From Haloferax marisrubri (lineage in GTDB: Archaea > Halobacteriota > Halobacteria > Halobacteriales > Haloferacaceae): DNA of 64,000 nt. Positions 1 to 64,000 of the stretch are shown here, one piece after another. The stretch's first letter is position 1, and every line of letters starts with the position of its first letter. The position numbers and the translations under genes are program-made. Where the stretch lies: positions 412,801-476,800 of the forward strand of contig NZ_LOPW02000018.1 of the NCBI RefSeq assembly GCF_001469875.2. The letters are read 5' to 3'. Below the pieces are notes generated by a model. That model had not been told where the DNA came from. It did no database searches and saw nothing but the letters and a program-made list of their open reading frames with translations.

Positions 1-232
1 GCGCCTGCGGACCGAAATCGGCGCGCTCCTCGCGGAGTTGGACGTCACCGGTCTCTACGTCACCCACGACCAAGAGGAGGCGATGGTGATGTGCGACCGC
101 GTCGCGGTACTGAACGAGGGTCGCGTCGAACAGGTCGGCACGCCCCGCGAAATCTACGAATCGCCGGCAAACGAGTTCGTCTCGGAGTTCGTCGCGCTCG
201 ACGCGCCCGACCTCCCGTTCGTCAGCTGGTGA
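1..232 (+). CDS. ABC transporter ATP-binding protein, C-terminal part (cut by window edge)
   Basis: The frame is open from base 2 to the TGA at 230-232, giving 76 residues. It holds the end of an ABC ATPase: the H-loop motif YVTHDQEEA is followed by DRVAVLNEGRVEQVGTP, as in PotA/CysA/FbpC-type importer ATPases that energise solute uptake at the membrane. The chain stops about 40 residues after the switch region, so there is no TOBE substrate-regulatory domain; this resembles short FbpC-like ATPases. Walker A and the signature motif lie upstream of the window. The substrate cannot be inferred. Its last 79 bases overlap the 3' end of the convergent DUF6498 gene. Confidence 0.9.
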   Translation, partial: RLRTEIGALLAELDVTGLYVTHDQEEAMVMCDRVAVLNEGRVEQVGTPREIYESPANEFVSEFVALDAPDLPFVSW

Positions 233-1467
233 TTCGACTGCAGCGGCGCGATTTCGACGGCGTCCGACGGGAGGTGCGGCAGTCGGTACACACGGTCATC
301 GCGTTCGAGTCGGAGCGTCTCGGTTCCGAACAGGCGGTCGGTGGCGCTCCGGACGCACTCTAGTTCGGCCCGCGACTCAGAGGCGAGTCGCCACTGCGGC
401 CCGAACAGTCGGTCGTAGCCGACGACTCGCCCGGGGCCGGCGTCCTCGGCGTCCTTGTCATCCTCGTCCTCGACGCGGTACTCCATCGCCAGATACCGGA
501 ACGACCAGTCGAAGACGCCCAGCGCGGTGAACCCTCCAGCGACGACCACCGCTCCCCCGAGCAGTTCGACCGCGACGCCGGGGGTCGTCGCGGTGCTGAG
601 TAGGCCAATCAGCATCAGCGCCCCACCCACTACGAGCGAGAGCGGAGAGCGAAGCCCGCGGACGACCCCGCCAACGACGACCGCCGACGGCCTCGGACGG
701 ATGATTTCAGACCCGTCCCGCGAACTCTCGATTCGCTCCCACTCGGGTGTGTTAGGAGCGAATCCGAGTTCGACCGATGTGCGCTCGTCGAACGCCTCCA
801 GTCGGTCGCGGTAGACGTCGACGATGTCGGCGAGCAGTTTCACCGCGAGAACGAACGCCAACACGAACGGCGGCGGGGCACCCGCGATGACGAACCCCCC
901 GCCGATGAGGAGCGCCGAGCCGGTCCCGGCCATCGACGTGAGCGCCGACCGAAGCGGCTGCTGCGGTGGGACCGAGGCGTAGGTTCCTCCGAGCAAGTAC
1001 CGACCCACGTCGACGGATCGCCCGAAGATGACGGCGAGCACACCCAAGCCGACAGAGAGCGATTCGGCGTCGGTCATCGCCGTGCCCGTGGTCTCCCCCA
1101 CGCCGCCGACACCGATTGCGCCAAAGAGCGCCCAGCCTACGCTGCCGACGGTGAGCGCCATCAGGATGGCGGGGAGGTTCGCGATCTGAATCGACAACGG
1201 CAGGACGGGGAGAGTGATGCGCCCGCGCTTCTCCGACAGGGCACCGAACACGAGCCACGAGAAGCCGTTCGCGTTGTAAGTCGGCTTACCCTCCGCGAAC
1301 AGCGCCTTCACCGCGGCACCGACGAGGCACGCGCCGAGTTCGACCCAGTAGACCGCCAACAGCGCCACGAGCGACCAGTCGAGCGCGAGCACGCCGACGA
1401 GCGGGACGGCGTTGACCGCCATCAACACCGCCACCTTCGCTCGTCGTCTCTCGCTGGGTGTGAGCAT
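154..1467 (-). CDS. DUF6498-type integral membrane protein
   Basis: This 437-residue protein starts at the ATG at 1467 (MLTPSERRR). The frame stays open upstream to 1824, but that extension is arginine-rich shadow sequence of the neighbouring gene. About seven or eight hydrophobic segments are visible. The first pair carries the family pattern NAVPLVGVL...LLAVYWVELG followed by VKALFAEGKP. The same pattern occurs in the gene at 2011-3435 (LLPLAGVL...LLAVYVLEL, VKALFAGRP), so the two are paralogues. The C-terminal third is soluble and acidic. The function of DUF6498 is unknown. The stop lies inside the convergent ABC gene, overlapping it by 79 bp, so the last 26 residues are encoded antisense to that gene. 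Family assignment is from memory of the pattern. Confidence 0.8.
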   Translation of the reverse strand: MLTPSERRRAKVAVLMAVNAVPLVGVLALDWSLVALLAVYWVELGACLVGAAVKALFAEGKPTYNANGFSWLVFGALSEKRGRITLPVLPLSIQIANLPAILMALTVGSVGWALFGAIGVGGVGETTGTAMTDAESLSVGLGVLAVIFGRSVDVGRYLLGGTYASVPPQQPLRSALTSMAGTGSALLIGGGFVIAGAPPPFVLAFVLAVKLLADIVDVYRDRLEAFDERTSVELGFAPNTPEWERIESSRDGSEIIRPRPSAVVVGGVVRGLRSPLSLVVGGALMLIGLLSTATTPGVAVELLGGAVVVAGGFTALGVFDWSFRYLAMEYRVEDEDDKDAEDAGPGRVVGYDRLFGPQWRLASESRAELECVRSATDRLFGTETLRLERDDRVYRLPHLPSDAVEIAPLQSNHQLTNGRSGASSATNSETNSFAGDS

Positions 1468-1589
1468 TGTTGATAGAGAGACATTTCGCTCGGGACAGTT
1501 AGGTAGTCTGACTCCCGTCGGGCGGTCGGAACCGCGCTTCCGCGACTGGAAACCAAGCGTTGATACTGTCAGCGAACTATCCAGAACGC

Positions 1590-1937
1590 GTGCGTTCCTC
1601 GCTTCGATATCTCGTCTCGCTCGTCGTCGGCTTCGTCGTCGCCGGTGTGGCCGTCTCGGTCGCCAACACGCCGGGGTTCCTTCCCGTAGCAATCGCTCCA
1701 CTGTACGCGGCGACCACCTCGCTCGTCCTCCGCCACCGCGACGGGTGGAAGCGACTCTTCCGATTCGGAAACCAACGCTGGAGCGACCGAAAGCGGGGGG
1801 CGCTCGGGGGCGGTATCGCAGCACTCAGTTTCTCGCTGTTACTCAACGTCTCGATTGCGGTCGGTCTCGTCGGAATCGGGCTGATGTTCTTCGGTCAGGC
1901 GCTCACGGTCGCCGACTACGAATCGCTCCCCGAATAG
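1590..1937 (+). CDS. Small membrane protein of unknown function
   Basis: I do not recognise a family. From the GTG at 1590 the product is 115 residues with three hydrophobic segments: residues about 6-27 (YLVSLVVGFVVAG), a short one near 30-45, and a C-terminal hairpin (FSLLLNVSIAVGLVGIGLMFF). An in-frame TTG at 1560 would add ten polar residues. The gene is divergent from the DUF6498 gene starting at 1467 and lies between two DUF6498 paralogues, so a shared membrane role is possible but unproven. Codon usage looks like the host. Confidence 0.6.
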   Translation: MRSSLRYLVSLVVGFVVAGVAVSVANTPGFLPVAIAPLYAATTSLVLRHRDGWKRLFRFGNQRWSDRKRGALGGGIAALSFSLLLNVSIAVGLVGIGLMFFGQALTVADYESLPE

Positions 1938-2010
1938 TCGCGCGCCGTCGGGGCGATTCGAGAGCGATTTCCATCAGCTATATGACTGGATGTGCGAAAC
2001 GACGCACTCG

Positions 2011-3435
2011 ATGTCCCCTCCACGGTACGGCGACGTTCCGACTTCGTCTCTCCCCGCCGGCATCGGATTCCTCCCGGTGCTTTCGGCGAATCTCCTTCCC
2101 CTCGCCGGCGTGCTGTGGTTCGGCTGGAACCCCGGAACGCTCCTCGCGGTCTACGTCCTCGAACTGCTGTTGCTGTTCCCGCTTTCGGGCGTGAAAGCGC
2201 TGTTCGCCGGTCGGCCGCCGACCTCGTCCCGCAAGGGCGGCGTCTTCAGCCTGTCCGAAAGTGACCTCGTGGGCAAGCGCGGAAGCGTCAGTATCCACGA
2301 CCGACTCCCGCCGGTGTATCCGCGCAACGTCCCCTTCGCGACGGCCGTCGTCGTCGGCGGCGCGTGGGTCGGCGTCTTCCTCCTCGCGCCGCTCTCGGAG
2401 GTCGTCTCGGTGCTCGACGTGCTCGCCCGTCCGGAGGCGGTCGTCAGCGTCGCCGCGCTCGTCGTCGGCCAAATCGGCGAGACGGCGTCGACGTTCCTCC
2501 GGCGCAACCGATACGCGGAGCGCTCGCCGTACGCCCTCGTCGAGATTCCCGCCCGGCAGGCGATGTTCCTCGCGTGTTTCCTGTTCGTCGTCATCCTCGG
2601 CGGCGCGACGGTCGCCCTCGCGGGGTTCGTGTTCGTGAAACTGCTCTTCGAGTGGTCTGGGTTCCACGCGGAGCAGGGCGGCGGCCGGCTCACTAGTTGG
2701 CTCTCCGGTCCCGACAGCGACGCGACCCGCGACGAAATCGACGTTCCCGACGGCCACCCATCGGCCGCAATCGACGCGGACCGTCGCGCAGTCGTCGCGG
2801 CCGCGGTCTGGCGCGCGGTCACCACGACGGGGCCGTTCTACGTCACCATGGCCGCGATGGTCTGGATCGGTGGAACCGCCTTCGTCGCCGAGGAGGCCTC
2901 GCTCGCAGTCTGGGTCGGGTTCGGCGTGTTCGGACTCGCCCTCCTCGCGTTCATGCTCGCCGGCGACGTGGTCGAGGACACGCTCGCGAGCGGGTGGCTG
3001 ACCTACCGCCAGTTCGGCGGCCGACTCGTCGCTCACGACCGCTTGACCGGCGAACCGCAGTGGGTGGCGACGGTCGGCGACCTCCGTGACGCCGAGGTCG
3101 TGGCGACCCGTCCCACCGACCGCTACCTCGGAACTCGGGGTATCGCGGCGACGGTCGGTTGGGGCGACGACGAGACAGAGCGCACGCTCGGGCCGGTCGC
3201 AGACGCCGAGGGATTCGTCGAGAGGTTCGACCTGCCGATCGAGTCGACGACTCTTTCGCCGCTAGACCGACGCTTCGTCGGGGGCGCCGTCGCTTCGGTC
3301 GTCCTCACGGCGGTCGGCGTCGTCACCGTGGTGCTCACCCCGCTCGGCCCGTCCACGAGTTGGCTCCTCGCGTTGTTCCTGTTCCCGGTTTTCGCCATCG
3401 CTCCCAAGGGGTTCTGGAAGCTCGCGCACTCGTGA
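2011..3435 (+). CDS. DUF6498-type integral membrane protein (second paralogue)
   Basis: The product is 474 residues from the ATG at 2011 (MSPPRYGD); an in-frame ATG at 1990 would add seven residues. The N-terminal hydrophobic hairpin carries the family pattern NLLPLAGVLWFGW then LLAVYVLELLLL and VKALFAGRPP, closely resembling the protein encoded at 154-1467. About eight membrane spans follow in two blocks, separated by a hydrophilic stretch near residues 225-260. A soluble segment resembling the paralogue (VAHDRLTGEPQW, compare VGYDRLFGPQW) precedes two final spans. The function is unknown. It is on the opposite strand from its paralogue with one small gene between, which suggests an inverted duplication. 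Confidence 0.8.
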   Translation: MSPPRYGDVPTSSLPAGIGFLPVLSANLLPLAGVLWFGWNPGTLLAVYVLELLLLFPLSGVKALFAGRPPTSSRKGGVFSLSESDLVGKRGSVSIHDRLPPVYPRNVPFATAVVVGGAWVGVFLLAPLSEVVSVLDVLARPEAVVSVAALVVGQIGETASTFLRRNRYAERSPYALVEIPARQAMFLACFLFVVILGGATVALAGFVFVKLLFEWSGFHAEQGGGRLTSWLSGPDSDATRDEIDVPDGHPSAAIDADRRAVVAAAVWRAVTTTGPFYVTMAAMVWIGGTAFVAEEASLAVWVGFGVFGLALLAFMLAGDVVEDTLASGWLTYRQFGGRLVAHDRLTGEPQWVATVGDLRDAEVVATRPTDRYLGTRGIAATVGWGDDETERTLGPVADAEGFVERFDLPIESTTLSPLDRRFVGGAVASVVLTAVGVVTVVLTPLGPSTSWLLALFLFPVFAIAPKGFWKLAHS

Positions 3436-3544
3436 GGTGAGACGAACAGAGCGGTTTGTGACGAACGAAAACGTGAGCAGAAGAAGGCGCGTGAGGAAAC
3501 GAGTAGCGCCACGACGAGGCCGCCTGCGACGACCCGCGGACGGA

Positions 3545-3856
3545 CTACCCTCGCGAATGTAACGAGTAGGCGATGAGTACGACGCCACAGAACTGAAACA
3601 GCCGCGTGACGAGCGTGAGCGGCTGTTGGTACTGGAGGCCGAGGTAGCCCTGCCGGAGGAGCACCGAGCCGACGAAGGCGACGCCGAACGCGAGGGCGGT
3701 GAGGAGGAACAGGCCCGCGGAGAGCGCCCGCATCGCCCGGCTGTCGTGACGGCGGTAGCCGCGATAGGCCTGATAGCCGACGTAGCTCCCGACGAGCGTC
3801 GACCCGAGGGCGAGCGCGACGATGAGCCAATCGAGGACGGCCGACAGCGTCGCCAT
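3545..3856 (-). CDS. DUF7521-type small membrane protein
   Basis: This 103-residue protein has three predicted transmembrane helices: residues about 5-30 (LDWLIVALALGSTLVGSYVGYQ), 45-65 and 80-98. A basic connector (YRGYRRHDSRAMRAL) follows the first helix. The layout matches the haloarchaeal DUF7521 family, which typically sits directly after a winged-helix regulator, as here. Its ATG is one base past the stop of the upstream HTH gene (3858-4229), so the two are almost certainly cotranscribed. The function is unknown; membrane sensing coupled to the regulator is only a guess from context. Confidence 0.75.
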   Translation of the reverse strand: MATLSAVLDWLIVALALGSTLVGSYVGYQAYRGYRRHDSRAMRALSAGLFLLTALAFGVAFVGSVLLRQGYLGLQYQQPLTLVTRLFQFCGVVLIAYSLHSRG

Positions 3857-3857
3857 C

Positions 3858-4229
3858 TCAGAGGTCCTCCCACATCCGCTTGAATCGGTCGGCGGTGTCG
3901 GTTTCCTCCTCGCCGGGGAACGACTCGTCGTCGGTGCGCGTCAGGGACGACTCGAACGACCCGTCGTCTAGTGCCACAGAGAACTCGGAGAGCGTGGCAG
4001 TGTAGACGCTGTAGTGGTTGTTGCTGGTTCGAATCTCGGTCTGCTCGTCGAGGAGTCCGTACGCTTGTAATCGTTCCACCCGGCGGTAGACCGTCGGTTT
4101 GGACATCTCACACTCGTCGGCAAGCTCTTGTGCGGACATTGGTTTGGTACTCGTCGCTGCGAGGATGTCCCGGGCGTACTCGTCGCTGAGGAGGTCGAGA
4201 ATATCTCCCAGCGCCGGTTCCTCACTCAC
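3858..4229 (-). CDS. Winged helix-turn-helix transcriptional regulator (ArsR/HTH_20-like)
   Basis: The 123-residue product is read from GTG at 4229 (VSEEPALGDILDLL). The frame continues upstream to 4337, but a TATA-like ATTAATA at 4254-4260 sits 25-31 bp before this GTG, as expected for a leaderless haloarchaeal transcript. Residues about 8-70 form a winged helix (LLSDEYARDILAAT, SAQELADECEMSKPTVYRRVERL, YGLLDE). The acidic C-terminal part has no recognised ligand domain. It is the first gene of a two-gene operon with the DUF7521 membrane protein. The short repeats at 4328-4500 lie just upstream and could be its operator field. Confidence 0.85.
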   Translation of the reverse strand: MSEEPALGDILDLLSDEYARDILAATSTKPMSAQELADECEMSKPTVYRRVERLQAYGLLDEQTEIRTSNNHYSVYTATLSEFSVALDDGSFESSLTRTDDESFPGEEETDTADRFKRMWEDL

Positions 4230-4253
4230 GGTGGTCGAATGACTGCTCGTCGG

Positions 4254-4260
4254 ATTAATA
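4254..4260 (-). promoter_or_regulatory. TATA-like element of the HTH/DUF7521 operon
   Basis: ATTAATA on the plus strand (TATTAAT on the coding strand) lies 25-31 bp upstream of the GTG at 4229, which fits the archaeal TBP site of a leaderless gene. Confidence 0.5.
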
Positions 4261-4327
4261 GGCCCACGGGTTTCCACCCCCGCTGGTCGCGGCGACCGAC
4301 TCTGGACGGGCGGACGGTGGGGCTGTC

Positions 4328-4500
4328 GGGATAGCACGGTGGTGCGAGGTAATGTGGCGATACTGCGGGATAGTACGGCGATATTTCGGGACAGTACGGC
4401 GATGCTGTGGAGGGGCTGCTGCGTCAGCGATGACCGCGATGGGTGCCGGAGTGCTGTCAGAGGGCACAGTACGGTACTGCTCGGGAGGGCAGTACGGTGT
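4328..4500. repeat. Cluster of five degenerate GGGAYAGTACGGYG repeats
   Basis: Five copies of a roughly 14-bp element lie between the HTH promoter and the 3' end of the LolA-like gene. They read GGGATAGCACGGTGG (4328), GGGATAGTACGGCGAT (4367), GGGACAGTACGGCGAT (4388), GGGCACAGTACGGTA (4462) and GGGCAGTACGGTG (4487). All face the same way and are separated by about 21-75 bp. No ORF in this region resembles a protein. The elements could be binding sites for the adjacent regulator or remnants of a tandem duplication. Confidence 0.65.
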
Positions 4501-4590
4501 CGGTTCGGCGGGGCCCATCGCAGTTCAACCGATGCGCCGGTAGATAATATAAAAAGGGGGCCAGTTTCTGACCCAGAAACTCGCGCGATT

Positions 4591-5775
4591 TCAGGCGGGA
4601 CAGCCGACCGAGCGACCGACTTCGACGAGACGGTCCGTTTCGACGCCAGTCCCGCGGACAGTGTAGCCGTAGCCGTCGCAGTTCCACGACACCGAGGTGG
4701 TCGGTCCGTAGTCGATAGTCGCCGGCCGGCCTCCCACCGTCGTGTCGCGCTCGTCGGCGTCGATGTCGAGGGTGTAGTTGAACTTCGCCACCGTGAGTTC
4801 GCGGCCGCCGGCGGCGTACCGAAGACCCACCCCGTCGATGCGGCCGGTGGTCCGCGTGGCGTAGACCAGTTCGTACGCGGGCGGGACCGTCGGTTCGGGG
4901 ACCGAAATCGAACTCCGCGCTTCCAAGTCGACCCTGCTTCGGAACCACTCGGTGCTCGGCGTGTTCGGTCGCTCGACGGTCGTGTTAGCGTCTATCTCCG
5001 GGCGGAACGCGTCCGCCGACACGGCCGCGTCGAACGTCACGTTCGTGTACGTCGTCGTCACCGACCGTCGGGTCCCGTCAGCCGTCCACGCCGTCTGTTT
5101 GCGAAGCGGGTAGAACCGCTCGCTGTCGAGCCACAGTCGCTGGTGGTAGCCCGCCTCGCTCCGGTTCGTCTCGGGCGCGATGTCGATAACGTACGCCTCG
5201 CGTCCGCCGACAGTGTCGGTCCCGACGAGCTCGACCGCGTAGCTACGGTTCGCGTCCGCACCCGGCACGACACCGGCGTGGCGCGGCACGACGGGGAGCG
5301 GCGACACGCCGATTGACTGCGGGCGACCGTCGCCGTCGGTCAACCCCGCGGCTGCGACGAGCAGTTGGAGCCGCTCCGCCGTCCGCGACTCGGTCGGCGG
5401 CCCCGTCAGTTCGATGACGGTCACGGCGTCCCGGTCGGTGTCGTGAAGCCAGAGCGTCGAGCCGTTCGAGACTTGTCTGTCGTACTGTCGTTTCCCCGCG
5501 TCCCGGAAGCGCACGCGCTTTCGCTCCGTCTCGGGGACGAGCGTTACGTCGGCGACGGTCCGAGACGCGACCGTGTCGTTGGCTCGAATCTCGACCGTCT
5601 GCGTTCCGGTGAGCGTGTCGATGCCGCGGTAGCGCTCGGTCACGTTCGCGTCGACGGAGGGGTCCACATCGCCTATCGCGCCCCCCGTTGTCCAGAGGAC
5701 CGCGGAGAGCGCGACGGCGACGAGCACGAACGTGGCGAGCGTGCGTCGGTTGAGTCGGAGTGGAGGGCGAGTCAT
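4591..5775 (-). CDS. LolA/RseB-like exported lipid-binding-type protein
   Basis: This 394-residue product starts at ATG 5775 (MTRPPLRLNRR). The 26 residues upstream in the same frame have no such character. Residues 10-32 form a hydrophobic signal anchor after a basic N-terminus. The rest is a beta-rich extracellular domain with the pattern of haloarchaeal LolA/COG2834-like proteins: an early TGTQTVEIRAN strand, RKRVRFRDAGKRQYDRQVSNG, LWLHD, a central REAYVIDIAPE and LWLDSERFYPLRKQ. There is no lipobox Cys, so membrane retention would be through the uncleaved anchor. It is divergent from the histidine kinase gene. No partner gene indicates a substrate. Confidence 0.65.
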   Translation of the reverse strand: MTRPPLRLNRRTLATFVLVAVALSAVLWTTGGAIGDVDPSVDANVTERYRGIDTLTGTQTVEIRANDTVASRTVADVTLVPETERKRVRFRDAGKRQYDRQVSNGSTLWLHDTDRDAVTVIELTGPPTESRTAERLQLLVAAAGLTDGDGRPQSIGVSPLPVVPRHAGVVPGADANRSYAVELVGTDTVGGREAYVIDIAPETNRSEAGYHQRLWLDSERFYPLRKQTAWTADGTRRSVTTTYTNVTFDAAVSADAFRPEIDANTTVERPNTPSTEWFRSRVDLEARSSISVPEPTVPPAYELVYATRTTGRIDGVGLRYAAGGRELTVAKFNYTLDIDADERDTTVGGRPATIDYGPTTSVSWNCDGYGYTVRGTGVETDRLVEVGRSVGCPA

Positions 5776-5953
5776 ACTGAGAGCACTCTGCCGAGGAGTT
5801 CGACTGCGTGTCGGTGAGCCGGCGGCTAAATACTTCTGGACGACCGGCCGCACCGAACGCCCATCGGACCGATGGCTTACCCTTTGTGCGCTCGCCGTAC
5901 ACCTCTCGAATCGCCGGGTAGTTTAAGCTCGTGTGGATGGTAAACAATCAATA

Positions 5954-7519
5954 ATGTCAAGAAAGCTGAGGGAGTTGTTCGAACACATCGAATCCGACCT
6001 CATTCTTCGAGAGTTCTTTCAGGAGGTGACCGAGTACGCGATATTTCTCCTCGACGCGGACGGGCACGTGGCGACGTGGAACGAGGGCGCGAGACGGATA
6101 AAGGGCTACGAACGGGACGAGATTATCGGCCGCCATCTGTCCGTCTTTTATCCTACTGACGGAGAAGGGACGTCCCCCGAAACGGTGCTCTCAGTCGCCG
6201 AGTCCGAGGGGAGCTACGAAGAAAAAGGGTGGCGCGTCCGGAAAGACGGGTCGCACATCCTCGCACACGTGACCGTCCGGGCGCTGAACAACGACGAGGG
6301 GGAACTCAGGGGCTTCACGAAAATCGTCCGGGACATTACGGAGACCTACGAGTACCGACAGGAGTTAGAACGGAATCGAGACCGACTCGAACGCACCGAG
6401 CAACTGGCCGATATCGGCGGGTGGGAAGTCGACTACGAGACCGACGAGCTACAGCTAACCGATGGAACCAAGCGACTGGTGGATATCCCGCCCGATACGG
6501 AACTGACGCTCGACGAACTGCGGAACTTCTTCCACGAAGACGACCGGACGGTCATCGACGAGGCTATCGAGGGCGCGCGAACCGACGGCGAACCGTTCGA
6601 TATCGAGATGCGAGTGATAACGGCAACGGGTCGAACGCGGTGGGTCCAAGTTCGCGGCGAGCCGACGGGCGACCGGACGAACGTCCGCGGCGCGGTGCGC
6701 GATATCTCGGACAGAAAAGAGCGCGAAGAGCGGCTCACGGTGCTGAATCGGGTGCTTCGCCACAACCTTCGGAACAACCTCAACATCGTCAGCGGCTACG
6801 CGCGGGAGCTCCGCCGGGACCTCGACGCAGTCGATATCTCGTCGCTGGGCGACGACGACTACAGGCGGTTGCACGAGACGCTGGAGAACCTCAGCGAGAC
6901 GACCAAGGGCATCGACGCGGAACTGCGGACGCTCGACAAGTTGGTCGACGCGGCGAGTCAGTTCTCGGAGGAGGCGATGGTGTCGAAGACGAACCGAATC
7001 ATCGAGAACGCCGACGGCCTCATGTCGACCGGCGAAAAGGCCCGTCGGTTCGAGAACGTCGTCAAGGAGAGCACTGACAGGCGTCCAGTCCGCGTCGAGG
7101 ACGTGTTCGCCGACCTCAAACGGACCTACGAGCAGAAATATCCCGAGGTGGAGATTCGACTCGAACTGGACGAACGGACTGTACTCGCGAGCACGCACTC
7201 GCTGTACCTCGCGCTCGACGAACTCGTACAGAACGCCATCGTCCACAACGACGAGGACCGCCCCGTCGTCGCGGTCTGGTCGCGACGCCTCTCAGGAGAG
7301 CGAGTCGCAATCGCGGTCGAGGACAACGGTCCCGGTATCCCACAGACCGAACGGGAGATTCTGAAACGCGGGAAAGAGACACCCCTAACGCATGGGAGCG
7401 GGATGGGGCTGTGGACCGTCCACTGGTTCGTCACGCAGTTCGACGGCGAGGTGTCTATCTCGGACCGCGCTGAGGGCGGGTCAACGGTCGAACTCAGACT
7501 CCCCGCGCTGGAGAACTGA
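5954..7519 (+). CDS. PAS-domain sensor histidine kinase
   Basis: The product is 521 residues from ATG 5954; an in-frame GTG at 5933 would add seven. No membrane segment is seen, so it is probably a soluble sensor. Two PAS domains occupy residues about 15-130 (FLLDADGHVATWNEGARRI...RDITETYEYRQEL) and 150-255 (IGGWEVDY...RDISDRKEREERL). The dimerisation/phosphoacceptor helix has the haloarchaeal H-box LRHNLRNNLN with His about residue 270. The ATPase domain shows the N box ELVQNAIVHND, the G1 box VEDNGPGIP and the G2 box GSGMGLWTVHWFV. No receiver gene is adjacent; the Bat-like regulator 0.7 kb downstream is a possible but unproven partner. Confidence 0.93.
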   Translation: MSRKLRELFEHIESDLILREFFQEVTEYAIFLLDADGHVATWNEGARRIKGYERDEIIGRHLSVFYPTDGEGTSPETVLSVAESEGSYEEKGWRVRKDGSHILAHVTVRALNNDEGELRGFTKIVRDITETYEYRQELERNRDRLERTEQLADIGGWEVDYETDELQLTDGTKRLVDIPPDTELTLDELRNFFHEDDRTVIDEAIEGARTDGEPFDIEMRVITATGRTRWVQVRGEPTGDRTNVRGAVRDISDRKEREERLTVLNRVLRHNLRNNLNIVSGYARELRRDLDAVDISSLGDDDYRRLHETLENLSETTKGIDAELRTLDKLVDAASQFSEEAMVSKTNRIIENADGLMSTGEKARRFENVVKESTDRRPVRVEDVFADLKRTYEQKYPEVEIRLELDERTVLASTHSLYLALDELVQNAIVHNDEDRPVVAVWSRRLSGERVAIAVEDNGPGIPQTEREILKRGKETPLTHGSGMGLWTVHWFVTQFDGEVSISDRAEGGSTVELRLPALEN

Positions 7520-7550
7520 GGTGGCTATTGGACATTAATTGGGCCATCTG

Positions 7551-8200
7551 AGTAGTTTAGACTTTTCAGATAATCTAGATTATTTGAATTCCCCTAATAC
7601 TGGAAGTTCGTCAGGGAACTCACAGTATCCCGGCAATGCAGACATTACGAAGCTAGCCGTCGAGGAACGCGAGCCGGAACAGTACCATACTTCGGGATAT
7701 CCAGATTATTTGGATTACTAACTGGACCTGACTCGACCTCGAAGCGGGCCGGAAGCGACTAATCCCGCTCATACGCGACGGAGAGAGCGGTCAGAGAAAC
7801 ACGGTAGTACTGAGAACTCTAGTTAGTCGAAGAACCACCGTTATCGAGGCTATCCACGTAGCTTCCGTTATCCACACATGCGCCTAATCTGAGCCATGCG
7901 GGCCGTTCTGATTTTCGTAGTTATCTGAATAATCTGCGACTCGTGCAGAACCTCCATGAGTTCGATACCGTGTGGAGGTGACGACAGGTGAACCGTTTAG
8001 ATTATCTGAGATATGTGGGTTATCTAGAATATATACATAGTTTGGGCCGCCTGATTACTCCGCGCAATTCACAGGAGGAAGCAACCGCGGACAACCTACG
8101 TGGCTGGAAGAACTCACGTTTCCTGAGAAATCCGGAACCTCCAACACACTTGTATTATCTGGGAAACCCAGATTATTCAAATTTCTTGAGCTATTGCTAG
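7551..8200 (+). repeat. A+T-rich intergenic region with degenerate 9-bp-period arrays
   Basis: The 734-bp gap between the kinase and the Bat-like gene holds several short arrays built from a 9-base unit close to TTATCTAGA. They lie near 7551-7595, 7694-7720, 7840-7885, 7915-7938, 7995-8057 and 8149-8200. Examples are GATTATCTGAGATATGTG and AGATTATTCAAATTTCTT. All have the same orientation. Read as codons, the unit gives a Leu-Asp-Tyr type triplet, which creates spurious ORFs of 60 and 70 residues here. No gene is supported in this gap. Confidence 0.7.
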
Positions 8201-8253
8201 CTGCAACGGTAAGATAGCGAACGCCTTTGTCAACGGGGGGTTGGGTTCTATCC

Positions 8254-11118
8254 ATGTCCGATGTCCCCGATTCTGGCAGCGTGCTGGTCGTCAGCGAGAG
8301 CGACTGGGCGACGCGGTTCGCTGAGGGACTCGATTCACGACCGGGAGTCACCGTGCTGGAAGCCGAGACGAAGGCAGCGGCACTCCGCGCAGTCGAAGCG
8401 GACGAGGTCGACTGTGTCGTGGCCGACGCCGACCTCGCGGACGCGACCGCCGTCGACCTCCTCACGGACGTTCGCTCAACGGTCGCAACTCTTCCCGTCG
8501 TCATCGCCGCAGACGGTGGGAGCGACGTTCTCGCGAGCGAGGTCCTCGGCGCGGGCGCGACTGACTACGTCGCGCTTGACGCCGACTCGCCGGACGTCGA
8601 AACACTCCTCGCGCGGACCGGTCGTGCGCTCCGGTCGGCGCGACAGGACGCCAACGAGCGTGAACGCGCCAGGCAGTTCGACGCGATGTTCGACGACGAA
8701 CGGACGGCGACGTGGGTACTCGATGGCGAGGGGTCGCTAACTCGGGCGAACCGGACGGCGCGCGAACTCCTCGACGCACCTGTCGACCCACTCGTCGGTG
8801 AGGCCTTCTGGTCACTCCCGTGGTGGACGGGGGGAGACGGCCCGACGAGCGACGACGTGCAACAGCTCATCGAGGACGCGCTCGAAGGAACGGCCGGGAA
8901 CGCGGTCGTCCCACAGCCATCGGTGGCCGGAAAACGACGAATCGTCGAGCTATCGGTTCGCCCCGTGACCGACGAGCGCGGGGAAGTCGCGTCGGTCGTG
9001 GTCGAAGGTATCGACATCACAGCGCGGGTGTCACTCGAACGAGACCTCCGGCGTTCCGAGGAACTCCACCGCGTCACGCTCAACAACATGACCGATACGG
9101 TCCTCATCACCGACGAGGAAGGGGCCTACACCTACGTCTGTCCGAACGTCCACTTCATCTTCGGCTACACCGCAGACGAGTTGCGTGAACGGGTCCCTAT
9201 CGGCGAACTGCTGGGGGATGACCTCTTCGACCGCGACGAGCTCGCGGAGCGCGGCGTCCTGAAAAACATCGAGAGCACGGTGACCGACAAAGCCGGCCGC
9301 GAGCACACCCTCCTCGTCAACGTCCGCGAGGTCTCGATTCGGGACGGGACGTTGCTTTTCAGTTGCCGCGACATCACGAAGCGCAAGCAGCGCGAGGACG
9401 CGCTGACGACGCTTCACGAGACGGCTCGCGAGTTCCTCTACACCGGGACTCACCGACAAATCGCCCAGCGCGTCGTCGACGACGCGCCCAGCGTGCTCGC
9501 GCTCAATGCGAGCGCCGTCTATCTCTTCGACACCGACGCCAACGTGCTCAGACCGGCGGCGTACTCGCCGGCGATGCGCGAGGCCCACGGGCCACTCCCG
9601 ACAGTTCCCGCGGACGGGGAGACGCTCCCGAGTCACAGTTTCGTCGAGAACAGGCCGCTGTACTTCGATGACGTGCACGAGTCCGACCGGTTGGAGAACG
9701 CCGTGACTGGCCTCCGGAGCGTCGCGTACGTCCCACTCGGCGACCACGGAGTGTTCGTCGCTGGCTCGACCGAAGTCGGCGCCTTCGACGCGGTGGCGCG
9801 GGAACTGACCGACCTGCTCGCGGTGACTGCCGAGGCGGCGCTTGACCGCGTCACGCGCGAATCTCGGCTCCGCGAACAGGACCGAACGCTCCAGCGACAG
9901 AACGACCGGCTCACCGAGCTAAACCAAATCAACGAGACCATCCGCGAAATCGACCAAGCGCTCGTCGGCGCCCAGACGCGAGAGGAGATAGACTACACCG
10001 TCTGCGAGCTACTGACCGCCGTCGACCGGTTTGCGTTTGCGTGGGTCGGTTCCGTCGACCCTATCAGCGAAACCGTTGAGCCCCGCGCGTGGGCCGGTGA
10101 CGAACAGGGCTATCTCGACAGCACTACGTTCGAAATTGCGGCGTCATCGGTCGACCCGGCAGGACGCACGGCGGCGACCGGAGAGGTGACTACCGTTCCC
10201 AACGTCGCGTCCGGTTTCCGGGACGAGCCCTGGCGAAAGGGCGCGCTCACCCGAGACTACCTGTCGGTACTCAGCATCCCGCTCGTCTATAACGACCTCT
10301 CGCACGGCGTGTTGACGGTGTACGCGACGACCCACGACGCCTTCGACGAGACGGCAACCGCTGTCTTGGCCGAACTCGGCGAGACCATCGCGTCGGCGCT
10401 GAGCGCCCTCGAACGGAAGAACGCACTGCTCACCACGGCCGTCACCCGCGTCGGGTTCGTTGTCGACGACCCCACGTTCGTCCTCTCGCGGCTCGCCCGC
10501 GACGCGGAGTGCACGCTCACTTACCAAGGAGGAGTCCAGCAGTCCGCCGAAGGGAACTACGTGTTCGTCACCGTCGAAGATGGGGCAGTCGAATCCGTCG
10601 CGGCCGCGGCCGACGAACTGGTCGCTGTCGCCGACGTGCGACGGATAAGCACCGACGGGGACGCCGGCGTCCTGCGTCTCCGCTTGACGCAGCCGTTTAT
10701 CGCACCGGAGCTTGCGGACCACGGTGCCGTCCTCGCCGAGGTTCGGGCGACCCCCGAGGAGACGACGCTCGTCGTCGACGTCCCCGAGAGTATCGACGTT
10801 CGAAACGTCACGCACCTCGTCGACGAAGCGTTCGCCGGCGTCGAACTCCGGACCAAACAGACGCTCGACCAATCGACCGAGCGCGACCTCTTCTCGCGGT
10901 TCCTCGACAAGCTGACAGAGCGGCAGCTCGAGGTGCTCCAGACGGCCTACTACAGCGGCTACTTCGAATCGCCACGGGAGAACACGGGCGAGGAGGTCGC
11001 CGCGACGCTCGGCATCTCCCCGCCGGCGTTCTACAAACACGTGCGGACCGTCCAGCGGAAACTGTTCGCGACGCTGTTCGACGAGCACTCCGGTTCCGTC
11101 TCCGGACGGGCTGTGTAG
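8254..11118 (+). CDS. Bacterio-opsin-activator-like multidomain regulator (receiver-like, PAS, GAF, HTH_10)
   Basis: This 954-residue protein starts at ATG 8254 (MSDVPDSGS); an upstream in-frame TTG at 8227 is less likely. The N-terminal domain (about 5-125) has the fold pattern of a response-regulator receiver (VLVVSESDW, DCVVADADL, GATDYVALD). PAS-type domains follow at about 140-260 and 270-385, and GAF-type domains at about 390-545 and 570-725. Next come the Bat-type beta domain (about 730-880, RVGFVVDDPTFVLSRLARDA) and a C-terminal HTH_10 (LTERQLEVLQTAYYSGYF...TLGISPPAFYKHV). Bat proteins respond to redox, light or oxygen; the target here is unknown. It is isolated between two 9-bp-repeat regions. 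Confidence 0.92.
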   Translation: MSDVPDSGSVLVVSESDWATRFAEGLDSRPGVTVLEAETKAAALRAVEADEVDCVVADADLADATAVDLLTDVRSTVATLPVVIAADGGSDVLASEVLGAGATDYVALDADSPDVETLLARTGRALRSARQDANERERARQFDAMFDDERTATWVLDGEGSLTRANRTARELLDAPVDPLVGEAFWSLPWWTGGDGPTSDDVQQLIEDALEGTAGNAVVPQPSVAGKRRIVELSVRPVTDERGEVASVVVEGIDITARVSLERDLRRSEELHRVTLNNMTDTVLITDEEGAYTYVCPNVHFIFGYTADELRERVPIGELLGDDLFDRDELAERGVLKNIESTVTDKAGREHTLLVNVREVSIRDGTLLFSCRDITKRKQREDALTTLHETAREFLYTGTHRQIAQRVVDDAPSVLALNASAVYLFDTDANVLRPAAYSPAMREAHGPLPTVPADGETLPSHSFVENRPLYFDDVHESDRLENAVTGLRSVAYVPLGDHGVFVAGSTEVGAFDAVARELTDLLAVTAEAALDRVTRESRLREQDRTLQRQNDRLTELNQINETIREIDQALVGAQTREEIDYTVCELLTAVDRFAFAWVGSVDPISETVEPRAWAGDEQGYLDSTTFEIAASSVDPAGRTAATGEVTTVPNVASGFRDEPWRKGALTRDYLSVLSIPLVYNDLSHGVLTVYATTHDAFDETATAVLAELGETIASALSALERKNALLTTAVTRVGFVVDDPTFVLSRLARDAECTLTYQGGVQQSAEGNYVFVTVEDGAVESVAAAADELVAVADVRRISTDGDAGVLRLRLTQPFIAPELADHGAVLAEVRATPEETTLVVDVPESIDVRNVTHLVDEAFAGVELRTKQTLDQSTERDLFSRFLDKLTERQLEVLQTAYYSGYFESPRENTGEEVAATLGISPPAFYKHVRTVQRKLFATLFDEHSGSVSGRAV

Positions 11119-11234
11119 GTTCGTTATCTAGCTAAAACTCTCTCGATTGGTTTGGTAGTTAACCACCTCATATTCCCTTGTACACCTATTACGCATCGGT
11201 AGAGCGTCTGGGACACGACCGGCGCTCGGGAACC

Positions 11235-11378
11235 ATGAGAGATGTTGAACCCACCCCCGACGAGAAAGGAACGTACGAATGCTTCGAGTGTGGCGGTATC
11301 GTCCTCACTGAACACAACCCGCTGCGCTGTCCGGACTGCGGTGGGGCGATGCGCAACCGGCAGACCGCGATTGAGTAA
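11235..11378 (+). CDS. Rubrerythrin-like zinc-ribbon mini-protein
   Basis: This 47-residue protein starts at ATG 11235 (MRDVEPTPDEKG). It consists of one metal knuckle pair: YECFECGGIVL (Cys-x2-Cys) and LRCPDCGGAMRNR (Cys-x2-Cys), a rubredoxin/zinc-ribbon arrangement. Very similar stand-alone mini-proteins are common in haloarchaea and are annotated as rubrerythrin-like domain proteins. Its role is unknown; zinc or iron binding is inferred from the four cysteines. It stands alone about 115 bp after the Bat-like gene. Confidence 0.8.
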   Translation: MRDVEPTPDEKGTYECFECGGIVLTEHNPLRCPDCGGAMRNRQTAIE

Positions 11379-11446
11379 TCGACGGCTCGAAAGCCTCGCC
11401 TCACTCAGCGGTGGTCGACCGTCGGCGCAGGCAAGCTATCACTGTC

Positions 11447-11508
11447 TCGCTAGATTATACAGATTATCTAAATTATTCAAATAATCCAAATTATCTAGAT
11501 TCTTTGAT
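11447..11508 (+). repeat. 9-bp-period A+T-rich array (right of the Bat-like gene)
   Basis: About six consecutive 9-mers run from the TAGATTATA at about 11452: TAGATTATA, CAGATTATC, TAAATTATT, CAAATAATC, CAAATTATC, TAGATTCTT. Orientation and unit match the arrays at 7551-8200. With them it brackets the Bat-like gene and the zinc-ribbon gene. It lies in a gene-free stretch from 11379 to 11740. Confidence 0.7.
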
Positions 11509-11560
11509 ATCGCCCTCCAGTCTTGTCTAGTTTGCGCAAGTAATAGCAGGTCACAGAGAG

Positions 11561-11600
11561 ACAAGGAGGAAGTCCACGGCTTTAGCCGTGGGAGGAATCC
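11561..11600 (+). mobile_element. Orphan IS200/IS605-type right-end hairpin (TnpB omegaRNA-like end)
   Basis: The stem CCACGGCT (11574-11581), a TT loop and AGCCGTGG (11584-11591) form a perfect 8-bp hairpin. The flanks, AAGGAGGAAGT before and GAGGAATCC after, closely match the conserved right end of haloarchaeal IS200/IS605 (IS1341-type) elements, where the same hairpin is the 3' part of the TnpB guide RNA. No tnpA or tnpB coding sequence is present nearby, so this is a solo end or remnant. The identification rests on recall of the motif and the perfect stem. Confidence 0.6.
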
Positions 11601-11740
11601 GACGCGCGGTATGGCCGTTTCGAGTCACTCACGGGAAGAAACGCTGCAGGCACGGAACCGGTCGCCATAGCGTCAGCTTCAGCAGAAGTCAGTACACGAG
11701 ACGTTGAGAAGGAGACAACAAAACGAAACGACCGCGGCCG

Positions 11741-14700
11741 TCAGTCGTTGCCGTGTGCGGCGCTCCCAGCGCCTGCGTCCGGAGTCCGCAGCACGTCCGG
11801 GTCTGCGTCAGGTCCGAGCGGTTCGACGCGCACGCTCGATACCTTGAACTCCGGAATGCCGGCCTGTGGGTCGAAGGTCTCCTGCGTGAGTTTGTTGACC
11901 GCACCGGCCGCGAAGTGCATCGGGATAAACAACGTCCCGTCGCCGACGCGGTCGGTCACCTCCGCTTTGACGACGATGTCGCCACGGCGGGATTCGACCC
12001 TGACGTACTCGCCGTCCGAAACGCCGAGTTCCGCGGCGGTCGTCGGATTGATTTCGATGAAACTCTCGCCGACGTGGCTCATGAGACCCTCGACGCGTCG
12101 GGTAATCTGTCCGGTGTGCCAGTGGTAGAGGACCCGCCCGGACGTGAGTGTGAAGGGGTACTCCTCGTCGGGGAGTTCGCCGGGGTGGCCGCCGTCCGCC
12201 GGCACGAAGCGGGCCAAGCCGTCGTCGAAGTTGAAGTTCCCTTCCTCGTAGTCGTAGAGATACGGTGTTCCGGGGTGGTCTTCGTCCCAGCACGGCCACT
12301 GAAGTCCGTGCTCGTCGCCCGAGTCGAGTCGCTCGTAGCTGACGCCGCCGTAGATGGGCGTCAGGTCGCTAATCTCGTCCATGACTTCCCGCGGGTGGTC
12401 GTAGCCCCAGTCGTAGCCCAGTCTGGCTGCCAGTTCCTGCGTAATCTCCCAGTCCTGGCGCGCCTTTCCGGGCGGTTCCGCGGACGCCCGAACCCGCTGT
12501 ATCCGGCGCTCGGTGTTGGTGAACGTGCCGTGTTTCTCCGGCGAGGTCGCCGCCGGCAGCACCACGTCCGCGTGCTCTGCGGTCTCCGTCATGAAGATGT
12601 CCTGTACGACGAGGAAGTCCAAGCTATCGAGCGCCTCGCCGGCGTGCTGGATATCGGGTTCCGAGAGCGCGGGGTTCTCCCCGACGATATACATCCCGCG
12701 GAGATTGCCCTCGTGGGCCTCCGAAAGCATCTCCGGCACTTTGAGGCCGGGTTCGTCCGGCGGGCGCTCGCCCCACGCCTCGGCGAACTTCTCGCCGACC
12801 TCGTCGTCGGCCGGGTCCTGATACCCGGGGAGACTGCCGGGCAGAGTTCCCATGTCGCCGCCGCCGCCCTGCACGTTGTTCTGGCCGCGGAAGGGCGACA
12901 GTCCGGCACCCGGTTTCCCGACCTGCCCGAGGGTGAGCGCGAGGTCGGCCATCGCGAGGAGGTTTTCCGTCCCGTGGCTGGATTGGGTCATGCCCATCGC
13001 CCAGCCGAAGACGACGTTTTCGGCGTCTGCGAGCGTCTCGGCGGCCGACTGCAGTTCGTCGGGTGAGACGCCGGCCAGTTCCTCGACTTTCTCGGGGGTG
13101 AACGCCTGGACGTTCCGTTTGACCTCCGCGAACCCTTTCGTATTCCGTTCGATGAATTCCTCGTCGTGCAGGTCGTGCTCGGTGAGATATCGGATGAGTC
13201 CGTTGAGCCACGCCACGTCGTAGCCGGGCGTCGTTCTCGTGTACTGGTCGGCGTGTTCGGCGATGCCGATTTTCCGGGGGTCGAACACCACGAGGTCGGC
13301 CCCGTCGCGGACGTTCTGCTTGATGCGAGTCGCCAACACCGGATGCGACTCGGTCGTGTTCGACCCGCTGATGAGGTAGGCGTCGGCCTCGCCGATGTCC
13401 TCGTTGATGCGGTTCGTCATCGCACCGTAGCCGAGCGTCTGTTGGAGCGCCGCCACCGTCGACGAGTGACAGAGCCGGGCGCAGTTGTCGATGTTCTTCG
13501 TGCCGAGCACCTGCCGCGCGAACTTCTGGATGAGGTACGCCTCCTCGTTGCTCCCCTTCGACGACGCGAGGCAACTGACCGCGTCGACGCCGTGTTCGTC
13601 CTGAACCTCGCGGAGTTCGCCGGTGACGTAGTCGAGCGCCTCGTCCCACGACGCCGTCTCGAACTCGCCGTTCTCGTTTCGAATCAGTGGCCTCGTGAGC
13701 CGCTTCTTGCTGTTGGCAAAGTCGTGTCCGAACTTCCCCTTCACGCACGTCGAGAAGTTGTTGGCCGGGGCGTTGTCCGGGTCGTCGACGGGTTGGACGC
13801 CGAGGGCGTTGCCGTCTTTACCCCACATCTCGAACCGGCAGCCGACCGCACAGAACCCGCACGTCGTCTCCGCTTTGTCGATTTTCCCCAGTCGGTAGTC
13901 GCTGACGAGCGACGCGATGTCGAATAGTCGACCCTCCGGCAGCGTCTGCGCCGCGATGTTCTCGGCGGTGTGTTCGCCCGCGAGCATGGCCTTCCGACCG
14001 TACTCCCCGAGGAAATCGGACGCTCGGCGTTTGCTCTGGGCCATGTATCGGGCGATGCCGCTTCGTCCTTCCTGTCCCGCCTCGGCTTCGCCGCCGGCGC
14101 TCCCCGCACTACCGGGTGCGGGCGAGCGGTTCGGTGCCGTCGTGTCGTCGAGGGTCTCTACCTCCTCGTGTTCGATGACGTTCCCGACTGAGTTTCGCTG
14201 CGTGAACCCCGGAAGCGGAAGCGTCCCCGCGCCACCGATGCCTTTCTCAGTCAGGGCACCGGTCGGACAGACCGTGGCACAGTGTCCGCAGGAGACGCAG
14301 TCGGAGTCGGCCATCGTCTCGGCGTCGGACTGGAAGCCGATGCGGGTGTCCTCTCCGGAGCCCTCGATGCGGAGAACTCCTTCGACCTGAACGTCGTTAC
14401 AGCCCTCGACGCACCGATTACAGAGGATGCACTTGTTGCGGTCGATTTGGATGAACGAGGAACTGTCGTCGAGCGGTTCGTACTCGCTTCGCTCGTCGAA
14501 GACGCCGTAGCGCGGGTGGTCGACCCCCTCGTTGATGGCCGTCTCCTGGAGTTCACACCGCCCGTTCCCGTTACAGGTCGTACAGCGCAGATTGTGATTG
14601 GAGAGGACGAGGTCGAGGTTGACGCTCCGGGACTCCTCGGCGGCGGACGTGTCGGTCTCGACCGTCAGCCCGTCGGTGGCCGGGAACGAACAGGAGGGGA

Positions 14701-15067
14701 CGACCCCATGTTCGTCGGTTTCGACCATGCAGGTTCGACACTCGCTCCGAGGGCCGATTTCGTCGCTCGCGTCGCCCTCGCGGTCGTAGTAACAGAGCGC
14801 CGGAACGTCGGCGTCTTCGTCGAGGCTGTCGGCGCCGGGGTCCACGCTCACGACCTCGTCGTCGACGGCTTGCATGGCGTCGATGACGGTCGACCCCGGT
14901 GGGACGGTGACCTGCGTTCCGTTGACGGTGACCGTCGTCGGGGTCTCGCCGTCGGTTCCGACGGGTGGGTCGTTCGCGGTCCCGGTCTCGAACTCCGCCG
15001 TGACCGGCGTCTCGTGCTGCGGGTCGTCTAGCTCCGGAACGCCCGGGAGTGGGTCGTCAGTACTCAT
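11741..15067 (-). CDS. fdhA: Formate dehydrogenase alpha subunit, NuoG-FdhF fusion type (molybdopterin)
   Basis: This 1108-residue enzyme oxidises formate (or a related substrate) at a bis-pterin Mo/W centre. A ferredoxin-like 2Fe-2S domain (about 45-140) contains SECRTCMVE and VPSCSFP. A NuoG-type His/Cys motif follows (SNHNLRCTTCNGNGRC), then two 4Fe-4S motifs (CILCNRCVEGC near 215 and CVSCGHCATVCPTG near 260). The catalytic part begins with its own 4Fe-4S motif (CGFCAVGC...STCVKGKFG). The metal-ligand segment NCARLCHSSTVA, near residue 529, has Cys where E. coli FdhF has Sec. There is no Tat signal, so it is cytoplasmic. Its ATG overlaps the stop of the NuoF-like gene by 4 bp (ATGA), so the two are translationally coupled. 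Confidence 0.92.
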   Translation of the reverse strand: MSTDDPLPGVPELDDPQHETPVTAEFETGTANDPPVGTDGETPTTVTVNGTQVTVPPGSTVIDAMQAVDDEVVSVDPGADSLDEDADVPALCYYDREGDASDEIGPRSECRTCMVETDEHGVVPSCSFPATDGLTVETDTSAAEESRSVNLDLVLSNHNLRCTTCNGNGRCELQETAINEGVDHPRYGVFDERSEYEPLDDSSSFIQIDRNKCILCNRCVEGCNDVQVEGVLRIEGSGEDTRIGFQSDAETMADSDCVSCGHCATVCPTGALTEKGIGGAGTLPLPGFTQRNSVGNVIEHEEVETLDDTTAPNRSPAPGSAGSAGGEAEAGQEGRSGIARYMAQSKRRASDFLGEYGRKAMLAGEHTAENIAAQTLPEGRLFDIASLVSDYRLGKIDKAETTCGFCAVGCRFEMWGKDGNALGVQPVDDPDNAPANNFSTCVKGKFGHDFANSKKRLTRPLIRNENGEFETASWDEALDYVTGELREVQDEHGVDAVSCLASSKGSNEEAYLIQKFARQVLGTKNIDNCARLCHSSTVAALQQTLGYGAMTNRINEDIGEADAYLISGSNTTESHPVLATRIKQNVRDGADLVVFDPRKIGIAEHADQYTRTTPGYDVAWLNGLIRYLTEHDLHDEEFIERNTKGFAEVKRNVQAFTPEKVEELAGVSPDELQSAAETLADAENVVFGWAMGMTQSSHGTENLLAMADLALTLGQVGKPGAGLSPFRGQNNVQGGGGDMGTLPGSLPGYQDPADDEVGEKFAEAWGERPPDEPGLKVPEMLSEAHEGNLRGMYIVGENPALSEPDIQHAGEALDSLDFLVVQDIFMTETAEHADVVLPAATSPEKHGTFTNTERRIQRVRASAEPPGKARQDWEITQELAARLGYDWGYDHPREVMDEISDLTPIYGGVSYERLDSGDEHGLQWPCWDEDHPGTPYLYDYEEGNFNFDDGLARFVPADGGHPGELPDEEYPFTLTSGRVLYHWHTGQITRRVEGLMSHVGESFIEINPTTAAELGVSDGEYVRVESRRGDIVVKAEVTDRVGDGTLFIPMHFAAGAVNKLTQETFDPQAGIPEFKVSSVRVEPLGPDADPDVLRTPDAGAGSAAHGND

Positions 15068-16581
15068 AGTTTGTCAGAACAGGTTCCGCTCGGACAGCGG
15101 CCGTCGGCGTGTGCTTCGAAACTCGATTCGAACTCGTCTATCGCAGTCAGCACCGGACGCGGTGCATCGGCGCCAAGCTGGCAGTTACTCGACTGGGTCA
15201 TGACCCGACCGAGTTCGCGTATCTTCTCCCGGTCGAACGAACCTCGGTAGACCGCTCGCAACAGTTCGGTGAGTTGGACGGTTCCCTCCCGTCCCGGCAC
15301 GCACCGCCCGCTGTTGGCTTCCGAGGCAAAGCGCGCTCGCTCTCCGGCAGTCGCGACCGCACACCGCTCGTCGTTCAACAGTTCGACGACGCCTTCCGTT
15401 CCGAGGCCGGCCGCAGTCAGTCCGGCCGCAGTCGGTGTGACGTCCAACGTCCGGGAGAGGCCGCCGAAAACCCCGCCGACGCAGGCCATCTTGAACGACC
15501 CCTCCAGTTCGACGGCGTTCCGAACCGCCGAGAGGTGGGCGTCCGAGCCGACCTCTATCGTCGCGGGCGCGGTCACGTCGCCGGTGACAGTCAGCAGTCG
15601 CGTCGTCGATTCGGCGTCTCTATCGTTGCCCTCGGGGTCCGAGAGCGCGAGACGTATCTGGGCGAAGGTCCGCGGCGTGTGGATGACCGTCGGGCGACCG
15701 TACAGTCCGTACTCGGCCGGCGTCGGGGGCTGGAGACGGGGCTCGATTCTATCCGCACCCTCTATCGCTTCCAGCGCCGCCGTCGGTTCGCCGGCGCGGT
15801 ACTCGTCCGGACCGGTGACGACTGCCGGCACGACCGGGAGTTCGTCCGCGGCGGCGTCGATAGCCTCCTGAAGATGTGCTTGCAGTTCGGTGTCGGTCTC
15901 GGCGACGTGGATGACCGCGTCAGTCGTCCCGAGGTACTCGGCGACGGCCGCCACTCCGTCGAGCACCGACATCGGCGACCCGGCAAGGAGTGTTCGGTCC
16001 GCGCGCTGGCGGTCGTCCGCGTCGTTCGCGTTCACGACGACGACCGGGTCGCCGTCGGTCTCTCGCGCGCGTCGCCAGACGTCCGCGGCCGGTTCGTCAG
16101 CGGCGGCGTCGCCTCTGCCTCGACCGACGAGTCCGGCATCCGCGATGGCGCCCGCGTCTCTCTCGAGCGAGTGAAACAGGTACGCTGTCGGGTCCAGCGG
16201 GTCGACCCACCCACAGGGGCCGAGGACGCTCCGCGTTCCCACCGCGAGCGGCCCGTGGGTCGGAACCGGGAGCGTCGTCGTCTCGGCGTCGTGTTCGACG
16301 ACTGCCGCGGCACCGTCCGTCGGTAACTCCCCTTCTTCCATAGCGGTGACGAGGTCTCGGACCCTCGATGTCTCCGGGGCCGGGAAGAACGCTGTCCGCC
16401 CCGCGTCGGTCGCGAGAACCAACGGGTCGTACTCGCTGATTCCGGTGGGCCCCGTTCGAAGGACCGCGACGGAGTCGGCGGTACTGCGTGCGGCACTCAA
16501 GACACGCGCTCCGCGCTCCGTCCGTCCGGCTCCCGAGACCCGGAGTACCGGCGACCGGACTGCGTTTCCTGTGCGACTCAT
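15064..16581 (-). CDS. NuoF-like partner of formate dehydrogenase, with degenerate cofactor motifs
   Basis: This 505-residue protein starts at ATG 16581; an in-frame GTG at 16587 adds two. The order of segments matches NuoF/NADH dehydrogenase subunit F: GLVGRGRG, VVVVNANDADD, GEPTAALEAIEG...EPRLQPPTPAEYGLYGRPTVI, and a C-terminal NSGRCVPGREGTVQLTELL...SNCQLG. Every cofactor motif is altered. The glycine-rich FMN loop, the NADEGEPG loop and GEETAL are not conserved. The Cys-Gly-x-Cys-x2-Cys cluster motif keeps only its middle Cys, plus the fourth Cys in SNCQLG. A structural or altered diaphorase role is more likely than normal NAD reduction. It is upstream of and overlaps the FdhF-type gene. 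Confidence 0.75.
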   Translation of the reverse strand: MSRTGNAVRSPVLRVSGAGRTERGARVLSAARSTADSVAVLRTGPTGISEYDPLVLATDAGRTAFFPAPETSRVRDLVTAMEEGELPTDGAAAVVEHDAETTTLPVPTHGPLAVGTRSVLGPCGWVDPLDPTAYLFHSLERDAGAIADAGLVGRGRGDAAADEPAADVWRRARETDGDPVVVVNANDADDRQRADRTLLAGSPMSVLDGVAAVAEYLGTTDAVIHVAETDTELQAHLQEAIDAAADELPVVPAVVTGPDEYRAGEPTAALEAIEGADRIEPRLQPPTPAEYGLYGRPTVIHTPRTFAQIRLALSDPEGNDRDAESTTRLLTVTGDVTAPATIEVGSDAHLSAVRNAVELEGSFKMACVGGVFGGLSRTLDVTPTAAGLTAAGLGTEGVVELLNDERCAVATAGERARFASEANSGRCVPGREGTVQLTELLRAVYRGSFDREKIRELGRVMTQSSNCQLGADAPRPVLTAIDEFESSFEAHADGRCPSGTCSDKL

Positions 16582-16772
16582 TCTCACAGATAAGGAGACA
16601 CGGCGGGGTTAAAAAATCATCCCAACCCACTCGCGTCGGAGTGCGACTTCGAGGCGTTCGGGAAGCCGACTGGAAGTCGATTCGAGCGCGAGTGGGCGGG
16701 AAACAGGTGACTGCTTCAGACGGGATAGCGAGTGGAGCAAAAAGCTAAGGCGGCGACGCGTCGTCTACCGTG

Positions 16773-17048
16773 ATGATGACGAACCCACGGTTCGACGACG
16801 TGCGAGAGAAGGCGGCCGACGCGACTCGCGAAGACGACGTCCAGTCCGTGTACACCGGACTCGTCCACGACGACGGTCGACAGGAGTACTACTTCGCCAA
16901 CGACACCGAAGAGGCGTCGGAGTTACGCGAGACGGCGGCGGTCCAACTCGGGATGTTGGTTCGCGTCCTCGCGGACCGCTCCGAGAGTGACATCGAGGAA
17001 ATCACTGAACTCGCGGCCGAGCGAGCCGAGAACATGCGATTGGAGTAG
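16773..17048 (+). CDS. Small conserved-looking haloarchaeal protein, unknown function
   Basis: The product is 90-91 residues from ATG 16773 or 16776; a GTG at 16770 is also in frame. It is acidic and soluble with no signal or metal motif. It starts with a helix (FDDVREKAADAT), then a beta-looking VQSVYTGLVHDDGRQEYYFAND, and ends with helices rich in Glu and Leu (LGMLVRVLADRSESDIEEITELAAERAENM). Composition and codon use are typical of host genes. I do not recognise the family. It is divergent from the formate dehydrogenase operon. Confidence 0.7.
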   Translation: MMTNPRFDDVREKAADATREDDVQSVYTGLVHDDGRQEYYFANDTEEASELRETAAVQLGMLVRVLADRSESDIEEITELAAERAENMRLE

Positions 17049-17163
17049 CCGACGATTGTAACACCGGCTGCTCGGAAGTGCATTCTCTCGGGACGTGTCG
17101 GCTCGAAAAATGCCGGGCGCGTCGGAATCGTCGAGCGCCCTTCAGAGGTCAGCGGCGGTTCGC

Positions 17164-17544
17164 TTATTCGGTCACCGCAACCGCTTCGATTTCTATCGCG
17201 GCTCCTTTCGGCACGTTGCCGACTTCGACCGCGCTCCGCGCCGGCGGCTCGTCGTCGAAGAACCCGCTGTACACCTCGTTGAACTCCTCGAAGTCGTCGA
17301 TGTCGTCGAGGAAGACGGTCGTTTTGAGCACGTCGTCTAAGGACGCGTCCTCGGCGGCGAGAATCGCCGCCACGTTTTCGAGACACTGCTCCGTCTGGTC
17401 GCCGACCGAGGCGTCGTCGAGTAGCTCGCCGTCGGGCGTGAGCGGGAGTTGTCCCGCGGTGAGGAGTAGCTCGCCGTTCGTCGTCGCTTGACTGTACGCG
17501 CCAACAGCCGCCGGGGCGTCCGAAGTGCTAATCGTGCGCTTCAT
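17164..17544 (-). CDS. ridA: RidA family reactive intermediate/imine deaminase
   Basis: This 126-residue protein starts at ATG 17544 (MKRTISTSDAPAAVGAYSQA); upstream in-frame sequence to 17646 lacks family similarity. It shows the RidA hallmarks: GAYSQATTNGELLLTAGQ at the start, a mid-protein QCLENVAAILAAEDASLDDVLKTTVF and a C-terminal PPARSAVEVGNVPKGAAIEIEAVAV. The arginine in PPARSA binds the substrate carboxylate in the family. Such trimers hydrolyse enamine/imine products of PLP enzymes. It is monocistronic. A second RidA lies at 46580-46966. Confidence 0.92.
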   Translation of the reverse strand: MKRTISTSDAPAAVGAYSQATTNGELLLTAGQLPLTPDGELLDDASVGDQTEQCLENVAAILAAEDASLDDVLKTTVFLDDIDDFEEFNEVYSGFFDDEPPARSAVEVGNVPKGAAIEIEAVAVTE

Positions 17545-17934
17545 GGCCGGTCGTTCCGGACGGCCCGTATTAAATCCAGTTCGGGGACGGACGCCGCACA
17601 CGTCGTGTAAGAAACCGGAGTGCTTGTGGGATGTCTCGGCGCACACGTGAGTTGACGACTACCGTTACAGGTGGTCGAGCGGTGGTGCGTCAACTGTCGG
17701 TCTGTCAGGGTGCGCCAAGCGTGGCCGGAACCGTCGACTGCGATGGAACCGGGTCATCGTCGGTGTGTTCGCTAGACAAGTACGGCGTGAGAAAACACAG
17801 ATAGTAAAATATCTGGTAGTTTGAGAATACACTACACTACTCTACTCAACCGTAATATATCATATTCTATAAAAATAAAGTCTACCCGAGCTATAAATGG
17901 TGACTGTTCGCAGAGGTTGAGTGGAGTTCACACA
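17545..17934. other. Gene-free 390-bp divergent region
   Basis: No gene is supported. It contains a 6-bp inverted repeat, CAGATA (17798-17803) and TATCTG (17810-17815), and a run of ACTAC-type short repeats near 17829-17847. It then becomes A+T-rich toward the alcohol dehydrogenase promoter. Confidence 0.5.
17889..17898 (+). promoter_or_regulatory. TATA box of the Zn-alcohol dehydrogenase gene
   Basis: AGCTATAAAT lies about 37-46 bp upstream of the ATG at 17935, implying a short leader of roughly 10-20 nt. Confidence 0.5.
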
Positions 17935-19098
17935 ATGTCTATGGACGCAGTCGTCTACAAAGGCGAACGAGACGTCGCAGTCGAAGCGGTCGAAGAGCCC
18001 CAGATTCAACACCCGAACGACGTCGTCATCGACATCACGACGACCTGTATCTGCGGGTCCGACCTGCACATGTACGAGGGGCGGACGGCCGCGGAGCCGG
18101 GAATCGTATTCGGCCACGAGAATATGGGTATCGTCGAAGAAGTCGGCGAAGCCGTCAGCAGTCTCGAAGTCGGCGACCGCGTCGTCGCGCCGTTCAACGT
18201 CGCCTGCGGCTTCTGTGAGAACTGTGAAAACGGCTACACGGGCTTCTGTACGAACGTCAATCCGGGGTTCGCCGGGGGAGCGTACGGCTACGTCGCCATG
18301 GGCCCCTATCAGGGAGGGCAGGCCGAGAAGCTCCGCATTCCGTACGCTGACTTCAACGCGCTCAAGCTACCCGACGGGCGGGAGCACGAGGACTCGTTCG
18401 CACTGCTCGCGGACATCTTCCCGACGGGGTGGCACGGCACGGAACTCGCCAATCTCGAATCCGGCGATTCCGTCGCCATCTACGGCGCCGGTCCGGTCGG
18501 CCTGATGGCCGCCTACAGCGCCAAACTCAAGGGCGCGGCCGAGATTTACGTCGTCGACCGCGTTCCCAGTCGCCTCGCGCTCGCCGAAGAACACTGTGAC
18601 GCCACGCCCATCAACTTCGAGGAGAGCGACCCCGTCGAACAGATCAAAGAGATTCACGGCGGCGGCGTCGACAAGGGCGTCGACGCGGTCGGCTACCAGG
18701 CCATCGACCCGGACAAGGAAGCCGACTCCGCGTACGACCCCGCCCGGGAGAACCCGGCCGTCGTCATCAACAACCTCATTCGGACGGTCCGACCGACCGG
18801 CGAACTCGGCATCCCCGGTCTCTACGTGCCCGACGACCCCGGTGCTCCCGACGAGATGGCCGCGCAGGGCCGTCTCGGTATCGACTTCGGTCTCCTCTTC
18901 GAGAAAGGTCAGGCCCTCGGCACCGGCCAGTGTAACGTCAAGGAGTACAACCGAAAACTCCGCGACATGATCATCGAGGGACGCGCCGACCCGAGTTGGG
19001 TCGTCTCCCACCGCGTCGGCCTCGAAGACGCGCCCGAGATGTACGAGAAGTTCGACAACCGCGAAGAGGGCGTCACGAAGGTCCTGCTGGAACCCTAG
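17935..19098 (+). CDS. Zn-dependent alcohol dehydrogenase, glutathione-independent formaldehyde dehydrogenase-like
   Basis: This 387-residue medium-chain dehydrogenase starts at ATG 17935 (MSMDAVVYKGERDV). The catalytic zinc motifs are CICGSDLHMYEG and FGHENMG. The structural zinc loop CGFCENCENGYTGFC follows. The Rossmann motif VAIYGAGPVGLMAAYSA lies near residue 182. The extended loops (GGAYGYVAMGPYQGGQAE, DILADIFPTGWHG-like) and the late insert around QGRLGIDFGLLFEKG match the Pseudomonas-type formaldehyde dehydrogenase subgroup. It probably oxidises formaldehyde or a small aldehyde/alcohol with NAD. The formate dehydrogenase 1.4 kb upstream would take the resulting formate, but that link is inference. 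Confidence 0.9.
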   Translation: MSMDAVVYKGERDVAVEAVEEPQIQHPNDVVIDITTTCICGSDLHMYEGRTAAEPGIVFGHENMGIVEEVGEAVSSLEVGDRVVAPFNVACGFCENCENGYTGFCTNVNPGFAGGAYGYVAMGPYQGGQAEKLRIPYADFNALKLPDGREHEDSFALLADIFPTGWHGTELANLESGDSVAIYGAGPVGLMAAYSAKLKGAAEIYVVDRVPSRLALAEEHCDATPINFEESDPVEQIKEIHGGGVDKGVDAVGYQAIDPDKEADSAYDPARENPAVVINNLIRTVRPTGELGIPGLYVPDDPGAPDEMAAQGRLGIDFGLLFEKGQALGTGQCNVKEYNRKLRDMIIEGRADPSWVVSHRVGLEDAPEMYEKFDNREEGVTKVLLEP

Positions 19099-19172
19099 GA
19101 CTAGGAGCAGCGGAGCCTCCTAACCCGGTTCCCACCGATACTCCTTTGCCGGTTTGCCCGGTATCGCGTTCT

Positions 19173-19334
19173 ATGTGCCAGTACTGCAGTTACCGGTATC
19201 ACGACGGTTGGACGCAGTTGTTGGAGTACGACGAGGTGTATCAGACGGTAATCAGCGGTGAGTCGGAGTCGACCTACGGGTTCCACGAGTCGTGGGACGA
19301 ACTCCGAGACGAGGTCGACTTCGGTGCGGCCTAA
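19173..19334 (+). CDS. Small CxxC protein, unknown function
   Basis: This 53-residue product starts at ATG 19173 (MCQYCSYRYHDGWTQLLEYD). It has one Cys-x2-Cys pair at residues 2-5 and an acidic helical C-terminus. Its stop abuts the stop of the convergent cobW gene with no gap. It may be a small metal-binding protein linked to the CobW neighbour, but no family is recognised and it could be non-coding. Confidence 0.45.
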   Translation: MCQYCSYRYHDGWTQLLEYDEVYQTVISGESESTYGFHESWDELRDEVDFGAA

Positions 19335-20468
19335 TCAGGCGGACTCGCGGGGAAACGGGTCGTCGGGATACGCCGCCCCTCGCTCGTCCGTCGTCGCCAG
19401 ACACTCGTCGAGCTCTCGGGTTACTGCGTCCTCGTCGAGGTCGCGACCGATGAACACGAGTCGCGTCTCGGGGTCATCGTCTCCCCATCGACCGATGGGG
19501 CCGGCCTGCACCGACGGTCCCGCCTGACTCACACCGAGAACCGCCTCGGGACGACTCGCGACCCACGCGAACCCCTTCGCGCGGACGACGTTCCCCCGCC
19601 AGTCGTCGAGCCACGCGTCGAGTCGATGCGGATGGAACGGACGGTCTCGACGGTAGACGAAGGACTCGACGCCGTGGGCCGTCGCTGCCGAGACATCCTC
19701 GTCGTGGGTATGGTCGTGGTGGTGGTCGGTGTCGTGGTCGTGGTCCGCCTCGGCCCCGTCGCTCGCGAGGGCCTGTTTCCACCCCTGGTGGCGCTTCGCC
19801 GCCTCGAAATCGAAGCGCCCCGTATCGAGAACCCGCGTCGGGTCGACTTCGCTGTAGGTCGTCCGGTGGAGGCTCGCACGCGGCTGGAGCTCTCGAATCT
19901 CCGCTTCGACGGCGTCCAACGCGTCGTCGGGGACCATATCGCACTTGTTCAGCAACAGCACGTCACAGAACTCGACCTGCTCGACGAGTACCTCCGTCAA
20001 CGGACGCTCCGGGTCGGGGGCGGCGTCCGGAAGCGACTCCGCCGGGTCGAACGCCTTCCAAAACCCGTAAGCGTCGATGACCGAGACCGTGGTGTCCAAC
20101 CGGAGTTGTTCCGGCAGTCCGCCCTCGTTCGACTCGCTCGCCAGCGTCCGCGCAATCGGAAGCGGTTCGCTGATGCCCGAGGCCTCGATGAGGAGATAGT
20201 CGAACGAACGGTTCTCCGCCAACCGCGTCACTTCGGTCACGAGGTCGTCCTGTAGCCGACAGCAGATACACCCGTTCGAGAGGTCGATGACCCCGTCGTC
20301 CGACTCGGACGCGACTAACTCCGCGTCGACGTTCAGTGCACCCATGTCGTTGACGACGACGGCTATCTCCCTGTCACCGGGGTCGTTCAGGAGTCGGTTG
20401 ACCAACGTCGTTTTACCCGCGCCGAGTGGACCGCTAACGACCGTAATCGGTATTTCCGTTGTAGACAT
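19335..20468 (-). CDS. CobW/ZNG-family GTP-dependent metallochaperone
   Basis: This 377-residue protein starts at ATG 20468. It shows Walker A (VVSGPLGAGKTTLVNRLL), the metal-binding CXCC loop (NGCICCRLQDDL), the VNDMGALNVDAE switch, the Walker B/glutamate region EASGISEPLPIA and the G4 motif LLNKCDMV. A His-rich stretch near residues 240-258 (DHDHDTDHHHDHTHDED) suits zinc, cobalt or nickel storage. The C-terminal CobW domain (FVYRRDRPFHPHRLDAW, RAKGFAWVASRP) is present. Such GTPases insert metal into client enzymes. The adjacent Zn-ADH and Mo/W enzymes are possible clients. Confidence 0.93.
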   Translation of the reverse strand: MSTTEIPITVVSGPLGAGKTTLVNRLLNDPGDREIAVVVNDMGALNVDAELVASESDDGVIDLSNGCICCRLQDDLVTEVTRLAENRSFDYLLIEASGISEPLPIARTLASESNEGGLPEQLRLDTTVSVIDAYGFWKAFDPAESLPDAAPDPERPLTEVLVEQVEFCDVLLLNKCDMVPDDALDAVEAEIRELQPRASLHRTTYSEVDPTRVLDTGRFDFEAAKRHQGWKQALASDGAEADHDHDTDHHHDHTHDEDVSAATAHGVESFVYRRDRPFHPHRLDAWLDDWRGNVVRAKGFAWVASRPEAVLGVSQAGPSVQAGPIGRWGDDDPETRLVFIGRDLDEDAVTRELDECLATTDERGAAYPDDPFPRESA

Positions 20469-20745
20469 GTCGATGCTGTGTGACGCCTCGGGAGTGCTCG
20501 TAATGAAGACTGGGTCGGCCGACCCACACGGGGGCAGAACCCGTCATTCTCCGAACTCCCGCCGTGAAAACACATCGTCTGTTTTGATTGACATATCTGG
20601 TTTGCCGTCGGTTCGCATCGTGTGGCTCGTCCTCCGAGCGAACCGATGAGTACGGCTTTGACGGAGGCGTTCGCGACGCCGAATTCGCTCGGCGGTCCGC
20701 GAGAACGGCACATCTTTTTGGTCGCCGGTACTGACGAACGACCAG

Positions 20746-22500
20746 ATGGCACCTCCAATCGCTGACCGATTCCTGCGGGTCGACTTGTCCGCCCGCTCGG
20801 TCGAGAGCACGCCGATTCCGGACGAGTGGCGACGGCGATACGTCGGCGGCAAAGGGTTGGGTGCCCGCTATCTCTACGACGAACTCGACGCCGGCGTCGA
20901 CCCGCTCGGCGAGGAGAACGCGATTCTGTTCATGCTCGGCCCGCTTTCGGGCTATCTCCCGGGTGAGTCGAGATACGCCGCCATCACGAAATCCCCGCTG
21001 ACGGGGTGCTTTCTCGACTCGTACGCGGGAGGCGAGTTCCCCGACTCGCTGGCCGGCGCGCTCGGGTCGCATATGGGCCTGCTCGTGACGGGTGTCGCGT
21101 CCGAACCCGTCCACCTCGTCATCGAAGACGGGGACGCGACAATCGAACCCGCCGAGACGTGGGAGGCCGGGACGGTCGAAACGTCGCGGGCGTTCCCGAA
21201 TGCGTCTGTCGCGTGTATCGGCCCCGCAGGAGAACGACAGGTCGCATACGCCACCATCGCGTCCGACGCCGGAGACCATCACGCGGGCCGGGGAGGAGCG
21301 GGAGCGGTGATGGGTTCGAAGCGGCTGAAAGCAATCGTCGCGCGGGGAGACCCTCCGGACGGTTTGGACGACCTGCGAGAGGCCTACGCGGCGAAGTATC
21401 GAGAGACCGCCACCGGGCGGTGGCTTCAGGCCAGTGGAACCGTCGAGACGATCGATTTCGCGAACGAAATCGGCGCACTCTCGACGCGAGGCTGGAGCGA
21501 CGGACAGTTCGAAGCGGCGGACGAGTTAGGTATCGCGACAGTCGAAGACCGGGCCGTCGGTCGCGAACACGCCGACACGGAAACTCCGGGCGGCTATCGC
21601 GTGCCTACGGAGGAAGGCGACCACGTCCCGCGCGGCGCGACTGCGATGACGCTCGGAGCCGGACTCGATATCGACGACTTCGACGCCGTCGCAGTGTTGG
21701 GACAGACCTGCGACCGACTCGGGATGGACCTCATTAGCGCGGGGAGTGCGGTCGCGTGGACGGTCAAGGCCAACGCCGCCGACGTACTCGACCGCTCGCT
21801 CTCGTTCGGTCAGCCCGACAGCGCGCGGGCCCTCTTAGAGGAGATTGCGGAACGCGAATCGGACCTCGGCGACGCGCTCGCGGACGGGGTCGAGGCGGCG
21901 GCGACGCGGTTCGGCGGGCGAGCCCTCGTCCCCACGGTGAAGTCGATGGAGCTACCGGCTTACGACCCGCGCGGCGCGCAGAGCATGGCACTCGCGTACG
22001 CGACCAGCGACCGGGGAGCGTGCCATCGACGGGCGCGACCCATCGAACGCGAGGCGTTCGACGGTGACTGGGGAGCCGACCGGACCGCGGCGGAGGTCAT
22101 CCGCGAACAGGACCGGCGGTCGATGCTCTGGAGCCTCATCGCAGATGACTTTTTCGGCGACGCGCTCGACGACCTCGGCCGGGAGTGGCTCGAGTCGGTC
22201 GGCCTCGAAACCGTCGGGGGACTCGCCACAATCGGCGAGCGGATTTGGAACGTGACGCGACTGTTCAACGTCCGCGAAGGCATCTCGCGCGAGGACGACT
22301 CGCTCCCGGCCGCGCTCCAAGAGCCGATTGAGACGGGGCCCAGAGCCGGTGCGACCGTCGACCGCGACGACTTCGACTCCATGCTCGACGCGTACTATCG
22401 CCGCCGCGGCTGGAACGACGACGGCGTGCCGACGACCCAAACTATCGACCGCCTCGGCCTTACTGAACTCACCGATGACTTCGACACCCTCGATGCTTGA
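20746..22500 (+). CDS. Aldehyde ferredoxin oxidoreductase homologue lacking the Fe-S cysteines
   Basis: This 584-residue protein starts at ATG 20746. The tungstopterin domains are recognisable: YVGGKGLGARYLYDEL, GPLSGYLPGESRYA, AGRGGAGAVMGSKRLKAIVARG, CDRLGMDLISAGSAVAW and YDPRGAQSMALAYATSDRGACH. The AOR cluster ligands are missing. The Cys-x2-Cys-x3-Cys segment expected near residues 270-290 is replaced by RAVGREHADTETPGGYRV, and the C-terminal LCKF-type cysteine is replaced within SLIADDFFGD. The AOR at 43333-45000 keeps all four. So either electrons leave by another route or the protein is not an oxidoreductase. YqeC and MobA genes follow. Confidence 0.88.
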   Translation: MAPPIADRFLRVDLSARSVESTPIPDEWRRRYVGGKGLGARYLYDELDAGVDPLGEENAILFMLGPLSGYLPGESRYAAITKSPLTGCFLDSYAGGEFPDSLAGALGSHMGLLVTGVASEPVHLVIEDGDATIEPAETWEAGTVETSRAFPNASVACIGPAGERQVAYATIASDAGDHHAGRGGAGAVMGSKRLKAIVARGDPPDGLDDLREAYAAKYRETATGRWLQASGTVETIDFANEIGALSTRGWSDGQFEAADELGIATVEDRAVGREHADTETPGGYRVPTEEGDHVPRGATAMTLGAGLDIDDFDAVAVLGQTCDRLGMDLISAGSAVAWTVKANAADVLDRSLSFGQPDSARALLEEIAERESDLGDALADGVEAAATRFGGRALVPTVKSMELPAYDPRGAQSMALAYATSDRGACHRRARPIEREAFDGDWGADRTAAEVIREQDRRSMLWSLIADDFFGDALDDLGREWLESVGLETVGGLATIGERIWNVTRLFNVREGISREDDSLPAALQEPIETGPRAGATVDRDDFDSMLDAYYRRRGWNDDGVPTTQTIDRLGLTELTDDFDTLDA

Positions 22501-22551
22501 ACACCGCACGAACGGCTGGACGACGAACCGCGCACACCCCAGAGAACGAAC

Positions 22552-23283
22552 ATGACGCTCGCTGATGCGCTCTGCGCTCGACGCGGCGTGGTCTGCGTCG
22601 TCGGGGCAGGCGGGAAGAAGTCCACGCTGTACGCGCTGGCGCGCCTGCTCGACCGCGCCGTCGTGACGGCGACGGTCCGCATCCCCATCTTCGACCAGCA
22701 GGTCGCCGACGTAGTCGTCACCGACACGCCGGTCGAAGCGCTCGAACGGGCGACTGACTGGCCGGTGGGCGTCGTTCCCGAGCGTGACCGCGACGACCGC
22801 TACCGCGGGTACGACCCCGACGTGGTCGACGCCATCGAGGACTCAGACGTCGCCGACGTGGTATTGGTGAAGGCCGACGGCGCGCGGATGCGCGAGTTCA
22901 AGGCCCCGGGCGACCGCGAACCTCAGCTCCCGGCGACCGCCGACACCGTCCTCCCCATCGCCAGCGTCCACGCCGTCGGTGAACCACTCGCCGACGACAC
23001 CGTCCACCGCCCGAAACGGGTCGCCGCCCTCACCGACCTCGAACTCGGCGACACGATTCGCCCGTCGGACGTCGCAACCGTGCTCACCAGCGAGCGCGGC
23101 GGCCGCGCAGACGTCCCCGACGGTGTGACAGTCGTCCCCGTGCTGAACAAGGTAGACGACGCGGCCCTCGAAGTTGTCGCGCGGGAGATTGCGTCGGACA
23201 TCCTTGCTCGGTCGGACGTCCCGCACGTCGTACTGACGCAGTTGACGGCGTCCGAACCCGTCGTGTCGGTCGTAGAGCGTTAG
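22552..23283 (+). CDS. yqeC: YqeC-like putative selenium-dependent molybdenum hydroxylase maturation protein
   Basis: This 243-residue protein starts at ATG 22552, 51 bp after the AOR-like gene, probably in one operon. It has a P-loop (VCVVGAGGKKSTLYALARLL) and the family patterns VKADGARMREFKAPGDREPQLP, HAVGEPLADDTVHRP and VVPVLNKVDD. In bacteria YqeC accompanies selenium-dependent molybdenum hydroxylases and SelD. No SelD, YqeB or Mo hydroxylase gene is in this window. Here it sits between an AOR homologue and MobA, so it may act in pterin-enzyme maturation. Its last 4 bp overlap the convergent mobA. Confidence 0.75.
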   Translation: MTLADALCARRGVVCVVGAGGKKSTLYALARLLDRAVVTATVRIPIFDQQVADVVVTDTPVEALERATDWPVGVVPERDRDDRYRGYDPDVVDAIEDSDVADVVLVKADGARMREFKAPGDREPQLPATADTVLPIASVHAVGEPLADDTVHRPKRVAALTDLELGDTIRPSDVATVLTSERGGRADVPDGVTVVPVLNKVDDAALEVVAREIASDILARSDVPHVVLTQLTASEPVVSVVER

Positions 23284-23891
23284 CGCAACTGTTCCGCCGC
23301 GCGAGCGAGCTCTTCGGGGGTGTTGATGTTCTCGAAGGTGTCGAGACTCGCGTACTCGGACACCTCGTCCTCCCCGAGGACGACGTAGTCGAGCGTGAAC
23401 AGCGGGTCGATGATTTTGTGGCTCCCCTCGGCCAGCGCGACCTCGCAAGCGTCGGCCATCGCCGAGGCCCGATACACCGCGTAGGTCGGCTGGAACCAAC
23501 CGTCACCGACCCGCGGCACGGCGGCATCGTGACCGCCCGCCCGCTCGAACAGTCTCTCGATGAGCGCGGGTTCGAGAAAGGGCATATCGCAGGCGGCGAC
23601 GAACGCGTACTCCGTCTCTGCGGCCCGCAGACCCGTCATAATTCCCGACATCGGCCCCTCGTCGCAGTCCGTGTCTTCCGCAATCGTTATCGGGTGGTCG
23701 TAGCCGTCGAGCGCGGTTCGGAGTTCGGCAGTCTGTTCCGGTCGGCAGTTGACGACGAGACGGTCGACGGCCCCAGTCATCCGGTCGGCGACGCGCCGGA
23801 TGAGTGGCGTTCCAGCGAGAGATGCGACTGCTTTGTCCTCCTCACCGAATCGCGTCGAGTACCCACCGGCGATGATGACACCAGTTCGCAT
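23280..23891 (-). CDS. mobA: Molybdenum cofactor guanylyltransferase MobA
   Basis: This 203-residue nucleotidyltransferase starts at ATG 23891. It has the glycine-rich GTP site VIIAGGYSTRFGEEDKAVASL, then LIRRVADRM, DEGPMSGIMTGLRAA and AACDMPFLEP (metal-binding Asp). The C-terminal region (YVVLGEDEVSEYASLDTFENINTPEEL) matches MobA proteins that finish on an NINTPED-like motif. It attaches GMP to Mo-molybdopterin to form the bis-MGD cofactor that the formate dehydrogenase at 11741 requires. It is convergent with yqeC. Confidence 0.9.
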   Translation of the reverse strand: MRTGVIIAGGYSTRFGEEDKAVASLAGTPLIRRVADRMTGAVDRLVVNCRPEQTAELRTALDGYDHPITIAEDTDCDEGPMSGIMTGLRAAETEYAFVAACDMPFLEPALIERLFERAGGHDAAVPRVGDGWFQPTYAVYRASAMADACEVALAEGSHKIIDPLFTLDYVVLGEDEVSEYASLDTFENINTPEELARAAEQLR

Positions 23892-24830
23892 ACTGGTAGG
23901 TTCACTTTCGTCGTGGAAAGCAGTTGTGCTACGAGTCGTATATCGGTTCTTTCGTCAGTTTCGTGCCGGGGTTGGCTATCGCTGTTCTATATTCTCGGGC
24001 TACTGTCACTTGCAGTCCGAAACGTTCGACGCTTTTTGAGCGGTCAGAGACTTCGCTTTCGGGACGCGCGAGTGAATGAGAACACACACATTACACAGCT
24101 ATCCGTGTTATCCAGATTTTCATTTTATTTAAAATTAACGCAGAATCGGAACGAGCTGGAGGTGATGACTGCTGAATCGTCGAGTGTTACTCGATGCTCG
24201 TTGGCCGCTCGGACGACGGTCCCCATTTTGATTACCACTTGGCCGTTACGCTGGGGCTGAAAACCCTCGGACGAAAACAGATAGGTATCGCTCTATACAG
24301 TTTATGGGCTCCGCGACTGTCGGGTTACAGTACGAGACGAAAAACGCGTGAAGGGAGGTCGAGGCCACACCGAACCACCGCAGAATCGGTTCGTGAGGGC
24401 CAAAGCGATCTATTTCCAGAACTAACGTTCTGCTGGCGACGTACATTTCGACGGAAATTGCAGTACCGGACTGTCGATGTACCAGGAAACAACTCATCGA
24501 CCAAGTTCGATATCTCATCTGCGAGTTGCTCGTTCGGTCCACAAACCCGGGGGTCGAAGCACCCAAAGCGACCCGCTGTCGACCGATCCGAATCTGAATA
24601 CATGATTTTCGAGACAATCGGCGATTGTGAAATATATTTGAATGTAATACTAGTGTCGTTGTCTGCGTAGGACAACGAGGGTTAGCAATATATCGACCCG
24701 CTGCCGGGATTACTCAATGAATCATATATCGCTATACTAAATTTGTTGGTCGGGATAGCAAATTTCGGAAGGTGACGTGTTGTATGCTCCCCGTTCAACC
24801 TCAATAGTACAATCGTGAGCGTTTTCGCCC
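23892..24830. other. Gene-poor transition region into the galactoside island
   Basis: These 939 bases are markedly more A+T-rich than the left flank. A short 9-bp-period stretch lies at 24099-24135 (CTATCCGTGTTATCCAGATTTT). The longest frames are 24325-24675 (minus, 116 codons) and 24194-24670 (plus). Both have irregular composition and no recognisable domain. The minus frame contains a plausible helical piece (NEQLADEISNLVDELFPG) that could be a relic of a lost gene. No functional gene is supported. Confidence 0.5.
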
Positions 24831-26833
24831 CTATAGGCCTTCACTCGAGATGCTGATCAAGTGTGGCGCGGTGGATACGACAGCCACATCAAACGCACCA
24901 AGTGTCTGCCCACCAGTTACGACATCTCCGGTTGGTACATCCATTTCGAACGTACGGCTAGTGAAGTTCGTCACCCATGTCAGGTCGTCGCGTTCGTTGA
25001 ATCGAACTCCGTCCGGAAGTCGGGAAGTGTACTCGATTCCGCTGCGGGACAGCAGATCAGCAACGAGTTCGTCAAGCAGTTTTGACCCCGGCCAGACACC
25101 ACAGTACGCTACTGAGCCGTCGCCACGGTCCCTCCGGGTGACTGCCGGACGTCCAGCTCCCGGACCGAAAGTGTGCGTCGCTACGATGGTCGTCTGTGGA
25201 TCGGGGTCGAGCCACTCCGCCCAGGTTGTGGCAGCGTACTCATCGCCATCAACTTCCACGGCGAGTGGGACATCTTCCGGGTAACTCTCGTGTTGGTCGA
25301 CGACGAGACCGGTGAGGTCCGCGAGTGGCCCCGGTGCAAGCGTCTCGTGTAGCTGATTGGCCGGTGTCTTCACGCCAGATCGTGCACCGACGAGTAACTG
25401 ACCACCCTGCTCGACGAATTGAGTAAGGTGGTCCGCAAGTTCGGTATCGACGAGGTGAAGCCCAGGTGCGACGACGGCGTCGTAGTCGTCTAGTGGGGCG
25501 TCCGGGTGAACGACGTCAACCTGCACGCCACGCGCTCTGAGTGCACGGTAGTAACATCGGAGATGCTCCCAATAGTCGAATTCAGGAGCATGAGGCTGTA
25601 CACCGATAGCCCACCAGTTGTCGTAGTCATGGAGAAGCGCAACGGAAGCGTCAACGTGGTCAACATCAACTGCGGTGAGTTCTTCGGCTGCAGCCTTCGC
25701 ATCGCTGTAGCCACGGTCCGGCGATCCATCTTGTTTCATGAGCCCAGCGTGGTACTGTTCTTGACCCTCTAGACATCGCCGCCAGCGGAAGTACAGAACT
25801 GCGTCGGCCCCATGGCCGACTGCGTGGTGTGCCCAGAGTCGCATCGCACCGTCACCCGGTTGTGGGCAAGAGGGTGGCCAGTTGACGTCACCGGGTTGTT
25901 GCTCCATCACCCAAAACGGAGCATCATTCGTCGCCCGGCAGAGGTCGTGGTTCAGGCCAACTTGATCTGGGTCGCCCGCTCGGAATTCATCCATCGACGG
26001 GTCGGCGGCGCGGCGGTCCTGAACGAAGCCCGTTGGATACGAGTCCCACGAAACGAGGTCCAAATCGTCACTGACCTTGTGCATGTCGAGCGTCTCGAAA
26101 TCCCCCATGAAGTTGTGCGTCACGAACCAGTCACCATGCTCGCGGATGATATCTGCATGGATACGGTTGTATTCGACGACGCTATCGGTCGCAAACCGGT
26201 AATAATCCAAGAGGCGTGAGGGGTGATGGTCTGTCGGTGTCGGCCGCGGGGGTCGACAACTTCGAAAGAGGCGTACTGTTGGCTCCAGAACGTCGTTCCC
26301 CACCGCTCGTTAAGGTCGTCAATATCGTCGTACTTCGCCGCAAGCCATTCGGAGAAGGCGGTCGAACAATCCTCACAGTAACACCGTACCGTCTCATGGC
26401 AACCAAATTCGTTGTCGGTCTGCCAGCCGACAACAGCCGGGTGGTCCGCGTAGTGGCTCGCCATCGCTGAGACGATACGCCGTGTCTCCGCTCGGTATTG
26501 GGACGAATTGAAACAGTAGTGGCGACGCGAGCCGAAGTACCGAGGCGTCCCGTCGGGGTCGGTCTGCAGAATCTCCGGGTGTTCGTCGACGAGCCACTTC
26601 GGCGGCGTTGCCGTGGGCGTACAGAGGACGACGTTCAGACCATGATCAGCTAGTATATCGACCGCCTCGTCAAGCCACGAGAAGTCGAGGTCCCCGGGTG
26701 TCGGCTCAATGACGCCCCACGAAAACTCAGCCAGACGGACGTATTCGATGCCGGCCGCCGCCATTTGCCGCGCGTCAGACTCCCACCGTTCGCGTGGCCA
26801 GTGTTCTGGAAAGTAGCAAACACCAATTGACAT
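24831..26833 (-). pseudogene. bgaH: GH42 beta-galactosidase (BgaH-like), frameshifted
   Basis: The N-terminal frame starts at ATG 26833 ([20 protein letters not shown]) and carries the acid/base motif [11 protein letters not shown]. The rest (MEQQPGDVNW nucleophile region, beta-galactosidase trimerisation domain) continues in another frame to 24831. Frames switch at the five-G run 26248-26252: one extra base there would join ...FEVVD to [17 protein letters not shown] and give about 667 residues, the length of Haloferax BgaH. As given, the first ORF lacks the nucleophile and the second lacks a start and the acid/base. This is either a real mutation or a homopolymer sequencing error. It heads the left edge of the galactose island, divergent from the aldolase/kinase pair. 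Confidence 0.88.
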
Positions 26834-27172
26834 TGTCTATGATAGGAGATATGGTACCGCAATAAAAAAAGCCTCGGTCAGTTCGACCTCACTCGTTGCT
26901 GGCTCGGTAAGTGGCGATACGGCCTAGCCAGCCCCCACGGTTGTGTATTTTTCAGCTTATCTCATGCTTCGCTCCCGAATCACAACCTCGGCAAGTGTCG
27001 CTGTTCGTGGGCAGCCAACGTATCCATCGGTACTGTCCGAGAGAATCAGAGGATGCAAAGCAAACAGTTGGTCAGCATCAACTAGTTGTACGACTGGGCG
27101 TCTCGCTTGAGCCCAAGTGGTGCCACCATCACAAGAAGTTATATTGGTCCACTTGGAGTCTTAGATGTGTCT
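26834..27172. other. Divergent intergenic region, beta-galactosidase/aldolase
   Basis: These 339 bp lack a supported gene. There is a poly-A stretch (AATAAAAAAAG) near 26862-26872, at about -30 to -40 for the beta-galactosidase gene, and TTATATTGG near 27139-27147, about 25-35 bp before the aldolase ATG. No clear copy of the IclR-type palindrome is seen here. Confidence 0.4.
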
Positions 27173-27811
27173 ATGAGTGAAGTCTCGATTCACCAGCGTA
27201 TCGTCGATCCTGGAATCATCGCGATCGTACGTGGCATCGATTCAGCTGTCGCACCCGACGTCGTTCGTGCTATCGCAGCCGGTGGCGTCAACGCGATCGA
27301 GATTACAGCCAACACGCCGGGGGCGGTCGACATGATTCGAGAGGTCTCCAACAGCGTCGACGATGTTGCCATCGGTGCCGGGACGGTTCTCGACCCGGAG
27401 ACTGCTCGGGCCGTCCAACTCGCCGGTGCTGAGTTCGTCGTCACCCCGACAGTGAACACGGACGTCATTGAGACCTGCAATCGGTACGAAACGCCTATTG
27501 CGACGGGTGTGATGACGCCGACGGAGGCACTCACCGCGACTGAGGCCGGGGCGGACTTCTGTAAACTGTTCCCTGCGTCAGCTGTCGGCCCCCAACATAT
27601 AAGTGCGATAAACGGACCACTCCCGCAAGTCCCGCTGATACCGACGGGTGGCGTCTCGACCGACAACGCAGCAGCGTTCTTCGAAGCCGGCGCGGCTGCC
27701 CTTGGCGTCGGTAGTTCTATCGTCGACGGTGAGGCCATCGCCACCGGCGACTTTAGTGCGTTGACCGATGCGGCCAGCGAGTTCGTCGCAATCGCCGAGG
27801 AGTACCGATGA
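27173..27811 (+). CDS. 2-keto-3-deoxy-6-phospho-gluconate/galactonate aldolase
   Basis: This 212-residue class I aldolase starts at ATG 27173 ([14 protein letters not shown]); an upstream in-frame extension from 27086 lacks family features. Motifs are [32 protein letters not shown] (catalytic Glu/Arg region), [10 protein letters not shown] and [12 protein letters not shown] with the Schiff-base lysine, ending in [19 protein letters not shown]. It cleaves KDPG or KDPGal to pyruvate and glyceraldehyde 3-phosphate. Its stop overlaps the start of the KDG kinase (ATGA), so both are coupled. With the galactonate dehydratase nearby, KDPGal is the likely physiological substrate. Confidence 0.92.
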
Positions 27812-28764
27812 CACCCGACCTCGTCACCTTCGGCGAGACGATGCTTCGGCTGAGTCCGCCTGCGGGCGAACGGTTGGAAACGGCGACGGAACTCGATTTC
27901 CGAACGGCGGGGGCAGAGAGCAACGTTGCCATTGCGGCGGCACGACTCGGCACCGACGCTTGCTGGCTCTCAAAGCTCCCGGACTCAGCGCTCGGCCGCC
28001 GCGTGACGAACGAAATCCAAACCCACGGTGTTGACCCCCGAGTTGCGTGGAGTACGTCGTCACGCCAAGGAACATATTACATCGAGCAGGGGGCAGCACC
28101 CCGGCCGACGACGGTCATCTACGACCGGACCGACGCAGCCGTCACCACCGCCGAGCCGGACGACCTCAATCGCGAGGCGATTCGTAACGCCCAGGTGTTC
28201 TACACGAGCGGTATCACTCCCGCACTCTCGGAGACGCTCGAAGCGACGACGGCCGAACTACTCGCTGACGCACAGTCGGCGGGAACGGCGACCGCGTTCG
28301 ACCTCAACTACCGGGGAAAGCTCTGGTCGCCGGCTGAAGCGAAGGCAACGTGTGAGTCACTCTTTTCTGACGTTGATATTCTCGTCGCGGCCGAGCGCGA
28401 CATCCGGCACGTCCTCGACCGCGAAGGCGATGCTCGAGCACTTGCCGACGGATTAGTAGACGACTTCGGTTTCGAGACAGTAATCGTTACCCGTGGTGAC
28501 GAGGGCGCGCTTGCCCTCAACGACGGGACGGTGTACGACCAACCGGCATTCGAGACAGAGACGGTCGACGCAATCGGCACCGGTGATGCGTTCGTTGGCG
28601 CGTACCTCTCACGACACATCGCCGGTGACACGGTCGGTGACGCGCTCTGCTACGCCGCGGCGACTGCCGCACTCAAACGGACTATCGAAGGAGACCTCGC
28701 AGTCGTGACGCCAGCAGAAGTCGAACGGGTGGTAGAAAACAGAGGAGGTGGTATCGCGCGGTAG
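27808..28764 (+). CDS. kdgK: 2-keto-3-deoxygluconate/galactonate kinase (PfkB family)
   Basis: This 318-residue ribokinase-family enzyme has the N-terminal [15 protein letters not shown], the substrate loop [40 protein letters not shown] and the C-terminal signature [15 protein letters not shown] with the catalytic Asp in GTGD. It phosphorylates KDG/KDGal at C6 with ATP, feeding the aldolase it is translationally coupled to. In Haloferax the DeLey-Doudoroff galactose pathway uses exactly this pair. It is convergent with the SDR gene. Confidence 0.93.
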
Positions 28765-28787
28765 GCCAAGTGGGGGCGCAGCGACCG

Positions 28788-29579
28788 CTAGTAACGCTCT
28801 TTGTATTCGAGGTAGGTGTGATCCTGCATGACTGCAGTCCGACCGCCGTCGACGAGGAGGTTCGTCCCAGTCACAAACGATGCCTCATCGCTGGTCAGAA
28901 AGGCTACTGTCGCGGCAACGTCCTCGGGAGCGCCGATGCGACCGACTGGGTGGATTGCCTCGACACGTTCACGGTCGTCTGCGCTCAACTCCTCTTGTGT
29001 GCGTTCGACCTCGACCCATCCCGGATTGACGGTGTTGACGGTGATTCCGAGAGGTCCGAGTTCAAGCGCAAGTGCACGCGTCATCCCGTTGATACCCGCT
29101 TTGACGGCATTGTAGGGGAACAGCCCAGGCATCGTCAAGAAGGCATGATTCGAGGACATGTTGACGATAGAACCCCCCGCAGGCATATGTTCGGCGGCGT
29201 GTTTGGCGCACAGCCAGAACGAACGGAAATCAGTCTCGAGAACGAACTCCCAGTCGTCTATCGTCGCCTCGGCCGCAGTCGTCTCCGTCTGGACGCCGGC
29301 GTTGTTGACGAGCACGTCAAGTCGTCCGTAGCGGTCCACAGTCTCATCGACCAGCGCCTCGATGGCCGCGGGGTCGCGCATGTCGGCCTCAACGAACGTC
29401 GCTTCGCCACCGACCTCTCGGATAGTATTGACTGTCTCCTGGCCATCGGTGGCTGAACGGCCGTTGACGACGACGGCTGCACCCTCGCGGGCGAGGCGCT
29501 TTGCGACGCCTGCACCGATGCCTTTCGTCGACCCCGTTACGATGGCGACCCGGCCCTCGTGTCGTTGTGAGTCTACCAT
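28788..29579 (-). CDS. SDR family oxidoreductase, probable sugar (galactose) dehydrogenase
   Basis: This 263-residue classical SDR starts at ATG 29579. It shows the cofactor motif VTGSTKGIGAGVAKRLA, VLVNNAGVQ (NNAG), a catalytic Ser in NMSSNHAF, the YNAVKAG Tyr-x3-Lys pair, and DEASFVTGTNLLVDGG near the end. It overlaps the galactonate dehydratase gene by 7 bp and is the last gene of the transporter operon. The sequence alone does not fix the substrate. Context favours NAD(P)-dependent oxidation of galactose to galactonolactone, the first step of the pathway completed by its neighbours. Confidence 0.88.
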   Translation of the reverse strand: MVDSQRHEGRVAIVTGSTKGIGAGVAKRLAREGAAVVVNGRSATDGQETVNTIREVGGEATFVEADMRDPAAIEALVDETVDRYGRLDVLVNNAGVQTETTAAEATIDDWEFVLETDFRSFWLCAKHAAEHMPAGGSIVNMSSNHAFLTMPGLFPYNAVKAGINGMTRALALELGPLGITVNTVNPGWVEVERTQEELSADDRERVEAIHPVGRIGAPEDVAATVAFLTSDEASFVTGTNLLVDGGRTAVMQDHTYLEYKERY

Positions 29580-30727
29580 TCGGCGACTCCTCCATCGTCG
29601 TGTCGCCAGACCGGATTGTGCCAGTCAACGTCAATTTCGGCGCGTTCACGAACGTAGTCGATATCGATGTCGACGCCGAGGCCTGGACCGTCTGGGAGGT
29701 CAACGTAGCCATCATCGTAGTCGAACACTGAGGGGTCTTCGAGGTAGTCAAGTACGTCGTTGCTCTCGTTGTAGTGGATGTCGAGGCTCTGTTCTTGGAT
29801 AAGCGCGTTTGGTGCGACGGCGTCGACTTGGAGACATGAGGCGAGCGCAAGCGGCCCGAGTGGGCAGTGTGGTGCCATCGCTGCGTCGTACGCCTCAGCC
29901 ATCGCTGCGATCTTCTTCACTTCGGTGATGCCGCCAGCGTGTGAGAGGTCTGGCTGGATGATATCAACCGACTGGTCTTCGAAGACATGTTTGTAGTCCC
30001 ACCGGGAATACATTCGTTCGCCGGTTGCGATAGGTGTCGATGTCTGTGCCGCAATATCAGGGAGCGCGTCGTTGTGCTCAGGGAGAACAGGTTCCTCGAT
30101 GAAAAACGGCTCGTGTGGTTCGAGCGCCTTCGCCAGTCGCTTGGCCATCGGCTTCGTGACTCGCCCGTGGAAGTCGACGCCGATGTCGACCTCGGGACCG
30201 ACCGCCTCCCGGACGGTTCGGAGACGGTCGACAGCGTCCGCGACAGCGCTCGGGTTGTCCACTCGTCGAATCTCCGGCGTCGCGTTCATCTTGAGCGCCG
30301 TGAACCCAGCGTCAACCTTCTCTGCGGCGGCCTCGCCGACGGCGGCGGGGCGGTCGCCACCGACCCATTGGTAGACACGAACGCGGTCCCGAACCGGGCC
30401 ACCAAGGAGCTCGTAAACTGGTGCATCGAACTGTTTGCCCTTGATGTCCCATAACGCCTGGTCGATACCGGCGATTGCGGACATCAAGATTGGACCACCG
30501 CGATAGAAGCCACCGCGGTACATCGTTTGCCAGTGGTCTTCGATTCGGCTCGGATCTTCGCCGAGGAGGTACGTTTCCATGAGTTCCTCAACGGCAGCCC
30601 GAACGGAGTGTGACCGACCTTCGACGACTGGTTCTCCCCAGCCGACGATGCCATCGCTCGTCTCGATACGGAGGAATAACCACCGCGGCGGTACCTCGAA
30701 CAACTCGTAATTAGTGATTCGTGTCAT
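29573..30727 (-). CDS. dgoD: D-galactonate dehydratase (enolase superfamily)
   Basis: This 384-residue enzyme starts at ATG 30727. Its N-terminal capping domain (WGEPVVEGRSHSV, MYRGGFYRGGPILMSAIAGIDQALWDIKGK) is nearly diagnostic for galactonate dehydratase. The barrel carries the Mg ligands and acid/base residues: IGVDFHGR (Asp and His), FFIEEPVLPEH, IATGERMYSRW, APHCPLGP and QEQS. It converts galactonate to 2-keto-3-deoxygalactonate. It is the fourth gene in the SBP-permease-permease-dgoD-SDR operon, 63 bp after the permease. Confidence 0.93.
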   Translation of the reverse strand: MTRITNYELFEVPPRWLFLRIETSDGIVGWGEPVVEGRSHSVRAAVEELMETYLLGEDPSRIEDHWQTMYRGGFYRGGPILMSAIAGIDQALWDIKGKQFDAPVYELLGGPVRDRVRVYQWVGGDRPAAVGEAAAEKVDAGFTALKMNATPEIRRVDNPSAVADAVDRLRTVREAVGPEVDIGVDFHGRVTKPMAKRLAKALEPHEPFFIEEPVLPEHNDALPDIAAQTSTPIATGERMYSRWDYKHVFEDQSVDIIQPDLSHAGGITEVKKIAAMAEAYDAAMAPHCPLGPLALASCLQVDAVAPNALIQEQSLDIHYNESNDVLDYLEDPSVFDYDDGYVDLPDGPGLGVDIDIDYVRERAEIDVDWHNPVWRHDDGGVAEW

Positions 30728-30790
30728 TGTGTGTCTTAGCGTATCAGTATATCTGTGTCTCGCTCTTCGAACGGGGTGGTGAAAACGGGG

Positions 30791-31696
30791 TTACATCCCT
30801 TTCATCCCACCGCTGGCAAGCCCCTCGACGATGTAGCTCTGGACGAAGGCAAACAGGACGACCACAGGCACGATCGTAATCGTCGCTGCGGTCAACAGAA
30901 GTTCCCACGCGACCGTGTTCTGCGACTGGAACAGCTGGAGACCGAACGGAAGCGTTCGCGTCGCGGCTGTCTGCGACAGGATCGAGACGAGAAGGTAGTC
31001 GTTCCACGAGAGAATAAACGTGTAGAACCCCGCAACAGCGATGCCGGGCAACGACAGCGGGACGATAATACGCCAGAGGATGTCCAGACGCGAACAGCCG
31101 TCCATCTTCGCTGCCTCGTCGAGCGATGCCGGGATGTCATCGAAGTATCCTTTCAACAGCCACGTACCGAGCGGAATCCCCCCGACAGAATGCGCGATGA
31201 CGATGCCGAGATACGAGTCGATGAGATTCAGCGAGAACATCAACAGGAAAAACGGGATAAGGATGAGCACGAGCGGGAGCATCTGCGTCGCGAGGAACGA
31301 CAGCAGAATCGACTGCCGGCCGGGGAACTCAAATCTACTCAGTGAGTATGCCGCTAGCGTCCCGACAACGAGCGTGAGGGTGGTCGTCGAAACCGCGATG
31401 ACGACTGAGTTGACGAAGTACCCCTGGAACGCCCCCGTCTGCAGAACAGTGAGGTAGTTCTCGACGGTGAGGTCACCGAGCGACGGGATGAGTTGTGGCG
31501 AGTAGAGGAACTCCTGGGATGTGAACGTCACGAGCAGCATGTACCCCACCGGAAGCAGGAGGAAAGCGAAGTACAGGCTGAGGACAGCGTACACTCCGAC
31601 GAGACGACGCGGCGACATGTCGTCGGATAGCCACGCGTCGAAGCGCTGAATCAGCGAACGGTCCGAAGACGAGTGTGTGGATGAGTCAGTTGCCAT
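30791..31696 (-). CDS. Sugar ABC transporter permease, MalG type
   Basis: This 301-residue inner-membrane protein starts at ATG 31696 with about six transmembrane helices. The coupling-helix EAA motif is EAAKMDGCSRLDILWRIIVPLSLPG, in the penultimate cytoplasmic loop. The N-terminus before the first helix (about 45 residues) is polar, as in MalG-type permeases. It pairs with the MalF-type permease 12 bp upstream; the ATPase at 34207-35388 would energise them. The substrate is probably galactose, galactonate or galactosides, from context. Confidence 0.93.
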   Translation of the reverse strand: MATDSSTHSSSDRSLIQRFDAWLSDDMSPRRLVGVYAVLSLYFAFLLLPVGYMLLVTFTSQEFLYSPQLIPSLGDLTVENYLTVLQTGAFQGYFVNSVVIAVSTTTLTLVVGTLAAYSLSRFEFPGRQSILLSFLATQMLPLVLILIPFFLLMFSLNLIDSYLGIVIAHSVGGIPLGTWLLKGYFDDIPASLDEAAKMDGCSRLDILWRIIVPLSLPGIAVAGFYTFILSWNDYLLVSILSQTAATRTLPFGLQLFQSQNTVAWELLLTAATITIVPVVVLFAFVQSYIVEGLASGGMKGM

Positions 31697-31708
31697 TGGT
31701 CTGTTCGG

Positions 31709-32629
31709 TTAGTCGCGAGCCTCCAGTCTCACGTACACGACGGTGAAGGCCATCATGATGATGAGCATCACGAGTGCCATGCTCGCCCCGTATCCGAGGG
31801 CGTACTGTTCGAACGCCTGCTTGTAGATGTACGTCGACATTACCTCTGTGTTCCCGAGCGGCCCGCCGCCGGTCGAGAGATAGACGATGTCGAAGTTGTT
31901 GAACGTGAAGATGACGTGCAGCACGATCATAATCATCGACACGTACGAGATCTGTGGGAGGGTGATGTATCGGAAGGCCTGCAACGGTCCTGCACCGTCA
32001 AGTCGGGCAGCCTCGTACTGGGTCTCCGGAATCGACTTCATCGCGGCCATGAGTGCAATGGCGTAGAACGGAACGTTACGCCACACGTGCATCACGACGA
32101 TGAGCGGGAATGCGACACCGGGACGGCCGAACCAGTACGTCGTCTCCAACCCCAACTTCGCGAGGACGATGTTGGCCGGGCCGAAATCGGGTTGGACGAG
32201 AAATCGGAAGATGATAACCATCACGATGCCGGGAAGCACCCAGGTAATCATCGATGCGCTACGGAAGAAGCCAGCTCCAGGCACTTTCTCTTTGAGTGCC
32301 AGCGCTAATCCCAACCCGAGGAGGTACTGTAGCGAGACGGCGACGGCCGTCAGCAGAACCGTGTGCCAGAGCGCCGACTTGAACGTCGCGTCCGACAGCA
32401 TCTGACCGAAGTTGCTGAGTCCGACGAAGGTCATCTGGTCGGGGTTCAAAAGCGACACTTCGAAGAACGCCAGTTGGATTCCTCGAAGCGTCGGGTAGAC
32501 GATGATGGCGCCGAGCATAATCACAGCCGGGAGTACCATCGCATAGCCCAACCAGGTGTCCGAGACGAACCGCTTGAACTCCGCTACGTACGGCGAGAGT
32601 GGACTAGACGAGATGTCTTGTGTGGCCAT
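31709..32629 (-). CDS. Sugar ABC transporter permease, MalF type
   Basis: This 306-residue permease starts at ATG 32629, six bases after the binding-protein stop. There are six predicted helices beginning with YAMVLPAVIMLGAIIVYPTL. The pattern FVGLSNFGQMLSD before helix 2 and the EAA loop EAARLDGAGPLQAFRYITLPQ are typical of carbohydrate-uptake CUT1 MalF subunits. It sits second in the operon of the binding protein, permeases, dgoD and SDR. Confidence 0.93.
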   Translation of the reverse strand: MATQDISSSPLSPYVAEFKRFVSDTWLGYAMVLPAVIMLGAIIVYPTLRGIQLAFFEVSLLNPDQMTFVGLSNFGQMLSDATFKSALWHTVLLTAVAVSLQYLLGLGLALALKEKVPGAGFFRSASMITWVLPGIVMVIIFRFLVQPDFGPANIVLAKLGLETTYWFGRPGVAFPLIVVMHVWRNVPFYAIALMAAMKSIPETQYEAARLDGAGPLQAFRYITLPQISYVSMIMIVLHVIFTFNNFDIVYLSTGGGPLGNTEVMSTYIYKQAFEQYALGYGASMALVMLIIMMAFTVVYVRLEARD

Positions 32630-32635
32630 GGTGTT

Positions 32636-34033
32636 CTACAGTTCGCTTTCGAGTGCGGTCAGTTCCTCGTGGAGTTTCGTACCGGCCTTGTACGGGTCAG
32701 TCTTGCCGTAGGAAACCTCCTGCATAAGGCGGTAGAACGGCTCTCGGACGGGGCCCCATCCAACTTTTGCGAGTGCGCGACCAGTCTTGAACACGTCGAC
32801 GAACGGTTCCCAGTTCTCGTTGTCGATGGTTGATTCCACCTCGTCGTGGACGGGTGTCATCGCGTTTCCGGGAGAGTCCTCACCCATCGCGTTCATCGTG
32901 TCTGGACTGGCGAACGTGGCGATTGCATCCCACGCGGCGTCCTTCTGGTCGCTGTGTGAGTTCATCATTATCGGTTTGACTTCGAGGAACGTCCCCTTCG
33001 AACCACCGTCACCGTAGGGGAGGTGGCCGACGCCGGTGTTCTCGTTGAGGAGCGTGGCCGTCGCATCGGTATCGTTGATGTTGGTCCCAGTCGTCCAGCC
33101 ACGGAGCCACGTCCCACACTCGATAAAGGCGAACTGCCCGTTGAGGTACCCGGGGTCGTTGACCTGCCACCCGGTCCCAAGTTGGTCCGGGTTACCGAGT
33201 GGTTCGTCGGCCGCCCACACTTGGTAGTACCAGTTGTCGAAAATTTGGCCGAGCGTGTCGGCGTCGATATTCAACGCCCACGCGTCCCCCTCGGGAACGT
33301 AGAGCTGGTCCGTATGTTGATAGACGTGCGACATCCACTCTTGGAACGCTCGGACGCTGCCGTCTTTCGTACAGTTGTGGTAGGCCTGGATGCCGTCGAC
33401 TTCCTTGTTGATGAGCCGACCGATTTCCTGAAACTCCTGAGCGGTCTCCGGCGGCTCCTGGCCCAACTCTTCGAGAACGTCCATCCGGTAGATGAGTGCA
33501 CGGCCGTTGCCCGTGTACGGAAGCCCGTAGAGCTTCCCTTGGTACCGCATCGCGTCGAGCGCAGAGTCGACGAAGCCGTCGAAGTAATCGAGTTCTTCGA
33601 CACGATCGTCAAGTGGTTCGAGATGTCCCGCCTTGATATACTCCGTCAGGTGAGCAAGGACACCCTCGATGACATCGGGATCACCGGTCCGAGCACCCGT
33701 GAGAAACTTTTGTCTGAGATCCTCGTATGAGAACCGCCCGATAGTCAACGGTGCGTCGCCCCGAGCGTTGTAGTTCTCTTTGAACGTGTCCTTCCAGATA
33801 GGAGGTGAGTCGTCGTTGGGGAAGGTGTACTCCCAGAAGAGCACCTCATCCCCGCTTGCATCACCGCTACTGTTACTCTGGTCGGTAGCGGTATCCCCAT
33901 CGCCTCCGCCGAGTTGCCTGTCGCCTCCACTATTACCGCCACCCGTACACCCCGCGAGTGCGACGCCTGCGCCAACACCGAGGCCCTTCACGAGTGAACG
34001 CCTGCTCAAACTAGATGAGTTACTCTCTGTCAT
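32636..34033 (-). CDS. Sugar ABC transporter substrate-binding lipoprotein (Tat-exported)
   Basis: This 465-residue protein starts at ATG 34033 (MTESNSSSLSRRSLVKGL); seven upstream in-frame residues are not needed. A twin-arginine signal (SRRSLVKG) is followed by a hydrophobic stretch and the lipobox ALAGCTGG, so it is probably Tat-exported and lipid-anchored at the cell surface. A Ser/Gly/Asp-rich linker (to about residue 65) precedes a CUT1-type solute-binding fold (VLFWEYTFPND, GKLYGLPYTGNGRALIYRMDVLEELG). It is the first gene of its operon. The A+T-rich TTATTTATAATTTA at 34067-34080 lies upstream as a probable TATA region. Confidence 0.92.
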   Translation of the reverse strand: MTESNSSSLSRRSLVKGLGVGAGVALAGCTGGGNSGGDRQLGGGDGDTATDQSNSSGDASGDEVLFWEYTFPNDDSPPIWKDTFKENYNARGDAPLTIGRFSYEDLRQKFLTGARTGDPDVIEGVLAHLTEYIKAGHLEPLDDRVEELDYFDGFVDSALDAMRYQGKLYGLPYTGNGRALIYRMDVLEELGQEPPETAQEFQEIGRLINKEVDGIQAYHNCTKDGSVRAFQEWMSHVYQHTDQLYVPEGDAWALNIDADTLGQIFDNWYYQVWAADEPLGNPDQLGTGWQVNDPGYLNGQFAFIECGTWLRGWTTGTNINDTDATATLLNENTGVGHLPYGDGGSKGTFLEVKPIMMNSHSDQKDAAWDAIATFASPDTMNAMGEDSPGNAMTPVHDEVESTIDNENWEPFVDVFKTGRALAKVGWGPVREPFYRLMQEVSYGKTDPYKAGTKLHEELTALESEL

Positions 34034-34066
34034 GGGATGAACCCTACAGCACACATTAGACCACCA

Positions 34067-34080
34067 TTATTTATAATTTA
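34067..34080 (-). promoter_or_regulatory. A+T-rich TATA region of the binding-protein operon
   Basis: TTATTTATAATTTA lies 34-47 bp upstream of the binding-protein ATG at 34033. It is the only A+T-rich element in the short gap to malK and is the probable operon promoter. Confidence 0.45.
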
Positions 34081-34206
34081 CTAATGGACACATATTCCAC
34101 AGACATCGGCAACGGCGGTGTTAGCTACACTATCGGGAAGAGAAAGTTCGATCCAAGCGACGACGCTTCGCTAGCAGAGTGATCGACTAGTGACTGTCCC
34201 GCAGCA

Positions 34207-35388
34207 TCACTCGGCTCCGACCTCAACGCTGCCGACGTTGTCGAGACCAACGAGTGCGTCGATATCACTAGACTCGGGTGGCTCGCGGTTCCGAAGTGTC
34301 TCGCCCGTCTTCCCGTCGAAGAGATGAATCCGGTCCTGCGGGAACTGAACGGTTAGCTGCCTCCCCGGTTCGATGACGATGTCTCCTTCGAGCGTTGCAG
34401 TATACTGCTTGCCACCGATTTGAAGGTAGACGTAGGTGACATCGCCTAGTGGTTCAGTTACCTCCACTTCCGGCGACAACGCGTTGTGTGTGCCTGCTGG
34501 AACCGCTTTGATATCTTCAGGACGGATACCTAGGGTGAACTGTTGTCCCGAGTTTTCGATATCTGCGTAGACGTCATCGTCCAATTCGTAGCTAAAGGCG
34601 TCGTGAACGAGCGTTGGCGTCTCGCCGCTCGTGTCGAGTTCGACATCGAAGAAATTCATCGACGGTGAGCCAATGAAGCCGGCGACGAACTGATTCTCCG
34701 GCTGGTGGTAGCATTCCAGCGGAGTCCCAATCTGCTGCAGTTCACCGTCGTTGAGCACGGCGATTCGGTCAGACATGGTCATTGCTTCAGTCTGGTCGTG
34801 CGTGACGTAGATAGTCGTCACGTCGAACTTCTGCTGAATTTTCTGGAGTTCCGTCCGCATCGTCGTCCGGAGTTTCGCGTCGAGGTTCGATAGCGGCTCG
34901 TCCATCAGAAACACTTCGGGTTCACGGACGATAGCACGACCAAGCGCAACGCGCTGTTGCTGCCCCCCGGAAAGGTCACCCGGCTTCTTACCGAGCAGAT
35001 CATCGATACCCATCATCTCGGCCGCCTCGTGAACCCGTTTTCGAATCTCGTCCTTCGGGAGGTCGGTCGTCATCTTTAGCCCGAAAGACATGTTTTCTTC
35101 TGCAGTCATGTGCGGGTACAACGCGTAGTTCTGGAAAACCATCGCCATATTCCGCGCCTTAGGCTTGTTGTCAGTAACTGCCTCGCCGTCAAGTACTAAC
35201 TCACCAGATGTTGGTGTCTCGAGACCTGCGATACATCGTAGTGTCGTGGATTTCCCACAACCAGAGGGACCGACGAGAACGATGAACTCGCCGTCTTCGA
35301 TCTCCACGTCGAAGTCGTCGACAGCAACGATATCTCCGCTATTGTCGTGGAACACCTTCTTGAGGTGCTGAACGTCTAGCTTACCCAT
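34207..35388 (-). CDS. Sugar ABC transporter ATPase (MalK/UgpC type)
   Basis: This 393-residue protein starts at ATG 35388 (MGKLDVQHLKKVF); the frame runs 28 codons further upstream without family similarity. It has Walker A (GPSGCGKSTTLRCIAGLE), Q-loop QNYALYPHMTAEENM, signature LSGGQQQRVALGRA, Walker B VFLMDEPLSNLDAK and H-loop YVTHDQTEAMTMSD. A C-terminal TOBE/OB regulatory domain is complete (LGIRPEDIKAV, EVTEPLGDVTYVYLQIGG). It energises the MalF/MalG-type permeases downstream. It has its own promoter region, since 173 bp separate it from the binding-protein gene. Confidence 0.94.
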   Translation of the reverse strand: MGKLDVQHLKKVFHDNSGDIVAVDDFDVEIEDGEFIVLVGPSGCGKSTTLRCIAGLETPTSGELVLDGEAVTDNKPKARNMAMVFQNYALYPHMTAEENMSFGLKMTTDLPKDEIRKRVHEAAEMMGIDDLLGKKPGDLSGGQQQRVALGRAIVREPEVFLMDEPLSNLDAKLRTTMRTELQKIQQKFDVTTIYVTHDQTEAMTMSDRIAVLNDGELQQIGTPLECYHQPENQFVAGFIGSPSMNFFDVELDTSGETPTLVHDAFSYELDDDVYADIENSGQQFTLGIRPEDIKAVPAGTHNALSPEVEVTEPLGDVTYVYLQIGGKQYTATLEGDIVIEPGRQLTVQFPQDRIHLFDGKTGETLRNREPPESSDIDALVGLDNVGSVEVGAE

Positions 35389-35737
35389 ACCACGTCCAAG
35401 ATTGTTATTCGTGTTAAATCTTGCTCTCGTAGGAATTTCTCCGGTAAGCCCTCTCGGCAAGACAGAGGGCAAGCTCGGAGCAGTCGGGTGACTTCAGAGA
35501 TTGACCCCTAAGCTGTAGCAGGCGGACTCAACGGCAGAACTCGCCCCACAATATTCTATGTTACATGAAACAGCTGTGGTTGGCAACAGTCAACTCATCG
35601 GGATGTGCCACCTGTGCCCATCTCTGGCCGATATCGATGGCATTGAGATTTTTATATATCATGAAACTAAATCAAAGACCGTTTCGAAGACAAGCCAATT
35701 GGAGGTATCGAGGCGAAAGAACACCCAACAGAGGGGG
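35389..35737. other. Intergenic region upstream of malK with degenerate IclR-type palindromes
   Basis: No gene is seen in these 349 bp. Imperfect copies of the TTTCAYG-N3-CRTGAAA element appear at 35554-35570 (TTCTATG TTA CATGAAA) and 35650-35666 (TTTTATA TAT CATGAAA). They lie upstream of malK and just past the 3' end of the sulfatase gene. Confidence 0.4.
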
Positions 35738-37075
35738 TCAGTAGTCCTGATATCCGGGGTTGGAGACCGGATCGATAGTCGGGTCTTCACCTTCGACATC
35801 ACGGATATACTCAAGCAATCGGTCTCTGAGCCGTTCGAAGACGGCTCTGTACTCAGGCCGACCGACGAGGTTGACCTGTTCGGCGGGGTCACGCGCGAGG
35901 TTGTATAGGTATCTCTCGACGTAGTGGTCGCTCGACTTCTCTGCTTTGCCCCCGCGCCATCCGGTCAACGTCGGTGCGGAAACTCCCAGTTTCCAGCGGT
36001 CCGTTCGGATTGCTCGGCCGATTTCCGAGCCACTGAGCTGGATGAACGCCTCACCCATTCTGGGGTGGTCGTCGTCGAGTAAGCTGTGGCCGTGCATCGA
36101 CTCGGGAACGTCATTGCCAGCGGCGTCGAGAATCGTCGGTGCCCAGTCAACAAGGCTGACGGTCCGTTCGACGACGCGTCCAGCGTCGATTCCCGGTCCA
36201 TGGAGGACAGCTGGGACATGGACTGATGCATCATGGCAGGTGCGCTTATACTCACCGGGGCGACTACGGAAATGGCACCCATGGTCGGATGTGAATGCAA
36301 CTATCGTCTCGTCACGAACACCTGTGCGTGCAAGCGTATCAGTAAGTCGGCCAATACACTCGTCTATACGTTCGACTGCGCCGTAATAGTCCGGCAGTTC
36401 GTTGAACCAGTTTCCTGGCCGGTCACGGAGATCCGGCGGAACGTACGGGTTGTTTCTATAGCGTTCTGCGTATCCCTCAGGGGCGACGAACGTCTGCTGG
36501 TCGTTCTGGTCGTGTGGCTCCAAGAAGCCGACCATCAAGAAGAACGGTTCCGAAAGCGTCTCGATTGCGTCGATAGCGAAGTCAGCGAAGGCGTCCGCAC
36601 GGTATTTATCGAACGTCACGGGCTCGCCGTTCTCGTCGAACAGCATCCCTTCCGTAGGCTGAGTCATGAACTCGGGAACATCAGCACCGATCCAGAAGTC
36701 CTCGTAGCCACCACGGTGGGACGTTGGCACCGGTTCGTCAAATGTCCCCGCCAGATGCCATGACCCGACGAAACCCGTCTCGTACCCGTTCTCAGCGAAG
36801 TAGTGTGCGAGCGTTCGTTCCCCGTCAGCAAGTGGAAGTGAGTGACGCCAAACGCCCGTCTCAGTTGCATATCGACCAGTGTGAATAACCGATTGCGACG
36901 AACCACAGACCGGCTGTGGAGTGACTGCATTGTCGAATCGAAGACCCTCGGCGGCGAGTTGATCGATGTTCGGTGTGAGATCCATCGGAGAACCGTGCGC
37001 ACCAACTGTGTCCCACCGGTGTTGATCGGTCACGATCATGAGGACGTTCGGTCGATCAATCGAATCATCAGCCAT
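35738..37075 (-). CDS. Sulfatase (arylsulfatase family), with unusual active-site motif
   Basis: This 445-residue alkaline-phosphatase-superfamily enzyme starts at ATG 37075. Metal and core motifs are PNVLMIVTDQHRWDTVG, VGSWHLAG, EPHDQN and FTSDHGCHF. The catalytic segment reads PVCGSSQSVIHTGRYA. The Cys that would become formylglycine is present, but the following residues are Gly-Ser-Ser-Gln rather than x-Pro-Ser-Arg. There is no signal peptide, so it is probably cytoplasmic, acting on imported sulfated sugars. It sits between malK and iclR in a galactoside locus, suggesting de-sulfation of galactosides. A phosphodiesterase-like activity cannot be excluded. Confidence 0.85.
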   Translation of the reverse strand: MADDSIDRPNVLMIVTDQHRWDTVGAHGSPMDLTPNIDQLAAEGLRFDNAVTPQPVCGSSQSVIHTGRYATETGVWRHSLPLADGERTLAHYFAENGYETGFVGSWHLAGTFDEPVPTSHRGGYEDFWIGADVPEFMTQPTEGMLFDENGEPVTFDKYRADAFADFAIDAIETLSEPFFLMVGFLEPHDQNDQQTFVAPEGYAERYRNNPYVPPDLRDRPGNWFNELPDYYGAVERIDECIGRLTDTLARTGVRDETIVAFTSDHGCHFRSRPGEYKRTCHDASVHVPAVLHGPGIDAGRVVERTVSLVDWAPTILDAAGNDVPESMHGHSLLDDDHPRMGEAFIQLSGSEIGRAIRTDRWKLGVSAPTLTGWRGGKAEKSSDHYVERYLYNLARDPAEQVNLVGRPEYRAVFERLRDRLLEYIRDVEGEDPTIDPVSNPGYQDY

Positions 37076-37171
37076 ACGTCTGCTTTCGTTAGTTGGTAAT
37101 ATATATGTGTGGGCATGGCCAGAATTGTGTTCGGATAGAGATTACAAGCATATGAATGTAATTTTGTCAGA

Positions 37172-37957
37172 CTATCTGAACCGTAGTTTACTCTCGATAG
37201 AGCTCACCGTACTCCCGAGTAAGTTCTTGAACTCGGACATGTCTGTCGTATCCGCATTAGGGTCGACCGGCTTTTTGATACCTACCGCACAAATAGCTTC
37301 GTCGTCATCGTCCGTAACCGGAGCGGCGACCGCATGCCACTCTTCGAACTGCTCACGACGCGAATGGGCGGCCCGTCTGTCCCGCACAGATTGCAGCTCT
37401 GACTGGAGTTCCTCTGGGTCCGAAATTGTGAACGGCGTCAGCGACGGAAGCGTCCGGTTTTCCAACCACGACTCGACAGTTTCTGTCGGTTGGTAGGCGA
37501 GAATGACTTTTCCCCCAGCGGTAGCGTGGAGGTGTGCTCGCTCACCCTCTTGATGTGGTGGAGTCGTCGCACCCGAGGGGACAATCTGGGTGAGGTAGAC
37601 ACCAAACCCGTGTTCTGGAACCATGAGCGTCGTCACACCTCCAGTCGTCTCGGCTAAGCTTTCGAGTGAATCGTAGGTCTGGTTATAGAGATTTCGCTGG
37701 GTGCGGGCAGCAATACCTAGTTCAAGAAACCCCAGGCCGAGACGGTACTCAGATCCATCTTTGTCGACATACTGGATCGACTGAAGCGTGTTGAGATGTT
37801 TGTAAACGGTCCCCGAGGCGAGCCCTAACTCTTCGACGAGTTGCTGGACTGTAGCACCGTCGTGGCGTTTTAGAGCCTCAATGATACGGAAACTCGTAAC
37901 GGTCGTCGTCGCTAGATATCCATCGTCTTGGGCCACGTCAAAGCGGTTGGTTGTCAT
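37172..37957 (-). CDS. IclR family transcriptional regulator of the galactoside island
   Basis: This 261-residue regulator starts at ATG 37957. The N-terminal winged helix covers about residues 18-80 (SFRIIEALKRHDGATVQQLVEELGLASGTVYKHLNTL). The IclR effector domain follows (LGLGFLELGIAART, HLHATAGGKVILAYQP, AVAAPVTDDDDEAICAVGI). It is divergent from the GH4 gene. The intergenic region carries two matching TTTCAYG-N3-CRTGAAA palindromes, the best candidate operators. It presumably senses a galactose-derived metabolite; whether it represses or activates cannot be told. Confidence 0.93.
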   Translation of the reverse strand: MTTNRFDVAQDDGYLATTTVTSFRIIEALKRHDGATVQQLVEELGLASGTVYKHLNTLQSIQYVDKDGSEYRLGLGFLELGIAARTQRNLYNQTYDSLESLAETTGGVTTLMVPEHGFGVYLTQIVPSGATTPPHQEGERAHLHATAGGKVILAYQPTETVESWLENRTLPSLTPFTISDPEELQSELQSVRDRRAAHSRREQFEEWHAVAAPVTDDDDEAICAVGIKKPVDPNADTTDMSEFKNLLGSTVSSIESKLRFR

Positions 37958-37990
37958 AGTTCAATTCACGGTATCATCACACATAGTTGT

Positions 37991-38007
37991 TTTCATGATA
38001 CGTGAAA
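37991..38007. promoter_or_regulatory. Palindromic candidate operator 1 (TTTCATG-ATA-CGTGAAA)
   Basis: The arms TTTCATG and CGTGAAA match at six of seven positions around a 3-bp spacer. It lies 34 bp upstream of the iclR ATG, over its probable promoter. On the opposite strand it reads TTTCACG-TAT-CATGAAA, almost identical to the site at 38101. Confidence 0.7.
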
Positions 38008-38100
38008 TAGCGTCGGGAAAGATGTTACGGGCATTTCACCGCCATCAATCCACAAAGCCCGAAGAGAGCACCATTCTACACTATTTATAGTTCTTAATTA

Positions 38101-38117
38101 TTTCACGATTCATGAAA
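38101..38117. promoter_or_regulatory. Palindromic candidate operator 2 (TTTCACG-ATT-CATGAAA)
   Basis: It has the same arms as the site at 37991-38007, in inverted orientation and exactly 110 bp away. An A+T-rich CTATTTATAG lies directly before it at 38081-38090. Together the two sites frame the divergent iclR/GH4 control region. Confidence 0.7.
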
Positions 38118-38264
38118 TTGATGTTCCCACAACCCGTTGTGTCGAGGTAGGGGCCGCACGCTAAGACCCATCGGGACACACTCAGACAGTACGTGTGCTA
38201 CCCTACACCACACGCGTCCCTAAGCCTCGATAAGTTGTAGTAGAACTGAGGGCGGCACGGCGAA

Positions 38265-38274
38265 ATACTTATAA
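38265..38274 (+). promoter_or_regulatory. TATA box of the GH4 gene
   Basis: ATACTTATAA sits 25-34 bp before the ATG at 38299, consistent with a leaderless transcript. Confidence 0.55.
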
Positions 38275-38298
38275 CAAACCCAGAGACACGTAGTAGCA

Positions 38299-39651
38299 AT
38301 GCCAAAGATTGCCCTGATCGGAGCTGGGAGTATGGTATTTGCAAAGAAACTCATCGGCGACATCCTCTCGTTCGACGAGTTGTCTGACAGCCATATCGCG
38401 TTGATGGACATCGACAAACATCGACTCACACAGACGCAACGTGTCGCTGAGGCGATGGTTGAAAACGAAGGACTCGAAACGACTGTCTCGGCGACACTTG
38501 ACAGACGCGAAGCCCTTGAAGACGCGGACTACGTCCTCAACATGATCAACGTTGGTGGGACTGAGCCCTTCGAAAACGAGATCCGGATCCCGGAAAAATA
38601 CGGAGTGAAGCAAGCAATCGGTGACACGACTGGACCGGGAGGAATCTTCCGTGGCCTTCGGACGATTCCGACAATCCTCGGCCTCGCGGACGACATGGAA
38701 GAGCTGTGTCCCGATGCTCTTCTACTCAACTATACGAACCCGATGGCCATCCTCTGTAAGGCTGTCTTTGACGCGACTAACATCGAGGTCGTTGGTCTCT
38801 GTCACTCCGTCCCGCACACGGCCGAGGCAATAGCAGAGTACACGGAAACGCCACAGGACGAACTCGAGTACTGGGTCGCCGGCATCAACCACATGGCTTG
38901 GTTCCTCACCTGCGAACACGACGGAGAGAGTCTTTATCCGGCACTCAAAGAGGCCTACGACGACGAAGAGACGTACCGCAAGGACACGGTCCGTTTCGAG
39001 ATAATGAAGCACTTCGGCGCGTTCCCCACGGAATCGAGCCATCATATGAGTGAGTACCTCCCGTACATCCGAACAGACGATGCACTTATCGAGGAGATGG
39101 CCGGGACGAACTTCGCCGAACGGATGCCAACCGCGACGTACCTAGAGGGATGGCTTGCGCGGTCCGAAGAGCGCGACGATCCCGAACTGGACGTCGACCT
39201 CAACGAGGTTAGTGTCGAACGTTCCGAGGAATACGCGTCCCGGCTCATCCATTCGTTGGAAACGGGAACTCAACGCCGGTTCAACCTCAACGTGTCCAAC
39301 GAATCGAACGCCATCGAAAACCTTCCTGCAGACGCTTGTGTGGAAGTTCCGGTCTTCGTCGACGGTACCGGCCTTCACCCAGCTTCGGTTGGAGAGTTGC
39401 CGACACAACTTGCCGCTCTGGACCGCCAGCACTCTGCAATCTACGAACTGGCGGTGGAAGGTGCCTTAGAGGGTAACCGCGAGAAAGTCCACCAAGCAGT
39501 AAAGCTCGATCCTCTGTCAAGCGCCGCTTGTTCACTAGACGAACTACACGAGATGACCGAAGAACTCATCGAGGCAAACGCAGATTACATCCCGGACCTG
39601 GAGTGGCCGAGTAAGCAAAACCCGGAGAGAGCAGTCCCCGCAGATGACTAA
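38299..39651 (+). CDS. GH4 family glycosidase, probable alpha-galactosidase (MelA-like)
   Basis: This 450-residue NAD- and Mn-dependent hydrolase starts at ATG 38299. It has the Rossmann motif KIALIGAGSMVFAKKL, IALMDIDKHRL, NMINVGGTEPFENEIRIPEKYG, YTNPMAI, the metal-binding GLCHSVPHTAE (Cys/His) and WVAGINHMAWF. No signal peptide is present, so it acts on imported galactosides. The family uses an oxidation-elimination mechanism on C3. MelA-like alpha-galactosidase is favoured by length, the CHSV motif and the galactose-pathway neighbours; alpha-glucosidase or galacturonidase activity is possible. It is divergent from iclR. Confidence 0.9.
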   Translation: MPKIALIGAGSMVFAKKLIGDILSFDELSDSHIALMDIDKHRLTQTQRVAEAMVENEGLETTVSATLDRREALEDADYVLNMINVGGTEPFENEIRIPEKYGVKQAIGDTTGPGGIFRGLRTIPTILGLADDMEELCPDALLLNYTNPMAILCKAVFDATNIEVVGLCHSVPHTAEAIAEYTETPQDELEYWVAGINHMAWFLTCEHDGESLYPALKEAYDDEETYRKDTVRFEIMKHFGAFPTESSHHMSEYLPYIRTDDALIEEMAGTNFAERMPTATYLEGWLARSEERDDPELDVDLNEVSVERSEEYASRLIHSLETGTQRRFNLNVSNESNAIENLPADACVEVPVFVDGTGLHPASVGELPTQLAALDRQHSAIYELAVEGALEGNREKVHQAVKLDPLSSAACSLDELHEMTEELIEANADYIPDLEWPSKQNPERAVPADD

Positions 39652-39828
39652 TCGAAACACAGCGTAACAGCGTGAGTCAGAGGCAGTACACCACTGGGTA
39701 CAGTATTCCGATCGGTGGTGCGTGTCATCTCCACGCATCGGTTCTGGCTCGGAACGCAGTCCGTTGAAGTGGACCCCGGTCGACAATGTGGACCTCAGTC
39801 CGTCGTTCGGTCGGTCTACCTTTATGAA

Positions 39829-39963
39829 TTAACCAACACCGATTGATCTTTTCAGGTTACAACGGGAGACTCACGATAGGCCAGTCTTCCTGACAATGAG
39901 GGTCGTTCCAGCGAGCACACCCGGATCGAATTACGAGTGAAAAGACCAACTATTGTTGGTTAA
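39829..39963. mobile_element. MITE-like element: 26-bp imperfect terminal inverted repeats, 135 bp total
   Basis: TTAACCAACACCGATTGATC...TTCA at 39829-39854 is the inverse of the sequence at 39938-39963. The two agree at 21 of 26 positions, with a conserved 10-bp outer and 8-bp inner block. The 83-bp interior encodes nothing. It lies 32 bp from the decayed IS630 transposase and may be a non-autonomous relative. Confidence 0.55.
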
Positions 39964-39994
39964 GACGGCTACAAGGAACTGTCTATAGTAGTAG

Positions 39995-40900
39995 TTAGAA
40001 ATAGTTGCTCACTTTTGGAATAGAGATGTGATTGAGAGCGGTATCGATTGCGGTTGTCAGCTTGTCAAGCGACTCAAAGAACCGGCTGCGAACTGCCTTT
40101 GCAGCGGTCTCCAGCATTCGTCGACCGGATTCAATTCCGGTGAATACGAGAGTAACGTCACGAAGGCGAGGTCATCACGGGCCGCCAGTTCCGTGACGGC
40201 CGACGCCTGAAAATACGGCGCTCCGTCCAGTACGAGCATCAGGTTATTATTGAATTCAGTCTATGATGGTAAAATGAAAGTTTTGCGTGTTTGGTCGTGA
40301 CGTACTCGATGAATCGAGAGAGAAGCGACCACCATGCTCGGTAATTGCGCCCAGTCGGCACGTCCAGCCACGTTGGCCAGACAGCTCGACAGAGGGCCGC
40401 GTGCCGCGTGGTTTCCGCGCGGCACATGGCTCAACTTGCACGAATTTCTTGGTCTGGTCGATACAGACGACGGTGGCGTCCATTTCCCGCCGCTTTTTGA
40501 TCTCATCGTGAAACGTTCTTGCTCGTCTTCGCCGTCTTCAGCGACTGTGCAGCGCGTACTTTGGTATTATACACCGTTTCTTTCAGCAACCGCCGACAGC
40601 TTGGGATCGAATACTCGACGCTGTAGGTTTCTTCGAGAAGATCTTAGACACGCGCCGGCGTCCACGCCGGCGCGTCGACGCAGACTTCTTGGGGGTAGTT
40701 CGTGAACGGCTTCTTCAAATCTAATATATCGTGTTTTTTATATATTTTGCATTCTACCAGTTTATTTATCATTAAAATAGTTGGATCAAGCGACTTGTCG
40801 GCGTCGAGTCGCTTGAGCTAGCCGCAGATGGTCCGCCGCTGAACGTCGTCCCACTCAGCTAGCTCGGTCAGATTATGACCCTCAGAGCGCGTGCATCTAC
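39995..40900 (-). pseudogene. Decayed IS630-family transposase
   Basis: Pieces of one transposase lie in different frames on the minus strand. An N-terminal HTH (NLTELAEWDDVQRRTICG) is at about 40815-40880, then KPFTNYPQEVCVDAPAW and EYSIPSCRRLLKETV. The catalytic domain pieces are MDATVVCIDQTKKFVQVEP (about 40430-40483), RFIEYVTTKHAK and LVLDGAPYFQASAVTELAARDD...SYSPELNPVDECW (40057-40239), ending in LNHISIPKVSNYF at 39998. At least three frameshifts and an in-frame stop after the HTH are needed. The DDE motif pieces (VCIDQ, VLDGAP, SPELNPVDECW) fit IS630. An A+T-rich stretch at 40725-40795 interrupts it. Confidence 0.8.
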
Positions 40901-41005
40901 TCACGGGGGAAGGCTAACTGGCACTACAGTAGCGTATTCTCCACGAGACAGCAACGATTTGACCGCGGTCCAAGGCTTTTTCTCGCCGTGTAATGCATAG
41001 TCGCC

Positions 41006-41809
41006 ATGGACGCAGACCCGCGCGAGGCAGTCGCAATCGAGGCCGCGGAGGTCGGTGCCGACCACGCGTCGGCCCGGTTCAGGACCAAACTGGACGTCGA
41101 GCGAAAGGGCGACGAAATCGACCTCGTGACCGAAGTCGACCGCGAGACACAACGCCGGGTCATCTCGACGATTCGAGAGCAGTTCCCCGAGGACGCGATC
41201 GTCGGCGAGGAGGAAGACGAGCTGAAGACCGTCCCCGAGTCCGGGTACGCGTGGATTATCGACCCGATAGACGGGACGCAAAACTACACGCGGGGGGCCC
41301 GCGAGTGGGTGACGAGCGTCGCCGTCGTCGAAGACCGGACGCCGATTGCGGCGGTGAACGTCTCCCCCGAGACGGGCGACACCTACGTCGCCACGGCGGA
41401 GCGAGTCGAGCGGAACGGACGACCCATCTCCGTCAACGACGAGTCGAACACCAGCGCGTTCCTCGTCTCCTCGACGCTTCGGTATCAGGTCGGCGACCGG
41501 CCGGGAATCGAACGGCTCGCGGGAGACATCTTCGGCACGTTCGGCGAGATGCGAAAGCTCGGGACGACGCAACTGACGCTCTCGCGACTCGCCGACGGGT
41601 CGATAGACGCGGTCATCGGACTCGACGAACACCCGAACGCGTGGGACACCGTCGCCGGTGCCTACCTCGTCGAGCGCGCGGGCGGAACGGTAACCGACAT
41701 CCACGGAAACGAGTGGGGACCGGGACAGCCCGGCCTCGTCGCGTCGAACGGGCGCGCACACGACGAGGTGCTCGAAGCGGCGCAGGCGGCGTTCGAGGCG
41801 ACGCAGTAG
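41006..41809 (+). CDS. Inositol monophosphatase family phosphatase
   Basis: This 267-residue enzyme starts at ATG 41006. It has the lithium-sensitive phosphatase motifs: AIVGEEEDE (metal Glu), WIIDPIDGTQNYTRG (DPIDGT) and NAWDTVAGAYLVERAGG (WD-x-AAG-like). It is a cytoplasmic, Mg-dependent enzyme that may act on inositol phosphate, fructose 1,6-bisphosphate or NADP; haloarchaeal members often have bisphosphatase activity. It stands alone between the IS remnant and the IclR gene. Confidence 0.92.
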   Translation: MDADPREAVAIEAAEVGADHASARFRTKLDVERKGDEIDLVTEVDRETQRRVISTIREQFPEDAIVGEEEDELKTVPESGYAWIIDPIDGTQNYTRGAREWVTSVAVVEDRTPIAAVNVSPETGDTYVATAERVERNGRPISVNDESNTSAFLVSSTLRYQVGDRPGIERLAGDIFGTFGEMRKLGTTQLTLSRLADGSIDAVIGLDEHPNAWDTVAGAYLVERAGGTVTDIHGNEWGPGQPGLVASNGRAHDEVLEAAQAAFEATQ

Positions 41810-42480
41810 TCGCATCCTCCGGCGCAACCACCCACAGCACCCGACGACCGGACAGAGTTCGTGACGGGCGGATTCGGGCAGTTGAATTACATAGATATGC
41901 CTGTAATGGAGATGGGCGGTTCCGCGTTGACTGAATGCGTACTCGGACGCGGTCGTCGCGCGAGTCTAATTTTCTTGTCACGAGAGCGTGCGCGTGCGTT
42001 CACCGCGAACTGACCGATGACAGCGAGCGGAACGACGACGCTCGACACACGGCACGGAGAGAAGTGTGGTCGTGTCGCCCAGTATCGCCAGTCACACTTA
42101 AACGTTCACGCGTCCGAAAGCCGCATCGAGAGTGGCGGTCTCAGGCGCTCATTCGGCCGTGAAACCGAACCTCACACGTCTCGGGACACGCGACGTTCCC
42201 GTTTTCCGAATACGTATATAGAGATGAGCCAGTTTCCTCCCGGATGAACGAATAATTACAACACCTTCCGTTCGTAATCATCTCATAGGAGTGTGTTAAC
42301 TATTGACAATCGAGAGAGCTACGTATAAATGTTCGACTCTCCGGAACAGCCTGAATCGCCGAGCAGTCGGGACAGGTCGTGTCGAGCGAGCGTTCAGTCC
42401 CGGTATCGCGGGTACCTGCTGACACGGCCGCCCCAACAAACGGAGGTACATCTTTAACCCCTGACCGTGGATTCCCCTCC
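41810..42480. other. Gene-free region upstream of the second IclR gene
   Basis: These 671 bp hold only short frames with arginine-rich or irregular composition. Possible promoter elements are ATACGTATATAGAG near 42209 and TACGTATAAATG near 42319. No repeat or RNA structure is recognised. Confidence 0.4.
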
Positions 42481-43278
42481 ATGAATAGACACGACCCGTC
42501 CGGCGTGCTCAAGACGACCGCCGCCTCGTTGGCGCTCGTCGACCACATCCTCGAACTGGAGGGGGCGACGATGAGCGAGTTGGTCGAGGCGACCGACCTC
42601 GCGAAGAGCACCGTCCACGCTCACCTGAAGACGCTCGCAGAGTACGGCTACGTCGTGAACATCGACAACGAGTACCAGCTGGGAGCGAAGTTCTGTCATC
42701 TCGGCGACTACGTCAGGACGCGCAAGGACTACTACCGAGTCGCTCAGGAGACCGTCTCGTGGCTCGACAGCGAATCGTCGATGGACGCGGACTTCGCGGT
42801 CGAAGAACACGGCCGCATCGTCTCTCTGTACGGCGACCTCGAATTCGCGAACTCCCCGCGGTTTCTCATCGACGGCAGTCCGTTCCACGTCCACACGACG
42901 AGTTCGGGGAAGGCGATTATCGCCGAGTACCCGGAGACGCGAGTGCGGGACATCATCGACCGCTGGGGACTGCCGGCGGCGACGGACGCCTCCATCACGA
43001 CCGAAGACGAACTGTTCGCGGAGCTGGCGACGGTCCGCGAGCAGGGATACGCCGAGAACAGCGGCGAGGCGGTCGAGGGCTTTTGGGCCATCGGGAAGGC
43101 CGTGAAGTCGCCGCGGGGCGAGGTGTACGGGTCGCTGAACCTGAGCGGTCCCGCCTACGTCATCGACGAGGAGACGCGGGCGACGCAGGCCGAACTGCTC
43201 GAACGCGCCGCCGAGCGATTCGAACAGGGCATCGCGGAGCTATACCAGACTCCGGCGGGCGAAACGGACGAAGAGTGA
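42481..43278 (+). CDS. IclR family regulator, first gene of the putative ectoine cluster
   Basis: This 265-residue protein starts at ATG 42481 (MNRHDPSGVLKTTAAS); the upstream in-frame extension to 42379 is Pro/Thr-rich and unlike the family. The winged helix (residues about 10-75) includes GATMSELVEATDLAKSTVHAHLKTL, and the effector domain includes HTTSSGKAIIAEYPETRV and EGFWAIGKAV. It is convergent with the AOR gene and likely controls nearby genes. In bacterial ectoine clusters the usual regulators are GntR (EnuR) and AsnC types, so an IclR would be a different solution. Confidence 0.92.
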   Translation: MNRHDPSGVLKTTAASLALVDHILELEGATMSELVEATDLAKSTVHAHLKTLAEYGYVVNIDNEYQLGAKFCHLGDYVRTRKDYYRVAQETVSWLDSESSMDADFAVEEHGRIVSLYGDLEFANSPRFLIDGSPFHVHTTSSGKAIIAEYPETRVRDIIDRWGLPAATDASITTEDELFAELATVREQGYAENSGEAVEGFWAIGKAVKSPRGEVYGSLNLSGPAYVIDEETRATQAELLERAAERFEQGIAELYQTPAGETDEE

Positions 43279-43332
43279 GAAGCGGGGGGAGAGAGACGGA
43301 GAATTCGTCGGGCGGAAGGGTACGCAGACGCG

Positions 43333-45000
43333 TTACGCCGGGACGTTTCCGGCCGGGACGACGCCGTCGTCGGTCCATCCGCGACGCTCGTAGTACGCTT
43401 CGAGCGCCGCCTCGAACCCGTCTAACTCGTCGGCGTACGGGAGCGTGTCGTCGCCGCGGTCGAAGCCGCGCTGGTTGTTGAAGTGCCGTTCGAGCGTGAC
43501 GATGCGGTCGCCGACGGCCAGCAGGTCCTCGAAGTCGGCACCGAACAGCATCTCGTAGCGCTCGGGGGTCATGAAGTCCCGCGAGAACTTGCAGACGATG
43601 CCGCTGTCGTTGAGCGCCATCTGGTTTTCCTTCTCGATGAGGCGCTTGGGCTTGCCCTCGAAGCCCTCCGGCGGATAGGCGTCGTCCTTGCCGACGAGCG
43701 GGTACTCCTGCGAGTAGAACACCGCGTACATGTGGTCCGCGCCGCGGTTGGCGACGGCGTACGACAGGCCCTGTCCGTGGAGGACGCGCCCCTCGTGGGC
43801 GGCGAAGTCCATCCCCTTGACCGTCCAGTTCTCCACGCCGAGGTCGTCGTGCACGCGGGCGATGCCCTCGGCGAGGTCGTCGCCGACGCCCTCTCGGAGC
43901 GCGATTTTCTCCACGAGGTCGTGGATGAGGTCGGTGTTGCCGAACTCGTCTTCGCTGGCGAGGTACGCCGCGACGGTGTTGCCGGCCGAGATAGCGTCGA
44001 GGCCGTAGCGGTCGCACAGTTCGTTCGACTTCATCACTTCGACGATGTCGTCGACGCCGGAGTTCGACCCGAACGCCATCGTGACTTCGAACTCGGGGCC
44101 CTCGGTCTCGACGCCCGCCTCCTCGTCTCTCGTGGGGAGTTTGCACGCGAACGCGCAGGCCGAACAGGTTCCTTTCTTGTACTTCTTCTCCTCGATAGCG
44201 TCGCCGTTGATGCCCTCCGCACCCTCGAAGTGACGCTCGGAGAAGTAGTACGACGGGAGACCGTCCATCTCGTTGGCGAGGTCCAGCACGGCGACGGTTC
44301 CCTGTCGCTTCATGATGTGGTCGTCGGTGGCGGCCTCGCGGTGAATCTCCATCTGCGACGCCGGAATCTCGATGTCGGGCGCGGAGTCGCCGCCGAACGT
44401 GAGCGCCTTCACGTTCTTCGACCCGAGGACCGCGCCGAGACCACCGCGGCCGAACGCGCGCTCCTCGCTCGTCATGATGGAGGCGAAGCGCACGAGGTTC
44501 TCGCCGGCGGGGCCGACGACCATCGTCCGGTCGGCTTCGATGCCGTGTTCGTCGTCGAGGTACGCGACCGTCTCGGGGACCGTCGCGCCGGCGAGGTCCG
44601 GGACGGATTCGAACTCGACGCCCTCGTCGGTGACGTGGAGGACGACCAGTTCGTCGCTCGCGCCCGCGAGTTCGACCGCCGAATAACCCGCGTCAGCGAA
44701 GTTCCGCGAGACGAACCCGCCCGCGTTCGACGAACAGAGGCCGCCGGTCAAAGGCGAGACGCTGGTGCAGTTGGTCCGGCCGGTGAAGCTCATGTTCGAC
44801 GCCTGCATCGGACCGGTGCTGAAGTAGACCCGGTTCTCCGGGCTGAGCGGGTCCACGTCGAAGGGGACGCGCTCGTGAGCGAGTCGGGTGGCGACCCCAC
44901 GACCACCGACGTAGGATTCGAGAATCTCGTCGATGTCTTCCGTCCGACTCGTTTTGTCTCCCAAGTCGACCGTGAGCAGCGGACCTTTTGCGTGTAACAT
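43333..45000 (-). CDS. aor: Aldehyde ferredoxin oxidoreductase (canonical, tungsten)
   Basis: This 555-residue enzyme starts at ATG 45000. It oxidises aldehydes to carboxylates using tungstopterin and a 4Fe-4S cluster, reducing ferredoxin. The cluster ligands are complete: CSACAFAC near residue 278-286 and SGIVCKF near 470. Other motifs are SYVGGRGVATRLAH, RTNCTSVSPLTGG, GRGGLGAVLGSKNVKALTF, ELCDRYGLDAISAGN and YAVANRGADHMYA. It shares a 157-bp divergent promoter region with the aminotransferase. Context suggests aspartate semialdehyde or another amino-aldehyde as substrate; this is inferred. Compare the cysteine-less homologue at 20746. Confidence 0.93.
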   Translation of the reverse strand: MLHAKGPLLTVDLGDKTSRTEDIDEILESYVGGRGVATRLAHERVPFDVDPLSPENRVYFSTGPMQASNMSFTGRTNCTSVSPLTGGLCSSNAGGFVSRNFADAGYSAVELAGASDELVVLHVTDEGVEFESVPDLAGATVPETVAYLDDEHGIEADRTMVVGPAGENLVRFASIMTSEERAFGRGGLGAVLGSKNVKALTFGGDSAPDIEIPASQMEIHREAATDDHIMKRQGTVAVLDLANEMDGLPSYYFSERHFEGAEGINGDAIEEKKYKKGTCSACAFACKLPTRDEEAGVETEGPEFEVTMAFGSNSGVDDIVEVMKSNELCDRYGLDAISAGNTVAAYLASEDEFGNTDLIHDLVEKIALREGVGDDLAEGIARVHDDLGVENWTVKGMDFAAHEGRVLHGQGLSYAVANRGADHMYAVFYSQEYPLVGKDDAYPPEGFEGKPKRLIEKENQMALNDSGIVCKFSRDFMTPERYEMLFGADFEDLLAVGDRIVTLERHFNNQRGFDRGDDTLPYADELDGFEAALEAYYERRGWTDDGVVPAGNVPA

Positions 45001-45087
45001 TAGAAAAAGAAGGAGTTGCCTCGCACAAATCCATTGTGGTTACTGTTACGTAGCTAACCTGACTACCGCGGGAACCGGACTCGAAAC

Positions 45088-45102
45088 CGAATACTGTGTA
45101 CG
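45088..45102. promoter_or_regulatory. Shared 15-bp motif CGRATACTGTGTACG, copy 1
   Basis: CGAATACTGTGTACG ends 56 bp before the aminotransferase ATG, in the divergent AOR/aminotransferase promoter. A 14/15 match lies at 60883-60897 upstream of doeA. The core TAC-TGT-GTA is quasi-palindromic. Confidence 0.4.
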
Positions 45103-45123
45103 TTATCAATAGGAATCGTGGAC

Positions 45124-45135
45124 AAATTATTTATG
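45124..45135 (+). promoter_or_regulatory. TATA region of the aminotransferase gene
   Basis: AAATTATTTATG lies 23-34 bp upstream of the ATG at 45158, the spacing of a leaderless archaeal promoter. Confidence 0.5.
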
Positions 45136-45157
45136 ACTGTTCTGCATGGGTTGAGGC

Positions 45158-46537
45158 ATGGTCGCAGGTCCACCGATTCACGAGTTGCACTTCGACGACG
45201 CGCCGAGCGTGGACGACGTTCCGGGGCCGAAGTCGACGCGACTCCTCGAAAAACAGCAGCGAATCGACAGTAGCGCCGTCTCGTACCCCGAGGATATCCC
45301 CATCGCGTTCGACAGCGGGAAGGGCGCGACGGTGCGCGACGCCGACGGCAACACCTTCATCGACATGTTCGCCGGCATCGGCGTGCTGAACGTCGGTCAC
45401 TCGAACCCGTACGTCCTCGACGCGGTCCACGAGCAGACCGACAAGTTCGTCCACACCGTCGACTTCCCGACGGAGGCCCGACTCGACCTCATCGAGAAAC
45501 TGGACGAAATCGCGCCCGAGGGACTGCGCGGGAACAACCGCGTCGTCTTCGGCGGCCCGACGGGGAGCGACGCCATCGAGGCGTCTATCAAACTCGCCAA
45601 GTACAACACCGAGGGAACCGGTCTCGTCGCCTTCCGCGGCGCGTATCACGGCGCGACGAGCGGCGCGATGAGCCTCACCGGTAACAAGAAGTTCAAGGGC
45701 GACTACTCGCCGCTCCTCCCCGACGTGGTCCACGCGCCCTACCCGAACACTATCGAGATGGGCAAGGGACCGCAGGAAGCGGTGGACCACTGTCTCGAAG
45801 AAGTCAAGGCCATCTTCGAGGACCCCTACGGCGGCCTCGCCAACCCGGCGGGCATCTTCGTCGAGCCGATTCAGGGCGAAGGCGGCGTCGTCACCCCGCC
45901 GAAGGGCTTCCTGAAGGGCCTCCGCGACATCGCCGACGACAACGACGTGCCGCTCGTGTTCGACGAGATTCAGAGCGGCCTCGGTCGCTCCGGCAAGTGG
46001 TGGGCCAGCGAGTGGTACGGCGTCACGCCGGACGTGATGACCTCGGCGAAGGCGCTCGGCGGGACCGGCTTCCCGCTGTCGGCGACTATCTACCACGAGG
46101 ACCTCGACACGTGGGGGTCGGGCGACCACGCCGGCACCTACCGCGGCCACGTCGTCGGGATGCGCGCCGGCACCCGCGCCATCGAGTACATCCAGGAACA
46201 CGACCTCCTCGCGCACGCCCGCGACCTCGGCCAGTACATCCGCGGACGGCTCTCCGAAGTCGCAGAAGACAACCCGCGAATCGTGGACGTTCGCGGGAAG
46301 GGGCTGTTCATCGGCGCGGAGTTCGTCGACGCCGACGGCAACCCCGACGGCGACGCGGCCGACGCGCTCCAGCAGTACTGCTTCGAGCGCGGCGTGTTGG
46401 TGTGGAAGGCCGGTCGACACGGCAACATCCTGCGCCTGCTCCCGCCGCTCGTGCTCACCCGCGACCTCGCGGAGACGGCGCTCGACGTCATCACCGACGG
46501 CATCGAAGCGGTCACGGCCGAGAAACAGCGGCTCTGA
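45158..46537 (+). CDS. Class III PLP aminotransferase (diaminobutyrate/4-aminobutyrate type)
   Basis: This 459-residue enzyme starts at ATG 45158. It shows [67 protein letters not shown], the PLP aspartate in [14 protein letters not shown], the Schiff-base lysine in [16 protein letters not shown] and [13 protein letters not shown]. The closest types are omega-aminotransferases such as GABA or L-2,4-diaminobutyrate 4-aminotransferase (DoeD), which would give aspartate semialdehyde and glutamate. RidA follows 42 bp downstream. It is divergent from AOR, which could oxidise the resulting aldehyde. Confidence 0.9.
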
Positions 46538-46579
46538 GTCGCGCGCTAAGCGCACACCACACGATTCACGCACACCACG

Positions 46580-46966
46580 ATGCCACCGGAACGAGTCATC
46601 ACGGACGACGCCCCGCGCACGGACAACCCCTACTCGCAGGGCGTCGTCGCCGGCGACACGCTCTACGTCTCGGGCTACGGCCCGGTCGACCCCGAGACGG
46701 GCGAGGAGGTCGACGGCGACATCGAGGAACAGACCGACTGCGTACTCGACAACATCGCGGCCGTCGTCTCCGAGGCCGGCGGCGACGGCCTCGACGACGC
46801 GGTGAAACTGACGGTGTACGTCACCGACCTCGACGACTACGAGCGAGTGAACGAGGCGTACGGCGCGCGGTTCGACGAGGTGCCGCCGGCCCGCGTCTGC
46901 GTCGAGGTCGCGCGCCTGCCCGGTGACGTGCGGGTCGAGATGGACGCGATAGCGTATCTCGGGTAA
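46580..46966 (+). CDS. RidA family enamine/imine deaminase (second copy)
   Basis: This 128-residue protein starts at ATG 46580. It has the N-terminal PYSQGVVAGDTLYVSGYGP, the central DCVLDNIAAVVSEAGGDGLDDAVKLTVYVTDL and the C-terminal PPARVCVEVARLPGDVRVEMDAIA, including the substrate-binding Arg. It probably forms the trimeric cytoplasmic hydrolase that clears enamines made by PLP dehydratases. It lies directly after the aminotransferase gene, so it is likely cotranscribed. The threonine-ammonia-lyase-like gene at 51408-52703 is a plausible enamine source. Confidence 0.92.
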   Translation: MPPERVITDDAPRTDNPYSQGVVAGDTLYVSGYGPVDPETGEEVDGDIEEQTDCVLDNIAAVVSEAGGDGLDDAVKLTVYVTDLDDYERVNEAYGARFDEVPPARVCVEVARLPGDVRVEMDAIAYLG

Positions 46967-47029
46967 GTCGCGGAGCGCGGGGATTCAACCACGCGACCGC
47001 CGGTTTGTCGAGGGCCGACGAACCGCGGT

Positions 47030-47683
47030 TCAGTCGTTCAACTCGTCGACTCGGCGGTCGCGCCGCTCGTTCGCGGCGTCGATTCGCTCGACGAACTCGG
47101 ACATCTGCGCTTTCATGTCGGCGCGCAGGTCGGTCGCCGAGAAGTCCTCGGACTCCGCGAGGAGCCTGACGAACGCCTGTAGCTCCTCGTCCGTGAGCTG
47201 GTCGAACGCGCCGCGTTCGAGCTTGTCGATGACGGCGTCCACGTCGATTTGGCCGACCGGTTCGACGTTGAAATCGACCGTGACCATCCGGTAGTCGGAG
47301 CCGGCCAGTTCCTGTTCGGCTTTGTTGACGCCTTCCGCGAGCATGTCCTTGAACGGGGTGTAGTAGCCCATCGTCCCGAGGTGGAGAAACGCGAGCATGT
47401 CGGTGATACCCCGCGTGTACGCTTCGCGATCGGCGGCGTCGGGGTTGAACACCGTCTCGCGGTCGCGGTCTTCGAGCGACTCGAACAGGATGGTGAAATC
47501 GAGGATGGCGTTGCGGAGGCGGCGTCGAATCCGGTTTCGCTTCTGCTTTTTCGAGTGGTCGGTGTAGTCGGTCTTCCGGCCGAGCAGGAACTCGCGGTCG
47601 CTCGGGGTGAGGATGCCGCGGCCGCGGTCGGCGGCGTAGGCGAGGTCGTCGGTGCCGTCCGTTCCGTCGGCGTCGTTTGCCAT
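47030..47683 (-). CDS. Conserved-looking haloarchaeal soluble protein, unknown function
   Basis: This 217-residue protein starts at ATG 47683. It is highly charged and helical. There is a short acidic N-terminus, a basic segment (DHSKKQKRNRIRRRLRNAILDF) near residues 42-63, a middle with some hydrophobic helices (TDMLAFLHLGTMGYYTPFKDML) and a charged coiled-coil-like C-terminus. Its opening residues (ILTPSDREFLLGR...YTDHSKKQKRNRIR) recur in haloarchaeal proteins of unknown role. There is no membrane span. It interrupts the catabolic cluster on the opposite strand, so it need not be part of it. Confidence 0.75.
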   Translation of the reverse strand: MANDADGTDGTDDLAYAADRGRGILTPSDREFLLGRKTDYTDHSKKQKRNRIRRRLRNAILDFTILFESLEDRDRETVFNPDAADREAYTRGITDMLAFLHLGTMGYYTPFKDMLAEGVNKAEQELAGSDYRMVTVDFNVEPVGQIDVDAVIDKLERGAFDQLTDEELQAFVRLLAESEDFSATDLRADMKAQMSEFVERIDAANERRDRRVDELND

Positions 47684-47934
47684 ATACAGAACGCGTGTAC
47701 GAATTCGATTAAGCGTTACGAACGGACCGAAATTCCGGGTGAGATGGGCCGAGAGTCCGGAAATCCCCGGTTTCCGTCTACAGTTCGTGTGAACGCGCCG
47801 GAAGCGCGCGAACGAGAAACCCAGTCAGGAACGAAGCGCCCGACTGCGACGTGGCAATCCACCGAAGGCGAACCGACCACCGATTTTTCGACCGTTTGTA
47901 AACGGATTCCGTTCTCGGCGTCACCGATAACCAC

Positions 47935-47950
47935 AAATTTTATAGTAATG
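47935..47950 (+). promoter_or_regulatory. TATA region of the BCCT gene
   Basis: AAATTTTATAGTAATG is the only strong A+T-rich element upstream of the BCCT gene. If used, transcription would begin near 47965-47975, giving a leader of about 175-185 nt before the GTG at 48151. Confidence 0.4.
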
Positions 47951-47961
47951 TTTGCACTTGT

Positions 47962-47980
47962 CGTGATGTGAGACATCACG
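47962..47980. promoter_or_regulatory. Perfect palindrome CGTGATGT-GAG-ACATCACG at the BCCT promoter
   Basis: Two 8-bp arms match perfectly around a 3-bp spacer. The site lies just after the TATA region, over the probable start of transcription, the position of a repressor operator. The same DNA could also form a small hairpin in the leader RNA. Confidence 0.6.
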
Positions 47981-48150
47981 TAGCATGGTGTCCGTCGGAG
48001 CGATAGCATGACAGACCACATTACAGCACACGGGTGCAACGGTCATCGTGGCGCACAGTTCGGGGCGCGGGCCTCGACCAGTCAGTCGGGAGGTGGCGGT
48101 CCCGTTCGGACGGGGTCGAACGGGGCGGTTACGCACGGGAGGTGTCGGCG

Positions 48151-49776
48151 GTGAGTTCCTCGAACGGCGTGGTCAGCGAGTTCCTCGACGAGATCGAGCC
48201 GGTGATATTCGCGTTCGGCGCGGCGATAACCCTGCTCTTCGTCGGCGCGTTCAGCCTCAACCCCGAGGGTTCCTACGAGTTCGTCCTCGGCATTCGCCGG
48301 TGGATTCTCGCCACGTTCAACTGGTTCTTCCTGATAGCGATGCTCGGGTTCGTCCTGTTCTTGGGCTTCGTCATATTCGGGCCGTGGGGGAACCTGAAGC
48401 TCGGTGACGAGGACCCCGAGTACGGTTTCCTGTCGTACTTCGCGATGATGTACTCCGCCGGCCTCGCGGCGGGTATCGTCTTCTGGGGCCCTGCGGAGGC
48501 GCTGTTCCACTACTCGACGGTCCCGCCGCTGTACGGGGCCGAGGCCCAGTCTTCGGCGGCGATGCCGCTGGCGGTCCAGTACTCCATCTTCCACTGGAGT
48601 CTGACCCAGTGGTCGTGTTTCACCGTGATGGGGCTCGCCATCGGCTACTTCGTCTACAACTACGACGCGCCGCTTCGCGTGTCGGCGGTCCTGACGCCGA
48701 TTCTCGGCGCGGACAACGTCGACGGCGCGATCGGGAAAATCGTCGATATCCTCGCCGTGTTCGCGACCCTCGGCGGCGTCGCCACCTCGCTGGGCTTCAT
48801 CGGGAGCCAGTTCATCACCGGCCTGAACTTCCAGTGGGGCATCCAACTCGGCGACGCGGGGACCATCCTCGTCATCACGGGCATGGTCGTCATCTTCACC
48901 GTCTCGTTGGTGCTGGGCGTCGACAAGGGGATTCGCCGGCTCTCGAACTTCAACATGGTCGTGTTCGGCCTGCTGATGCTCGCGACGCTGATATTCGGGC
49001 CGACCTTCCGCATCCTCGAACTCGGCACGCAGGCGACCGGCGGCTTCATCGGCGACTTCTTCCAGATGAGCCTGTTCACGCAGGCAACCGCGACCAGCGC
49101 CAGTAAATGGGTCAACGCGTGGACCGTCTTCTACTGGCTCTGGCCGCTCGCGTGGTCGCCCTTCGCGGGCCTGTTCATCGCCCGCATCTCGCGCGGTCGA
49201 AGCGTCCGGGAGGTCGCGTTCGCCGGTATCGGCGCGACCTCGCTCGCGACAGTCCCGTGGTTCGCCATCGTCGGCGGCGCGGGCGTCATCATGCAGCACA
49301 CGGGCGCGGCGAACGTCCTCGGGCCGGTCTCTGAGTACGGCGAAGCGGTCTCGGGGTACGTCCTCTTCGGCAACCTCCCCATCGTCGGACCGCTGCTCCT
49401 GTTCGGGTTCCTCGTGCTCGTGACGACGTTCTTCGTCACCTCCGCCGACTCGTCCACCCTCGCGGTGTCGATGATGACGACCGGTGGCAAAAAGGAGCCG
49501 TCCGCGCTCAACCGCATCTTCTGGGCCGTCCTCCAGGGCGCGGTCGCGTCCATCTTGATGGTCGTCGGCGGCGTGAACGCCCTGCAGTCCGCGGCGATTA
49601 TCACGGGCGCGCCGTTCGCCATCATCTGCGTGATAGCGACGCTCGGACTCATCCGAACCTTCCAAGACGACTACGGAAGCCTCCTCCTCCAAGACGAGAC
49701 GAACCTCTGGGGGAAATCGGAGTCAAGCGGCGGGCAAACGCCGGCCGCGAACGTCTCCAGTCACGACGACGACTGA
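48151..49776 (+). CDS. BCCT family compatible-solute transporter
   Basis: The start GTG at 48151 is chosen because a Shine-Dalgarno-like GGAGGTG (48138-48144) lies six bases before it; the frame continues upstream to 48034. The 541-residue product has about twelve transmembrane helices. The BCCT signature is NAWTVFYWLWPLAWSPFAGLFIARISRGRSVREV. Helix 3 reads MMYSAGLAAGIVFWGPAEALFHY, where betaine carriers have a glycine-rich GMGIG; the altered sodium-site loop may signal a different substrate. BCCT carriers take up betaine, choline, carnitine or ectoine. Its position in a DoeA-containing cluster suggests ectoines. Confidence 0.92.
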   Translation: MSSSNGVVSEFLDEIEPVIFAFGAAITLLFVGAFSLNPEGSYEFVLGIRRWILATFNWFFLIAMLGFVLFLGFVIFGPWGNLKLGDEDPEYGFLSYFAMMYSAGLAAGIVFWGPAEALFHYSTVPPLYGAEAQSSAAMPLAVQYSIFHWSLTQWSCFTVMGLAIGYFVYNYDAPLRVSAVLTPILGADNVDGAIGKIVDILAVFATLGGVATSLGFIGSQFITGLNFQWGIQLGDAGTILVITGMVVIFTVSLVLGVDKGIRRLSNFNMVVFGLLMLATLIFGPTFRILELGTQATGGFIGDFFQMSLFTQATATSASKWVNAWTVFYWLWPLAWSPFAGLFIARISRGRSVREVAFAGIGATSLATVPWFAIVGGAGVIMQHTGAANVLGPVSEYGEAVSGYVLFGNLPIVGPLLLFGFLVLVTTFFVTSADSSTLAVSMMTTGGKKEPSALNRIFWAVLQGAVASILMVVGGVNALQSAAIITGAPFAIICVIATLGLIRTFQDDYGSLLLQDETNLWGKSESSGGQTPAANVSSHDDD

Positions 49777-49973
49777 CGCCGAATCCAGCCGAACGCGGTC
49801 CCGTCCCCGTCTCTGTCCCCGTCGCCGTCCGTCTCCATTCTGCGAAGGCCAGTACCGGCCGAGTCCGTCGCGGTCTCGGACGCGCGGCCGAGCGACGAAT
49901 CCGCCGCGAGCCGTGCGGTGTGGTAGTTCCTATGATACCAAGTTTTAATGTACACCATTAACAAATCCTGTGT

Positions 49974-51332
49974 ATGGATCGGGATACCGCAGAGCCGGAC
50001 GCAGCAGCGCTGCCCGGACCCAACGCCGAGAAGTGGGTCGAGTTCCACCACAAGCACGCCGCGCCCAGCGAGTACTCCCACGAGTTCGTCTGGGACGTGA
50101 CCGCCGAGGCCGACGGCCCGTTCGTCACCGACGTGGACGGCAACGTCCTCTTGGACTTCACCTGCCACATCGGGGCCGCGCCGCTCGGCTACAACAACGA
50201 GAAGGTGCTGTCGAAGCTCCGGGAGTTCGACCTCGTCGAGCCGATGAAAATCGCCGGTCAGGACATGTACTTCGGAGCCGGACCTGACCCCGAGACGGCC
50301 GACTTCCCCGGGGCGAGCCACCTGATGGACAAGCTCACCGACGTGTCCTCTCACTACGGGATGGACACGGTGTTCCTGTCGAACTCCGGGGCCGAGGCCG
50401 TCGAGAACGCGATGAAGATAACGCACGACCACAAGTCCCCCACGAAGTACGGCTACGCCTTCGAAGGGAGCTTCCACGGGCGGACGCTCGGGACGCTCTC
50501 GCTCACGAAGTCGAAGGAGGTCTACACCCGCCACTACCCGCAGGTCGCGGGCATCGAGACGGTGCCGTTCTGCGCGGACTCCGGCTGTTCAGCGGACGCC
50601 TGCGACTGCGGCTTCTTCGCCGGCGGCGGCTCGCAGTTGCGGAACTCCCTGTCGCCGGAGGGCGGCCACGTCAACCCCGACGAGGTCGCGTTCGCGATTC
50701 TCGAACCGATTCAGGGCGTCGGCGGCTACCGCTTCCCGAGCGAGGAGTTCATGGCCGAGGTGGGCGACGTCTGCGACACCTACGACATCCCGCTCGTCGT
50801 GGACGAGATTCAGTCGGGCGTCGGCCGCACCGGCGAGATGTGGGCCGCGGACCACTACCCCATCGAACCCGACGTCATCGCCAGCGCGAAGGGGCTCCGC
50901 GTCGGCGCGACCGTCTCGCGGTCCGACGTGTTCCCGACCGAGAAGAACCGCCTCGGGTCGACGTTCGGCGGCGGCGACCTGCTCGCGTCGATGCAGGGCG
51001 CGCTCACGCTCGACGCCATCGAGGAGTACGACCTGCTCGACAACGCGACCGAGCGCGGCCGGCAGGCGAAGGAACTCCTCGCCGACGACGCGCCCGACCA
51101 CGTGGTCGATATCCGCGGCAAGGGTCTGATGCTCGCCGTCGAGTTCGACACCAAACAGCGCCGCGACGCCGTCGTCGAGGCGGCGCTCGACCGCGGCCTG
51201 CTCACCCTCGGCTGTGGGAAAAAGACGATTCGCCTCCTGCCCCCGCTCGACTCCACCGAGCGCGAAATCGAGATGGGCGTGGGCATCTTCTGCGAGGCGA
51301 TGGACGCCGTGGCGACCGAAGTGGCCGCGTGA
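49974..51332 (+). CDS. Class III PLP aminotransferase (second copy)
   Basis: This 452-residue enzyme starts at ATG 49974, 197 bp after the BCCT gene. Fold-type I motifs are LLDFTCHIGAAPLGYNN, LSNSGAEAVENAMKI, FEGSFHGRTLGTLSLTKSK, ILEPIQGVGGYRFP, the PLP Asp in VVDEIQSGVGRTG, and the lysine in VIASAKGLRVGATVS. A Cys-rich insertion (FCADSGCSADACDCGFF) near residue 200 occurs in some archaeal acetylornithine/GABA-type enzymes. It is distinct from the protein at 45158. It probably transaminates an omega-amino group; the second enzyme could serve the hydroxylated branch or the final 2-oxo acid. Confidence 0.9.
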   Translation: MDRDTAEPDAAALPGPNAEKWVEFHHKHAAPSEYSHEFVWDVTAEADGPFVTDVDGNVLLDFTCHIGAAPLGYNNEKVLSKLREFDLVEPMKIAGQDMYFGAGPDPETADFPGASHLMDKLTDVSSHYGMDTVFLSNSGAEAVENAMKITHDHKSPTKYGYAFEGSFHGRTLGTLSLTKSKEVYTRHYPQVAGIETVPFCADSGCSADACDCGFFAGGGSQLRNSLSPEGGHVNPDEVAFAILEPIQGVGGYRFPSEEFMAEVGDVCDTYDIPLVVDEIQSGVGRTGEMWAADHYPIEPDVIASAKGLRVGATVSRSDVFPTEKNRLGSTFGGGDLLASMQGALTLDAIEEYDLLDNATERGRQAKELLADDAPDHVVDIRGKGLMLAVEFDTKQRRDAVVEAALDRGLLTLGCGKKTIRLLPPLDSTEREIEMGVGIFCEAMDAVATEVAA

Positions 51333-51407
51333 GCGTCGGCGTCGCCGGCCGAACAGCATCGAAAAGACACGGACCCGAGATGGGCCGTCCCCGTTTTTCT
51401 GGACTCG

Positions 51408-52703
51408 TCAGGCCGACTCAGTAGACTCGCCGCGCTCGTCCAGCGAGTGCGAAGCGACTTCGACGCCGTCGAGCGCCGAAAGCGAGTCGAGGGCGTCGGC
51501 GAGGTGGTCCGGGCCGCTCCCGTCGAGTCGGACCTCGACAGGGACCCGGTTCGGCGCGTCGGACGCGGTTCGGGCGGCGCGCTCGACGCTGTCGAGTTCG
51601 GCCCCCGACGCGGCGACGGCCGCGGAGAGGTCGCCCAGCACCGCCGGCCAGCCGTCGAGTTCGAGGCGCGCTTCGACGGCGCGCCCGAGCGTCTGCATCC
51701 CGACGCGGGTCAGTTCGGCGTGTTCGGAGAGGCCGACGTTGCCGCCGGAGACGACGGCGGCGACGCGCTCTCCCTCGACGTCGACCGCGCCGGAGAGGAG
51801 CGCGGCGACAGGGGCCGCGCCGGCCGGTTCGGCGACCGTCTTCGCTCGCTCGGCGAGGACCGTCGTGGCGACCGCGAGGTCCGTGTCGTCGACCGAGACG
51901 ACGTCGTCGACGCGGTCGCGGACGACCGCGAACGTCCGCTCTAACAGCCGCGCGTCGGCGATGCCCTCGGCGACGGTATCGACCTCCGAGAGCATGCGAA
52001 TCTCGTCGGCCTCCAGCGAGGGCTTGGCGTGGGCCGCGCCCTCGGGTTGGACGCCGACGACGCGCACGTCGGGGTCGCGCGCCTTCATCGCGGTGGCGAT
52101 GCCCGAGATGAGGCCGCCGCCGCCGATGGAGACGAGAACCGTGTCCACGTCGGGCGCGTCGGCCGCGATTTCTCGCCCGACGGTTCCCTGTCCGGCGATG
52201 ACGGCCGCGTCGTCGAATGGATGGACGAACTCCAGACCCTCCTCGTCGGCGAGTTGCAAGGCGTGTTCGTACGACTCCTCGTACAGGTCGCCCTCGACGA
52301 CGACGTCCGCGCCGTAGCCGCGGGTGGCGTCGATTTTGACCGCCGGCGTGATTTCGGGGACGACGATGGTCGTGTCGATGTCCAGCAGGTCGCCCGCGAG
52401 CGCGACGCCCTGCGCGTGGTTGCCGGCGCTGGAGGCGACGACGCCCCGTTCGCGCACCGACTCGGGGAGTTGCGCCATCGCGTTGTACGCGCCGCGAATC
52501 TTGAACGACCCCGTCCGCTGGACGTTCTCCAGTTTGAGGTCGACCCGCTCGGCCCCGCAGCGGTCGGCTATGGTCCGCGAGCTATCGAGCGGCGTCCGGT
52601 GGACCACGCCGTCGAGTCGCTCGTGGGCGTCCGCAACGTCGTCGGCGGTGACGATTTCGGACGCCGGCGGTGCCGACTCGCCGGTGACGCGCCCGTCGCT
52701 CAT
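51408..52703 (-). CDS. Threonine ammonia-lyase-like PLP enzyme with C-terminal ACT domain
   Basis: This 431-residue enzyme starts at ATG 52703, overlapping the M20 gene stop by 4 bp (ATGA), so the two form an operon. The long open frame upstream of it is antisense shadow. The PLP lysine lies in RTGSFKIRGAYNAM; other motifs are SSAGNHAQGVALAG, the phosphate loop SIGGGGLISG and VVSGGNVGL. The last 95 residues form an ACT-like domain, as in catabolic threonine ammonia-lyases. Bacterial EutB of hydroxyectoine catabolism is a relative but is shorter and lacks ACT. It may deaminate 3-hydroxy-diaminobutyrate here, or simply threonine/serine. Confidence 0.9.
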   Translation of the reverse strand: MSDGRVTGESAPPASEIVTADDVADAHERLDGVVHRTPLDSSRTIADRCGAERVDLKLENVQRTGSFKIRGAYNAMAQLPESVRERGVVASSAGNHAQGVALAGDLLDIDTTIVVPEITPAVKIDATRGYGADVVVEGDLYEESYEHALQLADEEGLEFVHPFDDAAVIAGQGTVGREIAADAPDVDTVLVSIGGGGLISGIATAMKARDPDVRVVGVQPEGAAHAKPSLEADEIRMLSEVDTVAEGIADARLLERTFAVVRDRVDDVVSVDDTDLAVATTVLAERAKTVAEPAGAAPVAALLSGAVDVEGERVAAVVSGGNVGLSEHAELTRVGMQTLGRAVEARLELDGWPAVLGDLSAAVAASGAELDSVERAARTASDAPNRVPVEVRLDGSGPDHLADALDSLSALDGVEVASHSLDERGESTESA

Positions 52704-54007
52704 CGGTTCGCTCCCGCGAGTTCCGGTACCGACTCGACGCCTGCGACTGACAGAATCGACCGCGTGAGGACTTCGACGCCCGTTTCGAGGCTCCGCTCGT
52801 CCACGTCGAACGTCGCGGTGTGGTGGCTCGTCGGGTGGTCGGTGCCGACGATGGAGTAACACGCGAGGCCGCCGTCGCGCTGGACGCGCTCCATGAGGAA
52901 CGTCGCGTCCTCGCTCGCGCCGAAGTCGGCGGTCGGCACGACGCGGTCGACGCCGCGCACGCCCTCGGCGGCGTCCGCGACCGTCTCCACGAGTTCGGGG
53001 TCGCTGTCGGCCCGCGGACTCTCGCTGACCACGTCGACCGTCGCCTCGCAGCCGTGCAGTTCGGCCGCCTTCTCGAACCGCCGGCGGAGTTCGGACTTCG
53101 CGTACTCCATGAGTTCGGTCGTCTCGCCGCGCGCCTCGGCGACGGCTTCGACCTCGTCGGCGATGACGTTGCTGGCGGTGCCGCCTTCGACCCGGCCGAC
53201 GTTGACGCGGGTCATCCCGTCGGAGTGTCGCGGGATGCCGTAGACGCTCTCGATGGCGGTGCCGAGCGCGTGGATGGCGTTCGCGCCGGCCTCCGGTTCC
53301 TTGCCGGCGTGGGCGGTCGTCCCCTCGATTTCCGCGTCGATGTGGCACATGGCGAGCGGTTTCTCGATGCCGGCGACGACCTCGCCCGTCGGGTGGTCGA
53401 GGCCGACGTGGACCGCGAAGAAGTAGTCGATGCCGGCGGCGTACTCGCTTTTCGCCATGGGCGCGCCGCCCCCCGAGATCTCCTCCGCGGGCTGGAAGAA
53501 CACGACGAGGCGCCCGGAGAAGTCGCTTTCCTTGACGGCTTCGAGCGTCGCCAGCCCCCACGTCATGTGGGTGTCGTGGCCGCAGGCGTGCATCGTCTCG
53601 CCCGTCTCCGAGCGGAAGCCCTCGGCGGCAGGGACGTGGCCCGCGTCGTCCGACTCCTCGATGAACAGTCCGTCGATGTCGACCCGGAGGCCGACCGTCG
53701 GCCCCTCGCCGCGGTCGAGGACGGCGACACAGCCGGTCGTCCCGCCGCGGAGGGATTCGAGGAGTTCCGGGTCGGTCCCGCGGTCGAGCGCCCGCTCGTA
53801 CCACTCGTCGAGCCGGTCGTCGCTCGGGACGGCCATCCGGTCGTCGGGGTCGTAGGCGTCCGCGCCGACGGCGAGTTCGTCCACGCCGATGGCGCGCAGT
53901 TCCTCGACGAGTCGCGCGGTCGTCTGGAACTCGCACCAGCCCGGTTCCGGGTGGCGATGGAGGTCTCTGCGAAGCTCCGCTAATCGCGCTCGAACGGCGT
54001 CAGCCAT
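52700..54007 (-). CDS. M20 family amidohydrolase, AbgA-like (candidate N-acetyl-diaminobutyrate deacetylase)
   Basis: This 435-residue metallohydrolase starts at ATG 54007 (MADAVRARLAELRRDLHRHPE). The metal site shows HACGHDTHM, FFQPAEEISGGG and VHVGLDHP. An insertion of about 60 residues after the first helix (DAYDPDDRMAVPSDDRLDEW) and SEDATFLMERVQ near the end match E. coli AbgA (aminobenzoyl-glutamate hydrolase) rather than standard aminoacylases. It removes an acyl group from an amino acid. Within this cluster it could take the place of DoeB/EutE, but that is inference. It is transcribed together with the ammonia-lyase-like gene. Confidence 0.9.
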   Translation of the reverse strand: MADAVRARLAELRRDLHRHPEPGWCEFQTTARLVEELRAIGVDELAVGADAYDPDDRMAVPSDDRLDEWYERALDRGTDPELLESLRGGTTGCVAVLDRGEGPTVGLRVDIDGLFIEESDDAGHVPAAEGFRSETGETMHACGHDTHMTWGLATLEAVKESDFSGRLVVFFQPAEEISGGGAPMAKSEYAAGIDYFFAVHVGLDHPTGEVVAGIEKPLAMCHIDAEIEGTTAHAGKEPEAGANAIHALGTAIESVYGIPRHSDGMTRVNVGRVEGGTASNVIADEVEAVAEARGETTELMEYAKSELRRRFEKAAELHGCEATVDVVSESPRADSDPELVETVADAAEGVRGVDRVVPTADFGASEDATFLMERVQRDGGLACYSIVGTDHPTSHHTATFDVDERSLETGVEVLTRSILSVAGVESVPELAGANR

Positions 54008-54137
54008 GCGTACACGTACCACCCGCCACCCACTTAAGTATAAACGGTATCCGTGGACACCGACTACACAAAAAGACTAAGGGAGCGTCACCCAATCGAT
54101 GTAGCAACCGCGCCCGCGACGCGCGCGACCTATCACC

Positions 54138-55106
54138 ATGACCGAGACAGACATCGTCGTCCTCCGCGAGGGGACCGAGGGCCTTTCGATGGAATCGTAC
54201 GCGAACGCGCTCCGCGAGCGCCTCCCGGACCGGACCGTGACGCTCGCCCGGACGCCGAAACAGGAACGCGAACTCGTCGCCGACGCCCGCGTCGTCACGG
54301 GCATCACGATAGACGAGGACCTGCTGGACCGCGCCGACCGACTCGAACTGTTCGCCTGCACGTTCGCCGGGACCGACCACGTCCCGATGGACGCGCTCGC
54401 GGAACACGGCGTCGCCGTCACCAACGCCGGCGGCATCCACGCGCCGGGCATCGCCGAGCAGGCCATCGGTAACATGCTCGTGTTCGCTCGCCGCCTCCAC
54501 GAGGGCTGGCGGCGCAAGGAGCGCGCCGAGTGGCGGCACTTCCAATCGGGCGAGTTCACCGACAGCACGGTGACGATTATCGGCCTCGGCTCCATCGGGC
54601 AGGCCGTCGCCCAGCGGTTGCAGGGCTTCGAAGTCGAGACGATCGGCATCCGCTACACCCCGTCGAAGGGCGGCCCGACCGACGAAGTCGCCGGCTTCGA
54701 ATCCGACGCGATTCACGACGCGCTCTCCCGGAGCGAGTACGTCGTGGTCGCGTGCCCGCTGAACGACCTGACCCGCGGGCTCATCGGCGACGCGGAGTTC
54801 GCCACGATGCCGACCGACGCGGTGCTCGTCAACGCCGCCCGCGGCGGCATCGTCGATACCGACGCGCTCGTGTCGGCGCTGCGGTCGAACAAGATTCGCG
54901 GGGCCGCGCTGGACGTGACCGACCCCGAACCGCTCCCCGCGGACCACCCGCTGTGGGGGCTGGAGAACTGCCTCATCACGCCCCACACGGGCGGGCACAC
55001 GCCGAAACACTGGGACCGTCTCGCCGACGTCGTCGCCGGGAACCTCGGGCGGCTCGACGAGGGCGAGGAGCTGGAGAACCAAGTGCTGGCCGCCGAGTCG
55101 AACTGA
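54138..55106 (+). CDS. ddh: D-2-hydroxyacid dehydrogenase (NAD-dependent)
   Basis: This 322-residue enzyme starts at ATG 54138. The NAD motif is VTIIGLGSIGQAVAQRL. Catalytic residues are Arg in NAARGGIVDTDAL, Glu in DVTDPEPLP and His in ITPHTGGHTP. It reversibly reduces 2-oxo acids to D-2-hydroxy acids in the cytoplasm, as in Haloferax Ddh. Its stop is six bases before the FAD/Fe-S oxidase gene, so the two are one operon. The oxidase would reoxidise D-2-hydroxy acids to 2-oxo acids, implying a common substrate such as D-lactate or a hydroxylated ectoine product. Confidence 0.9.
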   Translation: MTETDIVVLREGTEGLSMESYANALRERLPDRTVTLARTPKQERELVADARVVTGITIDEDLLDRADRLELFACTFAGTDHVPMDALAEHGVAVTNAGGIHAPGIAEQAIGNMLVFARRLHEGWRRKERAEWRHFQSGEFTDSTVTIIGLGSIGQAVAQRLQGFEVETIGIRYTPSKGGPTDEVAGFESDAIHDALSRSEYVVVACPLNDLTRGLIGDAEFATMPTDAVLVNAARGGIVDTDALVSALRSNKIRGAALDVTDPEPLPADHPLWGLENCLITPHTGGHTPKHWDRLADVVAGNLGRLDEGEELENQVLAAESN

Positions 55107-55112
55107 CACCCG

Positions 55113-58100
55113 ATGGCGACGCAGGAACGCCCCGACGACCCTCGCGGCGACCGGCAGGCAGACCCGAACGCCGGCCCCAGCGACGACCCGCGCGCCGACT
55201 ACGACTACGTCGGCGGCGACACCGACCGCGAGGCGCTCGTCTCTGACCTCGACCGCCTCGTCGACGGCGACGTGCGGTTCGACGAGTACACCCGACAGCT
55301 GTACGCGACCGACGCCTCGGCGTACGAAGTGCTCCCCGTCGGCGTCGTCATGCCGACTTCGACCGCCGACGTGGCGGCCGTCGTGGAGTACTGCGCCGAG
55401 CGCGAGATTCCCGTCCTCCCGCGCGGCGGCGGCACGAGTCTCGCCGGACAGGCCGTCAACGAGGCGGTCGTCCTCGACCTCTCGCGGCACATGGACGGGG
55501 TCGAATCGGTGGACGCCGAGGCGGCGACGGCGACCGCACAGGCCGGGGTCACGCTCGCGGACCTCAATACCGCCGCGGCCGACCACGGACTCACGTTCGG
55601 CCCGGACCCAGCCGCGGGCGACCGGAGCGTCCTCGGAGGAGCTATCGGCAACAACTCCACGGGCGCGCACTCGCTGAAGTACGGCAAGACCGACTACTAC
55701 GTCGAGGAGTGCGAGGTCGTCCTCGCCGACGGGAGCGTCCACCGCTTCGGCGAGGTGCGCGTGGACGAACTCCGGGAGAAAGCCGACCCCGAGAGCGACG
55801 CGTGGGGAGCCGACGGCCCGGCCAGTCCGCTTCTCCCCCGAATCTACGCCGAGGTCGTCCGCGTGCTCGACGAGGAGCGCGAGGAGATAGACGCCCGCTA
55901 CCCGGACCTCAAACGCAACGTCTCCGGCTACAACCTCGACGCGCTGGTCGATGAGGCCCGCGGGGAGCGCCCGCTGGCCGACGGAACCGGCACCGACCCG
56001 GACTGCGAGTCGGGGACCGTGAACCTCGCGCGCCTGCTCGCCGGCAGCGAGGGCACCCTCGCCGTCGTGACCGAGGCGACCGTCTCGCTCGAACCGCTCC
56101 CGGAGACGAAGGCGGTCGCGCTCCTCACCTACGAGGACGTGTTCGACGCCGCCGCCGACGTGGCCCCCATCCTCGACCACGACCCGGCGGCGGTCGAACT
56201 CATCGACGACGTGCTCATCGACCTCGCGCTCGACACCGCGGAGTTCCACGACGTGGCCGCGTCGCTTCCCGACGGAACCCGCGCGGCCCTGCTGGTCGAG
56301 TTCTACGCCGACTCCGACGCGGACGGCCGGCGGAAGGTCGCCGACCTGCTGACGGCTCGCGCGCCCTCGGTGACGCCGGAGGCGACGCCGTCCGAGGGCG
56401 TCGGCGTCGCCGACGACGCCCGCGCGTTCGACGCGCTGGAAGCTCACGACGAGGCGGCCCGCGCGGGGCTCTGGGAGATGCGCAAGGCCGCCGCGCCCAT
56501 CCTGCTCTCGCGGACGACCGACGAGAAGCACATCTCCTTCATCGAGGACTGCGCCGTCCCGGCCGACGAACTCCCGGGGTACGTCGAGCGGTTCCGCGAG
56601 GTCATCGACGACCACGACGCCAACACGAGTTTCTACGCCCACGCGGGGCCGGGCGTGCTGCACGTCCGCCCGCTCGTCAACACGAAGACGCTCGACGGCC
56701 TCGACTCGTTCGAGACCATCGCCGACGAGGTGACCGACTTCGTCGTCGAGGCCGGCGGGTCGGTGTCGGGCGAACACGGCGACGGCCGCGCGCGGACCCA
56801 GTGGAACCGCAAACTGTACGGCGACCGTCTCTGGAACGCCTTCCGCGACCTCAAGACCGCGTTCGACCCCGACTGGCTCCTGAACCCGGGGCAGGTCTGC
56901 GGCGACGTGTCGATGACCGAGAACCTCAGATTCGACCCCGACTACGAGTTCGACGCCGGATTCGACCCGGAACTCAACTGGGACACGGAAAACGGCTTTC
57001 AGGGGATGGCGGAACTCTGCCACGGCTGTGGCGGCTGTCGGGGCGACCAATCGACCACCGGCGGCGTGATGTGTCCGACCTACCGCGCCACGGAAGAAGA
57101 GGGGCTGTCCACCCGCGGTCGCGCGAACATGCTCAGACAGGCGATGAGCGGCGACCTCGACGCCGACGCGACGGACACCGAGTTCATGCGCGAGGTGCTG
57201 GACCTCTGTGTCGGCTGTAAGGGCTGTGCCCGCGACTGCCCCAGCGAGGTCGACATGGCGAAGCTCAAAGCCGAGGTCGAACACGCCCACCACGAGTCTC
57301 ACGGCGCGAGCCTCCGGGACCACCTGTTCGCCGAGGTGGACCGGCTGAACGAACTGGGGTCGCGGCTCGCTCCGCTTTCGAACTGGGCGGCGAAGATTCC
57401 GGGCGCGCGGACGGTCATGGAGAAGACCGTCGGCATCGCAAAGGAACGGTCGCTCCCGACGTTCCACCGCGAATCGCTGGAAGACTGGTTCGAGGCGCGG
57501 GGCGGCGCTCGCGTCCCCGAGGCCGAGGCGACCGACAAGGTGCTTCTGTTCCCGGACAGCTACACCAACTACAACCATCCCGACGCGGGGAAGGCCGCGG
57601 TCCGGGTCCTCGAAGCCGCCGGCGTCCACGTCGCGGTTCCGGACGACGTGACCGCCACCGGCCGCCCGGCCCACTCGAAGGGCTTCCTCGACCGCTCGCG
57701 TTCGCGTGCCGAGACGAACGTCGACGCGCTCGCGCCCCGCGTCGAAGCCGGCTGGAGCGTCGTCCTCGTCGAGCCCTCCGACGCGGTCATGCTCCAGTCG
57801 GACTACCTCGACCTACTTTCGAGCGACGCGGCCGAGACTGTCGCCGCCGAGACCTACGGCATCATGGAGTACCTCGACGCGAAGCGTCTCGTGGAGGACC
57901 TCGACGCCGCAGCGTCGACGGGCGACGAGACGCTGACGTACCACGGTCACTGCCACCAGAAGGCGACGCGCAAGGACCACCACGCGGTGGGCGTCCTCCG
58001 GCGCGCCGGCTACGACGTGGACCCGCTCGACTCCGGCTGTTGCGGCATGGCCGGGAGCTTCGGCTACGAGGCCGAACACCACTCGCTGTCGAAGGCCATC

Positions 58101-58253
58101 GGCGGCATCCTGTCCGACCAACTCGGTGAAAGCCGCGGCGATACCGTCGTCGCGCCCGGCGCGTCCTGTCGGACGCAACTGGAGGACATGGACGGCGCGG
58201 CCGACGACCCGCCGCACCCGATAGAGAAGGTCGCCGAAGCGGTCGCTGACTGA
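55113..58253 (+). CDS. FAD-binding and Fe-S oxidase, GlcD-GlcF fusion (D-2-hydroxyacid/D-lactate dehydrogenase type)
   Basis: This 1046-residue fusion starts at ATG 55113. The FAD_binding_4 domain spans about residues 50-210 (RGGGTSLAGQAVNEAVVLDLS, LGGAIGNNSTGAHSLKYGKT). The FAD-linked oxidase C domain runs to about 590 (SGEHGDGRARTQWNRKLYG). Two 4Fe-4S motifs follow (CHGCGGCRGDQ near 637 and CVGCKGCARDCPSEV near 700). A CCG domain ends the chain (YHGHCHQKATRKDHH, SGCCGMAGSFG near 975). It oxidises D-2-hydroxy acids and passes electrons to the respiratory chain from the inner membrane face. It is cotranscribed with the D-2-hydroxyacid dehydrogenase. Confidence 0.92.
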   Translation: MATQERPDDPRGDRQADPNAGPSDDPRADYDYVGGDTDREALVSDLDRLVDGDVRFDEYTRQLYATDASAYEVLPVGVVMPTSTADVAAVVEYCAEREIPVLPRGGGTSLAGQAVNEAVVLDLSRHMDGVESVDAEAATATAQAGVTLADLNTAAADHGLTFGPDPAAGDRSVLGGAIGNNSTGAHSLKYGKTDYYVEECEVVLADGSVHRFGEVRVDELREKADPESDAWGADGPASPLLPRIYAEVVRVLDEEREEIDARYPDLKRNVSGYNLDALVDEARGERPLADGTGTDPDCESGTVNLARLLAGSEGTLAVVTEATVSLEPLPETKAVALLTYEDVFDAAADVAPILDHDPAAVELIDDVLIDLALDTAEFHDVAASLPDGTRAALLVEFYADSDADGRRKVADLLTARAPSVTPEATPSEGVGVADDARAFDALEAHDEAARAGLWEMRKAAAPILLSRTTDEKHISFIEDCAVPADELPGYVERFREVIDDHDANTSFYAHAGPGVLHVRPLVNTKTLDGLDSFETIADEVTDFVVEAGGSVSGEHGDGRARTQWNRKLYGDRLWNAFRDLKTAFDPDWLLNPGQVCGDVSMTENLRFDPDYEFDAGFDPELNWDTENGFQGMAELCHGCGGCRGDQSTTGGVMCPTYRATEEEGLSTRGRANMLRQAMSGDLDADATDTEFMREVLDLCVGCKGCARDCPSEVDMAKLKAEVEHAHHESHGASLRDHLFAEVDRLNELGSRLAPLSNWAAKIPGARTVMEKTVGIAKERSLPTFHRESLEDWFEARGGARVPEAEATDKVLLFPDSYTNYNHPDAGKAAVRVLEAAGVHVAVPDDVTATGRPAHSKGFLDRSRSRAETNVDALAPRVEAGWSVVLVEPSDAVMLQSDYLDLLSSDAAETVAAETYGIMEYLDAKRLVEDLDAAASTGDETLTYHGHCHQKATRKDHHAVGVLRRAGYDVDPLDSGCCGMAGSFGYEAEHHSLSKAIGGILSDQLGESRGDTVVAPGASCRTQLEDMDGAADDPPHPIEKVAEAVAD

Positions 58254-58310
58254 GAAGCGCGCCGAAAAAGAACCGCGGGTCGCTTCGAATTTCGCCCGAC
58301 GCTCAGCGAC

Positions 58311-59618
58311 TCAGGGCCAGAGGCCCCGCGTCTCCTTCGCGCCGCCGATGCGAGAGAGCGCGACGACGTACGCCGCGTCGCGCCACGTCAGGTCGCGTTC
58401 TTCGACGTGTTCGCGGACCGCGTTCCACGCCTTGAGCATCTCCGCTTCGAGTTCCTCGTGGACGCGTTCGAGCGACCACTGACGGCGGTTGATGTCCTGC
58501 AGCCACTCGAAGTACGAGACGGTGACGCCGCCGGCGTTGGCGAGGATGTCGGGGACGACCGGAATCCCGCGCTCTTCGAGGACGGCGTCGGCCGCGAACG
58601 TCGTCGGCCCGTTCGCGCCCTCGACGACCATGTCCGCCGAGATGGCATCGACGTTCTCGGTCGTAATGACGTTCCCGATGGCCGCCGGGATGAGCACGTC
58701 CACGTCGAGTTCGAGCAGTTCCTCGTTCGAGAGCGACTCGGGGGCGTCGTAGCCCGACACCATGCCGGGGCGCTCGTCGTGGCCCTCGACGTCCTGCGTG
58801 TCGAGGCCGTCGGGGTCGTAGATGGCCCCGTCCACGTCGGAGACGGCGACCACCTTTGCGCCCCACTCGTCGAGGAGGCGGGCGGCGTTCGCACCGACGG
58901 AACCGAACCCCTGGACCGCGACGGTGGTGTCTTCGATGTCCCAGTCGTAGAAGTCGATGGCTTCGCGGGTGACGATGGCGACGGAGCGACCGGGGGCCTC
59001 CTCGCGGCCGTACGACCCGCCGATGACCGGCGGCTTGCCCGTCACGACGCCGGGCGTCGTCTCGCCCTGCTGCATCGAGTAGGCGTCCATGAACCACGCC
59101 ATCTCCTGCGGACCGGTGCCCATGTCGGGCGCGGGAACGTCTTTCTTCGGTCCGACGACGTTGCGAATCTCCTCGGCGAAGCGGCGCGTGAGTCGCTCGC
59201 GCTCCTCGTCGGAGAGTGTCTTCGGGTCCACCGCGACGCCGCCCTTGCCGCCGCCGAAGGGCAGGTCCATCACGGCGCACTTCCACGTCATCCACATCGA
59301 GAGCCCGATGCACTCGTCGGCGGTCACTTCCGGGTGGTAGCGGAGACCGCCTTTGTACGGCCCGCGCACGTCGTCGTGCTGGGCGCGGAAGCCCGTGAAC
59401 ACGTCGAGGGAGCCGTCGTCGCGGCGGAGCGGAACCGACACCTGCTGGACTCGGGTCGGGTGCTTCAGACGCGCGACGACGCCGTCGTCCACGTCGGCGT
59501 GACTCGCCGCACGTTCGAGTTGCCTGCGCGCCGTCGCCAGCGCCGTCTCGGGTTCGGACCCCGACCCGCCGTCGGTGACCGCCTCGCCGTTTCGATTTTT
59601 GCCATCTTCGTTCATCAT
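58311..59618 (-). CDS. gdh: Glutamate dehydrogenase
   Basis: This 435-residue enzyme starts at the tandem ATG 59618/59615 ([14 protein letters not shown]); the open frame continuing to 60629 is shadow of the doeA gene. Motifs are [41 protein letters not shown] with the catalytic lysine, [18 protein letters not shown], the Rossmann motif [17 protein letters not shown] and EGANGPTT. It interconverts glutamate and 2-oxoglutarate plus ammonia. Only 26 bp separate it from the doeA stop, so it is in the doeA operon. There it can regenerate 2-oxoglutarate consumed by the aminotransferases. Confidence 0.94.
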
Positions 59619-59644
59619 ATGAGGGCTGTGACCCGGAGTCATAA

Positions 59645-60823
59645 TTAGGTTGTGAATAGCCGGCGGGGGAAGTCGGCCAGCGGCTCCGCCCCGTCGGACG
59701 TGACGACGAACGTCTCGCTGAGTTCGACGCCGAAGTCGTCGAACCAGAGGCCGGGGATGGTGTGGAACGTCATGTTCTCTTCGAGGACGGTCTCGTCGCC
59801 TGGGCGGAGGCTCGCCGTGTGTTCGCCCCAGTCCGGCGGGTAGCCCAGCCCCATCGAGTAGCCGATGCGGTCTTTCTTCTCGATGCCGTACTCGGCGATG
59901 GTGTCGCGCCACGCCTTCTCGACGGCCTCGCAGGTCACGCCGGGTTCGACCGCGTCGAGCGCGGCTTCCATCCCCTCGACGACGATGTCTGCCCGCCGGG
60001 ACAGCTCTTCGGGCGGGTCGCCGACGAACGTCGTCCGCGCGAGCGGCGAGTGGTAGCGGTGTCGACAGCCCGAGAGTTCGATGATGACCGGGTCGCCGTC
60101 CTCGAACTCGCGGTCGGTCCACGTGAGGTGCGGCGTGCCGGTGTGGTCGCCCGAGGGCATCAGCGGGACGATAGACGGGTAGTCGCCGCCGTAGTCGTCG
60201 GTGCCCTCGATGAGCGCCGAGTAGATGGCCTCGGCGGCCTCGTACTCGGGGACGCCCTCCTCGATAACGTCGAGGCCGGCCTGCATCGCGTTCTCGGAGA
60301 TGCGGGCGGCCTCGCGCATGTAGTCGAGTTCGGCGTCGGACTTCTTGATGCGCACGCGGTTCACGAGGAGCGTCGTGTCCTCGAAACTCGCCTCGGGGAG
60401 GTTCTTTTGCAGGCGCGTGTAGGACTTCGCGGTGAAGTAGTACGCGTCCATCTCGAGGCCGACACGGGCGTCGTCGACGCCGAGGTCCTCCAGCACGGCC
60501 GCGACGAAGTCCATCGGGTGGAGGTCGTGCGGCGACTGGACGTGGTCGTCGCTGTACGGCCGAATGCTCTCCTCGCTCAACGTGGTTGTCGCGCGCGCGC
60601 CGTTGGCGTCCATGTCGCGGCCGACCCACACGGGTTCGTCGCGGTCCCGCGTGACCACGACGCCCTGATGGACGTAGAACGACCAGCCGTCGTAGCCGGT
60701 GAGATAGTTCATGTTCGCGGGGTCGCTCACGAAGAGCGCGTCCAGTCCCCGCTCGGCCATCCGCTCTTTCGTCCGGGCGATGCGTCTGTCGTACTCGGCG
60801 CTGTCGAACACGGCTCTTGGCAT
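59645..60823 (-). CDS. doeA: Ectoine hydrolase DoeA/EutD (M24 peptidase fold)
   Basis: This 392-residue protein starts at ATG 60823 ([19 protein letters not shown]); 57 codons upstream in the frame are A+T-rich leader sequence. It matches Halomonas DoeA in length (about 399) and along its whole course: [131 protein letters not shown] and [13 protein letters not shown]. DoeA opens the ectoine ring to N-acetyl-diaminobutyrate. Several canonical M24 metal ligands are absent, as in DoeA. It is followed by glutamate dehydrogenase. Confidence 0.85.
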
Positions 60824-60856
60824 GGGAACCTCTATCGAACTATCGAATAGGGCCCG

Positions 60857-60868
60857 TAAAAATTTTTT
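60857..60868 (-). promoter_or_regulatory. A+T-rich TATA-like region of the doeA operon
   Basis: TAAAAATTTTTT lies 34-45 bp upstream of the doeA ATG. The direct repeat TATCGAAC/TATCGAAT at 60832-60847 lies between it and the start codon. Confidence 0.4.
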
Positions 60869-60882
60869 GTGGACCTCGGGCA

Positions 60883-60897
60883 CGGATACTGTGTACG
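60883..60897. promoter_or_regulatory. Shared 15-bp motif CGRATACTGTGTACG, copy 2
   Basis: CGGATACTGTGTACG starts 60 bp upstream of the doeA ATG, just before the TATA-like region. It matches 14 of 15 bases of the site at 45088-45102. Confidence 0.4.
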
Positions 60898-61034
60898 CCG
60901 GCGAGAAAGAACAGACACAATAGTGTATAAATTGAGCAATACAAAGATCCATTAGAGCGAGAGAAAAGAATTGGATTTCGGTTCCGGTTGGCATATTCGT
61001 TCAGTACAGCAGATATGAGCAGAAGAAACACAAG

Positions 61035-61100
61035 CTATTTAGATTATTCAGGTTATTTGAATTGCTTAGATTATAGTAAAGTTAGATTATAACAATACTA
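61035..61100 (+). repeat. 9-bp-period A+T-rich array (upstream of the LLM gene)
   Basis: The run TATTTAGAT, TATTCAGGT, TATTTGAAT, TGCTTAGAT, TATAGTAAA, GTTAGATTA keeps a 9-base period in the same orientation as the arrays near 7551-8200 and 11447-11508. It ends about 80 bp before the LLM gene. No gene is supported in the 356-bp gap. Confidence 0.7.
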
Positions 61101-61179
61101 TCTGTTTTGGAAACCGCAGGAACAGTACGCGTCTGCTGGGAGCCCAACCGTTATTCCTCGCAGTCTCGGAGCGGGGGGC

Positions 61180-62202
61180 ATGGAACTCTCCGTCGTCGAC
61201 CTCTCTCCGGTTCCCCAAGGCGGGACCGCGACCGACGCGTACGCGAACACCGTCGAAGCCGCCAAGCAAGCCGAGCGACTGGGTTACTCGCGCTTCTGGG
61301 TCGCCGAGCACCACGGCATGGCGAGCACCCTCGCGGGGACGACGCCCGAGGTGTTGCTCGGCCACCTCGCCGCGGAGACGGACTCGATTCGACTCGGTTC
61401 CGGCGCGGTACTGCTCAACCACTACAGCCCGTTCAAGGTCGCAGAACAGTTCGGCGCGCTCGACGGACTCGCACCCGGTCGCATCGACGCCGGCCTCGGC
61501 CGGGCGAACGGGTCGCCCGCGTCGGACCAGGCGCTCGGGACGGACCGACACGTCGAGGACCCCGACGGCGACCACGCCGAGAAGGTCGAGGCCGTCGTCA
61601 ACCACCTCTACGACGACTACCCCGACGAACACCCCTACGCCGACCTCGAAATCCCGCGGGGCGGCGGCGACCCACCGGTCCCGTGGGTGCTCGGGTCGAG
61701 TCCGTCGAGCGCGACTATCGCGGGCGAACTCGGGTTGCCCTACTGCTTCGCGGGCTTCATCAGACCGCAGTTCGCCGTCCACTCCTTCGAGGAGTACCGC
61801 GAGAGCTTCCAGCCGTCGCCGCTGGCCGGCGGCATCGACGAACCCCACGGCATGGTCGCGGTGAACGCCGTCTGCGCCGAGACCGACGAGGAGGCGGCGC
61901 GACTCCGCGCGGTGGCCGAGGCGACGTACAAGCGGATGCGCCGCGGCGAGGTCGGCACGAGACCGACCGTCGAGGAGGCGATTGACGAACTCGGCGGGGT
62001 TCCCGAGCCCACGCCCGCGACCCTCGGGGCGAAGGAGTGGCCGCGGGCGATTTCCGGCAGTCCCGAGACGATTTCGGGACTGTTGGACCAGCTCGCGGAG
62101 CGCGTCGGGGCCGACGAGATGATGATTCAGCACGTCGTCGGCGACCACGAAGACGGCCTCCGCTCGCACGAACTGCTTGCCGAGGGCGTCGGCCTCGTCT
62201 GA
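61180..62202 (+). CDS. LLM class flavin-dependent oxidoreductase
   Basis: This 340-residue luciferase-like monooxygenase-family protein starts at ATG 61180. The pattern YSRFWVAEHHGM...STLAGTTPEVLLGHLAAETDSIRLGSGAVLLNHY is characteristic of the MsnO8-type LLM subgroup. VAEQFGALDGLAPGRIDAGLGRA and WVLGSSPSSATIAGELGLPYCFAGF follow. It would bind FMN or F420; haloarchaeal members are often F420-linked. The substrate is unknown. It is monocistronic. Confidence 0.9.
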   Translation: MELSVVDLSPVPQGGTATDAYANTVEAAKQAERLGYSRFWVAEHHGMASTLAGTTPEVLLGHLAAETDSIRLGSGAVLLNHYSPFKVAEQFGALDGLAPGRIDAGLGRANGSPASDQALGTDRHVEDPDGDHAEKVEAVVNHLYDDYPDEHPYADLEIPRGGGDPPVPWVLGSSPSSATIAGELGLPYCFAGFIRPQFAVHSFEEYRESFQPSPLAGGIDEPHGMVAVNAVCAETDEEAARLRAVAEATYKRMRRGEVGTRPTVEEAIDELGGVPEPTPATLGAKEWPRAISGSPETISGLLDQLAERVGADEMMIQHVVGDHEDGLRSHELLAEGVGLV

Positions 62203-62268
62203 CGCGTCGGCTTCCGCGACAGTCCGCCGGCCCGGATAATTCATATTCCGGACCCCGAAACGTAGGGT

Positions 62269-62625
62269 GTGTCACGCCTACGTCATCTCCGGCTCGAAGA
62301 CACCCCCTTCGAAGCGAGAGAGTTCTCACTCCTCTGGCTCATCGCGCTCTCGACCTACGGCGTCGGCGACATCGTCACGACGCTCACCATCCTCTACTAC
62401 GAGCGCCGGTTCGACGAGGCGAACGCCCTCCTCGTGGCGAGCACGGACGCCCTCGGGCGGTGGGGGCTCGTCCTCCCGAAGCTCGCGGTCTTCTTCCTCT
62501 GTCTCGGAATCTGCGTCTACGGCGCTCGCGTGGGCGATAAAGTACTGTACTACCTCCCGCCGGTCACGCTCTCCGTCATCGGGGCGTTCGCCACGGCGTT
62601 CAACCTCCGGCTCTTCGTCGGGTGA
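62269..62625 (+). CDS. Small integral membrane protein (DUF5658-like)
   Basis: This 118-residue protein starts at GTG 62269 (SRLRHLRLEDTPFEARE). It has three or four hydrophobic helices: FSLLWLIALSTYGVGDIVTTLTILYY, LPKLAVFFLCLGICVYG and YYLPPVTLSVIGAFATAFNL. The phrase YGVGDIVTT followed by a polar loop with ANALLV is reminiscent of DUF5658 proteins, but the family call is uncertain. The function is unknown. Confidence 0.7.
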   Translation: MSRLRHLRLEDTPFEAREFSLLWLIALSTYGVGDIVTTLTILYYERRFDEANALLVASTDALGRWGLVLPKLAVFFLCLGICVYGARVGDKVLYYLPPVTLSVIGAFATAFNLRLFVG

Positions 62626-62652
62626 GCGGCGGAAAAACGGGCCGCAGAGCGC

Positions 62653-64000
62653 TCAGTCGGTGACCTGTTCGAGCGTGAAGACGAACTCCACGTCGACGCT
62701 GTCGGTCTGTATCTCGTTGCCCGCCGACTCCCGAATCCGCCACTCGACGACGAGCGACAGCGACTCCCCGCCGTCGAGTCGGCCGAGCGAGACGGACTCG
62801 TTCCACACGTCGGCGAAGTCGAGATACGTCGTCTCGTCGCCGAGCACGTAGGTACTCGTCCCGTTCGCCCGCTCGACGCGAAGCCGGACGGCGAGCGCCT
62901 CGTGGAGTTCGCCCTCGTCGGCTCCGCCGGTCGAATCGACCGACAGTTCGGGACCGGAACGACCGTTTTCGGCGGACTCGAACGGCATCGAATCCAGCGT
63001 CAACACGCCGGGGTCGCGCCCGCGGTTGGTGAGCGTCCCCGTCGAGTTGCCCGCGGAGCCGGGCGCGACCGACTGCGTGTCGAGGAGCGAGACGCCGGCC
63101 CCGCCGGACCCGAGTTCGAGGTCGACGCCTTCCGGGGCGCTCCCGGCGGTGTTCTCCACGGTCACGTCGAACGACGCGGTCTCCTCGGTTCGGGCGACCT
63201 CGGTCGAGTCGCGGAAGAACACCGCGGTCACGGAGACGTAGCCCGTCGTGACAGTCGTCTCGCCGTCGTCGGTGGCGGCGAAGCCGTCGGTGCGGTCACC
63301 GTCGGCGTAGGTCACGTCGGAACCGAGCGCGGTGGCGATGTCAACCGGACTCGACTCCCGGAGCGTGACGCGGCGCTCCTCCTGCCAGCCGTCGTCCGGT
63401 GCCCACGTGTTCACCACGAGAACCACGCTGTCGACCGCGCCGGACCACGAGAGCGTCCCGGTCACGGGGCCGCTGAGCGTTCCGACCGTCCCGTCGGCGC
63501 TTCGGACCGTCGGCGGGTCGGCGGCTTCGACCGTCAGCGTCGGGTCGGGCGCGGGTGACGATGCGGCCGTGGTCGTCGTCGTCGTTTGGCTGTCACCGCC
63601 GGAGCTACCGCCACCGGTTCCACCACCACCGCCACCACCGGACGAGCGCGCCGTAGTGGTCGGCTCGGGGGTGTTGGGCGTGCTCGTCGGCGTGGGCGTC
63701 GAGGCCGGTGCCGATGTCCGAGTCGGCGTCTCCGTCGAATCGGTGTCTGTCGTCGTAGCCGGCGTCGGCGTCGGCGTCGCAGTCGCTGTCGGCGTCGGTG
63801 TCGGTGTCGGTGTGTCGTCGGACTCGTTCGTCTCGTCCGGTGGGTCATCCGGGTTCGGTGGAGGCGGCGTCACGGTGACCTCCGGCGGCGACGGTTCGGG
63901 GTCGCCGTCGCCCCTGAGGTCGGAGAGAACGTCGTTGATGCCGGTGTCGTCGAGGAAGCGGTCGATGCTCCCGGGAGCGGCCAAACCGGTTCCGACCAGC
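62653..64000 (-). CDS. Secreted Thr/Pro-linker protein with TasA/camelysin-like domain (5' end beyond window)
   Basis: The frame runs off the right edge. The last upstream codons in the window read LVGTGLAAPGSIDRF, which looks like the end of a signal peptide, so a TTG at 63984 is probably not the start. A low-complexity linker follows (Thr-Pro repeats, then a glycine-rich GGGGGGGTGGGSSGG). The C-terminal domain carries ENTAGSAPEGVDLELGSGG, NSTGTLTNRGRDPGVLTLDS and DGGESLSLVVEWRI, a pattern of SipW-processed TasA/camelysin-type surface proteins. It is probably anchored or fibrous at the cell surface. The homology is judged by pattern only. Confidence 0.6.
   Translation of the reverse strand, partial: LVGTGLAAPGSIDRFLDDTGINDVLSDLRGDGDPEPSPPEVTVTPPPPNPDDPPDETNESDDTPTPTPTPTATATPTPTPATTTDTDSTETPTRTSAPASTPTPTSTPNTPEPTTTARSSGGGGGGGTGGGSSGGDSQTTTTTTAASSPAPDPTLTVEAADPPTVRSADGTVGTLSGPVTGTLSWSGAVDSVVLVVNTWAPDDGWQEERRVTLRESSPVDIATALGSDVTYADGDRTDGFAATDDGETTVTTGYVSVTAVFFRDSTEVARTEETASFDVTVENTAGSAPEGVDLELGSGGAGVSLLDTQSVAPGSAGNSTGTLTNRGRDPGVLTLDSMPFESAENGRSGPELSVDSTGGADEGELHEALAVRLRVERANGTSTYVLGDETTYLDFADVWNESVSLGRLDGGESLSLVVEWRIRESAGNEIQTDSVDVEFVFTLEQVTD

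Follow-up and report, generated by a model that had tools for sequence, protein, structure and literature searches.

Dispersed 9-bp repeat arrays on a Haloferax megaplasmid as putative centromere-like sites of its own ParA-type partition system

Introduction

The nature of the centromeres of archaeal chromosomes and plasmids, and whether these are clustered or dispersed, were listed as outstanding questions in a 2016 review (PMC5120986). Among the described systems that most resemble the haloarchaeal one reported here is parS/delta/omega of pSM19035, which shares with it a Soj-like ParA, a small partner, contiguous short degenerate repeats at the par promoters and several sites per plasmid (PMC9499535). 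The repeat unit is 7 bp (WATCACW) in pSM19035, whereas it is 9 bp in the haloarchaeal arrays (PMC9499535). The partners also differ, as omega is an RHH ParB and the haloarchaeal partner is not recognisable as RHH and contains a long acidic linker. Unlike the pSM19035 repeats, the haloarchaeal sites belong to an archaeal host and are also found tens to hundreds of kb from parAB.

SegAB of the Sulfolobales is likewise an archaeal ParA with a small protein encoded immediately downstream by an overlapping gene, and its sites lie upstream of segA as well as scattered over the replicon (PMC5120986, PMC12284271). However, the SegB site is a 13-bp palindrome (TCTAGAsTCTAGA) that is mostly intragenic and chromosomal, whereas the haloarchaeal repeats are tandem 9-bp units that are intergenic and replicon-specific. 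The searches used revealed no sequence similarity between the small haloarchaeal protein and SegB, and no SegB structure was among the matches.

In Deinococcus radiodurans, secondary replicons carry direct repeats (cisII/cisMP) ahead of their parAB genes that are replicon-specific and show cognate ParB specificity, all of which recalls the haloarchaeal arrangement (PMC7671480). The Deinococcus repeats differ in being mostly 18-bp iterons with bacterial ParBs and a combined ori function, and are not reported to include dispersed arrays (PMC7671480). The AspA-ParB-ParA system of pNOB8 is a further case of archaeal plasmid partition with a ParA-type ATPase (PMC5120986). It comprises three proteins, in contrast to the two genes and 9-bp tandem arrays of the haloarchaeal system. 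AspA binds a palindrome and spreads. No description of these 9-bp repeats or of a haloarchaeal replicon centromere was found in the open-licence full texts of the literature, although subscription journals may differ.

Results and discussion

Tandem 9-bp units in the window

The window analyzed here is a stretch of 64,000 nucleotides (C18:412801-476800) from C18, a 558,626 bp Haloferax megaplasmid contig in a genome of 3.9 Mb. A preliminary description of the window had reported 9-bp-period arrays that fill the 734-bp gap before a Bat-like regulator gene, all in one orientation, and a further array after the gene. Upstream of the gene (7520-8254), matches at lags 9, 18 and 27 exceeded those in dinucleotide shuffles with z values of 4.9, 5.8 and 5.3, and the downstream stretch 11440-11520 had a similar excess at lags 9 and 18 (z of 4.5 and 4.4). 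TRF reported period-9 arrays at 11454-11495, within the downstream stretch, and at 61036-61057. These analyses confirm that the 9-bp periodicity is real, and that an array follows the Bat-like gene. The preliminary description had named two observations that would speak against it, the lack of a lag-9 excess over shuffled sequence and the lack of copies elsewhere in the genome. Neither applies, since autocorrelation gave the excess and a genome-wide search with the repeat pattern found further copies.

The unit approximates TTATYTRRA, which can also be written RRAT-T-ATYY, a nearly palindromic sequence whose single central base is asymmetric. Because of this symmetry the single orientation is only partly right, and several array stretches match the pattern, hereafter type A, on both strands. 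Array bases make up about 156 of the 735 bp upstream of the Bat-like gene and are gathered in several short clusters (Table 1), so that arrays are present in the gap but do not fill it. Searching contig C18 with two tandem units (TTATYTRRA x2, up to 2 mismatches allowed) returned 14 matches, as compared to 0-2 in locally shuffled copies. An Rfam RNA search gave no match. The downstream array is separated from the Bat-like gene by the small DUF7129 gene.

Table 1. Array sites and neighboring genes in the window (window coordinates).
Feature	Position	Strand	Remarks
Array cluster upstream of Bat-like gene (TAGTTTAGA, TAATCTAGA, TTATTTGAA)	7553-7588	+ (also reads on -)	
9-bp array cluster, ATATCCAGA TTATTTGGA	7697-7714	+	
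Single near-palindromic unit, GTTATCTGAATAATC	7921-7932	.	Invariant in four species
9-bp array cluster, TTATCTGAG ... TTATCTAGA	7996-8028	+	
9-bp array cluster, TTATCTGGG ... TTATTCAAA	8155-8184	+	
Tightest array of the window, six consecutive 9-bp units	11449-11508	+	TRF score 49-54; 3-unit score 28-32
Third array site, upstream of M24/DoeA-like gene	61035-61089	+	Array at same place in five congeners
PAS/HATPase sensor kinase gene (neighbor)	5933-7519	+	
Bat-like regulator gene (neighbor)	8254-11118	+	Response-regulator, PAS, GAF, BAT and HTH_10 domains
DUF7129 small protein gene (neighbor)	11235-11378	+	
M24 peptidase/ectoine-hydrolase-like gene (neighbor of third site)	59645-60994	-	

Conservation of the sites and the link to the Bat-like gene

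Comparison across congeners showed that two of the positions are kept. Three congeners whose Bat is 95% identical (G014, G004, G011) have arrays at the same place upstream of it, and in five (G014, G009, G002, G004, G011) an array lies approximately 80-140 bp upstream of the M24/DoeA-like gene. At this third site the array core forms a local conservation peak, with a mean pairwise identity of ~0.75 versus 0.3-0.6 around it; the intergenic region is otherwise fast-changing. Upstream of Bat, the units change at about the rate of their flanks, or more quickly, and the conservation there is therefore one of place and not of exact sequence. The downstream array was not seen beside the Bat orthologues of other species. 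Five genomes have Bat orthologues at 63-68% identity on other contigs, and these lack such arrays. The association with the regulator that the preliminary description had drawn is thus incidental, and the Bat-like gene is a neighbor outside the system.

The arrays are specific to the replicon with the type-A parA cassette

The two-unit type-A pattern has 15 matches in the whole genome, 14 of which are on C18, and the reversed control has none. A matrix scan of all of C18 located the arrays at few loci: 36310, 37666, 420347-420517, 420802-420981, 424246-424308 and 473835-473879. No array with a 3-unit score of at least 8 was found in 240 kb of contig C10 of the same genome. The arrays at 36310 and 37666 bracket an operon on the reverse strand (C18:36331-37604), in which a ParA/Soj-type ATPase gene (type A; C18:36744-37604, reverse) overlaps a gene for a 138-aa acidic protein. 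This parAB operon lies on the same contig as the window arrays, ~383 kb away from them.

Of the 15 congeners, 13 carry type-A parA (identity of at least 89%), and in every one of these arrays flank parAB on both sides. These genomes contain 5-18 pattern matches, located mostly on the one contig that carries type-A parA. The two genomes without type-A parA, G003 and G005, have 2 and 1 matches against 1 and 2 in the reversed control; the single match in G005 has no array around it and is taken as chance.

Paralogous cassettes carry their own repeats

Two further ParA types were found, type B (43-45% identity) in 15 of 15 genomes and type C (51%) in two. In the 700 bp before type-B parA, lag 9 ranks first or nearly so in all 15 genomes (z9 of 4.4-9.9), as it does before type-C parA in both (z9 of 7.0-7.5). 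The type-B unit is near AAATTGTAG and was searched with the consensus pattern AAATTKTRS, as an EM-learned matrix had converged on a palindrome of low information content and was not retained. The type-C unit is near TTAGGTACC.

Within the home genome, matches to the type-A pattern number 14 on C18 and 0 on contig C6, the type-B replicon, while those to the type-B pattern number 0 on C18 and 12 on C6, near 69, 96, 101, 180 and 248.6-248.9 kb. We regard this double dissociation by replicon as the strongest result of the analysis. The nine matches to the type-C pattern all lie at its own parAB on C18 and are not dispersed. Each of the 15 genomes has type-B arrays, even the two that lack type-A parA (G003 and G005); among the genomes listed there are 8-21 matches versus 0-1 for the reversed pattern, almost all on the contig with type-B parA (in G009 also on its contig C7). 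The plasmids on which the type-B locus of the home genome recurs at 83-91% DNA identity come from Haloferax.

ParA and its small partner

The ParA matches AAA_31 with an E value of 1e-32 and, by profile, Soj/ParA structures with E values of 1e-21 to 1e-30, and its KGGxGK motif is conserved. It also matches structures of the pSM19035 delta protein (delta' 2oze being the PDB match). In each ParA locus examined, a gene for a small protein starts between -48 and +27 bp from the end of parA; in named plasmids this gene is annotated "hypothetical protein". The proteins are 124-241 aa long. They have an FxDLD/E-like motif in their N-terminal part and a low-complexity, acidic linker, and the ~70 aa domain at their C-terminus is conserved. 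Nothing convincing was found for the C-terminal domain in Pfam, PHROG or PDB sequences, the best PDB match being a proteasome subunit at an E value of 0.06, which is noise. The alignment of the domain has a strand-helix-turn-helix look that is only suggestive, and no Pfam, PHROG or PDB match identifies it as RHH. Since the C-terminal domain is without a recognised DNA-binding homologue, we infer DNA binding by the small protein from its operon position and the specificity pattern.

A probable partition system and the competing explanations

A Walker-type ParA/Soj ATPase, a small gene directly downstream in the operon and cis repeats at the par operon, three of the features of a ParABS-type (class Ib-like) plasmid partition system, are present; the repeats were seen in 66/66 sampled haloarchaeal upstreams, 15/15 type-B and 2/2 type-C loci, and flanking 13/13 type-A operons. 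Judging from these sequence features, the arrays are probably dispersed, iteron-type, parS/centromere-like sites of the megaplasmid's own ParA and small-protein partition system.

By analogy with pSM19035 we propose cooperative loading on the 9-bp units, ParA activation and autoregulation. In pSM19035, activation of ParA by the RHH protein requires at least four contiguous 7-bp repeats, which overlap the par promoters (PMC9499535). The small protein would bind the degenerate 9-bp units cooperatively along the array through its conserved C-terminal domain, and the FxDLD/E motif at its N-terminus would contact nucleoid-bound ParA-ATP. ParA would thereby be activated on the nucleoid, and the resulting ParA gradient would move or position the plasmid. 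Because the period is 9 and not the helical repeat, successive units are rotated by roughly -50 degrees and would wrap a protein superhelix. Autoregulation of the parAB operon by the sites in the parA promoter is also probable. The dispersed sites, including those in the window, would provide additional partition complexes, and could repress or insulate the genes beside them.

Four observations count against the partition reading. The C-terminal domain of the small protein matches no recognised DNA-binding protein; several dispersed sites are in promoter regions, which is also compatible with transcription control; the units upstream of Bat drift like their flanks or faster; and dispersal is not universal.

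The arrays could instead be purely operators, in which case the small protein or another factor would repress parAB and various scattered genes, the Bat-like and M24 genes among them, in a replicon-specific manner, and the arrays would have no role as centromeres. Arrays are always found in parA promoters and several sites lie at conserved distances upstream of genes, as operators would. Partition is a better fit to the strict replicon specificity with a different sequence on each replicon, to the arrays of several units that flank the operon on either side and to the dispersed sites beside functionally unrelated genes, and we consider an exclusive operator role improbable. In known RHH-type partition systems the same repeats serve both partition and regulation (PMC9499535).

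It is still less probable that the arrays are replication-origin iterons bound by Orc1/Cdc6 or a Rep initiator, and hence megaplasmid origins. Such a role would agree with the orc1 genes that adjoin type-B and type-C parAB, with the order orc1 - array - parA on pNRC200, and with the D. radiodurans repeats upstream of parAB, which combine ori and parS activity (PMC7671480). However, the orc1 gene nearest to type-A parAB (C18:20294-21445) is ~15 kb away, and the Salinigranum and Halorussus cassettes carry arrays with no annotated orc1 within 3-4 kb, so that no tie of the arrays to an initiator gene was found. ParA, by comparison, is accompanied by arrays in every case examined, and five or six dispersed origins per plasmid would be odd. 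The specificity pattern and the absence of orc1 beside type-A parAB are the reasons why partition is favored over both operators and origin iterons.

The preliminary description had also suggested a nucleoid-protein binding array. A protein-binding array is close to the partition reading, which would replace the nucleoid protein with a replicon-specific partition complex. That the arrays bind a nucleoid or architectural protein with a general role in the cell is very doubtful: they are A+T-rich, dispersed and intergenic, but such a protein would not switch to another sequence between two replicons of the same cell, and the 240 kb of C10 gave no 3-unit score of at least 8.

A decayed tripeptide-repeat (Leu-Asp-Tyr) gene family, also suggested earlier, or a neutral minisatellite can be virtually dismissed, as the short stretches that read L-D-Y in one frame are set against 9-15 stops in each frame of 7551-8230, substitutions in the gap without codon-position bias (mod-3 test p of 0.15-0.37, versus ~1e-6 or below in the Bat gene), conserved site positions, the association with replicon and parA, and a period of 9 that other ParA clades keep with unrelated sequences. 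A tripeptide-repeat coding gene was rejected on the stops and the mod-3 test.

Generality across haloarchaea

ParA homologues (E values up to 1e-40) were found in 131 of the 293 genomes sampled from the order, representing 49 of 87 genera; scans of viral contigs with the ParA C-terminus found no relatives. Among periods 5-15, period 9 was best at all 66 haloarchaeal ParA loci with enough upstream sequence, and the combined z exceeded 3 in 60 and 4 in 50 of them. The controls were bacterial ParA loci, which dominated a ParA-alignment scan of genome contigs; here period 9 was best in 12 of 79, and z was above 4 in one. The unit sequences at the haloarchaeal loci are diverse, and include TACGATTCG-like, ACCTNAGG-like and TCTACTGTG-like forms.

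We lean towards a single architecture shared among haloarchaea, composed of ParA, an undescribed small DNA-binding family and tandem centromere units that are always 9 bp long, in which the freely diverging unit would mark the replicon, as its address or incompatibility code, and the dispersed arrays would make multi-centromere megaplasmids and may control adjacent genes. Each large plasmid would carry a form of the repeat peculiar to it and matched to its ParA-type segregation genes, which would open the little-known centromeres of archaeal plasmids to direct testing. For H. mediterranei pHME505 (E6P09_RS16675/RS16670) and Halobacterium pNRC200 (VNG_RS11095/RS11100), among other named plasmids, this reading predicts the exact sequences, the cognate proteins and maps of the sites. 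The repeats also offer a means of typing haloarchaeal replicons and of assigning contigs to replicons, and their replicon specificity may explain incompatibility.

Dispersal of the arrays is not universal, since those of pNRC200, like those of type C on C18, are confined to parAB. On H. mediterranei pHME505, dispersed type-B arrays are found at 188.3, 235.25, 388.7 and 430.5 kb, all between annotated genes, and a Halorussus vallis plasmid has arrays at 17.3, 21.5, 83.5, 119.8 and 124.0 kb in addition to those at parAB.

Putative partition cassettes and array sites on several replicons

The megaplasmid contig (C18) carries, besides the type-A arrays of the window, a second parAB cassette of type C (Table). 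Since the type-C parAB cassette sits on a separate 103.8-kb contig in one congener genome (G001), two replicons may have joined to form C18 as a cointegrate.

On the Halorussus vallis plasmid NZ_CP100004.1, the array-bearing segments 17300-21580 and 119779-124059 have identical hit patterns at a spacing of 102.5 kb, which suggests that 4 kb or more of sequence was duplicated together with its putative partition-type arrays. In a second congener (G009) the type-B parA is on another contig than C7, on which two type-B array sites lie at about 14.3 kb and about 49.2 kb; their unit sequences match but run in opposite directions. The two sites may belong to one replicon with that parA, or may represent an inverted duplication.

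Sequences flanking the window arrays

Divergence between species in the 734-bp gap before the Bat-like gene (7520-8253) is ~29%, and indels are very few (1, 2, 6 and 9 nt). Its length is under constraint, although the gap does not encode a protein and Rfam returned no match to it.

Several haloarchaeal plasmids match the 58-bp block beyond the downstream array at 88-96%; we take it to be probably an IS200/IS605-type end remnant. The formate dehydrogenase locus has many haloarchaeal plasmid matches at ~78-80% DNA identity, and a NuoF-like subunit adjoins the alpha subunit gene.

Table. Locations of the cassette, block and gene
Feature	Location	Remark
Second parAB of C18, type C (L130)	G000:C18:248000-254500	own 9-bp arrays and orc1
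58-bp non-coding block AAGTCCACGGCTTTAGCCGTGGGAGGAATCC	window 11549-11606	similarity to haloarchaeal plasmids
Formate dehydrogenase alpha subunit, N-terminal part NuoG-like	window 11741-16587 (-)	

The ORF at 4339-5316 had no match in Pfam or NCBIfam; close to its start is a 21-bp tandem repeat of 2.5 copies (4356-4407).
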